Below are positions 1 through 64,000 of a stretch of DNA of 64,000 nucleotides, in pieces. The notes beneath the pieces were generated by a model. The model worked only from the letters and a program-made list of their open reading frames with translations, searched no databases and was not told where the DNA came from. The stretch comes from Poecilobothrus nobilitatus (Eukaryota; Arthropoda; Insecta; Diptera; Dolichopodidae): assembly GCA_947095535.1 (NCBI GenBank), contig OX352772.1, positions 95,399,207 to 95,463,206 on the forward strand. Reading direction: 5' to 3'. How positions within the stretch are numbered: position 1 is the stretch's first letter; each line of letters begins with the position of its first letter. Made by a program: the position numbers and the translations under genes.

Positions 1-199
1 CTTTCTTTTTTGGTTTTTAGACTACAAAAGTAGTATGGATATGCCGGTTCTGCTGCAGGAGGAACTTTTTTTAAAGCTTTTAGTCCTCCTAAAAGTATGC
101 AAAAAAATTACTTGCATATATTCGTCGAAAAAGTATGCAAAATGAGTAAAAAGAATTGTGTCTTTGATATTTTAAATTAAAAAAGCTATAGTGCTGAAT

Positions 200-890
200 A
201 TTTTAAATTAGGATAAAAATAAGAAAAGTTTTTAAAGTTTGGTTTAAAAGTTTTTAAAGTTTATTATTATTAAAGTTTATTGATTATTCTAAATTTAACT
301 TTGTGGTTACTACATCAGTTATGTTTTAATTTATAATTTGTAATTTGTGTCTTTGATATTTTAAATTTAAAAAGCTATAGTGCTGAATATTCTAAATTAG
401 GCTGAAAATGTGAAAAGTTTTTAAAGTTTGGGCTTAAAAATTTCAAAGTTTAGTTTAAATACAAAATTATTATTAACGAAGGTTATACATATTTACCAAA
501 AGTTAAATGTATATTCTATTATAACAATTTATGTTCCCATAACCTTATGCAAAAAAATTAGTAAGGTAAAGATATGAAAAGTTTTCAAAATTCATTATTA
601 TTAATGTGGAACGCGATATAATATAACATTCCAAATTATATTAAAAATTGTAAATAAAATATATAAAATATTGTAAAATAGCCTTAAGTCAATAGTTAAA
701 TAGTTAGTTAAATACCTTTTTTCTTTTTTTTTTGTATAGATATATTAATTTAACTTTCTTTTTTTTACTTTTAATTTTCTTGTAAATAAATATATTTAAG
801 ATAGGCGAGCCCATAATGGTCCTAGCAGCCGAGGGCTATAATAATATTATCATAATTTTATTATATAATATTAGAATTAAATAAATAAAT
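200..890. other. AT-rich segment present only in the left arm; possible retroposon tail
   Basis: Relative to the right arm, the left arm has about 690 extra bases here. Part is a local duplication: the block starting gtgtctttgatattttaaa near 159 recurs near 346. The rest (about 610-880) ends in a GC-richer stretch, aggcgagcccataatggtcc, followed by ataataatattatcat. That resembles the 3-prime end of a LINE or SINE but I cannot assign a family. No coding sequence is visible. Positions 890-1,900 are AT-rich short repeats shared with the other arm, without genes. Confidence 0.4.
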
Positions 891-1910
891 AAAAAAGTTA
901 TAATGCTGAATATTTTAAATTGGTATAAAAATATGAAAACTTTTTAAAGTTTGGTTTAAAAATTTCAAAGCTTGGTTTAAATACAAAATTATTATAAATG
1001 TTTCAACATATTTACCAAAAGTCAAATTCACATTCTATTATAACAATTTTAGTTCTCCTAACCTTATTTAAAAAAATTAGTAGGGTGAAGATATGAAAAG
1101 TTTTTAAAGTTTGGTTTAAAAGTTTTTAAAGTTTATTAGTATTAAAGTTTATTGATTATTCTAAATTTAACTTATTGGTTAGTATATCAGTTATGTTTTA
1201 ATTTATAATTTAAAAAGCTTAAGCTATTGTGCTGAATATTTTAAATTAGGATTTAAAAATTTTAAAGTTTGGTTTAAATACAAAATTATTATTAAAGCTT
1301 AAACATATTTACCAAACGTCAAATTTACATTCGATTATAACAATTGAATTGATATGAAAAGTTTTTAAAGTTTATTATTATTAAAGTTTAAACTTTAATA
1401 TTTACTTGAAAAAAAAGTTTGATTTGAATAGGTACATAAAGAAATGTATACAAAATAATTTTAAATGAAATGTTTTGTTATAATAAATATATTATTTATA
1501 AAATAAATAATAAAAGTTTTGAGCTAAACGGTTGAAATATAATGAAATATTATGAACTTTGAGAAGTTTTATAGTTAAATTAAAAGTTATAAATAATCAG
1601 ATAAATTCAAATTTTATCTAAAGTTTTACTGTCAATTATATTTTTGTATTTAACAAACATTTTTTATTTGTCTCTGGTTTTATTTAAAGCTTTCAACAGC
1701 TTAAAAACTTCGCTAAGCTAAAAGTGATTAAACCCACTTAAGATTCGATATTTTTTTGTAATAATAAAAAAATAAGTTTGTTCCTGTTGTTTTAATTATA
1801 CATATATATTTTTTTTTTATTGATCTTTAAATTATATTTTTTTTATTAAAACTAACTTTTTTATATAACTTTATTAAAATTTCTTATACACCTGAATTTT
1901 TGACAGTACC

Positions 1911-2290
1911 TATATAGGACAAACAGGTAGAAATTTCGTGATTTGTTATTCGGAACACATTAGAGAACTTAATAAAGTGGATTCCAAGTCCAATTTTGCC
2001 AATCAATTAATGGAAAAAAACCTGAAAATCTTACATATTGATAAAATAGGTAAAAAGTTGCATTTATTAGAATCTCTAGAAATTTAAAAAACTATAAAAC
2101 AAAATTCACCTATGTTAAATATAGGAAATATATGAAATCACCTATGTTTAGATTTGTAATTATTTAGTAGGTATAAACGTAATATTAAAAAATAGGAAAA
2201 TTATTCATGTTTAGTATTAAATTGTATTCGCCCTGATGATGGCAGTGATGCCGAAATATATATAGGCTTTATAATAAATAAATATAAAAT
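1911..2290 (+). pseudogene. Penelope-like element fragment: GIY-YIG endonuclease end and 3-prime tail
   Basis: From 1,911 one frame reads YIGQTGRNF, then a SEHIREL-like segment and SNFANQL, ending in LLESLEI and a stop near 2,087. This is the C-terminal GIY-YIG endonuclease domain of Penelope-like retroelements. The expected Tyr, Gly, Arg and His positions are recognisable. The reverse transcriptase that should precede it is absent, so this is a 5-prime-truncated copy. The sequence cctgatgatggcagtgatgc near 2,232 followed by an AT-rich run looks like the 3-prime UTR. The same fragment, inverted, is at 21,470-21,697. Confidence 0.7.
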
Positions 2291-2389
2291 TTTAAGAATT
2301 ATAAAAATAAAATATTAATAAAATTATTTTGTGGACAAAATGTATAAATAAAAAACAATTTTTTACTCAATAAATCTAATAAAGATGTT

Positions 2390-4486
2390 CCACAAACTTA
2401 CGGTTGAAAAAATTCAAGGATTATGTATTTGTTTGTTAAGTCAACTAAGAGTTTGGCAATTTTACCTGTTGGTGGAACTTTGTTTTCAGCACAAAAAGGA
2501 AAATCATTGTGCAAATCATGTAAATGTTGTGGATAATCTAAATCCATTCTAAAACGTAACCAGTTTCCGAATCATCGGCAACTGAAAGCACATCAATATT
2601 TTCAGTAACATCAACCCACTGAAAATCTTTATGTGGTAAATTGCCCATCCATATAAATTGTTAGCGTCTTCATATACTATGTATTTGGAAGGTTCGTTTC
2701 TTTTATAAGATTTTCCCATGAATTTATTATTTGCTACTGAATGTCTAAGTGAGCACTGACTAATTCCACCACGTATCCCTTTTTAGGGAAATTATACATA
2801 TCAATAGCAGTTAATAATTATAATTTGATATCCGTGTATTTTAACATAGCTGCCCATGACAAACCTGGGGTAGTATAAAAATTTGTTGGATCTAAAGAAT
2901 AGATTTTGTAGCATATTTTTCGAAAGTTTTCAAAAACATCAGTCAAAATAATTGATTGGTAAAAGCTTCTTGTGAAGGTAAACTTTTTTCGTCAAGTCGT
3001 TCAAAGGAATTTAAATACTCATAGGGAAAAACTCCCTTTCGGGTCATAAGTTTAATTTTTTCATTATTATTGAACTCTTTTTTTATATGAAACACCAATA
3101 TGCCCATTCACTTCGTTTAATTCTTTAAATAAAAGATGGCAATCATAGCCGAAAAAATTGTAAAAATATATAGGAAAAAAATTTAGTCGCCTATATAATA
3201 AATTACATTTAGAATGAGCGGGTCCTCTATAATTACCAGTAAAGTGACAATTGTCTCTAATTCTATCATTAAAAGCTAAATGCTTACAACATATGTGATA
3301 ATTTTCCTGAATTAATTGTTGAAGCTGCTCATCAAGTGTTAACAGATTCATTGGCTTTGGCATCATAAAAATATTTTTATATAATTCACTACATGTTTTT
3401 GTTAACGATATGACAAATTTCTTAGCACAGTTAGCTCCAACAAACTATTTGTAACAGCTTTGACTATCATCAAAAGAACATTTAATGTAGTTCGAGAAAG
3501 TTACTGGAACATGTTGATGAATATTTGTTGTTGAAGACATAATTGGATTAAAACTGCATGTTGCAATAGATTATAAAATACTCTCAGTCTCGACATAAAT
3601 AACAAAAGGTGTTTCTAATTGTTGTTGATAATTTTTAAACTCGAGTGTATTTTTCTCAATAGATGGAAACTTTGTAACGACTTTATTGCATTCAATTTGG
3701 TGTAAATCACGCTGTTGTAATGTATGAAAATGTTGCAAGCACATATTACAAATATAAATTTCATGTATATGTTTTGTTACAGAACTACTTAATCTTTATA
3801 ATTTTTTAATATAGACAAAATTAAATTTATCATCCTTTTCCAAAAGCAATAAATTTACATGGTATTTTTTCACATTTTCTTAAATAGAATGGTTCTACAT
3901 AGTTTTTATTAATAACTTCCAGTCCAAACAAATTAATACTTATTTCACTATTTAGTTCTTTAAATAAATTTAACTCGTTCAATCAAGCAGGAAATTGCAT
4001 AGTGCTGAAATTAAGCTGTCGTACATCACCAAACTCTAGCTCGACTATGGGTAGAGAAATATTATTAAGTTTATATGAAGATGTTCGTTCAGCATTTTGA
4101 ATACAAGTTTGTAAAGCTGATACTAAACACCACTTCAAACAGAAGTTATCTTTATTTTAAATATTAATGCATGCTTTTTTGTCTTCTATGCTTTTCGGTA
4201 GTTTAATATAACTAGACACACGTATTGGTTCAAATTTATTGATATTTATTTCAATATGTAAAATCCTGATTAACGCTCAACCACTGTCTTTTTCTTGGAA
4301 GTCTTCTGCTTGTTGTTGAATAAGTTCTTTAGCCTTTTGAAAAAAATCATTAAGATCATCTGCTTGTGTAATACTAAACATTCGAGTTTGAAAATATTTG
4401 ATTGATATATTTTCAAACTCTTCTTCTGTTGGCTTTATATATTCGCCAAAAAGCTCAAGATTTACTTTTATAACGTTGTGCTTTTT
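2390..4486 (-). pseudogene. DNA polymerase B (lineage C), middle part, broken
   Basis: Read leftwards from 4,486, the frames give GEYIKPTEEEF, then FQEKDSGWALIRIL and NINKFEPIRVSSYI. Next comes a Zn/endonuclease-VII-like block (HICCKHLAF, NCHFTGNYRGPAHSKCN at 3,180-3,300), an exonuclease-type motif (FFGYDCHLLF near 3,140) and polymerase motif A (YEDANNLYGWA near 2,670). This order is that of viral/organellar type B polymerases (DNA_pol_B_2) encoded by arthropod Polinton/adintovirus-like elements. Motifs B and C are not found, and many stops and frameshifts are present. Upstream exon-like pieces of the same gene are at 13,495-13,674 and 18,741-19,008, separated by later insertions. An intact stretch reads 3,366-3,067. 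Confidence 0.8.
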
Positions 4487-5587
4487 AGCACATTTCCAAA
4501 AAAAATTTGAAAAAATGTGGTTATTAGTTTCACTCTGTCCGTCCGTCCGTCCGTCTGTTTACAAAACTTCTACACCGTTAAAGATAGAGAAAAAAAATTT
4601 TAACCATGGGTAGGTCTCATAAAAAAAATAATTTTGTGGAACAACTTTTTCATGTAGCCCCTCCCATTACGGAGCTACACCCCCTCAAACTTTGAAAAAG
4701 CGCTATTTTTAAATACATATATCTTATGTTCTGCTTAAGATTTTTGCAATCTGAAAACGTCATTCGACAGGTATTTCTTTTATCTTTGTAAGTTAATATC
4801 AAAATTATACAATTTTTTTAAATTTAGTATTTAAATTTACCGTTATGTGAAAACCAAATTTTGCATGATTTTTCTACTTTCATAACTCCGGCACACTTTT
4901 AGATAGAGGCTTGAAATTTTGAGGCAAGAAAGAACTTTTAGAATTAGTATAAGTTTGCTCAGAAAATTTTTTTGGATCACCCCCTGTTTATGAGATATGA
5001 GGGCTTATAAATTGAAAATTTGCTATTTTTAAACAGCTGTAACTTAGGAACCTGTACACATTTTACTTCTGCAAGATATAAAATTTAAAGCTACAGTAAT
5101 ATGTTTTAATGTGTGTTAAAGGTTTGTTTTAGTTAAAAAAGGTTCCAAAGTTGCATCTCTTCAAAATTGCGAAAAAGTCCCATTTTCAGATGTATATATC
5201 TCAGGTCCTGCGTAAGAGTTTTGCAATCTAAAACCGCCAGAAGATCGAAAATTTTATTATCTATATAAAACAATATCAAAATTATGTAATATTTTGTAAT
5301 TTACCATTTAAATTTACCGTTATGTGAAAACCATATTTTGCATGAAATTTCTTTTTTCATAACTCCGGCACGCCTTTAGATAGAAACCTGAAATTTTGAG
5401 ACAAGAAAGAACTTTTAGAATTAGTATAAGTTTCCTCAGAAAATTTTTTGGTAACACCCCCTCTTTAAGAGTTATTACGCCTCAAAAATTGAAAATTTGC
5501 AATTTTTAGACACCTGTAACTTAGGCACCTGTAAAAATTTTTCTTCGACGAAGCTTGAAAATTAAAGGTTCAATAATGAATAATACG
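4487..5587 (+). repeat. Dispersed repeat family M, copy 1, first part
   Basis: The repeat starts agcacatttcc, then has a ccgtccgtccgtccgtctgt tract (4,538-4,557). It contains two imperfect units of about 475 bp; the block aactccggcac..cttttagatag recurs near 4,883 and 5,357. It is cut at 5,587 by the LTR element and resumes at 13,298-13,494. Other copies are 33,087-34,195 (inverted) and 45,355-46,593. The motif ggaaatgtgcgct about 45 bp from the other end is the inverse of the start, suggesting a non-autonomous DNA element. No coding capacity is visible; the open stretch over its start is not a gene. Confidence 0.75.
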
Positions 5588-6195
5588 AGTTACATATAAA
5601 TCTTCATCTTCGAATAACTGTCAAGACCCTCCAAAACTAATGATAAACAAAAGTAATAATTATGATGAAATATTGTCAAGTGCTAATAATTACCTAAACA
5701 GCACTTTACACTAAAACTCAAATAAAATATTAAAACATTAAGAATTGTTTTAATACATAAGTTCAAATGCTGATAAAGCAAAACCGTACTTGAAAACATT
5801 TTGTAACATTGAAAAAGGTCGATATTGCTGATAATACAAAATGTATGTATAACAATTTATACTAATAAAATAACATATTATGTTATTGAACTATTGAGAA
5901 ATCTCAATATAATTAAAAGTATGTAATATGACACTAAATAATAACATTGCAAGTACAGTTTTGTTTGTATTCAGTTTATTTTTAAAATATAAGAATTTTA
6001 CAAAAGAAAGAAGAGATGATTACACTAAAGGACACCAGACAGTTCGGTCGATATACTTTCTTTCTTAAAATTCGTTTTTGTTAGCATTTAATTATTATTA
6101 AGTTATTTTATTGTCAAATAAATGTTAAAGAATAAAATAAAAATAAATTCATCTTTCATTTTTTTTATAATTATTTTAAAATAAATAATTTAATT
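5588..6195 (+). repeat. 5-prime LTR
   Basis: It is 608 bp, begins agttacatataa and ends taatttaatt. It matches 12,690-13,297 base for base by eye, apart from attattattaag versus attattgttaag. The end of the env reading frame lies in the equivalent part of the 3-prime LTR. It supplies promoter and polyadenylation functions in this class of element; I do not assign a TATA box. Confidence 0.95.
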
Positions 6196-6212
6196 GGCGC
6201 AGTCGGTAGGAT
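6195..6212 (+). promoter_or_regulatory. Primer binding site, tRNA-Ser type
   Basis: tggcgcagtcggtaggat abuts or overlaps the LTR end by one base. It is complementary to the 3-prime end of insect tRNA-Ser (CCA end, acceptor CGACTGCG), as in the 17.6/297/ZAM group, with one mismatch expected. Confidence 0.8.
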
Positions 6213-6603
6213 TTCTGTCCGTAGATAGAGATCCAGTGATTAAGAACCTTAATAAATAAATATAAATTTTAACAGTGATTAATCAAATACAAATCAAATT
6301 ACTGACCTCTTTTGGAATATACCTGAGGCAATAAACATTAATAAATTTGTAAAAAAAAAAAAAAAAAAAAACACAAAAATATATAATAAAATAACTTCTT
6401 TAAAAAAAAAAAAATCGTGTAAAATTACTGGCTTCTTACGGACTCATTACCAGAAGCAATAAACTTTAATAAACACAAAAAAAAAAAAAAAATATATATA
6501 TATATTAACAATAGTAATATTAAATTGCTTTTAAACAAAAAAAAAAAAAAATTTTAAGAAAAAAGTGAAGAAATTATAAACTCTGTTTTTACATTAAAAG
6601 TGT
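6213..6603 (+). other. Untranslated leader with a duplicated block and poly-A runs
   Basis: The leader holds an imperfect direct repeat of about 125 bp. It runs aaattactg(a/g)c..agcaataaac.. to a long A-run at about 6,297-6,372 and again at 6,421-6,493. Two more A-runs lie at 6,405-6,415 and 6,537-6,551. No coding sequence is seen. The A-runs are prone to slippage and to assembly error. Confidence 0.6.
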
Positions 6604-7830
6604 ATGAAAAAACGTGATAGAACTAGCATCTTCAATAAAAATAGAAATATGGAAACACAAAACGTAGCACAACAAGTAGAACAAGCAGATGTAGGACAAC
6701 TACTACAACAAATACAAGAGAAAGATAGGCAACTAAATCAATTTGCTCAAGCACTACAACAAATGCAACAAATGCAACAAGTTCAAAATCAAAATGCAGT
6801 AATGGAAAATCGAGAAAAAGCTGTGAAAGAGATAAAACATATGAACATCTTTACCGGACGAGGTGATTTCACAATAACTTCGTTTTTAAAAAGCATTGAA
6901 TATCATCTATCAACGATTAGTAATGTGGAATACAAAAAATCTGTAGTTAGAGCAATTTACAACGAGAAAATTCAAGGTGAAGCTAAGAACACAATCATCA
7001 ACATACCACAACCAGACAATTGGAATCTGATAAAACAAACTCTAAAACGAAGATACAGACCAGATGTGGAACCGACAGAAATTTTCAAAAAAATTGGTAA
7101 CATAAAAGTTGTTTCGGTAAGTGATTTAGTTAATCAAATTCAAAATATTAGATATAAGGCAAATGAATTAGAAGCTTATTATGATGAGGAAAATTATATA
7201 GATTTAAGTACAATTGATACCTTTCTAGTAAATGCAATAAAAGAGACGACACAAGGTGTCTTATTAGAAAAAATTTATAAAGAAAAAGATATAGATAAAA
7301 TTATAGATATAATGAATGAAAGAATGTATGAAGATTTTTGTATTCGTACAGAATTTAAAAAAAATAATCAAAATAATTTTAATAAAAAAAAAGATAACTC
7401 AAATAGTTATAAAAATGATAGTTATAAAAAAAATTCTTATTCTAATAATAGAAATTTTAATCCTAGTTATAACAACGGGAATAATCATTATCCATTGTAT
7501 ACCAATAATAAAAACAATTATTATCCATCAAATACCAATAATAAAAACAATTATTATCCATCAAATAATAATAACAACAATTATTATCCATCAAATAATA
7601 ATAAAAATAATTTTTATAATAAACCCAATTCAGGGCAATCTAGGCAAACAAATCAACCAAACTTTAGAAATAACTCGGGTCAATATCGTCGTGAACAGGC
7701 TTATTATAATAGAAATTCTGACGAACAAATGGAGATAGATAATGTACAAAGAGTTTCTAAACCGAGTCCTTCTTTAAATTCTCAAAAACAAGCAAATGAG
7801 GCTAATAATGTTGAGTTTTTTATGAACTAG
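6604..7830 (+). CDS. gag: Gag polyprotein of the LTR element
   Basis: An intact 408-residue frame. It forms the capsid-like particle that packages the element RNA. The first ATG is at 6,604; a second in-frame ATG at 6,649 (METQNVAQQ) could be the true start. Residues 25-75 are Gln-rich and probably coiled coil. Residues 80-240 look like the gypsy-type capsid fold (ITSFLKSIEYHL, RRYRPDVEP). Residues 260-345 are a low-complexity Asn/Tyr/Lys tract with repeated NNKNNYYPS units, which takes the place of a CCHC zinc knuckle; none is seen. It ends 17 bases after the start of the pol frame. It is the only intact long gene of the element. Confidence 0.85.
   Translation: MKKRDRTSIFNKNRNMETQNVAQQVEQADVGQLLQQIQEKDRQLNQFAQALQQMQQMQQVQNQNAVMENREKAVKEIKHMNIFTGRGDFTITSFLKSIEYHLSTISNVEYKKSVVRAIYNEKIQGEAKNTIINIPQPDNWNLIKQTLKRRYRPDVEPTEIFKKIGNIKVVSVSDLVNQIQNIRYKANELEAYYDEENYIDLSTIDTFLVNAIKETTQGVLLEKIYKEKDIDKIIDIMNERMYEDFCIRTEFKKNNQNNFNKKKDNSNSYKNDSYKKNSYSNNRNFNPSYNNGNNHYPLYTNNKNNYYPSNTNNKNNYYPSNNNNNNYYPSNNNKNNFYNKPNSGQSRQTNQPNFRNNSGQYRREQAYYNRNSDEQMEIDNVQRVSKPSPSLNSQKQANEANNVEFFMN
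7816..7821 (+). promoter_or_regulatory. Candidate -1 frameshift site between gag and pol
   Basis: The pol frame lies at -1 to gag and opens after a TGA at 7,812-7,814. Gag stops at 7,828-7,830, so the shift must occur in the 13 bases between, where there is a run of six T. Errantivirus-type elements express pol by -1 frameshifting. That this T-run is the site is inferred from the frames only. Confidence 0.5.
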
Positions 7831-8172
7831 CCTCGGGAGATTTGCCAATAATTCAAGTTAGTATAAACAATAAAAATTACTTAGCTTTAATAGATACAGG
7901 GTCAACCTTTAGTATAATTGACGATAAGGTAGAGGGATTTAAAAAACAAAAAATTCCCCCAATATATTTTCTATAGTTTAAAAGGTCCTATAAATGCTTT
8001 AATTAGATGGAAACAAAAAAGTTTACCAAATAGGAAATACCAATTTATTATAGGTGTTGACTTATTAAAAAGCCTAAATGCCATTATAAACTTAGAGGAT
8101 GGCATTATTAATATTAATAATCAAGATATAAAATTAACTAATAACCCCTACTCATTTAATGAAATTTCCTTT
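7824..8172 (+). pseudogene. pol: Pol, protease segment, interrupted
   Basis: In the frame -1 to gag, LALIDTGST (about 7,879-7,905) is the retropepsin active site with its DTG triad. The frame then meets a stop at 7,974-7,976. Reading resumes in a shifted frame as FIIGVDLLKSLNAI (about 8,043-8,087), the usual second half of the protease. A stop plus frameshift thus breaks the protease. It continues without a gap into RT at 8,173. Confidence 0.75.
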
Positions 8173-9093
8173 TTGGAAGCAACAAATTCTACTATTACTA
8201 AATTACTAAAACTTGACCATTTAAATAAAGAAGAACATAAAGAAATGGAAATATTATTAAAAAAATTTGCAAGTTTGTTCTATAAAGAGGGTGACAAACT
8301 CACTAGTACTACAGCTGTAAAACATGAAATCATAACAACAACAGAACAATCAATCAACGCTAAATTATACAGATATCCACCAAAACATGAGGAGGAAGTG
8401 AGAAGACAAATAGCAGAAATGGAGGAACAAGGAATAATAAGAAAAAGCAATTCTAGGTATTCAAGTCCATTAATTGTTGTTCCTAAAAAAATGGATAATT
8501 CAGGACAGAGAAAATTTCGCATTGTTATAGACTACAGAAAGTTAAATGAGGTAACTGTAGATGACAAGTTTCCACTTCCGAATATCGATTCAATTCTGGA
8601 TAAACTTGGCAAAGCTCAATATTTCACCACCATCGATTTAGCCAAGGGATACCATCAAATACTTATAAAAGAAGAGGACAAAAAGAAAACTGATTTTGCT
8701 ACACCCCATGGTCTTTATGAATTCAACAGAATGCCTTTTGGACTGAAAAATGCCCCGGCAACATTCCAAAGGCTTATGAATGAACTCCTAAGAAATTACA
8801 TAAATAAGAGCTGTGTAGTCTACCTCGACGATATCCTAATATTTAGTACTAGTTTAAGAGAACATATAAAGTCGATTTCAGATATTTTCGAAATATTAAA
8901 AGAAAATAATTTAAAGATTCAAGTAGACAAATGCAATTTTATGCAAAAAGAGACTGAATTTTTAGGACATGTTTTGACAGAGGACGGTTTAAAGCCAAAC
9001 CCCAATAAAATAGAAATTATCGAAAATTTAAAATTACCCAAAACACAAAAGGAAATAAAGAGTTTTCTGGGTTTAACAGGGTGTTATTTGTGA
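8173..9093 (+). pseudogene. pol: Pol, reverse transcriptase segment
   Basis: This open frame holds a complete Ty3/gypsy RT core. It has the N-terminal RRQIAEMEEQGII, the fingers motif SPLIVVPKK, FTTIDLAKGYHQI with the first catalytic Asp, FGLKNAPATFQR, and VYLDDILIFS (about 8,815-8,844) with the YxDD pair. It copies element RNA into DNA. The frame ends at GLTGCYL near 9,093, where the family has GLTGYYRRF. The downstream frame picks up immediately as FVKDYAKIAQPIT, so a small deletion has split RT from RNase H. Confidence 0.88.
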
Positions 9094-10208
9094 AGGATTA
9101 TGCTAAAATAGCTCAACCAATCACAAAATATTTAAAAAAAAATATGCATATTAATATTAATGACCCAAATTATGTTGAGTCATTCGAAAAACTTAAAAAA
9201 CTTATAGTTAGTCATCCTGTATTAAGATATCCAAATTTTGAGGAATCTTTTACTCTTACTACTGATGCTTCTAATTACGCAATAGGAGCTGTATTATCAC
9301 AACAAGGTCATCCAGTATGTTTTGCGTCAAGAACATTGAATAATCACGAAAAGAATTATTCAGCTACCGATAAAGAGTTCTTAGCGATTGTGTGGTCTAT
9401 AAATTATTTTAGACCATATCTTTATGGAAAAAAGTTTAAAATCTTGACTGACCATCAACCAATCAAATATTTGCATGCCAAATACAAAGGTAGAGATATG
9501 TCTCCAAGGCACCAAAGATGGCTTTTGAAATTGGGAGAATATCAATTCGAAATTGATTACATAAAAGGTAAAGAAAACAGAGTAGCTGATTTTCTTAGTA
9601 GAGTAAGACATAATGAAGACGTAAATTTCAGAAAGGAAGAAAATGAGAAAATTGTCGAAGATATTTCAATATTAGAAAATGTCTCAATACATAATGGAAG
9701 AAGTGAATCAGATTTAGCAATATTTAATGTAGAAGATGAAAGAGATGATATTACATTAGCAACTATACATTCAGCAGAAGAAGAGTTTTTGGATCACATA
9801 CCAATAAAGGAAGAAATTGTCATTAAGTACAGAACTCAGTTAATATTAACTAATAATAAAACAATTGAACAAGAGACTATTTTAGGTAGAAAAATTGTAT
9901 ACATTGCAGAATACGACTTTCAAAGATTAGATGTAATTTTTAAAAATCACATATATAAAGGAAAAATTGGAATATATTCTGAGTTATCTGATAATATGTA
10001 TAATATAGTACAACAAAAATTAAGGGAAATGTTTTCAGCGAATAGTCAATTAAAATTTATTAAATGTTCTTTTAGAGCTGAAGAAATGGCAAATGAAGAT
10101 GAAACTGTAAAACAGATATCGTTATATCATGTTAGAGAGAGCTTCCATTCAGGAATTCAAGAAACATATAATCAACTAAAAAAAAAATATATTATCCCAA
10201 ATTATTAG
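9081..10208 (+). pseudogene. pol: Pol, RNase H and integrase N-terminal segment
   Basis: It begins at the RT connection (VKDYAKIAQPITKYL). The RNase H follows with LTTDASNYAIGAVLSQ (first Asp, about 9,256), DKEFLAIVW (catalytic Glu) and LTDHQPIKYL. Then NRVADFLSR closes the domain. After a linker of about 150 residues comes the His pair of the integrase zinc finger (YHVRESFHSGI, about 10,125). A frameshift in an A-run near 10,180 ends the frame. The Cys pair (CEIC, about 10,236) continues in the next frame. Confidence 0.85.
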
Positions 10209-10999
10209 AATTAATCCAAATTGTAATCAATCAATGTGAAATATGTCAAGAGATAAAATATGATAGAAAACCAATTAAACCAAAATTTCAATATACTGAA
10301 ACTCCTTCAGATATAAATGAAATTCTTCATATTGACACTTATACTATTATGAAGAATAATTTCTTAACAACTATAGATAAATTTTCTAAATTCGGAACAG
10401 CATATCATCTTTCTGACAAAAATCATTTAACCCTTATAGAAAAATTAGAGGAACATTTCAGTAAATTTGGTAAACCAAAAAAAATAGTAGCGGACAATGA
10501 ATTTAAAACCATTCACATTAAACAATTCTTACAAGACGAAGGAATAATTTTGCACTTAACTAAACCTAATAATCATACAGGTAATAGTGACATTGAAAGG
10601 TTTCACAATTCAATAGCTGAAAAATTCAGAGTATTAAAATTTTTAAATAAAGAAATGACTGTTAAAAGATTATTATATTTAGCTATTAGAAATTACAACG
10701 AAAGATTTCATACTACTATTAAAAGTACCCCAATCGAAGTTCAAAATAGGACGGTAGATTTTGTAAAAATAAAAGAAAACCTAGAAAATACAAAAAAAAA
10801 GAAAATAAATAATTTAAATAAAAAACGTGAAACATATCAAGAAAATAGATCTACAGGATTTATTAAAAATTATAAAGCCGTCAGACATAAAGAACAGCCA
10901 AAATATAAAAAACTTAAGCTAGATAATATTCATATCACTAACATTAAAAGACCCCCCAAATTTTATGAATCAGGAAACCAAATAGAAATACAAAGTTAA
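10209..10999 (+). pseudogene. pol: Pol, integrase catalytic core and C-terminus
   Basis: The frame covers CEIC of the zinc finger (10,236) and the DDE core: HIDTYTI, VADNEFK and DIERFHN provide the three acidic residues. The C-terminal part is Lys-rich. Its reading is uninterrupted from about 10,200 to 10,999, in a different frame from RNase H. It inserts the cDNA, here with a 4-bp duplication. The integrase domains look sound, but it can only be made as part of the broken polyprotein. Confidence 0.82.
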
Positions 11000-11225
11000 A
11001 CACTAGTTTTATTACTTAAATACTATTTATTAAAATATAACAATTTATTTCAATTCTTTTATAAAATAAAAAAATTAGAAATATATAAAAAAAAAAAAAA
11101 ATTTTAATTTCAGTTCTTTTAGATAAAATAAAAGAATTAGAAAAAAAAAAAAACAAAACAACCTTTACTTAATTTTAGCAAATGAATTTAATTTTACTAT
11201 TCTAATAAAAATCATTTTTCTCATT
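11000..11225 (+). other. Pol-env spacer with A-rich repeats
   Basis: The spacer includes two imperfect copies of a block (ttcttttaga/ttcttttat ataaaataaaagaattaga) and A-runs. A splice acceptor for env mRNA would be expected near here in errantiviruses; several AG sites exist and I cannot choose one. Confidence 0.4.
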
Positions 11226-12816
11226 TCTACAAAATTACAGATCTTTAAAATATTAATTATTACCATACTATGTGTAGGATGGTTACCAGGAGTATGTAGT
11301 TTATTACAAGTAAATCAAATATCCGAAGAAGTAGGTTATATTCAGATCAAAGTAAGAGAGGTAGAAATTACTAACGAAACAGTAATAATACTTCATGTTA
11401 TTGATCCCAAGGAACTTAATGAATTACTTTTACAAATAGAAACTAATCTAAATAATTTAAATTCATCGGATAAAAAATTCATCAGAAATAAATCATATTA
11501 GGGCAAAAATCAAGTCTATAATACCAACTAGTAAAAGACGAAAACGAGGACTAATAAATTTTAGGGAAAACACAAAATTGGCTTTTTGGTACAATGGATA
11601 ATGATGATAGAGAAGAAATCCTAGGCCATTTAAAAATTGTAGAAGAAAATAATCATAATTTAATTTCAAATTTAAATAATCAAATAAATATTAATAACAA
11701 TTTTAATAAAACAATTCAAGAATTAAAAAATGTAATAGAAAATGATAGAAGTAAAATTAAAAATGTTTTTAATGAAATTAATGAAATGAATTTACAAAGT
11801 TTGAAACATTCTCTATATGTTGATCAAATATTAAAATTAGATATTTAGAAAATAAAATAGATCAGATACAGGATAATATTGCTTCAGCCAAGCATAATAT
11901 TGTACATCCTAGTATCTTAACAACAGAAGAAATAGAAACATATAAAATAGATTTTTATAAATTAAAGTTAATTAAAATGGGTATCATGTTATATAAAGAA
12001 AATTGTATTGTATTCGTAATAAAAATTCCTCAAAATTATGTAAAAACAGATTTAAAATTAATAACACCACTACCAAATAAAGAAAATTTTGAAATAGATG
12101 AAAATAATGAATATATTGTAACTATTGCAAATCAAACATATACATTTGTAGAAAATGAATTAATTAAAAATTTAAAGTTAAGTAAAAATTGTATTCTGTT
12201 CAATAATTGTAAATTAAAATTTAATGATAAAACTAAAATTGAAGTATTAGATGATGAATCAATTTTAATAAAAAACTCTATAAATGAAAACTTAATACAA
12301 GATTGTGACGATAGAAAAATTATATTAAATAAAAATTATCTCTTAACATTTTATAATTGTCAAATAAAATTGTATAATGAAATTTTCTCAAACCAAAAAC
12401 ATATGGTACATTACAAATATTACTATCCAGAAATAAACAAAAATATTACATTTAAAAAAACACTTACTTTTGAAAATATAGCAACAGATCATGTACAAAA
12501 TTTAGAAGAGATTAAAGAATTAAAATACCACAAAAATGTATCATATGGCATTAGTATAACAATTTTTATTTTTCTAGTAATATATATAATTTTGTTTATC
12601 ATTGGTCTTAAAGTATTCAAAGGTAAAATTTCTAGTGTTTTTCATTTAAAAAATGAAATTCAGGAGAATTTCAAACTAAAGGAGGGAGAAGTTACATATA
12701 AATCTTCATCTTCGAATAACTGTCAAGACCCTCCAAAACTAATGATAAACAAAAGTAATAATTATGATGAAATATTGTCAAGTGCTAATAATTACCTAAA
12801 CAGCACTTTACACTAA
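11226..12816 (+). pseudogene. env: Env-like glycoprotein gene, broken by frameshifts
   Basis: The frames together give an envelope protein layout. A hydrophobic signal-like start lies at about 11,250-11,300 (ILIITILCVGWLPG). A surface part follows, then a furin-type site SKRRKRG (about 11,530-11,550) followed by GLINF, as before errantiviral fusion peptides. A coiled-coil-like stalk lies at 11,594-11,848 and a long ectodomain at 11,977-12,540. The transmembrane helix is at about 12,547-12,618 (ISITIFIFLVIYIILFIIG). The frame ends inside the 3-prime LTR. Breaks are seen near 11,490, 11,570 and 11,846. It is an old insect retrovirus-type envelope and is not functional as it stands. Confidence 0.75.
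12673..12689 (+). promoter_or_regulatory. Polypurine tract
   Basis: aaactaaaggagggaga directly precedes the 3-prime LTR at 12,690, the expected place for the plus-strand primer. Confidence 0.75.
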
Positions 12817-13297
12817 AACTCAAATAAAATATTAAAACATTAAGAATTGTTTTAATACATAAGTTCAAATGCTGATAAAGCAAAACCGTACTTGAAAACA
12901 TTTTGTAACATTGAAAAAGGTCGATATTGCTGATAATACAAAATGTATGTATAACAATTTATACTAATAAAATAACATATTATGTTATTGAACTATTGAG
13001 AAATCTCAATATAATTAAAAGTATGTAATATGACACTAAATAATAACATTGCAAGTACAGTTTTGTTTGTATTCAGTTTATTTTTAAAATATAAGAATTT
13101 TACAAAAGAAAGAAGAGATGATTACACTAAAGGACACCAGACAGTTCGGTCGATATACTTTCTTTCTTAAAATTCGTTTTTGTTAGCATTTAATTATTGT
13201 TAAGTTATTTTATTGTCAAATAAATGTTAAAGAATAAAATAAAAATAAATTCATCTTTCATTTTTTTTATAATTATTTTAAAATAAATAATTTAATT
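12690..13297 (+). repeat. 3-prime LTR
   Basis: 608 bp, a near-perfect match to 5,588-6,195, with the target duplicate tacg at 13,298-13,301. Its first 127 bases encode the end of env. Confidence 0.95.
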
Positions 13298-13494
13298 TAC
13301 GCGTGTTAACGGCTTTTCTTAGATATAGGGTTCCGGACTTACGGCCCCTCAAAATTTCAAAAAGTCCTATTTTCACATTTTTTGTTATTACATGAAATTT
13401 TCAAATTTTTGTGCAAGTCACAATTCTAAACAGTTTGTATTGAGTTTGGAAATGTGCGCTTTTAAAAACCGTTGGTTTACATTCTACCTTGTTT
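13298..13494 (+). repeat. Dispersed repeat family M, copy 1, second part
   Basis: It resumes at tacgcgtgttaacgg after the LTR element. It ends ggtttacattctaccttgttt, like the ends at 33,087 (inverted) and 46,593. Joined to 4,487-5,587 it makes about 1.29 kb. Confidence 0.8.
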
Positions 13495-13674
13495 AATGAT
13501 TGCATCAATAATTCAATTATACCGGTCTGAGCATTTTCCAGAAAATGTGATGGGTTCAGTATGCTTTCATCATCAGTATCTCTAATAAACGTTTCTATTC
13601 TATTTTGAAAACATTCATCAATATGCGCCTGCTGATACCTCTCAAAGAGAGAGTTCATGTCAAGCAATAAATAT
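13495..13674 (-). pseudogene. DNA polymerase B (lineage C), N-terminal piece
   Basis: Read leftwards this encodes DMNSLFERYQQAH, ECFQNRIETFI and a segment ending LLMQS. This matches the region after the zinc fingers in arthropod polymerase genes of this type. It lies between family M copy 1 on its 3-prime side and the LINE on its 5-prime side. The open frame runs on into the repeat to 13,401, but those last residues are not part of the gene. Confidence 0.7.
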
Positions 13675-13984
13675 AATATTCTAAATAAAATATTTTTTCT
13701 AATAAATTATCAAAAAACGGTGTCTTTTTCTTTGTGATTTTGAACTAAACACGATTTATTAAAAACAAATTTTAATATACATATATCCAGAAATAACTTC
13801 ATTTAAATTAAATTTTAAGAAACTATTACATTAAATAAATTTTTATTCTTTGATAAATGATAAATAATATAATTGAACAAAACCTAATTTAAATAAAATG
13901 GGGGAGAATGGAACTCCCGACCTTTTGGGTCTAAATCCAAAATGCGTTAATTTTTGATAAAACAAAAAAATTAAAAAATGATGT

Positions 13985-14870
13985 ACCAAATTTTTATTAA
14001 TAGAAAGAACTGAAGCTAATTTAAGTATGGAGAAAATATCGCCTGTTTTACTAAAAGCAGTAATATCATCGGTAGCAGGTGATATTAAGAAATGTATCAA
14101 ATTGAGAAATGGAAAAATTCTTCTTGAAACAAAAACAGTAAACCAAGCAAAAAATTTAATACAACTAAAAAATCTAGATGCCACTACAAAAATTAATATT
14201 TATGAACATGAAACGCTTAATCAAAAAAAAGGTGTAGCTTTTTGTCCAGATTTAAAGTATCTTGAAAAACAACATATCTTGGATAATCTAAAAAATCAAT
14301 TTGTAACAGATTATAGAAGAATAAAGCGAAAAAATAAAGAAACAAATGAAATGGAAGAAGGTGACCTCTATATTTTTACTTTTACAACATCAGATCTTCC
14401 AGAATACATAGAAATTGGATATCAGATAATGAGAATACGTCCGTACATTCCTGCTCCTCTAAGATGTTGCAATTGTTTACGTTTTGGACATATGACCAAT
14501 AATTGTAAACTGGAAAAAAATTGTTCAAATTGTGGAAATAAAATTCATAATACTGAAAAAAATGAAATATGTGATAGGCCATCTAAATGTATCAACTGTC
14601 TTCAATTGAGATTGAGATGCATTTTCAAAAACCTGTCCTATATTTCTAAAAGAAAGGGAAATACAAAAAATCAAAACGTTAGAAAAAACAGAGATACGTG
14701 AAGCAAATCGTAGATATAGACAGAGAAACCCTCTTTCTGTTAGAGAAAGAACTTATTCTAGTATTATTTTCAATAATAACAATTCAAAACAATGCACATG
14801 TAAATGTAACTGTAACACTGAGACAAGAGCAATTTTAAAAGAGAATGAAATGGATATAGACGCTGATCAT
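13985..14870 (+). pseudogene. LINE ORF1 (gag-like nucleic-acid-binding protein)
   Basis: The clear part starts SMEKISPVLLKAVISS (ATG at 14,027), but homologous-looking sequence (FLLIERTEANL) lies just upstream, so the real start was earlier. An RRM-like half is followed by zinc knuckles: CCNCLRFGHMTNNC (about 14,465-14,510), CSNCGNKIH, and a third Cys cluster. A frameshift near 14,610 ends the first frame at 14,701. The neighbouring frame carries on as KTCPIFLKEREIQKIK and RREAN-like text. The protein coats LINE RNA. Confidence 0.72.
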
Positions 14871-15178
14871 ACTTTCATTTGTATTTATTTTCATTAATAA
14901 ATGCTGACATTGAAAAAACTGAAGCAGATAATAATTTTTTAAATCAAAATAATATTGTATCAATAACAGGTAATAATATTCCATTTTTAAAAAATAAAAC
15001 AAAAGTTCAAGTTTATAAAAATATTACAATACCTCCTCTTAAAATTTCAAAAAGAGCTTTGAAAGCTATTAAAAAAGAACAGAGAAACGAGAATAAAAAA
15101 TTAATAATAAAAAAAATAATGTAAGTGAAACAAATACTAATAGTTTTTCTGAATCAGAAATATCTAATATAGAATTTA
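14871..15178 (+). other. ORF1 tail and inter-ORF region of the LINE
   Basis: An open stretch of 81 codons (14,879-15,124) is Asn/Lys-rich and probably the C-terminus of ORF1 in another frame. No separate gene is recognised. Confidence 0.4.
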
Positions 15179-18100
15179 ATGAGCAGAACTAATATTAATA
15201 TTATTCAATGGAATTGTAATGGTTTATATAATCATTATGAAGAGTTTAAATTATTAGAAAGTAAATACAATTCTTTTGTCTTCTGTTTCCAAGAAACGAG
15301 ATTTAAATTTAATATTATTCCTAAATTTAAGAACTACAATACTTTTTATAAAAATGTTTTATCTGATACTTTGGCACACGGCGGAGTTGCTATTCTTGTA
15401 AATGATAAATATATATGTGAAGAAATAAATTTGCAATCCCCTGTACAAGCAGTGGCAATTAAAATTTTTTTCCCTATAAAATTCATAATATGCAATATTT
15501 ATCTCCCGGGAAGAGATAATGTATCCTATGGTGAAATTGAAAACCTAATTAAACAGTTTGACTGTCCTTTCATATTACTAGGGGATTTTAATAGTCATAA
15601 TCCTTTATGGGGTTCTGACAAACTAGATAATAGAGGAAAAATGGTAGAGGCTATAATCAATGCGAACTCTTTGAATTTATTAAATAATGGAAGTCCCACA
15701 CATTTCAGTTTTGCTTATAAAACTTCTAGCTATATTGACTTAACGTTAGTAACACCCATAATTGAACATTATTTTGATTGGTTTGTAGATGAAGATCTAC
15801 ATAATAGTGACCATTTCCCTATTATTCTCCCTTTGGTTCATACTTTTTGTAAGGATTCTTCAAGAAAAAAATACAACATTAGAAAAGCAAATTGGGACCT
15901 TTTTAAAAATAACCTTAATTTAGAACTACCTCCGATAGGATTTAAAAATATAAATGAACATGAGTTATTTTTAAGGAATAAAATACTTTATGCAGCTGAA
16001 AAATCGGTACCTCTGACAAAAATTACTCAACAAAAAAAAGTTGTACCATGGTGGAATAATGAGATACAAGAGCTTATTAAGCAACGTAAAAAACTTTTTA
16101 GAAAATATAAGAGAACTCTGGATTTGAACGATTTTAAAAATTTCATAGTTGCGAAATATAAAGCCCGTAAATCTATTAGGTATTATAAAGAAAAATCATG
16201 GAAAGAATATGTAAATTCTATAACAAGCAATACACCCGCTTCTGAAGTTTTTCAAAAAATACGGAAACTAAATGGAAAACATAAATCAACAAATATTACT
16301 TCAATTTTAGTAGGTAATAAAATATAACTAATACAAGACATATTTCGGAAGAGTTTTCAAAAACTTTTCCTAATGCTTCAAGTAACGAAAGCTACGACAG
16401 TTCCTTCTTGCTATATAAAGCACAAATAGAAACAAATCCACTGCTAATTCCTGAAAATAATAATGAAAACTATAATGTACCATTTACTTTGTCTGAATTA
16501 CAAAACGCTTTAGCAGAGTGTACTGGATCATCCCCGGGTCCTGATCTAATTCATTATGAAATGCTCAAAAACATGAACACATCCAACGTAAAAGAACTCT
16601 TAAACCTTTATAACGAAGTATACACAACTGGTACTTTTCCGTTGAGTTGGAAAAATGCCTCACTCATAACAATATTAAAGAAAGGAAAAGATCCGAAAAA
16701 CACGGACAACTGCAGGCCTATATCTTTAACTAACTGTCTATGTAAAGTTTTAGAAAGAATTATAAACAAAAGACTTCAATGGTTCCTTGAACAAAATAAT
16801 AAAATTAATTTGTTTCAATCTGGATTTCGAAAAACACCAGAAATTTCAACACTGGATTTTCAAAACACCAGGTGTTTCTGGATACCAGAAATCTGGACAG
16901 ACACCAATCTGGATATCAGAAAAACAAAAAACGTATATTACCCTGATATTAAATTAAATGGGTCACCCATCAAATATGTTGAAAAACATACATTTCTTGG
17001 CATGATTTTAGATCCTAAACTGAAGTGAACAGAACACATTAAAAAAATTAAAGTAAAAGCCAGCAAAAAATTAAACTTACTTAAAATACTCTCAGGTACA
17101 GACTAAGGTTCAGATCGAAAACTTTTGCTTAGAATACATAGCCTGATTGTTTTGCCAACTCTTGATTATGGTAGTGTCCTATATAGTTCAGCAAGCAAAA
17201 CTAGCTTGAAAATGCTTGACCCTGTACATAACATTGGTTTGAGAATATGCACCGGTGCTTTCCGCACCAGTCCTGTCAATAGTATTATTGTTGATGCCGG
17301 ACAATACCCTCTGAAGTATAGACATGAGCAACAAAGCCTAAAATTGCTTATCAAATTATGTTCTTTTAATAAACATCCCGTAAAATCCAAATTAGAAAAC
17401 GTAGAACAATTTGAAAAACTGAAAGAAAAATCTAATAGCTACCAACCATGCTATGTCCGACTCAAACTTCTAGGAGAAAAATACTCAATTCCTTATAAGT
17501 ATAATTTTGACTGTAAGAAGTTCCAATCTACGCCACCTTGGCTTTCAAACTTAAATATTGATCTCTCTTTATCGAATTGCAGAAAAGAAAGCACATCAGC
17601 TGAAAAAATTCAAGCGCTATTCAATGAAAAAAGTAACTCAATTTATTTAAATTATGATAAAATATATACTGATGGGTCTGTCTATAATGGAGAAACAGGT
17701 TGTGCCTTCAAGCACAAGGGTATTGAAAAAATGTATCATATAAACAATTTTGCAAATATATGCACAGCAGAGCTTTACGATATCCAAAAAGCAATAAAAT
17801 ATGCAACAAAAATTAACAAAACAAATTTCTTAGTATGTACCGACTCAATTAGTTCCCTTCAGATTATCCAAAAAATGTATTCTAAACACCCTATCAGCAA
17901 TCAAATCAAACAAATCATTTACGAAAACCGAAAATTGAATTTTGTTTTCATGTGGATTCCAAGTCACAAGAATGTTGGGTTTAATAATCAAGTGGATTTA
18001 ATGGCCAAGGAATCTATTAAACTGCCTTATGATAAAAAATTCCGTTTTTTCCACGAAGATCTTAATGAAGTTTTAAAGCAAAACTTACAAAAAATGTGGA

Positions 18101-18290
18101 ATGACAAATGGGAAAAAGCAACGCTAAATAATAAATTAAGGGATTTTAAAGAAACTACTACGCATTGGAAGTCGATTTTCTCTTTGAACCGAAGAGAATC
18201 TGTAGTTTTAACAAGGTTAAGAACAGGGCACACAAAACTTATCCACAGATTCATAATTGAAAAACAAGATCACCCTACATGTGTTTGCTG
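15179..18290 (+). pseudogene. LINE ORF2: endonuclease, reverse transcriptase, RNase H
   Basis: The endonuclease (15,179-16,040) shows WNCNG, FCFQETR with the catalytic Glu, LLGDFNSHNPLWG, and SDHFPI at its end. The RT half (16,408-17,028) shows SSPGPDLIHYEML, WKNASLITILKKGKDP and NCRPISLTNCLCKVLERII. After FQSGFRK (about 16,835) the sequence jumps to thumb-like text. The palm FADD motif is missing, so an internal deletion has removed the active site. RNase H (about 17,665-18,005) keeps YTDGS, TAELYD, CTDSISSL and WIPSHKN..N..VD. Stops or frameshifts at about 16,327, 17,028 and 17,106 separate the parts. Confidence 0.85.
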
Positions 18291-18732
18291 ACAGTCAAAC
18301 ACTTTTTTGAAAATTGCGTGCTTTGTGCTACTGTTCGGCCAACTTTTAATATACAGGGACTAAATAAATTATCTTTAGATTCTTTTGAAGAAAGTAAAAA
18401 CATCTTAAATTTTATTTTAAGTACATAAAAATTTATGACAAAATATGAATCTAGCGTCTTGGAAATGGTTAATAATTTCACGTTCACAATATGAAATGTA
18501 AAATGAATAAATATTGGAAAATTATTAAGTTTATTTTTTATTTTTTATTACTATGTTTAAAAATTTTATATTTAAGAATATTATTAATTTAAGAATATTT
18601 TTAAGATGAAATATGTATTTTTATGTTCAAATAATTTTTATAAATAACTCTTTTGTAATAACTTGAAGAGCCCGAAAAAAACCTTTCTTGTGTTGGTGGG
18701 CTTTAAATAAATACAGTTTATTATTATTATTC
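18291..18732 (+). other. LINE 3-prime region
   Basis: After HPTCVC and a stop the sequence is AT-rich. The last 70 bases hold a GC-richer stem-like segment (agagcccgaaaaaaacc .. ggtgggcttt) and then ttattattattatt, resembling the TAA-repeat end of I elements. Confidence 0.55.
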
Positions 18733-18740
18733 ATAAATAT

Positions 18741-19008
18741 GTCTAACATTAGATTTAATTACTTCTGCCGCATTACTATTATGCTTATTTGTTCGGATCT
18801 GGTAGTTCCACAAAGTGTTTGTAACGTTTGATTTGTACTTACTGCAAAATTTTACATTTTCCAAATTTTTTTGATGTTTTAATAAACTATCATTCCTATT
18901 AAATGATTTTTTACATATATCACAATTATGTTTTAATTGTGTTTCACATTTATGTCCTTTTAAATTGTCAGATCTTGTGAACACTTTTTCACATTTATCA
19001 CATTCCAA
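18741..19008 (-). pseudogene. DNA polymerase B (lineage C), N-terminal zinc fingers
   Basis: The ATG at 19,008 begins MECDKCEKVFTRSDNLKGH, then CDICKKSFNRNDSLLKHQ: two C2H2-like fingers. Many arthropod polymerase B genes of this type start with such fingers. The frame reaches NVRHIY at the LINE boundary, beyond which the gene continues at 13,674. This is the 5-prime end of the gene, so the original gene ran from 19,008 leftwards into the left arm. The bases after 18,741 that keep the frame open belong to the LINE tail. Confidence 0.7.
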
Positions 19009-19317
19009 TTTAATTCATTTGTTTTCTGAACTCATTTTTTTTTTTTTGTTAGTGTCCTTTTCTTATATGAAAACAATATTAATTTAGTCTATAAATGACT
19101 TTAACTTAGTCTTAAATTCTTTAACACGTCAACTCAAGAAGTCAATTGTATATATATAGAAATTTTTCTACCTGTAAAATTAAAAACAAAAAAAAAAAAA
19201 AAATTTATGTCTAATTTCCATATGTATTTACAAAATTAATTTGTGTAAATAATTGGTCTAATGAATGCAACAAAGTTGCAGAATTATTCTTAATAACTAT
19301 TAAGATTATTCTTAAGA
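19009..19317. other. AT-rich non-coding stretch
   Basis: This lies upstream of the lineage C polymerase and probably carried its promoter. Poly-T and poly-A runs are present (19,037-19,049, 19,189-19,202). No gene is seen. Confidence 0.4.
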
Positions 19318-19475
19318 CCGATTCTGGTAACGGACTTCCGGAGGACAGGTTCCGGTAACGGACTTCCGGAAGACTGGCTCCAACAACGTTCCCGGTTCTT
19401 GGGATCTAGCGCCCGAGTGCCCGAGCGCCCAGAGGGGCTGAGGACCCAGGCCCAGGGCTGCGACAGGCGGCATCA
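19318..19475. other. GC-rich island with a 28-bp direct repeat
   Basis: The composition changes abruptly to GC-rich (for example gcccgagtgcccgagcgccc near 19,410). ggtaacggacttccggag/a occurs twice, at 19,326 and 19,354, a 28-bp period. No open frame or known family is recognised. It differs strongly from everything else in the window. Confidence 0.6.
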
Positions 19476-19577
19476 CCATATGTCCGGGTAAACTGTTGCC
19501 AGACTTTAGCGTTATTTACAACAAAAAAAAATAAAAATATTTATTTAAATTTGGCAACAGTTTACCCGGACATATGG
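19476..19577. repeat. Perfect 26-bp inverted repeat with 50-base loop
   Basis: ccatatgtccgggtaaactg.. (19,476-19,501) is exactly complementary to 19,552-19,577. The loop is AT-rich. The right stem overlaps the first bases of the right arm of the large inverted duplication, so the hairpin lies at the breakpoint. Confidence 0.9.
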
Positions 19578-21170
19578 CTAAAGAAATTATTCAACAACAA
19601 GCAGAAGACTTCCAAGAAAAAGACAGTGGCTGGGCGTTAATCAGGATTTTATATATTAAAATAAATATCAATAAATTTGAACCAATACGTGTGTCTAGTT
19701 ATATTAAACTACCGAAAAGCATAGAAGACAAAAAGCATGCATTAATATTCAAAATGAAGATAACTTCTGTTTGAAGTGGTGTTTAGTATAAGCTTTACAA
19801 ACTTGTATTCAAAATGCTAAACGAACATCTTCATATAAACTTAATAATATTTCTCTACCCATAGTCGAGCTAGAGTTTGGTGATGTACGACAGCTTAATT
19901 TCAGCACTATGTAATTTCCAGCTAAATTGAACGAGTTAAATTTATTTGAAGAACTAAATAGTGAAATAAGTATTAATTTGTTTGGACTGGAAGTCATTAA
20001 TAAAAACTATGAGGTTGTAGAACCATTCTATTTAAGAAAATGTGAAAAAATACGATGTAAATTTATTGCTTTTGGAAAAGGATGATAAATTTAATTTTGT
20101 CTATATTAAAAAATTATAAAGATTAAGTAGTTCTGTAACAAAACATATACATGAAATTTATATTTGTAATATGTGCTTGCAACATTTTCATACATTACAA
20201 CAGCGTGATTTACACCAAATTGAATGCAATAAAGTCGTTACAAAGTTTCCATCTATTGAGAAAAATACACTCGAGTTTAAAAATTATCAACAACAATTAG
20301 AAACACCTTTTGTTATTTATGTCGAGACTGAGAATATTTTATAATCTATTGCAACATGCAGTTCTAATCCAATTATGTCTTCAGCAACAAATATTCATCA
20401 ACATGTTCCAGTAACTTTCTCGTACTACATTAAATGTTCTTTTGATGATAGTCAAAGCTGTTACAAATAGTTTGTTGGAGCTAACTGTGCTAAGGAATTT
20501 GTCATATCGTTAACAAAAACATGTAGTGAATTATATAAAAATATTTTTATGATGCCAAAGCCAATGAATCTGTTAACACTTGATGAGCACCTTCAACAAT
20601 TAATTCAGGAAAATTGTCACATATGTGGTAAGCATTTAGCTTTTTATGATAGAATTAGAGACAATTGTCACTTTACTGGTAATTATAGAGGACCCGCTCA
20701 TTCTAAATGTACCTTCACAAGAAGCTTTTACCAATCAAATGACAAACACATCATGTTCCGATGAAAACTACATTCATGCAGTTATATGTATGGAATACGT
20801 TTGATTGTCAAAACTTATGGGACTATTTAAAACTTTACCTTAAAACAGATGTTCTTATTTTGACTGGTGTTTTTGAAAACTTTCGAAAAATATGCTACAA
20901 AATCTATTCTTTAGATCCTACAAATTTTTATACTACCCCAGGTTTGTCGTGGGCAGCTATGTTAAAATACACGGATATCAAATTATAATTATTAACTGCT
21001 ATTGATATGTATAATTTCCCTAAAAAAGGGATACGTGGTGGAATTAGTCAGTGCTCACTTAGACATTCAGTAGCAAATACAGATAAAATTGCCAAACTCT
21101 TAGTTGACTTAACAAACAAATACATAATGCTTGAATTTTTTCAACCGTAAGTTTGTGAAACATCTTTATT
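19574..21170 (+). pseudogene. DNA polymerase B (lineage C), second partial copy
   Basis: It starts mid-gene at AKEIIQQQAEDFQEKDSGWA. It passes through NINKFEPIRVSSYIKLP, a finger-like Cys segment (CNMCLQHF near 20,168), HICGKHLAF and NCHFTGNYRGPAHSKC (20,659-20,709). It then jumps by deletion to CTFTRSFYQS. The exonuclease-to-palm linker NLWDYLKLYLKTDVLILTGVF and FYTTPGLSWAAML (20,815-20,960) follow, then GISQCSLRHSV. Motif A, present in the left copy, is deleted here. Multiple frameshifts are present. It is the inverted duplicate of the left copy and lacks the N-terminus. Confidence 0.8.
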
Positions 21171-22873
21171 AGATTTATTGAGTAAAAAATTGGTTTTTAT
21201 TTATACTTTTTGTCCACAAAATAATTTTATTAATATTTTATTTTTATAATTCTTAAAATATTATATTTATTTATTATAAAGCCTATATATATTTCGGCAT
21301 CACTGCCATCATCAGGGCGAATACAATTTAATACTAAACATGAATAATTTTCCTATTTTTTAATACTACATTTATACCTACTAAATAATTACAAATCTAA
21401 ACATAGGTGATTTCATATATTTCCTATATTTAACATAGGTGAATTTCGCAATTCTAATTGTTCGTTCAAAATTGATTTATTTTGTTTTATAGCTTTTTAA
21501 ATTTCTAGAGATTCCAATAAATTCAACTTTTTACCTTTTTTATCAATATGTAAGATTTTCAGTTATTTATATTGCTAGAATGGTTTTTTTCCATTAAGTG
21601 ATTGGCAAAATTGGATTTGGAATCCACTTTATTAAGTTCTCTAATGTGTTCCGAATAACGAATCGCGAAATTTCTACCTGTTTGTCCTATATAGGTACTG
21701 TCAAAAATTCAGGTGTATAAGAAATTTTAATAAAGTTATATAAAAAAGTTAGTTTTAATAAAAAAAATATAATTTAAAGATCAATAAAAAAAAATATGTA
21801 TGTATAATTTAAAACAACAGGAACAAACTTGTTTTTTTATTATTACAAAAAAAAAAAAAATCGAATCTTAAGTGTGTTAGTCACTTTTAGCTTGGCGAAG
21901 TTTTTAAGCTGTTGAAAGCTTTAAATAAAACCAGAGACAAATAAAAAACGTTTGTTAAATATAAAAATATAATTGACAGTAAAACTTTAGATAAAATTTG
22001 AATTTATTTGATTATTTATAACTTTTAATTTAACTATAAAACTTCTCAAAGTTCATAATATTTCATTATATTTCAACCGTTTAGCTCAAAACTTTTATTA
22101 TTTATTTTATAAATAATATATTTATTATAACAAAATATTTCATTTAAAATTATTTTGTATACATTTCTTTATGTACCTATTCAAATCAAACTTTTTTTTC
22201 AAGTAAATATTAAAGTTTAAACTTTAATAATAATAAACTTTAAAAACTTTTCATATCAATTCAATTGTTATAATCGAATGTAAATTTGACGTTTGGTAAA
22301 TATGTTTAAACTTTAATAATAATTTTGTATTTAAACCAAACTTTGAAATTTTTAAATCCTAATTTAAAATATTCAGCACCATAGCTTAAGCTTTTTAAAT
22401 TTCAAATTAAAACATAACTGATATACTAACCACTAAGTTAAATTTAGAATAATCAATAAACTTTAATACTAATAAACTTTAAAAACTTTTAAACCAAACT
22501 TTAAAAACTTTTCATATCTTCACCCTACTAATTTTTTTAAATAAGGTTAGGAGAACTAAAATTGTTATAATAGAATGTGAATTTGACTTTTGGTAAATAT
22601 GTTGAAACTTTTATAATAATTTTGTATTTAAACCAAGCTTTGAAATTTTTAAACCAAACTTTAAAAAGTTTTCATATTTTTATACCAATTTAAAATATTC
22701 AGCACTATAGCTTTTTTAATTTAAAATATCAAAGACACAATCCTTTTTACTCATTTTGCATACTTTTTCGACGAATATATGCAAATAATTTTTTTTTCAT
22801 ACTTTTAGCAGGACTAAAAGCTTTAAAAAAGCTTCTCCTGCACCAGAACCGGCATGTCCATACTACTTACAAA
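19576..22873. repeat. Right arm of large inverted duplication
   Basis: Reverse complement of 28-4,334, about 1 kb shorter because of indels. It matches up to tactactta near 22,869. Positions 21,720-22,873 are AT-rich, with many copies of ctttaaaaacttttcatat-like blocks, and hold no gene. Confidence 0.85.
21270..21697 (-). pseudogene. Penelope-like fragment, inverted duplicate
   Basis: Read leftwards from 21,697: YIGQTGRNFAIRYSEHIREL and SNFANHLM, ending LLESLEI. It is better preserved than the left-arm copy because the GIY-YIG Arg (AIRY) is retained where the left has ICY. The 3-prime tail (ggcatcactgccatcatcag) is at about 21,296-21,316. Confidence 0.7.
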
Positions 22874-23689
22874 GAATGGATTAAATGTTGTGAATAATTT
22901 TCAGTTTAAGGAAATTCCCGGGTTTTCGTTATTGTTAATTTCATGATTATTATGAACTAACAGTTAAAGGAATCGGAAACTCTACCTAAAAAAGCTAATT
23001 TAATACAATATAATGTACAAACAATTTTATTTTAATATTCATTTATTTTATAATTTTTATCATATAAAAACCATGTTATGTGATTTAATTAAAAGCAATT
23101 TTATGAAAAGCAAACCTGGATAATAACACCCCAATTTTATCAAAAGCAAGTTAGTCACGTGAGCAAGGTGTTAACTGCAAAACACTTGACTGCAGCTATA
23201 CGTTTATCACGTCACTCATTGATAGACAATAGTAACTGGTTCTAGTTCAGTCCACTTATTGCATATTGCTAACATCTACTTTGATTTAAGCCCTTCAATA
23301 TTGGGAAATCTTTAAATCAAAAGAATAAACTATTCAATTTTTGTTGGGAATTATAAATTTATACATAAAAAAAAAATTTTTTAATTCAATATTTAAAAAA
23401 TCAAAATATGAAGAAAGTTTACATTTTTATTTTTATAATTTTTATAACGTCACTGGTACAAACATTTTTTCATCATGTCTTTTGTTAAAATTGCATTTTT
23501 TTTTGCATATAAAATAGCATGATTTGTAAATTATTTAGGTTTTACACATTGTATTATTAATTTTATAAATTTTTTATCATGATTTACGCTTACCTGTGAA
23601 ACGATAATCCTATTTTTCAATATTTTCTAGCATTTAAATAGTAAACTTGTAAACACAAAACTAAACAAAACAAACAACATTTATGAATC
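22874..23689. other. Non-coding stretch between the inverted repeat and piggyBac
   Basis: AT-rich, with no open frame. The part from about 23,080 (cacgtgagcaaggtg, cgtcactcattgatagacaa) has more ordinary composition and may be the 5-prime end of the piggyBac element. I could not find its terminal repeat or a TTAA pair. Confidence 0.35.
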
Positions 23690-25522
23690 GAATATGAAGA
23701 TAACGATTTCCCAAATTCCGACAGTAGTAATTCTACAGAAAATTTTTCTGATGACGTTTATGGCGATCCCGATTTTCTTTTAGAAGATTCAGATACAGAG
23801 GAAGAGACTATTGAAATGAGTAGAATAGATCAAGATGTTTCACAAAGTAGTCACGTCAATTTGAGAATGGAAATGAACAAGATTGGGAAGAAACTTTAAA
23901 AGATATTCCAAGTTTTAACTTTCTGTGTGAAAATGCGGGAATTAAAAACGACATAAACCAAAATGCTACACCAAGAGATGTGTTTGACAAAATTTTTTCT
24001 AACAGGTCTTTAGAAACAAATTCCTATGGTAATAACTTATGTAATAATCAACGCAGCACTAGAAATTTAGCAAAATTTTCTTTTCAATCTAACCGAAGAA
24101 GAAATGAATAAGTTTTTAGGACTTTGCCTCCTCCAAGGACAAAGAAAATGTGCGAGTATTTTTTCTATTTTTTCTAACCTATTTTTTCTAACACCATGTG
24201 CGGCCGACGTTTTGAACAAATTTTGAAATGTTTTAGCTGCTATGCTAGGGAAGATGAAAATTCCGAAAAACCCAACACATTAAAAAGAGTAAAACCGTTA
24301 TTAAATATACTTGTAGACAATTTCAGAAAACTTTTCACCAGGAGAAGAATTATCTTTAGATGAATCTCTTCTTTTGTATAGAGGGAGAATTAGTTTTCGA
24401 TAATACATGAAAGGCAAAAAGGCCAAGTATGGCATTACACTTTTTGAACTTACGACAAGTGATGGGTATGTATTGTCTATTAAAGTATATCAAGGAAGAG
24501 ATGAAGCTTCTAAAGATCGTTTAGAACGATCAAAAACGGAAAAAATTGTATTCGAATTGACTCAGCCCTATCTTTATAAAGAACATCACTTATTTATGGA
24601 TAATTTTTTAATAGTTACAGATTATCCAATGAACTTTTAATTCATAAAACACACTCGACAGGTACACTGCGCGTGAACAGAAAAGAAAATCCAAAACAAG
24701 TTATTGATTGACAAGTTAAAGAAAAGTGAATTAATATGGAGAAGGAAAGCCAAGGTTTACATTTCAAAGTGGAAAGATAAAAGGGATGTATTTTCCATAA
24801 CAACCGCATTCCACCCACAATTAAAAGAAACTAAAACAGATCCGGAAAAAAATTAATTAAACCAAAAGATATAACAAATTAGAATGAGCATATGCCTGGA
24901 ATTGACAAGAACGATCAAATGATTGCTTATTATCCATCTCCGAGAAAAAGTATAAAAAGGTTCTTTGCTGGATATCAGTGTTAACTTGCTGGATATCCGT
25001 GTTTTTAATAGTTAGTACATCTATAAAAATTTCAATAAAAAAGTTTCATTTTTGGAATTCAGAAATGCTTTGATAAAATCTTTAATTAATCTTCCACCAG
25101 ATTTAACAGATGGTTCGAATTTGGTAGTTACACCTAGAGGTCTTCCACTGAAAGTTTCATTACCTGCATTATCTTCTTCCATTTCGGAATTACGCCATCA
25201 ATCACCACGTTCTTCTAGAAGTGTTTTTTCATCATTAGAAAATTTTGGAAACTATCATGTTATGGAAAAAATTCCATTACCTATTATATATAAACGAGAA
25301 CATATTTTTTACGTTGTAGAAATTGCTACGCCAACAAAATTACCAAACATACTTGTTTCCGATGTGAAACTTGTTCTAATAAGCCAATTTTATGTTCACA
25401 ATGCTTTAGTATTTACCATAAAAATTTGTAATTTTATATTTTGGAGTATGTGCAGGACTTGTACTTCGCCGAAAAAAAGGCCACGTGTCCGAAACCCTCC
25501 AAAATTGGCCAAAATTCGATAA
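23690..25522 (+). pseudogene. piggyBac-family transposase, copy 1, broken
   Basis: An acidic N-terminus (DDVYGDPDFLLEDSDTEEE) leads to the DDE domain. It shows LSLDESLLLYRGRISF with the first Asp (about 24,354), then GKKAKYGITLFELTTSDGYV and LFMDNF with the second Asp (about 24,596). Further on are WRRKAKVYISKWKDKRD and MPGIDKNDQM with the third acidic pair (about 24,890). The C-terminus (25,052-25,522) includes LINLPPDLTDGS. A Cys-rich end would follow but is eroded. Several frameshifts and stops occur. A shorter copy is at 57,022-58,321. Confidence 0.85.
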
Positions 25523-26965
25523 ACTTTTACTGTAAGAATCTAAATTTACCGAAAAAATTAACTTTTTTGCTTTATTTTTCGCGAAAAAAAATTTTTTAAA
25601 TTTTTTTCGTACAAAAATCAACATTTTTGTTATGAAAATAATAGTCGACTGACATTTTGACGTTTAATAAATACTAAAAATATTTAGTATATATATATAT
25701 GGAAAATATTGCGATTGTACAATTCATCTAAAAATCAAAATGGAATTTTTAAATAATAAAAAAGAAAGGGTTGTACAAGAAATATTTAGGTAGTTAGAGA
25801 TAACTCAAATTTACATAAAATAAAAAAAATTATTGACATCTTTATATTAGAAATGCAAATAAATTATTTTAAAAATTTTTGAATGATAAAATAAACATAC
25901 ATGGGGGCTACCGCCCCCAAACCCCCCCTAACAATTTAAGAAATCCTCTTTTTAAATTCGGCAAGTAAATCCATACGGCAAGCATCAATTTATACATTTT
26001 TTTGCTTGCTTGAAACCAAAAAAAAGAATTACTCTTTTATATTAAAATTAATTTTTTAAAGTTTTAATTATTGTTTTTATTTAAGTGTCAAAATTTTAAT
26101 TTTTTATATAAAATTTTACATTTACATATAAAAATTACTAAAAATCTTAACATTTACATTTAGAATCAATTAAATATTAAAATAAATAATAAAATATGTT
26201 TAGTTTATCGTTTAAAAAAGTTTAAATTATTGTTTTTATTTTTAATACAAAAGTGTCAAAATTTTTATTCTTTATATAAAATTTTACATTTACATATAAA
26301 TATTACTAAAAATGTTAACGTTTACATTTAGAATCAATTAAATATTGAAATAAATAATAAAATATGTTTATTTTATCGTTTAAAAAAGTTTAAATTATTG
26401 TTTTTATTTTTAATACAAAAGTGTCAAAATTTTAATTTTTTATATAAAATTTTACATTTACATATAAAAATTACTAAAAATCTTAACATTTACATTTAGA
26501 ATCAATTAAATATTGAAATAAATGATAAAATATGTTTATTGAATGCTACTCAAAAAGTAACTTTTTTTAACTTTAATACCTATTTTATATAAAAAAAATT
26601 AAAAACCAATTATATATAGTAGGTAAACAAAAATTTTAAGCACAATAATTTTCATAAATTTCATGTACAAAATATAAAAATTTTTCGGGTATATAAAATT
26701 TTGACAATTTGAAGAAAAACTTTACAGATAGAAATTTTTTTTTTTGTTATAATTGTCATAACCAAAAGTATTAAATTGTGTAAACAATTGTTTGTTTTGA
26801 AATAAAATTTAATTCTAAAAACGTAAATAAATAATTTTATTGCAAAAAAAATATATATTTAGAAAATATATTCAAATATTTTTTGAAAGATATGAGAAAA
26901 ATTAACTAGGTAGAAAAATATCTGGAAAAAAACAAATTTTTTTTCGGTTTGTGTCTTGGACTATA
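25523..26965 (+). repeat. Family F repeat (piggyBac 3-prime flank), copy 1
   Basis: It carries ttttcgcgaaaaaaaattttt, then gttatgaaaataatagtcga (25,630-25,649), a gggggctaccgcccccaaac minisatellite unit (25,902), and three units of about 170 bp (26,059, 26,221, 26,391). It matches 61,441-63,120 in order. An inverse copy lies at about 26,980-27,862 and continues at 29,964-30,033 and 53,454-53,560. It may be the non-coding 3-prime part of the piggyBac element. No gene is present. Confidence 0.8.
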
Positions 26966-27862
26966 TATTTTTCTTGGCGTGCTAAGCTGTGTACTACTTG
27001 AGAAAAAATTGAAAAAATTTATTAAAAAGTTTTTGCCGAGAAAATTTTTTACATAAAATCTCATATAAAATTATATTTTTTTGAGCTGGGATATAAACTG
27101 AATAGTATGCTTAAATGATAATTCAGATGGGTTGTACAAACAATTTACATAAAATAACAAATTTATGAAAATTATTAACATAATAATTTTTTTATATACA
27201 TACACTAGAATTGAAATTTTAATTATTTTTTTTTGCATGAAATAGGTATACCGAATCGGCATACTAAAAATTTTTATTTTAGAGTCAGATTAAAAACATT
27301 TATTTATTTTTAATTTCAATTTAAAAAGAGGATTTCCTAAATTGTTAGCGGGGGTTTGAGGGCGGCAGCCCTCGACTATAGAAAATATTACTTTTCATAT
27401 AAGAAAATTAACTTTTATAAAACAAGGAAAAAGAATATCAATAGATGCTTGCCGTATGGGTTTACTTGCTGAATTAAAAAAGAGGATTACTTAAATTGTC
27501 AGCGGGGGTTGGGGGCGGCAGCCCCCGACTATAAAAAATATTATTTTCATATAAAAGAGTTAATAATTTTACATTTTCAATATAAAAATGTCAAAATATA
27601 AATTCTACATTTTCAATATACTGTCAAAATGTTATTTTTTGTATAAAATAAAAATTTTGCATTTGCATATAAAAATTACTAAAAATGTTGGCAGAACTAT
27701 TGAACATTGAAATAAATTATAAAATATGTTTATTTCATCATTTAAAAAAGTTTAAAATAATTTATTTAAGTTTTTAATATAAAGATGTCAACCATTTTTT
27801 ATTTTATCTAAATTGGAGTTATCTGTAACTACCTAAATATTTTTTGTAGAACCCTCTCTTTT
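26966..27862 (-). repeat. Family F repeat, inverse copy, left part
   Basis: Reverse-complement matches to copy 1 include the gcgggggtttgagggcggca units at 27,347 and 27,503 and aaagatgtcaaccatttttt at 27,781. Another is aactacctaaatattttttg at 27,827. With copy 1 it forms a head-to-head pair centred near 26,970. The small minus-strand open frame at 27,071-27,262 lies in low-complexity DNA and is not a gene. Confidence 0.7.
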
Positions 27863-29963
27863 TATACCCTACACCTAAAGTATAGGGTATATTAACTTTG
27901 GTATGGTGTTTGTAACTACCAAAAGGAAGTGAGTTAGATATAGACATGTATATATATTCTGAATCAGGATCACCTCCTGAGTTGATTTAACGATGTCCGT
28001 CCGTCCGTCCGTTTACACGATAACTCAAAAACTAATGAAGCTATCTTGATGAAATTTATATAGTAGGTTACTAATTACGAAAGAAAGGCTAAGTTCGAAT
28101 CTGGACAAAATCCGTCTATGGGTTCGGATTCTGGAAGCTTCCGAATGATTCCGGAGCAAACGAGATTATCTCCAAAACCAACAAAGATAGAACATTTACA
28201 TTTTGTACAATGATGTTCCTTCCCGTTCGATTTATGTCTCTGAAATTTAAGAAGATTTGGTTCATGGGTTTGGGTTTTGGAGGCTTCCGAACGAGCACCA
28301 GAGCAAATGAGATTATCTTCAAAACCAACTAAGATATAACCTTTTAATTTTGTACAATGATGTTCCTTCCCGTTCGATTTATGTCTCTGAAATTTAAGAG
28401 GATTTGGTCCATGGGTTTGGATTTGGAAGCTTCCGAACGAGCACCAGAGCAAATGAGATTATCTCCAAAACCAACAAATATATAACCTTTAAATTTTGTA
28501 CAATGATGTTCCTTCCCGTTCGATTTATGTCTCTGAAATTTAAGAGGATTTGGTCCATGGGTTTGGATTTGGAAGCTTTCGAACGAGCACCAGAGCAAAT
28601 GAGATTATCTCCAAAACCAACAAAGATATAACCTTTAAATTTGACAGAGTGGTGTTCTTTCATGTTTTATTTAAGTCTCTGAAATTTGAGAGGATTTGGT
28701 CCATGGGTTCGGATTTTGGAAACTTCCGAACGAGCCCCAGAGCAAACGAGATTATCTCCAAAACCAATAAAGATAGAACCTTTAAATTTTGTACAATGAT
28801 GTTCCTTCCCGTTTGATTTATGTCCCTAAAATTTAAGAGGATGTGGTCCATGGGTTTGGATTTTGGAAGCTTGCGAACGAGCCCCAGAGCAAATGAGATT
28901 ATCTCCAAAAACAACAAAGATATAACCTTTAAATTTGGCGGAATGGTGTTTTTTCATGTTTGATTTAGGTCTCTGAAATTTGAGAGGATTTGGCCATGGG
29001 TTTAAATTTGAAAGGATTTGAACCGTGGATTCGGATTTTGGAAGCTTCCGAACGAGCCGCAGAGCAAATGAGATTATATCCAATACGAACAAAGGTAGAA
29101 CCTTTGAATTTGGTACAATGGTGTTCTTTCGAGTTTGATTTATGTCTCTGAAATTTAACAGGATTTGGTCCATGGGTTTGGTTTTGGAAGCTTCCGAACG
29201 AGCCTCAGAGCAAATGAGATTATCTCCAAAACCAATAAAGATATAACCTTTACTTTTGGCAGAGTGGTGTACTTTCATGTTTGATTTAGGTCTCTGAAAT
29301 TTGAGAGGATTTGGTCCTTGGGTTCGGATTTTGAAAGCTTCCGAACGAGCCTCAGAGCAAATGATATTATCTCCAAATGCAACAAAGATATAACCTTTAA
29401 ATTAGGCAGAATGGTGTTCCTTCATGTTTCATTTATGTTTCTGAAATTTGTGAGGATTTGGTCCATGAGTTCAAATCTTGGAAGCTTCCGGACGGGCCCC
29501 AGAACAAAGGAGTATATCTCCACAACCAACAAAGATAGAATTTTTATTTTTAGTACAAAGGTGTTCTGTTATGTTTCCTTTTCTGTAAAATTGGAAACTG
29601 ACATTTGAAAGAATTTGAACCATGGGTTCGTATTTTGGAAACTTCCGGACGAGCACAAGAGCAACGAGCATATCTCCAAAACCAACAAAAGTAGAACCTT
29701 TAAATTTAATAGAATGGTGTTCTGGCAAGTTTTCGTTATGTTCCTGAGATGGATTCGATGAATTGGAGTGGCAATTCGGGTAGCTGACACAAACCACCCA
29801 AGGACTACCAATCTTCGAAAATAATTAAGATAGAAACTTAAAATTTTATACAAGTTCAAGCAGCTGCCAAAAACACTTATGGATTTTTAATTTAATTCGA
29901 ATTATTCAGGTGTAGGGTATTAATAAGTCGGTTGCATCGACTTACTGTTACATTTACTTGTTT
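27863..29963 (+). mobile_element. Family T element: 146-bp tandem array between short inverted ends
   Basis: It starts tataccctacacctaaagta and carries ccgtccgtccgtccg (27,997-28,011). About eleven to twelve units of about 146 bp follow from 28,080 to 29,800. Each contains a gcttccgaacgagc block, a gattatctccaaaaccaac block and a tctctgaaattt block. The right side has aggtgtagggta (29,908), the inverse of the left taccctacacct, then a taagtcggttgcatcgactta hairpin. The empty site is visible in family F at 25,767. Open frames on both strands arise because the unit lacks stops; they are not genes. Confidence 0.8.
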
Positions 29964-30033
29964 ATTATTCAAAAATTCCATTTTTATTTTTAGATAAATT
30001 GTTAAATGACAGTTCTTTCAAATGTCAGTCGAC
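29964..30033 (-). repeat. Family F repeat, inverse copy, middle piece
   Basis: attattcaaaaattccattt onward matches the reverse complement of 25,730-25,766. It ends in the Polinton target duplicate gtcgac (30,028-30,033). Confidence 0.75.
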
Positions 30034-31030
30034 AGTAGGTAACCTTGGATTTGGGATGGGAAAAAATCAACCCATATCGCACGACATGCTGATCTACATT
30101 TTGATTGATGGGTTTAATGTAGGTTATGCTTTGTTAGTAGGTCAAGAACTTGTTTTGATTGTTTTGGTTTAGCTTTTAAGTTAGGTTGTATGCGTGGGTT
30201 GTTAACTTATAAGTTCCAAATGGTTGTATAGTAGGAAATAAAGTGTTAAGCAATTTGAAGTAGGTCCGCCATTAATAAAAAAAATTGTAGACCTGGTTTA
30301 AATACTAGTAGTAAGAAAATTTCTTATATGAAAATAAAAAAACAGAAAATTTATTTTTATTTTTAAATCTATGCAAAGCATCTTTAAAATTGAAAAGAAA
30401 AAATGTTGCATTTAAAGGAAATGAAAATAAAAACTTGTTCTTTATAATAGCAAAATAATGTACCTATCTTACCTTCCTTGAAAAACGTGTAGAGTAAAAA
30501 AAAAAAGAATAAGAATTAAAACTTTTTTTTGTTTTTTGTTTTATACGCAAATGTAAAGGTATTAAAGAAAATTTTTTATATAAAAATAAAAAACAGAAAC
30601 AAAAAAAAATTTTTTATATAAAAATAAAAAACAGAAAAATTTTTTTTATTTTTAAATCGCACCTTTAAAATTGAAAACAAAAAGTGTAATCCTGTTTTCG
30701 TTTTTTTTTGTTAGCATAAAAAAAAGAAAGTAAAGTAAGATATACATTTTTTTTTTTGCTTACATAAAAATGTGGTTCTGGGTAGAAGAATTTATAAAAG
30801 AAAAGAGAAAACGAAAGCCATTAATTAGCTGACTGCATGTCGTGTAAGATATTTTTTTTATTTTTAAGTAAGAATATTCAAAAAATATGAATAAAAAGAA
30901 AACAAACATCAAATCAAAAATATGGTACTGATTCAACTAAAGATAAACTCTTTGATATGCATTTATGTTTATGTTTATTTTTTTTTGCTTTTTTTTGTTT
31001 TTGTATAGAATAAAAAATAATTCAAAGATA
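30034..31030 (+). repeat. Polinton left terminal inverted repeat
   Basis: About 1.0 kb, matching the reverse complement of about 52,367-53,453 up to aataattcaaagat. It contains many poly-T/poly-A tracts. The right TIR has an extra partial duplication. No gene lies within. Confidence 0.88.
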
Positions 31031-31111
31031 GGTTAAATGGTATCTATTTTAACATAAGATAAAAATAAAAGACATTTATTTTTATGTTTAAATTCTTTTA
31101 TTATTATATTT

Positions 31112-31339
31112 TTATTTAAATCTAAGTTTAAACATTTTTTTACGATGATCAGATGTTAAAATTGCAGGAATAGTGAGACCAACTTTTTCTATACGTCTTT
31201 GAAATTTACTTGTATCACGTGCGTATTCTTGCCAATGACTTTTCCTTGCTGATCTGTAAGCATACTCCCATACATGCATAACGTGAATTTCTTGTTCAAT
31301 GTTGAAGTGAACTTTTTTAGTTTTGTTATTTAAATTCAT
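31112..31339 (-). CDS. Small conserved Polinton-type protein, function unknown
   Basis: 75 residues, ATG at 31,339, basic. The core is VMHVWEYAYRSARKSHWQEYARDT followed by FQRRIEKVGLTIPAIL: an aromatic/Arg helix pattern I associate with a short ORF near one end of arthropod Polintons. It is transcribed towards the left TIR, together with the next gene (19 bases apart). No enzymatic motif is seen. The family recognition is from memory and moderate. Confidence 0.55.
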   Translation of the reverse strand: MNLNNKTKKVHFNIEQEIHVMHVWEYAYRSARKSHWQEYARDTSKFQRRIEKVGLTIPAILTSDHRKKMFKLRFK

Positions 31340-31358
31340 AGTATGAAAATTGAAAGTA

Positions 31359-31850
31359 TTAATTTACCATTTTTTCCTTTAAAAGATACATATATACATT
31401 ATAACAATTTTTAACAGCACATCTGAAATTGTTGTTTGATAAGTGTATAAGACTATTTGATTTAAAGTTGTCAATCTTTTGCAATGACGGCAAGTTTCTG
31501 CTTAGATCTTCTATTTTAACACTGTCAATGTACTTTTGAAGAAAAAGTTTTTTTTGTTCTCCGTTAACATAAATTTTTTCGGCTGACTCTAAATAGTGTT
31601 TTAATATACATTTTACATCTAAATATTCAACTAAACCGTTATTCCATTTAAGTCCATTTATTTTACTTTTGCAATACTGGTTATTATATTTCACTTCCTG
31701 ACTAAGTTCTTCTGCGGGGTACGATGCTTTAAAGTGATACACAGTTGGAATTAAACTTCCTTTTTCAAGTATGGCTAACTCTTTTAGGAAATATTGCTTT
31801 TCATTTCCTTGTAAAAGTTGTAGGGCAACTATGAGAATTTGCTTAACCAT
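31359..31850 (-). CDS. Polinton-associated protein, function unknown
   Basis: 163 residues, ATG at 31,850, no breaks. It has the pattern F.ASYPAEELS, then a W-N-G segment (KWNNGLVEYLD), IYVNGEQKKLFLQKY, and a C-terminal CAVKNCYNVYMYL. The ORF at 47,419-47,781 has the same spacing of P..E, IYV/IIT and K.FL motifs, so the two are probably distant relatives. I know such proteins only as uncharacterised neighbours of arthropod Polinton genes. It is divergently arranged with the ATPase gene, 129 bases away. Confidence 0.5.
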   Translation of the reverse strand: MVKQILIVALQLLQGNEKQYFLKELAILEKGSLIPTVYHFKASYPAEELSQEVKYNNQYCKSKINGLKWNNGLVEYLDVKCILKHYLESAEKIYVNGEQKKLFLQKYIDSVKIEDLSRNLPSLQKIDNFKSNSLIHLSNNNFRCAVKNCYNVYMYLLKEKMVN

Positions 31851-31979
31851 GTCGAAGGTTTATTGAAGAATGTTCCATAGAATAAAATTTACCTTTATAT
31901 TCACTTCGCTTTTCGTATAAATATAGGTTCACAAAGTTAGTTTTTAACTAATACAACTACTCTGTTTCACCCGTTTACT

Positions 31980-32543
31980 ATGATGGTGGCTGGTCCATCA
32001 TGCTGTGGTAAATCCACTTTTATTCATAATTTAATAAAATATAAAAAAGAAAATATACAACCACATATTAATAGAATAATTTGGTGTAATCCAGACAAAA
32101 ATGCTTTTCCAAAATATGTCAAAGATATGGAATATAGTAACACTATTCCAGATTTTAATGATAATCAAAAACCTTTTTTAATTATTATCGATGATATGAT
32201 GTTAAATTCTCATGATAAGTATGTATGTGAATTATTTACTAGAGGATCACATCATAGAAATTTATCTGTAATATTTGTAACACAAAATGTTTTTCACCAG
32301 GGTAAATTTTCAAGAGATATTTCACTTAACTGTAAATATTTAGTACTTTCCAAAAATCCAAGACATATATCGCAGATATTACCTCTAGCTCGCCAAATAT
32401 ATAACAATCAAATTAAAGCATTTGAAAAAGTATATAATGATGTGACGTCAGTCCCATATGGCTATATATTAATTGATCTTACTCAAGACGTTAATGATAT
32501 ATTTCGATTAAGAAGTGATATATTTGGAAAAGGTTTGTGTTAA
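31980..32543 (+). CDS. FtsK/HerA-type genome packaging ATPase (set A)
   Basis: 187 residues, apparently intact. Walker A is AGPSCCGKST at residues 4-13 and Walker B is FLIIIDDMM at about 61-69. The sensor region reads VIFVTQNVFHQGKFSRDIS, then YLVLSKNPRH and PYGYILIDL. This is the A32-like ATPase that pumps DNA into capsids of Polinton/adintovirus and related viruses. An in-frame TAG lies just upstream, followed by LFHPFT before the ATG; the family usually has a few more N-terminal residues, so the start may be eroded. pX-like follows. Confidence 0.9.
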   Translation: MMVAGPSCCGKSTFIHNLIKYKKENIQPHINRIIWCNPDKNAFPKYVKDMEYSNTIPDFNDNQKPFLIIIDDMMLNSHDKYVCELFTRGSHHRNLSVIFVTQNVFHQGKFSRDISLNCKYLVLSKNPRHISQILPLARQIYNNQIKAFEKVYNDVTSVPYGYILIDLTQDVNDIFRLRSDIFGKGLC

Positions 32544-32610
32544 TGTACGAGAGATCAATTAGAACAATTTGGGGAGGAATATGAAACGTTTGAAGACCGA
32601 TTGACATATA

Positions 32611-32904
32611 TTGCACCTATTAAAAACCTCTAAACCAAAATTCCAGAAAGTAATTATAAAACACTGTGACTGTGAAGTAATAAAAACATTTTGCGAAATC
32701 TATTTAAATACTTTAAAAGGTAATTGTGATCTGAGTAAAAAAGCAACAACCCAATTACGAAAGTATAAAAAAGAATTAAGATCACTTATTTGCGGGAAAA
32801 AATCTATAAATAGCAAAAGAAAAATTATTATTCAATGTGGTGGGTTTTTACCTACACTTCTTGCTACAGTAGTATCAGGGATAATCGGAAATTTTATAAA
32901 ATGA
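32611..32904 (+). CDS. pX-like small basic virion protein (set A)
   Basis: 97 residues, Lys-rich. A helical Leu/Lys segment (RKYKKELRSLI) leads to IIIQCGGFLPTLLATVVSGII, the Gly-Gly-Phe-Leu hydrophobic tail of the adenovirus pX-like core peptides in Polintons and adintoviruses. It would bind packaged DNA. The stop overlaps the start of the next gene by 4 bases (32,901-32,904). The true start may be further upstream, where a frame break separates it from the ATPase. Confidence 0.7.
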   Translation: MHLLKTSKPKFQKVIIKHCDCEVIKTFCEIYLNTLKGNCDLSKKATTQLRKYKKELRSLICGKKSINSKRKIIIQCGGFLPTLLATVVSGIIGNFIK

Positions 32905-33086
32905 ATAATATAACATTTAATAAAATTATAATTTTAAAACCTGAGATTTATGAGAAAATGAAGCAAAATGCGGACGTTGAACTTAATAAGTTGGATAAAA
33001 ATATGAAAAAAATATTGTTAAATAAACATCTCACGGACACTCAAAAATGGTATTTATAAAGACAAAATCTATTTAAAATAAGAAAC
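32901..33086 (+). pseudogene. Conserved Polinton ORF between pX and penton (set A), first part
   Basis: MNNITFNKIIILKPEIYEKM then LDKNMKKILLNKHLTDTQKWYL meets a stop at 33,057-33,059. In frame it continues RQNLFKIRNKQ until family M inserts at about 33,087. The second half is 34,196-34,698. Function unknown; its conserved position suggests a virion or assembly role. Confidence 0.7.
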
Positions 33087-34195
33087 AAACAAGGTAGAAT
33101 GTAAACCAACGGTTTTTAAAAGCGCACATTTCCAAAACACAATACAAACTGTTTATAATTGTGACTTGTACAAAAATTTTAAAATTTCATGTAATAACAA
33201 AATATGTGAAAATAGGACTTTTTTGCAATTTTGAGGGGCTGTAAGTCCGGAATCCTATATAACTAAGAAAAAACCGTTAACACACGTAAAAACATATTAT
33301 TGAACCTTTAATTTTCATGTCTTGCCGATGAAAAATTTTTACAGGTGCCTAAGTTACAGGTGTCTAAAAATAGCAAATTTTCAATTTTTGAGGCGTAATA
33401 ACTCTTAAAGACGGGGCGGTACCAAAAAATTTTCTGAGGAAACTTATACTAATTCTAAAAGTTCTTTCTTGTCTCAAAATTTCATGTTTCTATCTAAAGG
33501 CATGCCGGAGTGATGAAAAAAGAAATTTCATGCAAAATGTGGTTTTCATATAACGGTAAATTTAAATAGTAAATTACAAAATATTACATAATTTTGACAT
33601 TGTTTTATATAGATAATAACATTTTCTATCTTCTGGCGGTTATAGATTGCAAAACTATTACGCAGAGCCTGAGATATGTACATCTGAAAATGGGGCTTTT
33701 TCGCAATTTTGTTGAGTTGCAACTTTGGAACCCTTTACAACTAAAATAAACCTTTAACACACATTAAAATATATTACTGTAGCTTTAATTTTTATATCTT
33801 TCCGAAGTAAAATGTGTACAGGTTCCTAAGTTACAGGTGTTTAAAAATAGCAAATTTTCAATTTTTGAGCCCTAATAGCTCAATAAAAAAAATTTCTGAG
33901 CAAACCTATACTATGTTATGTTCTGCTTCAGATTGAGAAAATCTTAAGCAGAACATAAGATATACGCATTTAAAAATAGGGCTTTTTCAAAGTTTGAGGG
34001 GCTGTACCTCCGTAATGGATAGGGCTACATGAAAAAGTTGTTCCACAAAATTATTTTTTTTATGAGACCTACCCATGGTTAAAATTGTTTTTCTCTATCT
34101 TTAACGGTGTAGAACTTTTGTAAACAGACGGACGGACGAACGGACAGATTGAAACTAATAAGCACATTTTTTCAAAATTTTTTTGGAAATATACT
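33087..34195 (-). repeat. Dispersed repeat family M, copy 2
   Basis: Inverse orientation: it begins aaacaaggtagaatgtaaac and ends at the inverse of agyacatttcc. The cggacggacgaacggac tract is at about 34,128-34,144. It splits the ORF between pX and penton. No coding sequence. Confidence 0.8.
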
Positions 34196-34698
34196 AAAAA
34201 CGACAACTTCTTAGAAAAAAAGAGGAGAAAATAAAAATTACGGAAACAAAGGGTACTCAAACTAGTGCAAAACCAATGTATATAGATGCGGAAACTCAAT
34301 CGCATTTTCTTGAATATAAGAATGTTGGAATACAAGTTGTTTCTGAAGAAGAAGAAGTATATGAAAAAGAAGCTGATGACGAAGTATTTGATGATGAAAT
34401 TCAGGAAAATGTATTAACAAAAGCATTGTCAGCTGCTTCAGTTGGAGAACGTCTTAGAAAAAGAAAATCAATTAGAAATCAAAATGTACAAATTTTTGAA
34501 ACTGATACAGGAGACATTATAACTGTTCCTTTAGATAGACCAAGCCCACAAACGAAAAAAGAAAAAACTATAAATAGCAAAGAGTTGGATAATTCATCAA
34601 GACGTGTTTTAAGGTCAGCAGTAGGTAATACTCAAACAGAACTTAATTTTCCAATTCGTAAGAATAAATCCGCAAGATCATGGACAACATACAAGTAA
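34196..34698 (+). pseudogene. Conserved Polinton ORF between pX and penton (set A), second part
   Basis: The frame is open from about 34,192 (TKNDNFLEKKEE). It passes the ATG at 34,276 to an acidic stretch (EEEEVYEKEADDEVFDDE), a basic patch (RLRKRKSIRNQ), TGDIITVPLDRPSPQ and the ending ARSWTTYK. The set B equivalent (44,412-44,903) ends PEWTTYK. Its last codons overlap the penton start at 34,680. Confidence 0.7.
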
Positions 34699-35533
34699 AT
34701 GATGAATTTTATGTCAGTTTACTCAGTGACTCATCTATGAACTATTATCCAGAAAATTCATTATCATCTTTTACAAATAAAATGAATAAATACATGTGTG
34801 ATTCAAGGTGGAAAATCGATATTTCAGAAATGTATGTTAATGATTTCGTTCCAAATGTGTATGTTGAAGAATGGGAGAATAGTACTCAAATATTTATTAA
34901 AGGTATGCAGGAAGATATGATAGGAGTTGGACCATCATATATTCAATACATAGAAAAACAAATTATATGCGACTGGAAAGTTTTTCTACTACGAACACTA
35001 ATTCAAAATATACGCCCACTTAATAGGTTTACAAGAAAAGAAGTTAAACGACAGTTGATTTGGGGAATTTTATAAACGATGAAGTTCATTATACACAACC
35101 AACAAAAGCTGAGGAGAGGCCTAAAAATATAAGTTACACCACAATATGTGTTACTAGGCCTAAAATAGATATAAAAATAAGAGCAATTTACGCTTATACT
35201 CTCGAAGGACTTTTGACAACATGTTTCAATCAAATATCTTTTAAAGTTACAGATTTTAAAAAATATAAATCACGTGTAATAGAAGCTTTCAAAACTTTTA
35301 TAGATAGTGTACAATTGATTCCCATTATTAAACCAAATATGTTTTTTATATACACAGATATAACTGAACCGCAAAAAATAGGTAATAAAGATGTAAGGTG
35401 TTTAAGATCTGTTAACATACAAAATTCTTTCACTGATACTGTAAAAGAATTCAGTAATATTCAATATTGCAATGTGGAGAAATCATTTAATAACATTTCA
35501 TTACTTTTATGTGATAAATATGATACAAAATAA
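34680..35533 (+). pseudogene. Penton-like minor capsid protein (set A)
   Basis: Start MDNIQVNDEFYVSLLSDSSM, then YYPENSLSSFTNKM and WKIDISEMYVNDF: the N-terminus of the Polinton minor capsid (penton) protein, a predicted single jelly roll. The first frame ends at 35,075. The next frame (open from 35,060) continues through LEGLLTTCFNQISFKV, MFFIYTDITEPQ and LRSVNIQN, as expected for the C-terminal half. One frameshift near 35,060 therefore splits the gene. pVI-like follows after 102 bases. Confidence 0.78.
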
Positions 35534-35635
35534 ACTTTTCCAATAGTTCAATTCCAACAAAAATTGTATTACATTTTAAAAAAGTATAAATAAAAGCGAT
35601 TTTATAAAACTATATATTATTTTATTTTATTCATT

Positions 35636-35986
35636 ATGGAGAGAGAATACTATAAGTATTATTTAATTCAATCTGGTAGAGGACTTGATGATATCGGCCC
35701 TTTATTACATTCAACCGTACCTTTTCAAAGAGGTCGTGGATTGGCAAGCTTTTTAGGGGGACTTTTTAGATATTTGAAACCATTATTTACTTCAGGCGCT
35801 GATATTTTGAAAAAAGAGATTATTAACTCTGGTATCAATGCTTTATCTGATATTGCATATGGTGCAAATGTAAAAGAAGTTATGCAAGAACGTAGTAAAG
35901 AGACTGTTAAAAATGCCGCACGACGTGGTGCCGTACGAAAACTGAATGAAATGTATGGTTCTAGTTATAAAAAGACCATTCATTAG
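35636..35986 (+). CDS. pVI-like virion protein (set A)
   Basis: 116 residues, ATG at 35,636, intact. The N-terminus YKYYLIQSGRGLDD is followed by FQRGRGLASFLGGLFRYLKP, an amphipathic Gly-rich segment. NARRGAVRKL and a basic end complete it. This resembles the adenovirus protein VI-like (membrane-active or internal) protein of adintoviruses and Polintons. It lies between penton and major capsid as in those elements. There is no set B counterpart in the window. Confidence 0.7.
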   Translation: MEREYYKYYLIQSGRGLDDIGPLLHSTVPFQRGRGLASFLGGLFRYLKPLFTSGADILKKEIINSGINALSDIAYGANVKEVMQERSKETVKNAARRGAVRKLNEMYGSSYKKTIH

Positions 35987-36061
35987 AAATTTAAACTATT
36001 TTAAGTCAAAACGACGCAGAGATAATAACACAAAAAAACAGAAAGATATTTTTAATTAATT

Positions 36062-37363
36062 ATGATTGAGTGTATGAAATCTGAGTTGGATATTTTTAAA
36101 CCCCAAACCATTCAGTCTAGCATTTTACAATGTGAAGAAGTTTCCTACAATCCTATTTCTTCTTTAGGCAACCCTTCAACTGTTGAATTTGTTTCACTGG
36201 GTCATGGCGATACATATAGAGATTTGTCTTCTACATATTTGAGATTAAAAGTACAGATCTTAAAGAAAGATAGAACACAATGGAATAATGATAAAAATGC
36301 TGAAGGAAAAATAATAATACAACCAAGTGTAGTTAATAACATTTTACATTCTTTAATAAAACAATGTAATGTTCAATTAAATGGTAAAAATATAACACCA
36401 CCTGATGGAAATTATCACTATAGAGCTTATATTGAATCTTCATTAAATTATGATACAGATGCTGCTGCAACTCATTTAGAATGAGCAGGATGGATTTTAG
36501 ATAAAGCAAATACAGCTAAATCTGATAATAATGGTTCAAAAGAGCGCCAAAAATTGTATCATAATAGCAATGTAGTGGAATTTATGGGGAAACTACATTT
36601 AGATATGTTTAATCAACCTACTCTATTTATAAATAATGTTGACATTCGAATAGTTTTAACACTTGAAAAACCAGATTTTTATCTATTTGCAGACAATTCT
36701 GATGAATCACAATTAAAAATTATAGAAGCTACGCTATTTATGAGACATGTTACCGTTAATCCAAGCGTACTGTTAGCAGACAATCCTGTTCTTGAGAAAT
36801 CCAATGCTAAATATAATTATAAACGCGTTGAAGTAAAAAGTTTTACTATTCCAATGAACAGCTCGTCAATATCACTTGATAATGTTTTTATTGGACAATT
36901 GCCAAACACAATAATTTTTTGTATGACAGAAAATGTGGGTTACTCTGGAAAAAGATCAAAAAACCCATACAATTTTAAACATTTTGATATTTCACAATTT
37001 GTGTTAAACGTAAATGGTGTTCAAATACCTAATTCATCAATTGAAACCAGTTTTTCAGATGAAAATAATTTCTGTACAAGAGCATATAGTACACTTATTT
37101 CAGGAACTGAAATTTACCAGAATGATAAAGGTCATCAGATAACAAAGTCTATGTTTAATAATGGATTTTTTATACTAGCTTTTGATTTAACTACAGGTGC
37201 ATCTGGAAATGAAGTATGTCAAGGTTTACTAAACCAGGGTACAGTTAGAATTGAAGGCAAGGCTATCAAAACCACTTAAATCTACACTAATTGCTATTGT
37301 TTATAAAGAATTTGATGCAAACATACAAATTGATAAAAATGGAAATATATTTACAAATCTATA
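36062..37363 (+). pseudogene. Major capsid protein, double jelly roll (set A)
   Basis: The start is MIECMKSELDIFKPQTIQSS. Diagnostic blocks are FVSLGHGDTYRDLSSTYLRL, MGKLHLDMFNQPTLFINNVD (about 36,580), FMRHVTVNPSVLLAD, YKRVEVKSFTIPMNSSS, IGQLPNTIIFCM, NPYNFKHFDISQF and RAYSTLISGTEIY. This is the Polinton/adintovirus capsid protein. An in-frame TGA at 36,482-36,484 interrupts it (context HLE-stop-AGWILDK). A frameshift near 37,258 moves the last 35 residues to another frame, ending near 37,363. It is otherwise about full length. Confidence 0.9.
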
Positions 37364-37391
37364 AATAGGATACTGAAACATGTATTTGAAT

Positions 37392-37842
37392 ATTCGACAA
37401 GATGTTATAGTCCTGTTCACATGTGGATGTAAAGTTTTGTTGTGATGATAAAAATACTTTATTTGTAAAAGATATTTGTTTAGTTGGAATTAAAGACCCT
37501 TGTAAAAATTTGTAAAAGAGTTTACTTACAAATTTCCAACCAAAGAAATTGTAAATGAAAATTTTGAAAATTACTCTTTCGGAACTGTACATAATGATAA
37601 AATTAATAAAGAATTAAGACAAGATACACAATAAAAATGCTGAATCAAATGTAGGGAATATGTTATTAAATATATCAAAATGTAACACAAAAAACATTTT
37701 ATAAAATTGCGCGAAGAAATATATATTCCAATACAACGTTATAGCGTTCAATGCAATTATTCTAGATTGTTTTTTGAAATACCTGTACTACTAGAAAATA
37801 AAATTTGTAATATTTTATTCAAGAACAAAAATAATTGAAAAA
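37392..37842 (+). pseudogene. Fused remnants of two downstream Polinton genes (set A, left copy)
   Basis: The first part (to about 37,618) matches 47,419-47,641 almost base for base (KEFTYKFPTKEIVNENF..NDKINKELR). It then jumps to sequence equivalent to 48,515-48,727 (EEIYIPIQRYSVQCNYSRL, ICNILFKN). The protease and the gene after it, which lie between those points in the right copy, are missing. An internal deletion of about 0.9 kb joined the two. Confidence 0.75.
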
Positions 37843-38530
37843 TTTGTAAAATTTTTATGCAAATTAGGTGTTTGTAAATAATATAGATTATATGTTATTA
37901 AAAGTTCAATGACTTAAACAAAGTGTCGTGAATAATTCAATTTCCGGAACAAGCTTTTGTAAATAATAGACAAGGTCAACTAGATAATGTAGAAAAAGTA
38001 AGTGCAATGATCTAAATAGATGTTGTAATATATAGTATTTTTTACCGCTTGCATAATTAATTTCCGAAAACAGCTTTTGTAAATAATAGAAAGAGATAAT
38101 GTATAACAAGTAAGTGCAATGATCTGTTTTATATTGGTCGAAACAGGTGTTGTACTATAATAACATAGACTATGCAAATAATATGCAATAATTTATTTAT
38201 ATTGTTAATAAAAAGCTTTCACGGTCAACCAGTTGACAATATAGGTAACATAATATTAACGCAAAAAATGCAGTTAATTATGAGATAAATAAAATGCAGA
38301 TATTGATCTTGTTATTGTATCTTGGTTTTAAAGTAATTTAAAGTAAAGGTTGTATGTATAAAATCATGAGGAAAAAAGTTGCGTTTAGTGATTAATTGTT
38401 ATGTTTAATTGAAAAAAAATTTAATATAGAACAAGATTTATTGAAATTACTTTGAGGTATTATGTAAATTTGAGGTATGTCAACTATATGTGTGTTGGAG
38501 GTAAACCAAATGTGCTATAAACTATAAGCA
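37843..38530. other. AT-rich region with a partial duplication
   Basis: aatttccg(ga)a.cagcttttgtaaataatag..aagtaagtgcaatgatct occurs at about 37,939-38,013 and 38,060-38,125. aaaaagttgcgtttagtgat at 38,376 recurs as a diverged copy at 40,889. No gene is seen; short open frames on the minus strand follow the repeat. Confidence 0.5.
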
Positions 38531-40883
38531 AAACAAGTAAATGTAACAGTAAGTCGATGCAACCGACTTATTAATACTCTACACCTGAATAATTCGAATT
38601 AAATTAAAAATCCATAAGTTTTTTTGGCTGCTGCTTCAACTTCTTCCCTTTTCTGTTTTATTCAACTCGAATTTCAGGAACGTAAAAGAAGCATCCTCTT
38701 GGGATATGCTTGAAACCTTTGTAAAACATTTTAAGTTTCTATCTTTATTAATTTCGAAGATCGTTAGTCCTTGGGAGGTGTGTGTCAGGTACCCGAATTG
38801 CCACTCCAACTCATCGAATCCATCTCAGAAACATAAAGAAAACATGCCAGAACACCATTGTACTAAATTTAAAGGTTCTACTTTTGTTGGTTTTGGAGAT
38901 ATGCTCGTTGCTCTTGTGCTCGTCCGGAAGTTTCCAAAATACGAACCCATGGTTCAAATTCTTTCAAATGTCAGTTTCCAATTTTATAGAAAAGAAAACA
39001 TAACAGCACACTCTTGTACTAAAAATAAAGGTTCTATCTTTGTTGGTTGTGGAGATATACTCGTTTGCTCTGGGGCTCGTTCGGGAGCTTCCAAGATAAG
39101 AACCCATGAACCAAATCCTCTTAAATTTCAGAGACATAAATCGAACGGGAAGGAACATCATTGTAAAAAATTTATGGTTCTATCTTTGTTGATTTTGGAG
39201 ATAATCTCGTTTGCTCTGGGGTTCGTTCGGAAGCTTCCAAAATCCGAACCCATGGACCTAATCCTCTCAAATTTCAGAGACATAAATCAAACATGAAAGA
39301 GCACCATTCTGCAAAAAATTTAAAGGTTATATCTTTGTTGTTTTTGGAGATAATCTCATTTGCTCTGGGGCTCGTTCGGAAGCTTCCAAAATCCAAACCC
39401 ATAGACCAAATCCTCTCAAATTTCAGAGACCTAAATCAAACATGAAAGAACACCATTCTGATAAATTTGAAGGATATATCTTTGTTGTTTTTGGAGATAA
39501 TCTCATATGCTCTGCGGTTCGTTCGGAAGCTTATGGACTATATCCTCTTAATCCAAACATATGGACTACATCCTCTTAAATTTCAGAGACAAAAATCAAA
39601 CGGGAAGGAACATCATTGTAAAAAATTTAAAGGTTCTATCTTTGTTGGTTTTGGAGATAATCTCGTTTGCTCTGGGGCTCGTTCGGAAGCTTCCAATATA
39701 CGAATCCATAGTTCAAATTCTTTCAAATGTCAGTTTCCAATTTTATAGAAAAGGAAACATAACAGCACACTCTTGTACAAAATTTAAAGGTTATATCTTT
39801 GTTTGTTTTGGAGAAAATCTCATTTGCTCTGGTGCTCGTTCGGAAGCTTCCAAAACCCAAACCCATGGACCAAATCCTCTTAAATTTCAGAGACATAAAT
39901 CGAACGGGAAGGAACATCATTGTACAAAATTTGAAGGTTCTATCTTTATTTGATTTTGGAGATAATTTCGTTTGCTCTGGGGCTCGTTCGGAAGCTTCCA
40001 AAATCCAAACCCATAGACCAAATCCTCTCAAATTTCAGAGACCTAAATCAAACATGAAAGAACACCATTCTGATAAATTTGAAGGTTATATCTTTGTTGT
40101 TTTTGGAGATAATCTCATATGCTCTGCGGTTCGTTCGGAAGCTTATGGACTATATCCTCTTAATCCAAACATATGGACTACATCCTCTTAAATTTCAGAG
40201 ACAAAAATCAAACGGGAAGGAACATCATTGTAAAAAATGTAAAGGTTCTATCTTTGTTGGTTTTGGAGATAATCTCGTTTGCTCTGGGGCTCGTTCGGAA
40301 GCTTCCAATATACGAATCCATAGTTCAAATTCTTTCAAATGTCAGTTTCCAATTTTATAGAAAAGGAAACATAACAGCACACTCTTGTACAAAATTTAAA
40401 GGTTATATCTTTGTTTGTTTTGGAGATAATCTCATTTGCTCTGGTGCTCGTTCGGAAGCTTCCAAAACCCAAACCCATGGACCAAATCCTCTTAAATTTC
40501 AGAGACATAAATCGAACGGGAAGAAACATCATTGTACAAAATTTAAAGCTTCTATCTTTGTTGGTTTTGGAGATAATCTCGTTTGCTCCGGAATCATTCG
40601 GAAGCTTCCAGAATCCGAACCCATGGACAGATTTTGTCCAGATTCGCACTTAGCCTTCCTTTCGTAATTAGTAACCAACTATATAAATTTCATCAAGATA
40701 GCTTCATTAGTTTTTTAGTTATCGTTTAAACGGACGGACGGACGGGCGGACATCACTAAAGCGACTCAGGAGGTGATCCTGATTCAGAATATATATACAT
40801 GTCCATATCTAACTCGCTTCCTTTTGGTGGTTACAAACACCATGCCAAAGTTAATATACCCTATACTTCATGTGTAGGGTATA
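38531..40883 (-). mobile_element. Family T element, inverse copy inside the Polinton
   Basis: It mirrors 27,863-29,963. It starts aaacaagtaaatgtaacagt with the cgatgcaaccgactta hairpin and contains 146-150 bp units. It ends in cggacggacggacgggcgga (40,734-40,753) and tgtgtagggtata. A higher-order repeat is seen: 39,441-39,930 recurs at 40,053-40,542 (612-bp offset). Its open frames are by-products of the array. Confidence 0.8.
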
Positions 40884-41129
40884 AAAAAAAAGTTGTATTT
40901 AGCGATTAATTGTTATGTTTAAGAAAAACTATTTTTAATATAGAACCACATATTTTTTTTATGTTCTTGTAAATTACTTTGTATTATGCAATTTTTATGT
41001 TCTTGCAAATTACTTCATATAATGTAAAATTCAGGTATGTTATTGAAACCAATAAATGGGCAAAAAGAAAATTTAACAAAAAATTGTAAAATAAAAAAAA
41101 TGTAAATTAAGTTTCATATAATATCGTTT
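40884..41129. other. AT-rich junction region
   Basis: ttttatgttcttgtaaattac is repeated at 40,958 and 40,996. Nothing coding is visible. The boundary between set A and set B on this side should lie between about 37,850 and 41,130. Confidence 0.4.
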
Positions 41130-41967
41130 TTATTTACCCAAGAAATGTGTCTTTAGCAAAACCTAACCATTTAACAAAAATCTGATTTCCTTTTCTTTTC
41201 AATATTTTTTAAACAAGAAAAATATCAAGATTTTTGACTCGAGTAAGTTCAGGCTCGTAAAAAGAACCTGAAATCGGTGTTTTTGTACAATCAAGTAAGT
41301 TGTAAGTAATTGGATCTGTGCGTTTTACTTCTTTAATTGTAAATAATTCTGTTGACCAGTTTGGTTGATAACCTTTTGCAAGGTTTCCTTTGTATTTACT
41401 TATGCGTATATAATCTCCATTTTTGTATTTTACTTTCTGATAAAATTTCGGTTGCATGTAAATGTTCTTCAAAATATATTTCTCGTTTGCTTTTGTAACT
41501 TTTTAGGTTGAAGTTTAATTGTACGATGATATGTTGAATTGTATTTCTCAATAAGTGAGGGTAAAATAGATATCCATTTAAAATTACCTTGAAAACTAAA
41601 CTGTTTCCACATTGAATTTTTTAAAGTCCGGTTAAAACGTTCTACTAAACGAAAAAACTAACTTAACTTAAAAACTTTAGTTAAAACTTCTAAACGAAAA
41701 ACTCTTTACCTTCATCAGATTGAATATTTTTTGGGTGTATTCCAGCACGTTTCGGTGTGTTCCAAGCAAAATGTTATTAGCATTTTTAGTTTTAATTGGC
41801 TCAGCATAAGCATACTTCGAAAAAGTGTCTATTACAGTTAATAAAAATTTATTTCCTTTGTTATGCTTTGTATATGGAATCATTTCCTTGGAATCATTAA
41901 ACCTTTTTGAATAAATTTTCTTCGACAAAAGTTTCATCTGGCTGATCTATGTATTTCCGATACTATG
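41130..41967 (-). pseudogene. Polinton integrase (set B)
   Basis: Read leftwards: an IHRSAR-like start near 41,965, EMIPYTKHNKGNKFLLTVID with the first catalytic Asp (about 41,845), and SKYAYAEPIKTKNA. The second Asp block (IQSDEGKEFF) is in another frame. The catalytic-Glu block is VERFNRTLK-like near 41,640, then MQPKFYQKVKYKNGDYIRIS and the chromodomain-like end NQIFVKWLGFAKDT (41,140-41,180). There are several frameshifts and a stop after FLV at 41,209. By eye roughly 60% of residues agree with the set A integrase at 49,241-50,114, in opposite orientation, so this is a different lineage. Confidence 0.8.
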
Positions 41968-42335
41968 TGTGCCCTTGACATTATGCTTGTATCATTTACT
42001 AAGATTTTCCAATTCTATTTTATAATTTTCTATAGAGCAACAATTACAAGTATCCGGTCAAGATGACGAGTTGTCGTAAGCCCAAGGACAAAGAGCAAAA
42101 TGAGTTCCGTATATTGACGTAAATTCTGTTGTTGAAAATGCTTTAACGTATTTATACATGTGAAAAATACGTTGCTTATGCTCATTTAATAAGACAGGAA
42201 TATAATTTTAAAAATTTTTCCACTTCTTCCACCTTCATCTTTGAAAATGAGAATAAGGTATAATAAAAGGAATAACGTAAACCTTTGCTACTTTTATATA
42301 TTTGAAGAACAAATCTAATTACCTTTTAATGACTT
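41968..42335. other. Unassigned stretch between integrase B and ATPase B
   Basis: A minus-strand reading (FHMYKYVKAFSTTEF, FALCPWAYDNSSS, CNCCSIENYK) looks like decayed coding sequence but I do not recognise it. The divergent promoters of integrase and ATPase would be here. Confidence 0.35.
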
Positions 42336-42880
42336 TTGAAGCGAACCAATAATGATAATTTTTATCATCTATTTACAATGATGGTAGCGGGACCATCTGG
42401 ATGTGGAAAAACAACATTCTTATGTAACTTAATTAAAAATATTAACAGATTGATACATCCAAAAATTGAAAAAATAAAATGGTGTAACCCAGAAATGTCT
42501 GCTATTCCAAAAAGTATAAATTTCCCTGATATATATTTTTATAACAAAATACCAGAAGAGCTTGGGCAAAATAAACCTACTTTAATTGTTTTAGATGATT
42601 TAATGTTAGATTCTGCAAATAAACAGGTATGCGAACTTTTTACTAAAGGTTCGCACCTTCGCAATTTATGTATTATATTATTAACGCAAAACGTTTTTCA
42701 TCAGGGAAAATTCTCCCAAGATATTTTATTATATTGTAAATAATTGGTGCTTTTCAAAAACCCTCCAGACAAATCACAGATTTTTCCTCTAGCTAGACAA
42801 CTATCCGGAAAATATAAAAGGTTTCCCTGAGGGTATATAATGAATCAACCTCAAGTCCACATGATTATATTGTGTTATAT
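42336..42880 (+). pseudogene. Packaging ATPase (set B), first part
   Basis: FYHLFTMMVAGPSGCGKTTF holds Walker A. LIVLDDLMLDS is Walker B, and LLTQNVFHQGKFSQDI the sensor block. A stop follows at LYCK (42,741-42,743). The frame then reads LVLFKNPPDKSQIFPLARQL and degenerates to HDYIVLY, where the mariner-like element inserts. The sequence resumes at 44,172 with LTQDVNNLFRIGN. It is clearly diverged from ATPase A; I judge somewhat over half of residues shared. Confidence 0.85.
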
Positions 42881-44171
42881 GGGTGTTCAAAATTGAGGTA
42901 TCATTTTAATTTTAATAAAAAAATACTTTTTTTTTGAAATATTAAATATATTTTCATTTTAATTTATTACAAATAGGTTCCGGTTAATAATGAAAAATTA
43001 TGTCGGGCAAGTGGTCTCCTCTACTACTTCGGCAGGCTTCCAATCTTTTACCAAAATTCTGAATCACGTTGTTCAATAAACTGTTCTCAATGGTTGAAAT
43101 CTGCTCGATAATGTTGTTTTTAAGCTCTTGAATTGTTGTGGGATTATTGCTGTACACTTTCGATTTCACAAAACCCCGCAAAAAAAAAATCCAACGGTGT
43201 CAAATCGCACGATCTTGGTGGCCACATCAGTCCTCCTCTACGAGAAATAATGCGATTTTCGAACTTTTCCTTCAAAAGATCCATTGTTTCTTTTGCTGTC
43301 TGGCAAGTGGCACCGTCTTGTTGAAACTACATATTCTCTAAGTCCAAATCATCAATTTTCCGCCACAAAAAGCTTCGGATCATCTCCCTGTAGCGATTTC
43401 CATTGACCGTAATCGCATTTTCATTTGCGTTTTCAAAAAAATATGGTCCGATGATTCCTCCTGATCACAAACCACACCAAACCGTAACTTTTTGTGGATG
43501 TACTGGTTGCTCTAAGATAACCCTTGGATTCTCTTCACCCCAAATGCGGCAATTCTGTTTATTGACGTAGCCATTGAGCTGGAAATGAGCTTCGTCGGTG
43601 AAGATTATTTTGTTAAAAAAATTCTCATTTTCTTCTTGTTTTTCGATTGCCCAAGAAACGAATTGCCGACGTAATGCATGGTCAGTTAGTTTTAATTCTT
43701 GCGTCAACTGGATCTTATAAGCCTTTAAATGGAGATCACGATGTAAAATGTTGAATAATGTGGATGGTTTGATGTTTAATTGCTGCGAACGATGACGAAT
43801 GGAAATTTTTGGATCTTCTTCAACACTTCTGCTCCATTCTCTGTTGAACGACCATTACGTTGATAAATGTTGCCTCTGTTATCAAGAACAGATCCAGTTT
43901 CTAGAAATTTATCAACCATCAGCTTGATGGCACGATTTGTTGGAGCATTTTCTCTACCAAATTTTGTTCGAAATTTCCTAATTATATTTTGAAAACTTTT
44001 ACCATTTTCAAAAAATGTTGTAATAACAAAAACACGTTGTTCCTTCGTGTAACGTTCCATATTAACTAACCGGAATGTATTTAGAATATACCTAAAGAAA
44101 CCTCGTATAAAAATTTCAGGTAGAAAAAAAATGGCGGCAAAATCAAAATGATACCTCAATTTTGAACACCC
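42881..44171 (-). mobile_element. Tc1/mariner-superfamily element
   Basis: About 1.29 kb with inverted ends of at least 27 bp. gggtgttcaaaattgaggta at 42,881 is the inverse of tacctcaattttgaacaccc ending at 44,171. Flanks are tatat on the left and tatattt on the right, compatible with a TA target. The exact first base is ambiguous because left and right differ by one base. It splits the set B ATPase gene. Confidence 0.88.
42984..44060 (-). pseudogene. Mariner-type transposase, inactivated
   Basis: ATG at 44,058-44,060 (MERYTKEQRVFVITTFFENG). The helix-turn-helix half runs to about 43,800, where a frameshift occurs. The catalytic half shows KIIFTDEAHFQLNGYVNKQN (first Asp, about 43,605), HPQKVTVWCGL, FQQDGATCQTA (second Asp, about 43,310) and PPRSCDLTPLDFFL (third Asp). 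Two Trp codons have become stops: after WCGL (43,465) and before FQQDG (about 43,330). Otherwise close to full length. Confidence 0.85.
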
Positions 44172-44411
44172 TATATTTAACACAAGACGTTAACAATTTG
44201 TTTCGTATTGGAAATAATATTTTTTGAAAAGAATATATGCTACTGTGATACGGGTGATTTGAATAACAGCTGTCAAAAATTAAATGTATTCTTAATTGTA
44301 TTCTTAAATATTGTGATGATGATATTATAAAAACTATTGCTGAAATTGCAATCAATATATTAATAGACACGCAATTACATATAAAAGCACGCAAAAAGAT
44401 TACCAGAAAAG
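44172..44411 (+). pseudogene. ATPase end and pX-like remnant (set B)
   Basis: LTQDVNNLFRIGNNIF closes the ATPase. DDDIIKTIAEIAINILIDTQ and ARKK correspond to the DCEVIKTFCEIYLNTL part of the set A pX-like protein. The GGFL tail is absent, so the gene is truncated. Confidence 0.55.
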
Positions 44412-44903
44412 GATAATAATCTTACATTTGATACAGACACTCAAACAAAATTCTTTTCTAAACGAAATGCATATACAGAAACTGTATTACCTAAATACAA
44501 ATTAACACTAGAACAGACCGATTTTGTACCATTAGTAACTGACGATATGTTTGAATATGACGCTAAAAAAGAATATTCAAATATGGATATCGATTTATCA
44601 CATTACGATTTGGATGATGAAAATTCATTTAAAAAATTAGCTCAAACTGAAATGTTGAAAGATGAAAAATTAGTAGAAAGACCATCTCTAAGCTCTGATT
44701 ATCGAATGTTTGAAACACCAAGTGGTGATGCAGTTACCGTTCCTGTACCATCTCCTCAAAAGCACAAGACACTTAGATCGGCCGGTAGTGCAATTTCCTC
44801 CACTATACTTTCACAGTTTCCTGAAACAAAACAACGAAAACTAAAACCATTACTTAGAAGTCCAAAACTTTCATTAACACCAGAATGGACAACATATAAA
44901 TAG
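44412..44903 (+). pseudogene. Conserved Polinton ORF before penton (set B)
   Basis: The frame is open from 44,412 (DNNLTFDTDTQTKFF) through the ATG at 44,547 to PEWTTYK. It shares MFETPSGDAVTVPVPSPQ with the set A TGDIITVPLDRPSPQ region. It is acidic first and basic later. Its 5-prime third (the MNNITFNK-like part) is missing. Confidence 0.65.
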
Positions 44904-44937
44904 TACAACATTTTATGTTTTGCAAGAAGTTAACAAA

Positions 44938-45354
44938 GATGGATAGTCAAGATGACTTCTATGTAACATTATTTAGTAATAATAGTCTAAAACTATTTCC
45001 AGACAACATTTTAGCTTCATTCGAAAATAAATTACCTAATCACTTTGATTTAAGAATTAGAAATTAGAAAGTTGGTCTTTCAGAAATATATCTGAACGAT
45101 TTCCTACAAACAGAAGAATTTAACAAAGAGAAATGTGCCTTTATGAATATTGGGCAGTATAATGTTTATGTAAGAAACATTGAAAATCCTCTCCAAAAAT
45201 TTAAAGTAACCAAATCTATAGGTTACACATATTATTCATATGACGATTTAGAATTACATTTGGATGATTGGAAGTTTTATTTTTTGCCAACGCTTATTAA
45301 AAATATAACTCCTAATTCCGGGTTTACTCGAAACCAAGTTTTCAAAGAATTTTC
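44938..45354 (+). pseudogene. Penton-like minor capsid protein (set B), first part
   Basis: MDSQDDFYVTLFSNNSLKLF, FPDNILASFENKLP, then a stop at 45,065-45,067 and VGLSEIYLNDF; from 45,143 the frame runs to GFTRNQVFKEF. This parallels the set A penton but is clearly diverged. Family M interrupts it at 45,355. Confidence 0.75.
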
Positions 45355-46593
45355 AGCACATTTCAAAAAAAAATTTTAAAAAATGTGCCTATTAGTTTCA
45401 CTCTGTACATCCATCTGTCCGACTGTTTACAAAACTTCTACACCGTTAAAGATAGAGAAAAAAAATTTTAATCATGGGTAGGTCTCATAAAAAAATTAAT
45501 TTTGTGGAACAACTTTTTCATGTAGCCCCCTCCATCAGGGCACTAAATCCCCTCAAAAAAACCCTATTTTTAAATGCGTATATTTTATGTTCCACTTAAC
45601 ATATTTTGAATCTGAAAACGCCATTGGACAGAAATTTTTTTTACCTTTATAAACCAATATCAAAATTATATATATTTTTTAAATTTAGTATATAAATTAA
45701 CCGTTATGTGAAAACCAAATTTTGCATGATTTTTCTACCTTCATAACTCCGGCACGCTTTTAGATAGAGGCTTGAAATTTTGAGGCAAGAAAGAACTTTT
45801 AGATTAAGTATAAGTTTGCTCAGAACATTTTTTTGTACCGCCCCCTGCTTAAACTATTAGGGCTCCAAAATTGAAAATTTGCTATTTTTAAACACTTGTA
45901 CACATTTTCTTCGGCAAAACAAAACAATTAAAGCTACAGTAATATATTTTTATGTGTACTAATTAAAAAAAATTGTACAGGGCTCCAAAGTTACAGCCCC
46001 CCAAAATTGCAAAAAAGCCCTATTTTCAGATGTACATATCTCAGGCTCTGTGTAGTAATTTTACAATCTAAACTAAAAGACCAATAATTTTCTTAACTCT
46101 ATAAAACAATATCCAAATTATGCAATATTATGTGATTTACTATTTAAATTTACCGTTAAGTGTAAACAAAATTTTGTATGATATTTCTTTTAACTCCGGC
46201 ACGCTTTGAGATATGAACCTGAAATTTTGAGACAAGAAAGTACTTTTAGAATAAATATAAGCTTTCTTAGAAAAATTTTTCGTACCGGTGCCTGCTTAAG
46301 AGGTATTAAAGCTTAAAAATTAAAAATTTGCTATTGCACCTGACAAATTTTTCTTCAGCAAAACTTAAAAATTAAAGCTCCAGTAATATATTTGTACGTG
46401 TGTTAACGGTTTTTCTTAGTTATATAGTTTCCGGACTTACAGTCCCGCAAAATTCCAGAAAAGTCTAATTTCACGTTTTTTCTTATTACATGAAATTTTC
46501 AAATTTATGTGCAAGTCACAATTCTGAGCAGTTTGTATTGCCTTTTGGAAATGTGCGCTTTTAAAAACCTTTGGTTTACATTCTACCTTGTTT
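45355..46593 (+). repeat. Dispersed repeat family M, copy 3
   Basis: About 1.24 kb, same orientation as copy 1. It contains the uninterrupted equivalent of the LTR insertion site (tgtacgtgtgttaacggttt, about 46,394). It ends ctaccttgttt at 46,593, after which penton sequence resumes. Confidence 0.82.
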
Positions 46594-47005
46594 AATGAAG
46601 TTTTGACATATATCTCTACTCCTAAAAATTATGACGATATAATATATATTTAAAAAAATGTCAGAATCTAACCGAGGGGAATTAATTTGAATATCGCAGA
46701 CTTTTGATGAAAATAGTTTCTATATAAAAGTTAATCAAAGTTATAATGTAAAAACAATACTAACTGTTGTTGATGAATTGAATGGAATGGTGATGATTTA
46801 TTCAGATATAGTTCAATCATCTGGAAGTAACAAAGTGCGGGCGTTGAGAGCTATCAACATACAAAATTGTAGAATACCTACAAATATTGAATTTGAAAAT
46901 GTCCATTACATACCTATAGAAAAAAATTGTTTTGAAACGATAGCGATCAAAATTGGCGGTGATGGAATAATTTTAAATACAATTTGTGTATTTACAAATT
47001 GTATA
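46594..47005 (+). pseudogene. Penton-like minor capsid protein (set B), second part
   Basis: Degenerate text to about 46,700, then FDENSFYIKVNQSYNV, MVMIYSDIVQSSGSNKVRAL, IPTNIEFENVHYIPIEKNCF and ETIAIKI, as in penton C-termini. At TNCIQF it stops in a sequence (tatacaattttaaac) shared with the A-type MCP. There the penton passes into capsid sequence, with pVI and most of MCP skipped. Confidence 0.75.
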
Positions 47006-47381
47006 CAATTTTAAACATTTTGATATTTCACAATTTGTGTTAAACGTAAATGGTGTTCAAATACCTAATTTAGCAATTGAAACCAGTTTTTCTGATGAAA
47101 ATAATTGCTGTACAAGAGCATACAGTACACTTTTATCAGGAACTGGAATTTACCACAATGATAAAGGTCATGAGATAACAAAGTCTATGTTTAGTAATGT
47201 ATTTTTTATACTAGCTTTTGATTTAACTCGAGATGCATCTGGAAATGAAGTATGTCAAGTTTTACTAAACCAGGGTACAGTCATAATTGAGGCAAGGCTA
47301 TCAAAACCACTTACATCTACACTAACTGTTATTGTTTATGGAGAATTTGATGCAAGCATACAAATTAATAAAAAAATATAA
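46992..47381 (+). pseudogene. Major capsid protein C-terminus (A-type, right copy)
   Basis: FKHFDISQFVLNVNGVQIPN, RAYSTLLSGTGIYHNDKGHE and ILAFDL, ending in LTVIVYGEFDASIQI. Nearly identical to 36,975-37,363 and better preserved at the end, since the frameshift of the left copy is absent. The first two thirds of the gene are missing. Confidence 0.85.
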
Positions 47382-47418
47382 ATAGAATATTGAAACATGT
47401 ATTTGAATATTCGACAAG

Positions 47419-47781
47419 ATGTCATCGTCCTGTGCACTTGTGGATGTGAAGTTTTGTTGTGATGATAAAAATACTTTATTTGTAAAAGATATTTGTTTAG
47501 TTGGAATTAAAGAACCTTGTAAAAAATTTGTAAAAGAGTTTACTTACAAATTCCCAACAAAAGAAATTATAAATGAAAATTTTGATAATTACTCTTTTGG
47601 AACTGTACATAATGATAAAATTAATAAAGAATTAAGAGAGGTACTAGGAAAATTTGATGTTATTATAACAAATGAAAAAATAGAAAAGGAGTTTTTAATG
47701 AACTATATTAATGAAATAAGTAGAGTGTATGATTTGAGTCAGTTTGAGTTTGCTTTAGACAAAATTCCAATAATATATTAA
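47419..47781 (+). CDS. Polinton-associated ORF, unknown function, probably fused to protease N-terminus
   Basis: 120 residues. The first part (KKFVKEFTYKFPTKEI, FDVIITNEKIEKEFLMNYIN) resembles the 31,359-31,850 protein. The last residues (FEFALDKIPIIY) look like the start of the adenain-type protease, which continues in the adjacent frame. A deletion may have joined two genes. The fragment at 37,392-37,618 is its duplicate. Confidence 0.5.
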   Translation: MSSSCALVDVKFCCDDKNTLFVKDICLVGIKEPCKKFVKEFTYKFPTKEIINENFDNYSFGTVHNDKINKELREVLGKFDVIITNEKIEKEFLMNYINEISRVYDLSQFEFALDKIPIIY

Positions 47782-48167
47782 AAACAACTTTTTTAATTGT
47801 AAACACTGACAAAATAAAAGATACGGGAACACATTGGTTTGCCCTTTATATTTCAACTCATGGTTGCACAGAATATTTTGATTCGTATGGTGGAGTTCCA
47901 GATAAACCGGAAATTTTGGAGTAGTTAAAAAATCAGTGCATAGTTTTTAATAATAGGCAGATACATTATATTCTTTCAGATGTATGGGAGCAATACTGTT
48001 GCGTTTTTGGCTGGTATAGATGTTTTGGTTTAAGTATGAAAACTTTTTTGAATCAATTTCACAAAGATAATCATATAGAAAACGGCAATCTGATTATTAA
48101 TATGTTTTACATTTTTTTTGGAAATTCAAATTTTTCACAATCTTGTGTACCTCAGCAATATAATTAA
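47782..48167 (+). pseudogene. Adenain-like cysteine protease (capsid maturation), inactivated
   Basis: VNTDKIKDTGTHWFALYIST carries the catalytic His. EYFDSYGGVPDKPEILE carries the acidic residue, then a stop (47,923-47,925). IHYILSDVWEQYCCVFGWYRC follows. Polinton and adenovirus proteases have DVCGxYC in that last block. Here the Cys-Gly pair reads Trp-Glu (about 47,979-47,996), so the nucleophile seems lost. It would have processed capsid precursors. There is no copy in the left half, where this region is deleted. Confidence 0.75.
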
Positions 48168-48196
48168 TATTAAAAAGCTTTAGTTAAAACGTAGTA

Positions 48197-48728
48197 ATGG
48201 AAGATCAAGGTTCGAACACAAATTTGATGTTGAGCTATACATATTTTCTCAATAGAAATCAGTCATTAAAAGTTCTTGTTGGTTTTGATACAGAACCTCT
48301 TGTAACAATTTGCTTTTTTCACCGTGACACCATGATTGGTGTAAGTTCCATCAACAATTTTATGAAAGGTACTCGAACGAAACAATCAATAAAGAATACA
48401 AAATTATGTTTACAATATGGGTTAAGAATTGTTATTGGCTGATGTCTTAGTATTAACAACGACGAAGCTGACATATTTTACAACTTAATTGATTTTTCTT
48501 CAAGCTGTAATGATGCACAATAAAAGTGCTGAATCAAATGTACGGGAATATGCTATTAAATATATAAAAACGTGTCAAGAAGAACATGTTATGAAATTGC
48601 ATGAAGAAATATATATTCCAATACAACGTTATAGCGTTCAATGCAATTATTCTAGATTGTTTTTTGAAATACCTGTACTGCTAGAAAATAAAATTTGTAA
48701 TATTTTAGTCAAGAACAATAATAAATGA
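48197..48728 (+). pseudogene. Conserved Polinton protein, unknown function, frameshifted
   Basis: The first frame (81 residues from 48,197; MEDQGSNTNLML, then HRDTMIGVSSINNFMKG and LCLQYGLRIVIG) stops at 48,442. The continuation INNDEADIFYNLIDF lies in the same frame after the stop. The end (AESNVREYAIKYIKTC, EEIYIPIQRYSVQCNYSRL) is in another frame. No motif is recognised. The end is duplicated at about 37,630-37,842. Confidence 0.5.
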
Positions 48729-48810
48729 AAAATTTGTAAAATTTATATAATTTGTTTTTATTATGAAATACTTATAGATACATATACATTTATACAAATA
48801 TTCTTATATA

Positions 48811-49080
48811 TTATTTTAGGCTATAAATTATTTCTAAAAAATCCTGACTATTTGGATCTCCTTCTTGGTTATTTATTTCCCAAATTTGTTGCTCATCTGT
48901 ATCTTCATCTAAAACTTGAAACGGTGGTATGAATTCTTCAGTTTCCATTAATTTCTCCTCATCTACAGGAGATGTAATTTCATCAACTTGGACCTCATTT
49001 TGTGTACTGCCTATTGTATTTTCCTCAGTAAATGGAAATGTTGTTGAATCAGCTGCCATTTTTGTAAAATATCTTACCAA
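48811..49080 (-). CDS. Small acidic protein, unknown
   Basis: 89 residues, Glu/Asp-rich (VDEEKLMETEEFIPPF, LDEDTDEQQIWEINNQEG), ATG at 49,080; an internal Met (MAADSTTFPF) could be the start. No family is recognised. It lies in the opposite orientation between the conserved protein and integrase A. The acidic composition would suit a regulatory or scaffold protein, but that is a guess. Confidence 0.4.
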   Translation of the reverse strand: MVRYFTKMAADSTTFPFTEENTIGSTQNEVQVDEITSPVDEEKLMETEEFIPPFQVLDEDTDEQQIWEINNQEGDPNSQDFLEIIYSLK

Positions 49081-49240
49081 AATTGAATTAAAAATGATTT
49101 GCCAGTAAAATGGAACCGGGTTATATTCTGTAGAACACAGTCAAAATTTAAAGTTTTCAGAGTATATAAATAAAGAAATGTAAAATTGGATTTTTAAAAC
49201 TAGTTAGATGGTGTAAAAATCATGTCAAGATCTTAAATAG

Positions 49241-50114
49241 TAAAAGAAATACATAGACCAGTTAGAAAAAAGTAATCTTAGAAGGAAAGTCAAGGGAAGG
49301 AGTAAATGATACCTGGCAAATTGATCTAGTGGAAATGATTCCTTATGAAATAACCGTTATAGATATATTTTCTAAATATGCTAATGCTGAACTAATTAAA
49401 ACTAAAACCGGTAGTAATGTTTTAAATACTTTAAAGAAAATTATAAAACGAGCTAAAAACTTATCTAAAAACATTCATTCAGATCAAGGTAAAAAATTTT
49501 TCAATTCGATATTTCAAAATTTTGTTGTAAAGAAGGGTATTAATCACTATCATACATACTATGAAATTAAAGCATCTGTTGTAGAACGCTTTAATCGAAC
49601 TTTGAAACATTTAATGTGCAAAATATTTAGTTTACAAGGAAACTACAAATGGATTAATATATTGCAATCTTTATTAAACACCTATAATTCCACTAAACAT
49701 AGAACAACTAAATTACCCCCTGAAAGAATTTTTAAGAAAAATGAAAAATTTATTTTAAAAAATGCTTACATGCAACCTAAAATTTCTTTAAAAGCTAAAT
49801 ATAAAGTTGGAGACTACGTTAGAATAAGTAAATACAAAAACACTTTTGAAAAAAGTTATCAACCTAATTGGTCTACTGAAATTTTTAAAATTATCAAAGT
49901 AAACACTACCTATCCGATCACATATCAGCTGATTGATTATAAAAATGATTTAATATTTGGTGGATTTTATGAGGAGGAACTCACATCTGTTAAACACCCA
50001 AACGTATATCTTGTCGAGAAAATTTTAAAGAAAAAAGGCAATAAAGTTTTTGTTAAATGACTTCGGTTTGACGAAAAACATAACACATGGATAAATTCAA
50101 GAAATATTATTTAA
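49241..50114 (+). pseudogene. Polinton integrase (set A)
   Basis: The N-terminal remnant KEIHRPVRKK (49,244) is followed by a frame break and DTWQIDLVEMIPYEITVIDI, which lacks the residues between MIPY and the first Asp. The DDE core is complete: VIDIFSKY, NIHSDQGKKFF, SVVERFNRTLK. Then LPPERIFKK, KYKVGDYVRISKYK, NWSTEIFKI and a chromodomain-like end, with a TGA (50,058-50,060) in place of Trp in VK-W-LRFDEKHNTWI. This enzyme class inserts the element and makes 6-bp duplications, matching GTCGAC. Confidence 0.85.
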
Positions 50115-50156
50115 TATATGTAAAAAAAAATTTTAATAAGTATCTGAAAAATTTGC

Positions 50157-50305
50157 TAACATCTGAAAAATAAAATAAAATCTTAACATCTGAAAATAAA
50201 ATAAAATCCTAACATCTGAAAAATAAAATAAAATCATAACATCTGAAAAATAAAATAAAATCCTAATATCTGAAAAATAAAATAAAATCCTAACATCTGA
50301 AAAAT
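50157..50305. repeat. 29-bp minisatellite, about five units
   Basis: Units of taacatctgaaaaataaaat plus aaaatcc are repeated with single-base variants between integrase A and polymerase A. Positions 50,306-50,585 are AT-rich without a gene. Confidence 0.85.
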
Positions 50306-50585
50306 GAAAATTAATTTAGAACAGTACAAAATTTATTTGAATAAAATTTTTTATTGAACAAATTCTTTATATAAAATTCTTAATATAAAAACATAATTCT
50401 TAATATATAATAATTCTTAATATAGAATAAATTATATAACATAAAAGCTTAAACTATAATTATTGTTTTGTGGCGAATTGAAAATCACCACGTTCTTCTT
50501 TTTAGATTAACTCATTTTCCTCGTTTACGAGGAAATAAGTATTTTTTTCGATTTCCTCTCGGAAATCATTATCTTCAAATATCTT

Positions 50586-51839
50586 CAAATACTTTATGGC
50601 GGAAGAACGGGAAATACTTACACATATTATAAATGTACACAAGGAGAAAAAATTAAATACATAGATGTATGTTCCTTATACCCAATGTTTGCAAACGAGG
50701 GAAATTTCCTAAGATTTATGTTGTTACCATCCTAAGATTTATGTTGGAGAAGATACCTGCTCCAAGTTAAACAGAATGACTATTGACGGTATTATTAAAT
50801 GTAAAATCTTACCACCAACAAATTTATTACACCCCGTGTTACCTGTCAAACAAAATAATAAATTGATGTTCTCACTATGTAGCACTTGCAGCGAACAAAA
50901 ATATCAGGGAAAATACTGTGAACATGCACACGATGAAAGAGCATTAGTAGGAACTTGGATAATTGATGAAATTAAAAAAGTAATTGAAGAAGGGTATAAA
51001 CTTTTAAATATTTATGAAATTTGGGAATACGCAACAGTAAAATATGACAATTGCAAAGGTATTGATGGTTTATTCACTAAAATGATGACAAATTTATAAA
51101 GATTAAACAAGAAGCTTCTGGGTGGCCAATAAAATATCAAACTCAAAAAGAAAAGGAAGAATATATTGATAGTTTTTTTGAAAAGGAAGAAATTAAATTA
51201 GAATACGATAAAATAGTTAGTAACCCTGGTTTAAGATCTTTTGCTAAGATTATTTTAAACTCATGCTGGGGAAAATTTGGGCAAAGAGAAAATCAACAAC
51301 AAACCACGATTATAAATCAACCTTTTAAACTTTACAAGTTAATAACAAACCCGTCCGTAGAAGTATGTCACATATTCCCAGTAAATGAAGAAAACATAGT
51401 GGTTAGCTGGAAATATAAAGAAGAAGCAGTAACTTCTTTATCTACTGTCAACGTAAGTATGGCTGCTTATACAACAACACATGCTCGTCTTCAACTTTAC
51501 AGTTATATAGAGAAGCTGGATAGTAGAGTATTATATTATGACACCAATTCGGTGTTGTATATTAGCCGAGAAGGAGAATATGAAACAGAAATAGGTGAGT
51601 TTATAAGAGACATGACTGATGAGTTAGAATGTTATGGTATAGGAAGTTATATTACAGAATTTGTAAGTGGTGGTCCCAAGAACTACGCCTACAAAATTTA
51701 CTGTACAAAAGATAATACAGAAAAAATTGTTTGTAAAGGTAAAGATTTCTCTCTTAGTTATGAACCTTCTCTAAAAATTAATTTTAATAGCATGAAGGAA
51801 ACAGTTTTAAATTCATTGAATAGTGCAGACACGAAATAA
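50586..51839 (+). pseudogene. Protein-primed DNA polymerase B (Polinton A), C-terminal half
   Basis: LYGGRTGNTYTYYKCTQGEK (about 50,598) leads to motif A, YIDVCSLYP (50,661-50,687). Cys/His-rich insert text (CSTCSEQKYQGKYCEH), then motif B, KIILNSCWGKFGQRENQ (about 51,247-51,297), follow. Motif C is YYDTNSVLYI (51,534-51,563). GGPKNYAYKI follows. Motif C should be DTDS; here the second Asp codon is aat (Asn), which would abolish catalysis. The exonuclease and N-terminal domains are missing. Frames change at about 50,720 and 51,100. Motif A differs from lineage C (ANNLYG), so this is another polymerase type. Confidence 0.87.
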
Positions 51840-52366
51840 AAATCATGAATGTACTTACAATCCCCGAAATAAAAAAATATCAACCAAAATCGGAAAAACG
51901 AAAACTTAATGAAGATGTAGTTCTTTACCGTATGGATATAACAAAAAAAAAGCACGTGTTGATAAGTAAATCAAAATCGTATTCATTCAAATTTGTACAT
52001 TTTTATTTGTATCTATTGTAAAAATATTTGTTTGTAAATATATTAATTTACAATTTTTAAGAATGTAATAATAAAAAAAATTTCTACATGTAAAAGTAGA
52101 CATTATTTACATTTACATATATAAGTATATACAGTCCTATACTTTCGATTTCTTTTATGATCATTACATTTTTCAGAATCTTAATAAATTCACAATAAAT
52201 TCTTAACATAAACTCGTTATTACTTGAATATTGTAATTTTTTAAAACCAGGAACTATACTATCATAGAATCATTTAACTTTTAACTAGTGATTTGTATAC
52301 TCGTATATTATTTTAACAATAACAAAACAAGTCTTAATTTTTTTTTTTTTTAGTTTAAAACTAAAG
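51840..52366. other. Region between polymerase and right TIR
   Basis: A possible polymerase tail (IPEIKKYQPKSEKRKLNED, about 51,860) fades into AT-rich DNA. Nothing else is seen. Confidence 0.4.
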
Positions 52367-53453
52367 ATTTTTGAATTATTTTTATTCCATACAAAAACAA
52401 AAAAAATAAACATATATGCATATCAAGAGTAAAGAGTATATCTTTAGTTTAATCAGTTCCATATTTTTGTTTTCTTTTTTTGCTGTTTGTTTTTTTTTTA
52501 TTCATATTTTTTGAACATTCTTACTTAAAAATAAAAAAAATATCTTACACGACATGCAGTCAGCATAATTAATGACTTTCACCTTCTCTTTTCTTTACTA
52601 ACAAAAAAAGCAAAAAAAAAAACCGAATTACACTTTTTCTCTTCAATTTTGAAGATGCGCTGTAGATTTAAAAATAAAAATTTTTTTTCTGTTTTTTATT
52701 TTTATATAAAAAATTTTTTTTAATACATTTACATTTGCGTATAAAACAAAAAACAAAAAAAAGTTTTAATTCTTATTCTTTTTTTTTTTTACTATACACA
52801 TTTTTCAAGGAAGGTAAGATAGGTACATTATTTTGCTATATAAAGAACGAGTTTTTTATTTTCATTTCCTTTAAATGCAATATTTCTTTCTTTTTAATTT
52901 TAAAGATGCTCTGTATAGATTTAAAAATAAAAAAAATTTTTCTGTTTTTTTTTTCATATAAGAAATTTTCTTAAAAAGAAAAGAAAAAAATACTTTTATA
53001 TGTGCGCCTAGTATTTAAACCAGGTATACAATTTTGTTTATTAATGGCGGACCTACTTCAAAATGCTTAACACTTGACTTCCTACTGTACAACCATTTGG
53101 AACTCATAAGTTAACAACCCACACATACAACCTAACTTAAAACCTTAACCAAAACTAATTTTTGGCTTATAGTAAACAAGATAAATAAAATCAATTGTTC
53201 AGTTCATTAACCCTGCCTGACAACTTACACAATATCAAGAACCTCCACTTTCTATTATAAAATTATTTGGAACTTATAAGTTAACAACTCACACATACAA
53301 CCTAACTTAAAACCTAAACCAAAACAATCAAAACAAGTTCTTGACCTACTAACCAAGCATAACCTACATTAAACCCATTAAGCAAAATGTAGGTCAGCAT
53401 GTTGTGCGATATGGCTTGATTTTTTTCCATCTCAAAGTGCAGGGTTACCTACT
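52367..53453 (-). repeat. Polinton right terminal inverted repeat
   Basis: The inverse of 30,034-31,030, ending ggttacctact. It contains an extra direct duplication: the acatacaacctaacttaaaa block occurs at about 53,122 and 53,295. That makes it about 90 bp longer than the left TIR. The open frame at 52,735-52,974 is poly-T/A sequence and not a gene. Confidence 0.88.
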
Positions 53454-53546
53454 GTCGACCATTATTTTCATAACAAAAATGTCGATTTTTGTATGAAAAA
53501 CATTAATAAATTTTTTTTTCGCGAAAAATAAAGCAAAAAAAGTAAT
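53454..53546 (-). repeat. Family F repeat, inverse copy, right piece
   Basis: gtcgac duplicate, then cattattttcataacaaaaa and ttttttcgcgaaaaataaag. This is the reverse complement of 25,560-25,655 and of 61,530-61,605. Confidence 0.8.
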
Positions 53547-54740
53547 TTGCGTATATCTCTCCATGATGAAATTGTAAACATTACTGAATACAATAAAAAA
53601 AAAACAGATCATGATATTCTACAAATGGCCGAAACGTCACTTAGAAATCATATCACTCAAATTGGAAAACCCGTTACTTTTGAAATTCAATATGCTTCTT
53701 TTGACAACTTACCTATTAAAAAATGTGTTAAATTAAATCATAAAACGCCTTATCCTAATAACTTAGAGCGACAAAATGTATCTTTAGTTGGCAACATATT
53801 CCACCAGTCAACTATTTCAACTTTACGGGATAAAAATATGATTTAAACTGTCGAATTTTTTGAAATTATTCGCAAATGATGGGATATTGTCAACACAAAT
53901 TCAACTATTAAAGGTCTTTTAAAAAGGAATGAATATTGTACACCAGCCAAGTCCGAATAATAATAGTGTTAATAATGTCGGTATTTTAAGTAAAGATACT
54001 TTTGATGAACTTGTTTTAACAACAAAAAGTATAATGAACATCATTAAATTTTCCTTAACGAAATTGAAAATTGATTTTTAGTAGGGAAACTTCAAACCGA
54101 TGATCTAGAAAGTAGTTTCAGATTATACCGCTCCATGGCTGGATATAATTATGTAATTTCGTATACTGAAGTTATTGAATGTGAGAAAAAAATTAAAATT
54201 CATAATGTCTTTGCACATAACAAAAAAGATTATACCAAATTGATTCAAAATTGTAATGATAATTCTTTGTACGATGTCTGATATGAAATTGCAGATTTCG
54301 ACATTATTTTAAATTCAAATTTTTATTTATTAAACGCTAAAGTTGAAGAGTCATCTTATTTATATGTACATGGTTATGCTTCACATAAAACCATTTAAGA
54401 TATTACTTGTGAATCCTGCTGGAATATTGTTTTGAAAGAAAAGGGCACATTAACTAAATATAATTATTTAAATTTTTTGTAAAAAATTGGTCTGTCCATG
54501 TCTTCCGATGAAGTCTGTTATATTTTATTCCATATGTCCGCTATTTTTCAAGAAATTTTGAGGCAGAAAGATCTTAAGTTCAAACTTTTACTAAGTAAAA
54601 ATCAAAAAGCTATATTAATAGATATGACTATTAATAGCTTAGAAAAGGACGACGAAGGTACAACAAATATAGATTTTGATCATGAATGCCATTGTGGTGC
54701 ATCTAGTTTTGATGTTTATTTTAAAATTTGAAAAACATTT
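53547..54740 (+). pseudogene. P-element-like transposase remnant
   Basis: Blocks in order: LKLNHKTPYPNNLERQNVSL-like text (53,730-53,790), VGNIFHQSTISTL, and after a stop WDIVNTNSTIKGLLKRNEY. Then LTTKSIMNIIKF and GKLQTDDLESSFRLYRSMAG (about 54,080-54,140), then YTEVIECEKKI. The last block is the L.TDxLExxF..R..GG signature of the C-terminal RNase-H-like domain of P-element/THAP9-type transposases. Later text (DHECHCGASSFDVYF) ends near 54,730. At least five stops or shifts are present; the N-terminal THAP domain is missing. Confidence 0.65.
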
Positions 54741-55484
54741 GCCAACATTTTACTTAAAAGCTACATAAAATCGGTGAATGATTTAGAACATAGTAGAAAA
54801 ATTTAAATTTTAAGTAATTGTGATTAGAATTTGTTGAATTTTTGTTATTTATTTTTAATTATGTAAATATTTTTAGTCTAGTCATGAAGACATTTTAATT
54901 TTTTTATTAATTTTCCAAAGTTTCTTGTTATTTTTAATATATATATTATATAATATTATATGATACATTTTCTTAATTATTTATATCATTTTATTTTCAT
55001 GGTGAACTGGGAGAAAAATGAAGTAACAAATCCAGTCCAGATGAAAAATCTGATTTTATGTTAGCATGAAGCAGATTTAATTTTTATTATATGTATATTT
55101 TTTTTTTAATAATAATTTTTTTAGGTTACATATTTTTCTAGGTGCTACATGATGAACTTTCATGTTAAATTTTACGATTAAAATCTACATGATTTTTCTG
55201 ATAGTGCCTAGAAATAATATTTTAGTGCAATATTTTTTTACTAACACATTTTTAATTAAAAAAAAAACTAATATCTATAATAAATATCTTAAACCCTTTT
55301 TATATTTTTACTTATGTATTTGTAATTTAAAAAACTGTGTTAAAAATTATATAAAATAAAAAATTAGTAAAAATTTTAAAAATTTAAACTTCAACTTGTT
55401 TTGATTATTACTAAAAACTTTCATAATTTATTACACGTATTTTCTTTTAGTTGTTCTTCATATAGGTACATAACTCCAACAATA
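54741..55484. other. AT-rich stretch, no gene seen
   Basis: Only low-complexity open frames (for example 55,162-55,359). Nothing was recognised on either strand. Confidence 0.4.
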
Positions 55485-55895
55485 TCTGAACATCTGTTGC
55501 TAAAAGAACATCAATTTCTTCATACTTAAACTTTTTAAATGAATCTAAACATTGTTGTTGAGTCAAATTTTCAAGTAATTCACCTGCTTTTACACCTAAT
55601 AAACCAAGTAAAAGACGAAATCAGCGAGGTTGTTTTTTGGTTTGAACACAAAACCATACAATGATCGTGAAATATTAGTTAACAGTCAGTTTCTCAATCT
55701 TCGCGTATTCTTATAAATTCTTGACGCAAATTAAAAGCTACAGTTTAATTTGAGTTCACAAAAATTAAACAACCAGGTGTGGTAATTACAATATCCGAAT
55801 TTTGTCTTGAATATTTTCTTGAACTTTAACATCTAGACCTCTAATAGTTAAACCAATTTCAATTGATGTAAATTGGTATAATTCTATAGGTACAT
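55485..55895 (-). pseudogene. DEAD-box helicase (DDX27/Drs1-type) pseudogene fragment
   Basis: Read leftwards over several frames: FTSIEIGLTIRGLDVKVQEN (about 55,835-55,890, motif Ib region), FVNSN.TVAFNLRQEFIRIRED (about 55,700-55,770), VWFCVQTKKQPR, then LLGLLGVKAGELLENLTQQQ and DSFKKFKYEEIDVLLATDV (55,491-55,610, motif V). The order fits DDX27-like nucleolar helicases in ribosome biogenesis. A large piece between motif Ib and the second RecA domain is missing. There are no introns, and many breaks. It is probably a decayed processed copy and the only host-gene trace in the window. Confidence 0.7.
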
Positions 55896-56576
55896 TCTAT
55901 ACATTTATATTTAAGTGGATGCTGCAATATATGGGCGAATATCTTCAACGTGCATCAAATGTCAACACGCTGTCATATTTTCCCTTATTATGTGGTGACC
56001 CTTTAAATGTTGAAAAAAAATTTATTTAAAGTGTTTTTGTTTTTAAAAAATAAAACCTACAGTTGCTATACATATATGTATGTAGGTAATGTAGTTTTAC
56101 AAAAATTATACGCATAGATATCAAATAAATATTTAGACATAAAATATTTATATATTTTTTTTGTTATGTACCTACGTTTGATAAATAAAAAAATTTACTT
56201 ATTCTAATATTTTATTTAAAAACTATTATATAAAGTATATATTCATAATTTATTATAAAAATAAACATTTTCTGCTTACTTTACAGCAAGTGCATACATA
56301 TTTATTTTCTCCTAGAATTTTAAAATTAAAAAACAGCTATAAAAAAAAATTTTCTAAACCCTAACAATAAAAATAAAACTTCATTTTAGTATATTTAAAA
56401 ATTATTTAATACATCATTTTATAATTTTCTCCTTTTTTTCTCTCTTTTGTTTTTATATTTCTTAGCGAATTTTAATAATTTAAACATTTCTAAACATATA
56501 ATTTTATCATTCTTTCAAATCTTTTTAAGTTAATTTCATTTTTTATATCAGATGGTAGTGCATTATATATATAGTT

Positions 56577-56613
<37 letters not shown>

Positions 56614-57021
56614 TCACTATATATAGTTTCACTAAAGTGTTGTAGTCTGTAGTACGTATTGGTGTCCATCATTTTCATATACTAACTAATTACTTGAATA
56701 CTTCGGTGTACATCATTTCCATAATTCCATATACTAACTTATTATTTAAATGCTATTACTTACATTTTTTATAGTTTGGGGCTGCTGCCCCTAAACCCCA
56801 GCTAGCAATTAAATTTTCATATAAAAGAGTAAACATTTATTTTTTTTAATCATACAAGCAAAAAAAATATCAAAATGATCCTTGCCGTATGCCTTTACTT
56901 GCCGAATTCAAAAAGAGGATTGCTTAAATTGTTAGCGGACCCAGGAGCCCCCATCTATAGAAAAATTTAATTTTCATATAAAAGGGTTACCATTTATTTT
57001 TTTTATTTCAAACAAGTAATG
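55896..57021. other. AT-rich spacer with a TA microsatellite and family F fragments
   Basis: A (TA)n tract mixed with tagtttcacta lies at 56,563-56,633. Minisatellite units of the gggctgctgcccctaaaccc type occur at about 56,777 and 56,930. The rest is AT-rich with no gene. Confidence 0.5.
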
Positions 57022-58321
57022 TTTGAAATGTTTTAGCCGCTATGCTAGGGAAGATGAAAATTCCGAAAAACCCAACGCATTAAAAAGAGTAAAACCGTTA
57101 TTAAATATACTTGTAGAAAATTTCAGAAAACTTTTCACCAGGAGAAGAATTATCTTTAGATGAATCTCTTCTTTTGTATAGAGGGTCTTCTTTTGCATAG
57201 AAAATTAAGGTAAGTATTAGTTTTCGACAATACATGAAAGGCAAAAAGGCCAAGTATGGCATTACACTTTTTGAACTTACGACAAGTAATGGGTATGTAT
57301 TGTCTATTAAAGTATATCAAGGAAGAGATGAAGCTTCTGAAGATCGTTTAGAACGATCAAAAACGGAAAAAATTGTATTCGAATTGACTCAGCCCTATTT
57401 TTATAAAGGACATCACTTATTTATGGATAATTTTTTAATAGTTACAGATTATCCAATGAACTTTTAATTCATAAAACACAGTCGATAGGTACACTGCGCT
57501 TGAACAGAAAAGAAAATCCAAAACAAGTTATTGATTGACAAGTGAAAGAAAAGTAAATTAATATGGAGAAGGAAAGCCAAGGTTTACATTTCAAACTGGA
57601 AAGATAAAAGGGATGTACATTCCATAACAACCGCATTCCACCCACAATTAATAGAAACTAAAATAGATTCGGAAAAAAATTAATTAAACCAAAAGATATA
57701 ACAAATTAGAATGAGCATATGCCTGGAATTGACAAGAACGATCAAATGATTGCTTATTGTCCATCTCCGAGAAAAAGTATAAAAAGGTTCTTTGCTGGAT
57801 ATCAGTGTTAACTTGCTGGATATCCGTGTTTTTAATAGTTAGTACATCTATAAAAATTTTAATAAAAAAGTTTAATTTTTGGAATTCAGAAATGCTTTGA
57901 TAAAATCTTTAATTAATCTTCCGCCAGATATAACAGATGGTTCGAATTTGGTAGTTACACCTAGAGGTTTTCCACTGAAAGTTTCATTACCTGCATTATC
58001 TTCTTCCATTTCGGAATTACGCCTTCAATCACCACGTTCTTCTAGAAGTGTTTTTTCATCATTAGAAAATTTTGGAAACTATCATGTTATGGAAAAAATT
58101 CCATTACCTATTAATTATAAACGAGAACATATTTTTTACGTTGTAGAAATTGCTACGCCAACAAAATTACCAAACATACTTGTTTCCGATGTCAAACTTG
58201 TTCTAATAAGCCAGTTTTTGTTCACATTGCTTTAGTATTTACTATAAAAATTTGTAATTTTATATTTTGGGGTTTGTGCAGGACTTGTACTTCACCGACA
58301 AAAAGGCCACGTGTCCGGAAC
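57022..58321 (+). pseudogene. piggyBac-family transposase, copy 2, 5-prime truncated
   Basis: Joins homology to copy 1 at gaaatgttttag (24,224 equivalent). It carries LSLDESLLLYRG, GKKAKYGITLFELTTSNGYV, LFMDNF, WRRKAKVYISNWKD-like text, MPGIDKNDQM and LINLPPDITDGS. A short insertion (tcttcttttgcatagaaaat, about 57,186) lies after YRG. Frameshifts are at the same places as in copy 1, so both descend from an already broken copy. The hAT element begins right after it. Confidence 0.83.
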
Positions 58322-61300
58322 CAACGTTCCCTCTAATTTTTTAGATATCTGAGGGGAAAATGTGCGGCGTGAGCAGTAAATTTACAGAACAAGATTTAGT
58401 GAGCGGAAAATTTGCATAAAAATTAATTAAAACAAAAATTAAAAAATTAAATATTTAATTTATTATATATGTAATTCATTTTTTCGTATATAATTCATAT
58501 TTATAGCTAAAGCTACATATTGACTTAGTAATGAATGCATATTAATACTTCATTTATTTATTCAATTTACATTTCATAATGTACATACTTATCTTATAAT
58601 ATTCTTTTTAAATTTAATTATTTGGATTTATAAAAGAAAATATATAATATTAAACGACGGAATGTCCACTACGGCATTTTTTCACGTCTGTCTTTCTTTA
58701 TTAGCCCAATATTGATAAACTTCATCTAAATCTATATTTTTTTGAGACAATAAATGTGATTTTATTCGCATCAAGCATTCCAAATGATTAATTTCAATTC
58801 TATTTCTAGATTTAGTTTTTATAGAATTCATTAAACTGAATACACGTTCACAATCGCAACTTGATGCTAGAAATGTTGAGCTAATGTCTAGTAAAAATTT
58901 CCGTTCATTGAATTTGTCATCTTTTAAAACGAAATTCACCAAGTTCGTGAATGTTTGAATTGAACCAGCTTTGTATTTTTCGGCCACAATAAATTTTAAT
59001 GTGGTATATTGCTAACATATCGTCTCTGCTGCAGTGTTATTAAAATTGGGAATAAACATAGAATATTTTCGTACTAAGTTTAGAACACTTTCTTTCCCAA
59101 ATTCAAAGTTAGTAGTGTTTGCTATTGCACCAGGATCGAATGCATACCACTCTATATAATCTTTTTCAGGGAACCTACTCTCCAAGTGTTTACATAAAAG
59201 TTCAATAAATCGAATAATTGCAGATGTATCAACGTCATTGTTTGATAGAGCTAAAAGTTTCTTGACATCATCACTCCAATATACTACATCACTCAAATAC
59301 TGACTTTTCACTTTATTTATAGTTCCTTTTGCAAACTGAAGAGCTTCTAATGATGTTAAACCACTTCTTTGAAATAATTTGGTTAGTGCAGCAAGGTCGC
59401 ATAAAACTTCATTTAAAGTTACTATTGTAACATGGTATTGTAGATTTTTAAGCATTTTCAAACAATATTTGCTAATAGGATCATTAAAATTTTGGACCTT
59501 TTCGGTGCAGTAATCAATTACGGTATCATAATTTCGAATTAAAGCTTTCACGGCAAAGTGTCTAGAAAGCCATCTTACTTCATTGAGTGGTCGAAATGCT
59601 AGTGCATCACATTCTGTTAAAATAGCCATTTCTTGAAATTGTTCTTTCCTTATAGACGATCGGTGAAACATAGTGTAAACTGTCCTCAAAAGTGTTTCGA
59701 TATCCTGCATGATCGAGACCTGTTTGCAAGCATCATCTATGGCAAGATCTTCTTTGTGGGCTACGCAATGTTGTTCAGATAAATGCTTAATTTCATGTCG
59801 AAGTCATGCTGCTACACCATTATTTTTTCCTAACATAACTGAAGCTCCATCAGAAGTAAAGAGTACCATTTTCTGTAAATTTAGATTATTGTCAGCATAA
59901 AATGCTTTAATTGCTTCTACAATAGAAATGCTGTCACAACCGGTCATTTTTAAAATACCACAAAATTCAGTTCTGTATACAAATTCACATTCTGGTCGAT
60001 ATTTCATACTATTAATATTTTCTGTACAGAAATATCTGTACTTTCATCTATTGTCAGTGTATGGAAACTCGATTTACGTAATTCATTAATGAATTTTTGT
60101 TTTATTATGAAATTTATACATTCGACAAATTCATATGCATAATTTTTACTACGCCATGAATGAGGAATTGATACATATTTAGCCATATGTTCATGTATTG
60201 CTTGCATCGAAAGCATAGATGTATTTATTTGGATTCCAAGTATCACATTATCAATAAGAATTTTTACCATATTCCGATCAGATCGCTTGCGTTCAGCCAA
60301 ATCGGCTCTGTTCTTAGAAGTTTGTGGCGTTTCGTTTAAAAGACGTAAAATTCCACCTCCGTTTCGATTCCTTATAGTAAATACAGAATCATTATGAACC
60401 TTTTGTTTTAAATGTCTTTTTAAATAATCTAATTTCCAGTCACTCCATTTTTTCCACTAGAAAATTCTCCTGGAGCACTTACTTCTGAACAAAATTTACA
60501 CGTAACTTCATCTTTTTCAATACAGTAAATTAAAATTTCTCCAATTTTAACTTTTATGGTTTTATTAGATGAAGTTGGCATTTGTGTTTCAACCAGCTCA
60601 TCTAGCCACTCTTTTTTGAAAATTGAGGATGTTTTCCTTTTTTTGTTTAAGCTTGACATATTAAAAGGTTTCTTTCTAGTAAGAAGTTTGATAAACTAGA
60701 ATAAATTAATATGTAAGAATAAGCTATTATAAGAATTATGATGTCTATGATGAAAAAAAAATTAAAGAAATGTTAAAATGTGATTGATACTTACATTTGG
60801 AAATATATGTTTATGTTTGATAGTTTTGTATTAATTAATATAATTTATAATAAATGTAGTATTATTATAAATTAAATATAACTTAGAAATAATTCTTTTT
60901 GAATATAAAATAATTTATAATTATAAAATTAATATGATAATTTTCTTTAGCAGATTGTTTGAATTTTTGTTAAGGATTTACTTTTTTTTTGTCCTAGAAA
61001 TTTAAAATTTATTAACTTATTTTCATTATTGCAAACACTTTAAATTTTACCACAATCTCCAGTTATAAAACAAATTAGTTTTTTTTAAGTTGAACAAACA
61101 CGAATTTACTTAGTTGCACAGTTACAGAGATACTAATGAAAATAATAAAGCATAAAATAAATTGCCATGAAATTTAAGAATGCAAAAATAAAAAACGGCC
61201 GTTGCTATGGTAAATGTGAAAGAAAGCCGGTAGTTTGATGAAAGTAACTAACTTTTTTTTTATGGGGTTTTATTTTCAAAATTTTGAATATGCTTTTTTA

Positions 61301-61440
61301 ATTTTTTTTTTAAATATGTTGTATACTTTGTATAGGAATATAAATAATTTTGTAACAATATTTCTAAAAATTAAAAAAAAAATAAGTGCGCGGATTTTGA
61401 AAACCAAATGATTTTTAGCAGCTGCTTAGAGGGAACATTG
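58322..61440 (-). mobile_element. hAT transposon, 3.1 kb
   Basis: Ends: caacgttccctctaa on the left and ttagagggaacattg on the right (15-bp TIR, one mismatch). The 8-bp target duplication tccggaac lies at 58,314-58,321 and 61,441-61,448. The empty site is visible downstream of piggyBac copy 1 at about 25,487 (gtgtccgaaaccctcc). Positions 58,322-58,680 and 60,660-61,440 are its AT-rich untranslated ends. Confidence 0.93.
58682..60659 (-). pseudogene. hAT transposase, nearly full length, inactivated
   Basis: ATG at 60,659. A BED-type finger (CKFCSEV..H..VH) is broken by a frameshift in an A-run near 60,450. Then ILRLLNETPQTSKNRADLAE, LTIDESTDISVQKIL with the first catalytic Asp (about 60,035), and FTSDGASVMLGKNNGV with the second Asp (about 59,855). 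RWLSRHFAVKALI follows. The dimerisation segment SCDCERVFSLMNSIKTKSRN lies near 58,830. A frameshift at 60,006, a TGA at 59,804-59,806 and a TAG at 59,012-59,014 are the other lesions. It resembles the ZNF862/KIAA1586-like hAT group. Confidence 0.88.
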
Positions 61441-63120
61441 TCCGGAACCCCAAAAATTGGCCAAAATTCGATAAACTTTTACCGTTAGAATCTAAATTTA
61501 CCGAAAAAATTAACTTTTTTCCTTTATTTTTCGCGAAAAAAATTTTTTTAAATTTTTTTCGTACAAAAATCAACATTTTTGTTATGAAAATAATGGTCGA
61601 CTGACATTTTGACGTTTAATAAATACTTAAAATATAATATAAAATAATAAAAAAGAAAGGGTTGTACAAGAAATATTTAGGTAGTTAGAGATAACTCAAA
61701 TTTACATAAAATAAAAAAATTATTGACATCTTTATATTAGAAATGCAAATAAATTATTTTAAAATTTTTTGAATGATAAAATAAACATATATGGGGGCTA
61801 CCGCCCCCAAACCCCCGCTAACAGTTTAATAAATCCTCTTTTTAAATTCGGCAAGTAAATCCATACGGCAACCATCAGTTAATACATTTTTTTGCTTGCA
61901 TGAAATCAAACAAAAAAATGCTCTTTTATATTAAAATTAGTTTTATAAAGTCGAAGGCTGCCGCCCCCAAACCCCCGCTAACAATTTAAGAAATCCTCTT
62001 TTTAAATTCGGCAAGCAAGTTCATACGGCGAGCATCAATTTATACATTTTTTTGCTTGCATAAAATCAAAAAAAAAATTACTCTTTTATATTAAAATTAA
62101 TTTTTTAAAGTCGAGGACTGCCGCCCCCAAACCCCCGCTAACATTTTAAGAAATCTTCTTTTTAAATTCGGCAAGTAAATCCATACGGCAACCATCAATG
62201 TATACATTTTTTGCTTGCATGAAATCAAAAAAAAAATCACTCTTTTATATTAAAATTAATTAATTAACAAACCCCCGCTAACAATTTAAGAAATCCTCTT
62301 TTTAAATTCGGCAAGTAAATCCATACGGCAAGCATCAATTTATACATTTTTTTGCTTGTATGAAACCAGAAAAAAGAATTACTCTTTTATATTAAAATTA
62401 ATTTTTTAAAGTTTTAATTATTGTTTTTATTTAAGTGTCAAAATTTTAATTTTTTATATAAAATTTTACATTTACATATAAAAATTACTAAAAATGTTAA
62501 CGTTTACATTTAGAATCAATTAAATATTGAAATAAATAATAAAATATGTTTATTTTATCGTTTAAAAAAGTTTAAATTATTGTTTTTATTTTTAATACAA
62601 AAATGTCAAAATTGTAATTTTTTATATAAAATTTTACATTTACATATAAAAATTACTAAAAATTTTACATTTACATTTAGAATCAATTAAATATTGAAAT
62701 AAATGATAAAATATGTTTATTGAATGCTACTCAAAAAGTAACTTTTTTTTAACTTTAAATCCTATTTTATATAAAAAAAAATTAAAAACCAATTATAGTA
62801 GGTAAAAAAATTTTTAAGTACAATAATTTTCATAAATTTCATATACAAAATATGAAAATTTTTCGGGTATATAAAATTCTGACAATTTGAAGAAAAACTT
62901 TACAGATAGAAATTTTTTTTTTGTTATAATTGTCATAACCAAAAGTATTAAATTTTGTAAACAATTTGATATAAACAGTTTTGAAATAAAATTTAATTCT
63001 AAAAACCTAAATAGATAATTTTATTGTAAAGAAAAAATATATTTAGAAAATATATTCAAATATTTTTTGAAAGATATGAGAAAAATATCGGAAACAAATT
63101 TTTCTCGGTTTGTGTCTTGG
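61441..63120 (+). repeat. Family F repeat, copy 2 with expanded minisatellite
   Basis: Continues piggyBac copy 2 after the hAT element (ccaaaattcgataaactttt). It has the uninterrupted Polinton target atgaaaataatggtcgactg (61,584-61,603). Four units of about 157 bp with gccgcccccaaacccccgct (61,798-62,400), where copy 1 has one. Two units of about 170 bp follow at 62,411-62,720. Homology to copy 1 stops near gtttgtgtcttgg (63,118). Confidence 0.82.
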
Positions 63121-63386
63121 TCGGAACTCAACCAAAAAAAAATAGGAAACCTACAAAATGCTCCTAGAATATTTTGTGTATCTTGAAATTTACACAAAAT
63201 ATTCTAGCTTTCTTAGTTTTTGAGTTAGCGTGCTGACGGACGGATGGACGGACATGGCTTAATCTACTCAGAATTTGATTCTGATCCGATCCATACCTTT
63301 GAAGGTATATCTAGCTCACTTATTTCGAGGTGTTACAAACGGAGGAGTAATTTTATTATACCCGATACTTATCGTACGGGTATAAA
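63121..63386. repeat. Short dispersed repeat with a cggacggatggacggac tract and a palindromic end
   Basis: gacggacggatggacggaca at 63,236 is followed by ctactcagaatttgattctg. It ends tacccgatacttatcgtacgggta, an imperfect palindrome. Its layout matches the inverse of the left 220 bases of family T, with diverged sequence, so it is probably a related family. Confidence 0.5.
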
Positions 63387-64000
63387 AATAAATACTTAAA
63401 AAAATTTTAAAACTTTAGTTTCAAAATAAATTTCGTGAATCATACAAATTATATGGCAATATTGTCTTTTATTCAAATGCATTCTTCTAAAAAGAAGTTT
63501 TAAAATTTTTGAAGAAAAAAAGAGAAAAAAAAACAAAATAAAAAAAAAATATTTATCATGTATGTACCTATCTAAAATGAAAATAGAATCAAAATAATAT
63601 TCACGAGGGTATTTTTTTAAAAGAACTATTGAGGAGATTTGAGAAATAAAAAAAAGCAAAGGAAAAAATTAGAGAGCAAATGGGGCACTTAAAAAATCTG
63701 AAAAAATTTCGAGAATTCTTATTGACATTTTTTGTTCTGCTTGCATTATCTATATATATATAATTTCTGGTTTTACATACTTTACATACTTCTTTTACAT
63801 ACTTCTTGACTTTTTTTTCAAAACACTACTATTATCCCAATCCCACACACGTCGTAAGAGTTATTCCTCCTTACGACATTTACAGCCACTTCTGAACAGG
63901 AAAGGCTGTGTAATTCCCTGTCCACATTTATGTGGCAAAGAAATGCAGTAAAAAAAATCGATATAAATCATATAGTTAGTTTCTTCATACTTTATAAGAA
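63387..64000. other. Unassigned AT-rich end of window
   Basis: No gene is recognised. The minus-strand open frame at 63,396-63,659 is Phe/Ile-rich low-complexity sequence. A small hairpin, gtcgtaag..cttacgac, lies at about 63,851-63,877 in a more normal-composition stretch. Confidence 0.35.

Follow-up and report, generated by a model that had tools for sequence, protein, structure and literature searches.

The window analysed here, a 64,000-nucleotide stretch of the Poecilobothrus nobilitatus genome (contig OX352772.1), holds at positions 30,034–53,453 a single element of Polinton/adintovirus type, bounded by inverted ends and a 6-bp target duplication (GTCGAC). It is a decayed virus-like mobile element in which genes of two lineages, A and B, lie inside one pair of ends. 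Its features are given below in window coordinates, with the strand in brackets.

30,028–30,033 (unstranded): left target-site duplication GTCGAC; the identical six bases lie at 53,454–53,459
30,034–31,029 (+): left terminal inverted repeat, starting AGTAGGTAACC; 91 differences over 967 sites aligned with the right end
31,112–31,859 (−): A-lineage left gene or genes; 31,115–31,363 matches PP1c_bdg (PPP1R15/GADD34 type)
31,941–32,543 (+): packaging ATPase, lineage A; Pox_A32, tree, and copies in the same genome at 95–97%
33,093–34,172 (−): later transposon insertion; repeat family also at 4,482–5,577 and 45,350–46,598
34,198–34,698 (+): pre-penton ORF, lineage A
34,668–35,533 (+): penton-position gene, lineage A, two overlapping ORFs; penton identity from position
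35,594–35,986 (+): small ORF between the penton and major capsid genes; no Pfam match
36,056–37,279 (+): major-capsid-position gene, lineage A; identity from position, no Pfam or PDB match
36,967–37,858 (+): left copy of the A repeat (R1), capsid C terminus to just beyond the protease region, 874 bp missing
37,859–38,530 (+): left joint (J1), where the B block starts; in other B copies, sequence next to the integrase is homologous to 38,243–38,490
38,531–40,887 (unstranded): satellite-bearing insertion with repeats of about 147 bp; inverted relative at 27,859–29,963
41,118–41,946 (−): integrase, lineage B, broken; 89% to P0161 in two fragments and 75% in a third, and tree
42,333–about 42,840 (+): packaging ATPase, lineage B, broken; Pox_A32, stop at the end of the first 136 codons
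42,881–44,171 (−): later insertion, presumably mariner-like, a family name we take from its protein; Pfam DUF4817 helix-turn-helix
44,385–44,903 (+): pre-penton ORF, lineage B
44,900–45,349 (+): penton-position gene, lineage B, first part, split from the last part by a transposon
45,350–46,598 (+): later transposon insertion inside the B penton gene
46,599–47,002 (+): penton-position gene, lineage B, last part, reaching the right joint (J2); gene match 46,599–46,990
47,003–48,748 (+): right copy of the A repeat (R2), capsid C terminus, candidate protease and next gene
48,811–49,140 (−): A-lineage small gene
49,266–50,060 (+): integrase, lineage A (right-hand); Pfam rve, E 9.5e-13, with A copies in the tree
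50,511–52,021 (+): type B DNA polymerase, C-terminal part, broken; DNA_pol_B_2, E 7.5e-10
52,367–53,453 (−): right terminal inverted repeat, an inverted match to the left end, with the AGTAGGTAACC start at 53,453
53,454–53,459 (unstranded): right target-site duplication GTCGAC, matching the left flank

The element carries a retrovirus-type integrase with adintovirus integrases among its best matches, the C-terminal part of a type B DNA polymerase, and an FtsK/A32-type packaging ATPase that scored over the Pox_A32 cut-off in both the A and B copies and had an adintovirus FtsK-like protein among its matches. The integrase ORF of the window gave rve only; a C-terminal chromodomain (PF00385) is listed in some relatives. 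The adenovirus-type protease is a candidate (Peptidase_C5, E 0.017, 15.3 bits, below the 21.3 cut-off), and the capsid and penton pieces, for which this type of element would have a double jelly-roll and a single jelly-roll protein, had no Pfam match (nor, for the capsid piece, a PDB match) and are named by gene position. A PDB search with capsid and polymerase pieces gave nothing useful. Searching IMG/VR with the integrase returned 18 loci at 21–33%, which we judged to be unrelated transposases of prokaryote viruses, and no relatives were found with the ATPase alignment in IMG/VR or in prokaryote genomes. The A-lineage Polinton comprises the ends, the PP1-binding gene, the ATPase, the capsid-position genes, the candidate protease, the integrase and the polymerase.

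A second, independent copy with the same ends is flanked on both sides by TATGGT, and two more copies show AAAACG and AATAAC beside one of their ends. Identical six-base flanks at both ends of the window element, with different flanks at other copies, support a single integration. GTCGAC is itself a palindrome. The satellite-bearing insertions at 27,859–29,963 and 38,531–40,887 were considered as agents of an inversion and set aside, as the order seen now agrees with the matched target duplications, this palindrome notwithstanding.

Four genes occur twice, as the initial annotation had noted, a pattern far beyond chance, and their copies are clearly diverged, at A/B identities of 57% for the ATPase, 31% for the pre-penton ORF, 32–50% for the penton and 59% for the integrase. 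Differences at codon positions 1/2/3 (34/22/55 in the ATPase, 27/25/49 in the integrase) favour the third position, indicating that A and B diverged as working genes. In trees of 59 of the 160 returned proteins, the two ATPases fell into different clades, each with outside relatives, and a single A+B clade was rejected (AU p 2.6e-88); that these ATPases might be each other's closest relatives, the outcome named beforehand as contrary to the two-lineage reading, therefore does not hold. The same separation was expected of the integrases. It appears in the tree that includes genome copies (15 of the 120 listed proteins), where the right-hand integrase falls among A copies (98) and the B-lineage one joins P0161 and B copies (99), but the 97-column fragment alone (35 of the 120) does not reject a single A+B clade (p 0.486). 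Copy comparison, the locus profile and the integrase tree all assign the right-hand part, 47,003–53,453, to lineage A, as proposed. We are highly confident that two lineages lie inside one pair of terminal repeats.

Both outer parts are of one lineage and lie next to each other in non-hybrid A copies: in five of the seven A copies fetched by their ATPase, the capsid gene is followed directly by the protease region, without a B block. The block itself extends from about 37,859 to 47,002 and covers integrase to penton, interrupted by later transposons. The initial annotation, which placed it at about 41,130–47,000 between pieces of A, was right about the flanks but set the start too late, since B-lineage DNA begins by 38,243 (the assignment covers 38,243–38,490). 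The insertion at 33,093–34,172 is absent in 8/10 fetched loci (the other two have no data at the site), that at 42,881–44,171 is missing from the same site in 18/18 other B loci, and that at 45,350–46,598 is absent in L075, the sole B locus with both flanks.

Copies of both lineages are abundant in the genome. Scoring 40 first-look candidates for each confirmed A in 40/40 (of 2,254) and B in 40/40 (of 1,979); 18 other B copies were observed, and some A copies are separated from B copies by no more than tens of kb. In a profile along the window showing 14 of the 69 database loci, two further copies look mosaic, and J2 lies where a capsid stretch begins that most of the 14 share with the window at 92–95% identity. 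J2 was found at the window locus only among 40 scored of 2,316 candidates, so there is no sign that the hybrid spread, and we rejected a hybrid that had done so. J1 occurs again 166 kb upstream (100% identity over 500 bp), within a recent duplication spanning at least 37,418–45,417 (99.8–100% across three compared stretches). We also rejected the idea that B came recently from that upstream copy: because the copy has J1 and an A flank too, it either duplicates the hybrid region or was its source, and is no plain B donor.

The repeated A segment had been described as nearly identical. Instead, R1 and R2 are 91–92% identical with gaps and 92–94% without (40/634 and 19/236 aligned sites differ), and 874 bp of R2 (47,638–48,511) are absent from R1. 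Their capsid overlap was compared by codon-position counts, a one-base gap that shifts the frame having left synonymous and nonsynonymous counts unused; differences of 4/9/5 at the three positions show no third-position excess, indicating that both decayed without visible constraint. In 661 columns R1 and R2 have 22 and 11 private sites of their own and none in common, and in a tree of the 26 loci whose match covered 450 bp or more R2 groups with L050 (88/87), not with R1. These two results suggest that R1 and R2 parted at or before integration; as sisters, however, they are not rejected (AU p 0.107).

That one element was simply duplicated in tandem and its copies then diverged fast would explain why the four genes recur in the same order, but is scarcely credible: the ATPase tree rejects it, as the initial annotation had anticipated, and the A and B ATPases each have their own close copies in the genome. 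Nor do we think it at all likely that separate loci were joined by assembly error. J2 was seen once, in a repeat-rich region of a genome rich in similar copies; yet J1 stands at two assembled places, which makes an error at the left joint unlikely, the target duplications and ends match, and the contigs are chromosome-sized (378.7 Mb). Insertion of one element into another, offered earlier alongside recombination between co-resident genomes, is improbable too. A complete B would have integrated into A through its own integrase and lost its right half later, in keeping with the existence of B copies as separate elements and with a block whose start is close to the possible left side of B. However, neither B ends nor a target duplication could be recognised at either joint, which makes a plain nested jump unlikely, and no TIR-like match to A's ends adjoins the block, a weak argument because B's own ends were not identified. 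The repeated A sequence (about 0.9–1.75 kb) far exceeds a 6-bp target duplication, and the ORFs of the block, which runs from integrase to penton, include no B capsid, protease or polymerase. Recombination is the favoured half of that earlier proposal, and insertion of a whole B is unsupported.

A much stronger contender, which we regard as a real possibility though not the probable one, is host rearrangement after integration, in which end joining, deletion or segmental duplication of chromosomal DNA brought old copies of A and B together and no mobile hybrid ever existed. The abundance and proximity of A and B copies favour it, as do the recent duplication that includes J1 and the behaviour of R1 and R2 as independent A copies; zero common private sites are also expected if two separate old A insertions were joined later. 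Moreover, R1 and R2 differ slightly less than the two ends (59/870 versus 91/967, p 0.041), which accords with a duplication that followed integration, provided that the ends were identical at first. Against it stand the six bases shared by both ends and the private branches, which are alike for A-left (0.026–0.030 in two multi-gene stretches, 0.019 for the ATPase alone) and A-right (0.028–0.030). The B private branch (0.041–0.057) is not younger than the A parts; with the likeness of the A branches, this favours an origin before or at integration.

We give an even chance to the whole of the following account: that the hybrid is an illegitimate recombinant of co-resident elements, formed before or at integration and later decayed and duplicated. 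Its timing is the uncertain step. The joints would have been made by illegitimate joining or template switching between the DNAs of co-resident elements. Copying or joining may have run beyond the A protease region, entered B beside its integrase, gone on through B until the penton gene ended, and there switched back to A where the conserved capsid C terminus begins, a return that would have repeated that part of A. The hybrid would then have integrated once, leaving one 6-bp duplication, and decayed and received transposon insertions, before a recent host segmental duplication copied at least 8 kb of it to a site 166 kb away. That the locus took part in a recent host duplication we count against this account, as we do the single occurrence of J2 among the candidates scored. 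More generally, and tentatively, Polintons of different lineages might recombine in animal cells while their DNA is extrachromosomal or replicating, through joining or template switching at and around the capsid C terminus, with hybrids integrating as single units; the genome would then hold both parents and several independent hybrids.

Gene swapping in Polintons and adintoviruses has so far mostly been inferred from gene trees of single genomes. Where a hybrid sits in the same genome as non-hybrid copies of its two parents, joints, timing and direction can be followed at single-base level, and one can test whether the exchange of capsid and replication modules takes place before integration, in a virus-like manner, or later through the host chromosome. 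The window element resembles other Polinton/adintovirus-type elements in its integrase, type B polymerase, packaging ATPase, inverted ends and 6-bp target duplication, and may also share the adenovirus-type protease, a candidate below cut-off here; it differs in its decay, its two lineages and the PP1-binding ORF of lineage A. Recombination among relatives is known, and PMC11071296 already reports lineage swaps for adintoviruses: mixed hexon and PolB clades in one genome and duplicated penton or hexon ORFs, matching the capsid and replication genes of different clades and the duplicated capsid genes seen here. Braconid wasps likewise carry abundant Maverick/Polinton families, with many copies of several lineages per genome, as in P. 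nobilitatus; hybrids are not described in the available text of that study (PMC6035795). The adintoviruses of PMC11071296 are read-archive contigs, whereas the window element is an integrated copy with ends and a target duplication, beside non-hybrid copies of both parents.

The Polinton/adintovirus-type unit at 30,034–53,453 holds genes of two lineages, an outer lineage A and a second lineage B, whose products share 57% of residues in the ATPase, 31% in the pre-penton ORF, 32–50% in the penton pieces and 59% in the integrase piece (penton and capsid genes are named by position). The parts of the window are as follows.

28–4,334 and 19,576–22,868: inverted arms within 28–22,868, 93–98% identical
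5,588–13,297: LTR retrotransposon between those arms, its repeats 99.8% identical
about 14,027–18,291: non-LTR retrotransposon, also between the arms
24,222–26,902 and 57,022–63,086: long direct repeats (93–96%) flanking the Polinton
27,859–29,963 and 38,531–40,887: inverted copies of an insertion of c.147-bp satellite units, just outside the Polinton left end and within the B block, respectively
31,115–31,363 (−): left-end ORF
36,967–37,858: R1, left copy of a repeated A segment
about 37,859–47,002: B block
47,003–48,748: R2, right copy of the A segment
49,266–50,060: right-hand integrase, in the A part

Protein searches with the A ATPase found 498 relatives, with P0001 (88%) and P0002 (77%) best among the 120 matches listed; the B ATPase had 65, led by P0005 (85%) and P0013 (80%). 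A tree built from 59 of the 160 proteins found placed A beside P0001 and P0002 (100/100) and B beside P0005 and P0013 (100/99), and forcing A and B into one group was rejected (AU p 2.6e-88). For the integrase (1,664 relatives, 120 listed), P0161 showed 89%, 89% and 75% identity to the B pieces and 64% to the right-hand integrase. P0161 and P0005 come from the same source, and for each the longest contig is given as 3,709 bases, which suggests that the two may lie next to each other on a single contig. With genome copies included, the right-hand integrase fell with A copies L047, L049, L052 and L053 (98), and the B integrase in a 16-row clade including P0161 (99). The initial annotation had predicted different clades for A and B, which the ATPases and this integrase tree bear out; on a 97-column integrase fragment, one clade of the two window integrases was not rejected (p 0.486). 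Its further expectation, that the right-hand part groups with A, agrees with the position of the right-hand integrase.

Both lineages also occur separately in the genome (943.8 Mb, 84 contigs; the window is G000:C1:95,399,207–95,463,206). The A ATPase search gave 2,254 candidates at first look; all 40 scored were matches, the other 39 at 95–97%. Among seven A loci fetched around A ATPases (L047–L053, 9.9 kb each), the B block is absent between capsid gene and protease in five (L047, L049, L050, L052 and L053), four of which reach the integrase within the fetched stretch; no right part was obtained for L048, and L051 looks mosaic. For the B ATPase (1,979 candidates, 40 of 40 scored), one 99% match lies 166 kb upstream on the same chromosome and the others stand at 90–94%. 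In each of the 18 other B loci compared, the sequences flanking 42,881–44,171 adjoin directly, so this insertion is later. Several B loci carry DNA resembling 38,243–38,490 beside the integrase, and the B block therefore begins before the satellite-bearing insertion. At a further locus, L055, an A-type ATPase fragment adjoins an integrase of another lineage (with P0167 in the integrase tree); the genome may hold at least four integrase lineages besides A and B.

At the left joint, J1, A homology stops at 37,854–37,858 and B-lineage DNA is recognizable from 38,243, after 385 bases assigned to neither lineage. At the right joint, J2, 39 other scored matches break off at window 47,002 or 47,003 (query base 123 or 124). 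An 11-base word on both sides near J2 may be microhomology, weak in such AT-rich DNA. The capsid C-terminal stretch holding J2 keeps 90–95% identity in 12 of 13 loci whose profiles cover it (79% in L050), and its conservation could have favoured joining at J2. Between otherwise diverged copies, the capsid C terminus (36,967–37,300 and its matches) is far more conserved than its surroundings, for which selection and gene conversion are candidate causes.

A recent segmental copy 166 kb upstream (G000:C1:95,270,800–95,278,400) covers at least window 37,418–45,417. J1 with its A flank (37,418–37,917) is unchanged there (500/500 bases), as is 44,917–45,417 (501/501), and 40,833–44,351 is 99.8% identical; by coordinates, its satellite array is 464 bases shorter. 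Neither the A ATPase nor J2 was found at this copy among the scored genome matches to each. These near-identical stretches mean either a recent host duplication of part of the hybrid or its derivation from the upstream place.

The same inverted motif stands at both ends of the unit, with GTCGAC on each flank. An independent A copy (C1:219,946,169–219,960,601; L057 and L058 by coordinates) has the same end motif with TATGGT on both sides, and AAAACG and AATAAC adjoin one end in two further copies; because these flanks differ, the target sequence is variable. A single integration is the best reading of the matched GTCGAC; by our arithmetic, six bases would agree by chance about once in 4,096. 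The left end also appears, from similarity, to carry in lineage A a gene like recruiters of the protein phosphatase 1/eIF2alpha type: the ORF at 31,115–31,363 has a PP1c_bdg match (E 2.3e-8, above the cut-off) and, by sequence, matches PDB chains of PPP1R15B/A and DP71L (best E 9.8e-7). Other A copies have similar DNA or protein stretches at the same place.

Between the two ends, 91 of 967 aligned sites differ, and the ends have six private sites in common against four other ends. R1 differs from R2 at 59 of 870 sites (p 0.041 against the ends), evenly over codon positions in the capsid gene (4/9/5), whereas A/B differences favour the third position (ATPases 34/22/55; the two integrases 27/25/49). 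Over 661 columns R1 and R2 have no private site in common, with 22 and 11 of their own; three are common to R2 and L050, and one to R1 and L052. R2 joins L050 in the tree (88/87), and R1 and R2 as sisters were not rejected (AU p 0.107). Private branches measure 0.019–0.030 for A-left, 0.028–0.030 for A-right and 0.041–0.057 for B. Together, these data point to two readings: to joining of A and B at or before integration we give an even chance, and joining among separate old copies, which would make the matched flanks a coincidence, seems somewhat less likely.

L051 and L056 are likely independent mosaics. In L051, identity to the window's A is 90–97% between the left gene and the first part of the capsid gene and falls to 58–74% from protease to integrase; L056 shows 89–97% from ATPase to penton, 82–83% over most of the capsid gene and 67–76% beyond, with its integrase on the other strand. 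A rate difference explains these drops poorly, because canonical A copies stay mostly at 90–97% throughout (single bins down to 77%). In both loci, the integrase and polymerase genes are changed in order or strand.

Titles and abstract openings of the papers found on chimeric, nested or mosaic Polintons yielded no description of a hybrid of two lineages inside one end pair, which is no proof of absence. Mavericks are abundant in braconid wasps, according to one study (PMC6035795). Another (PMC11071296) describes the mixing of hexon and polymerase clades in adintoviruses, as well as duplicated pentons and hexons, and on that account lineage swaps are of a known kind.
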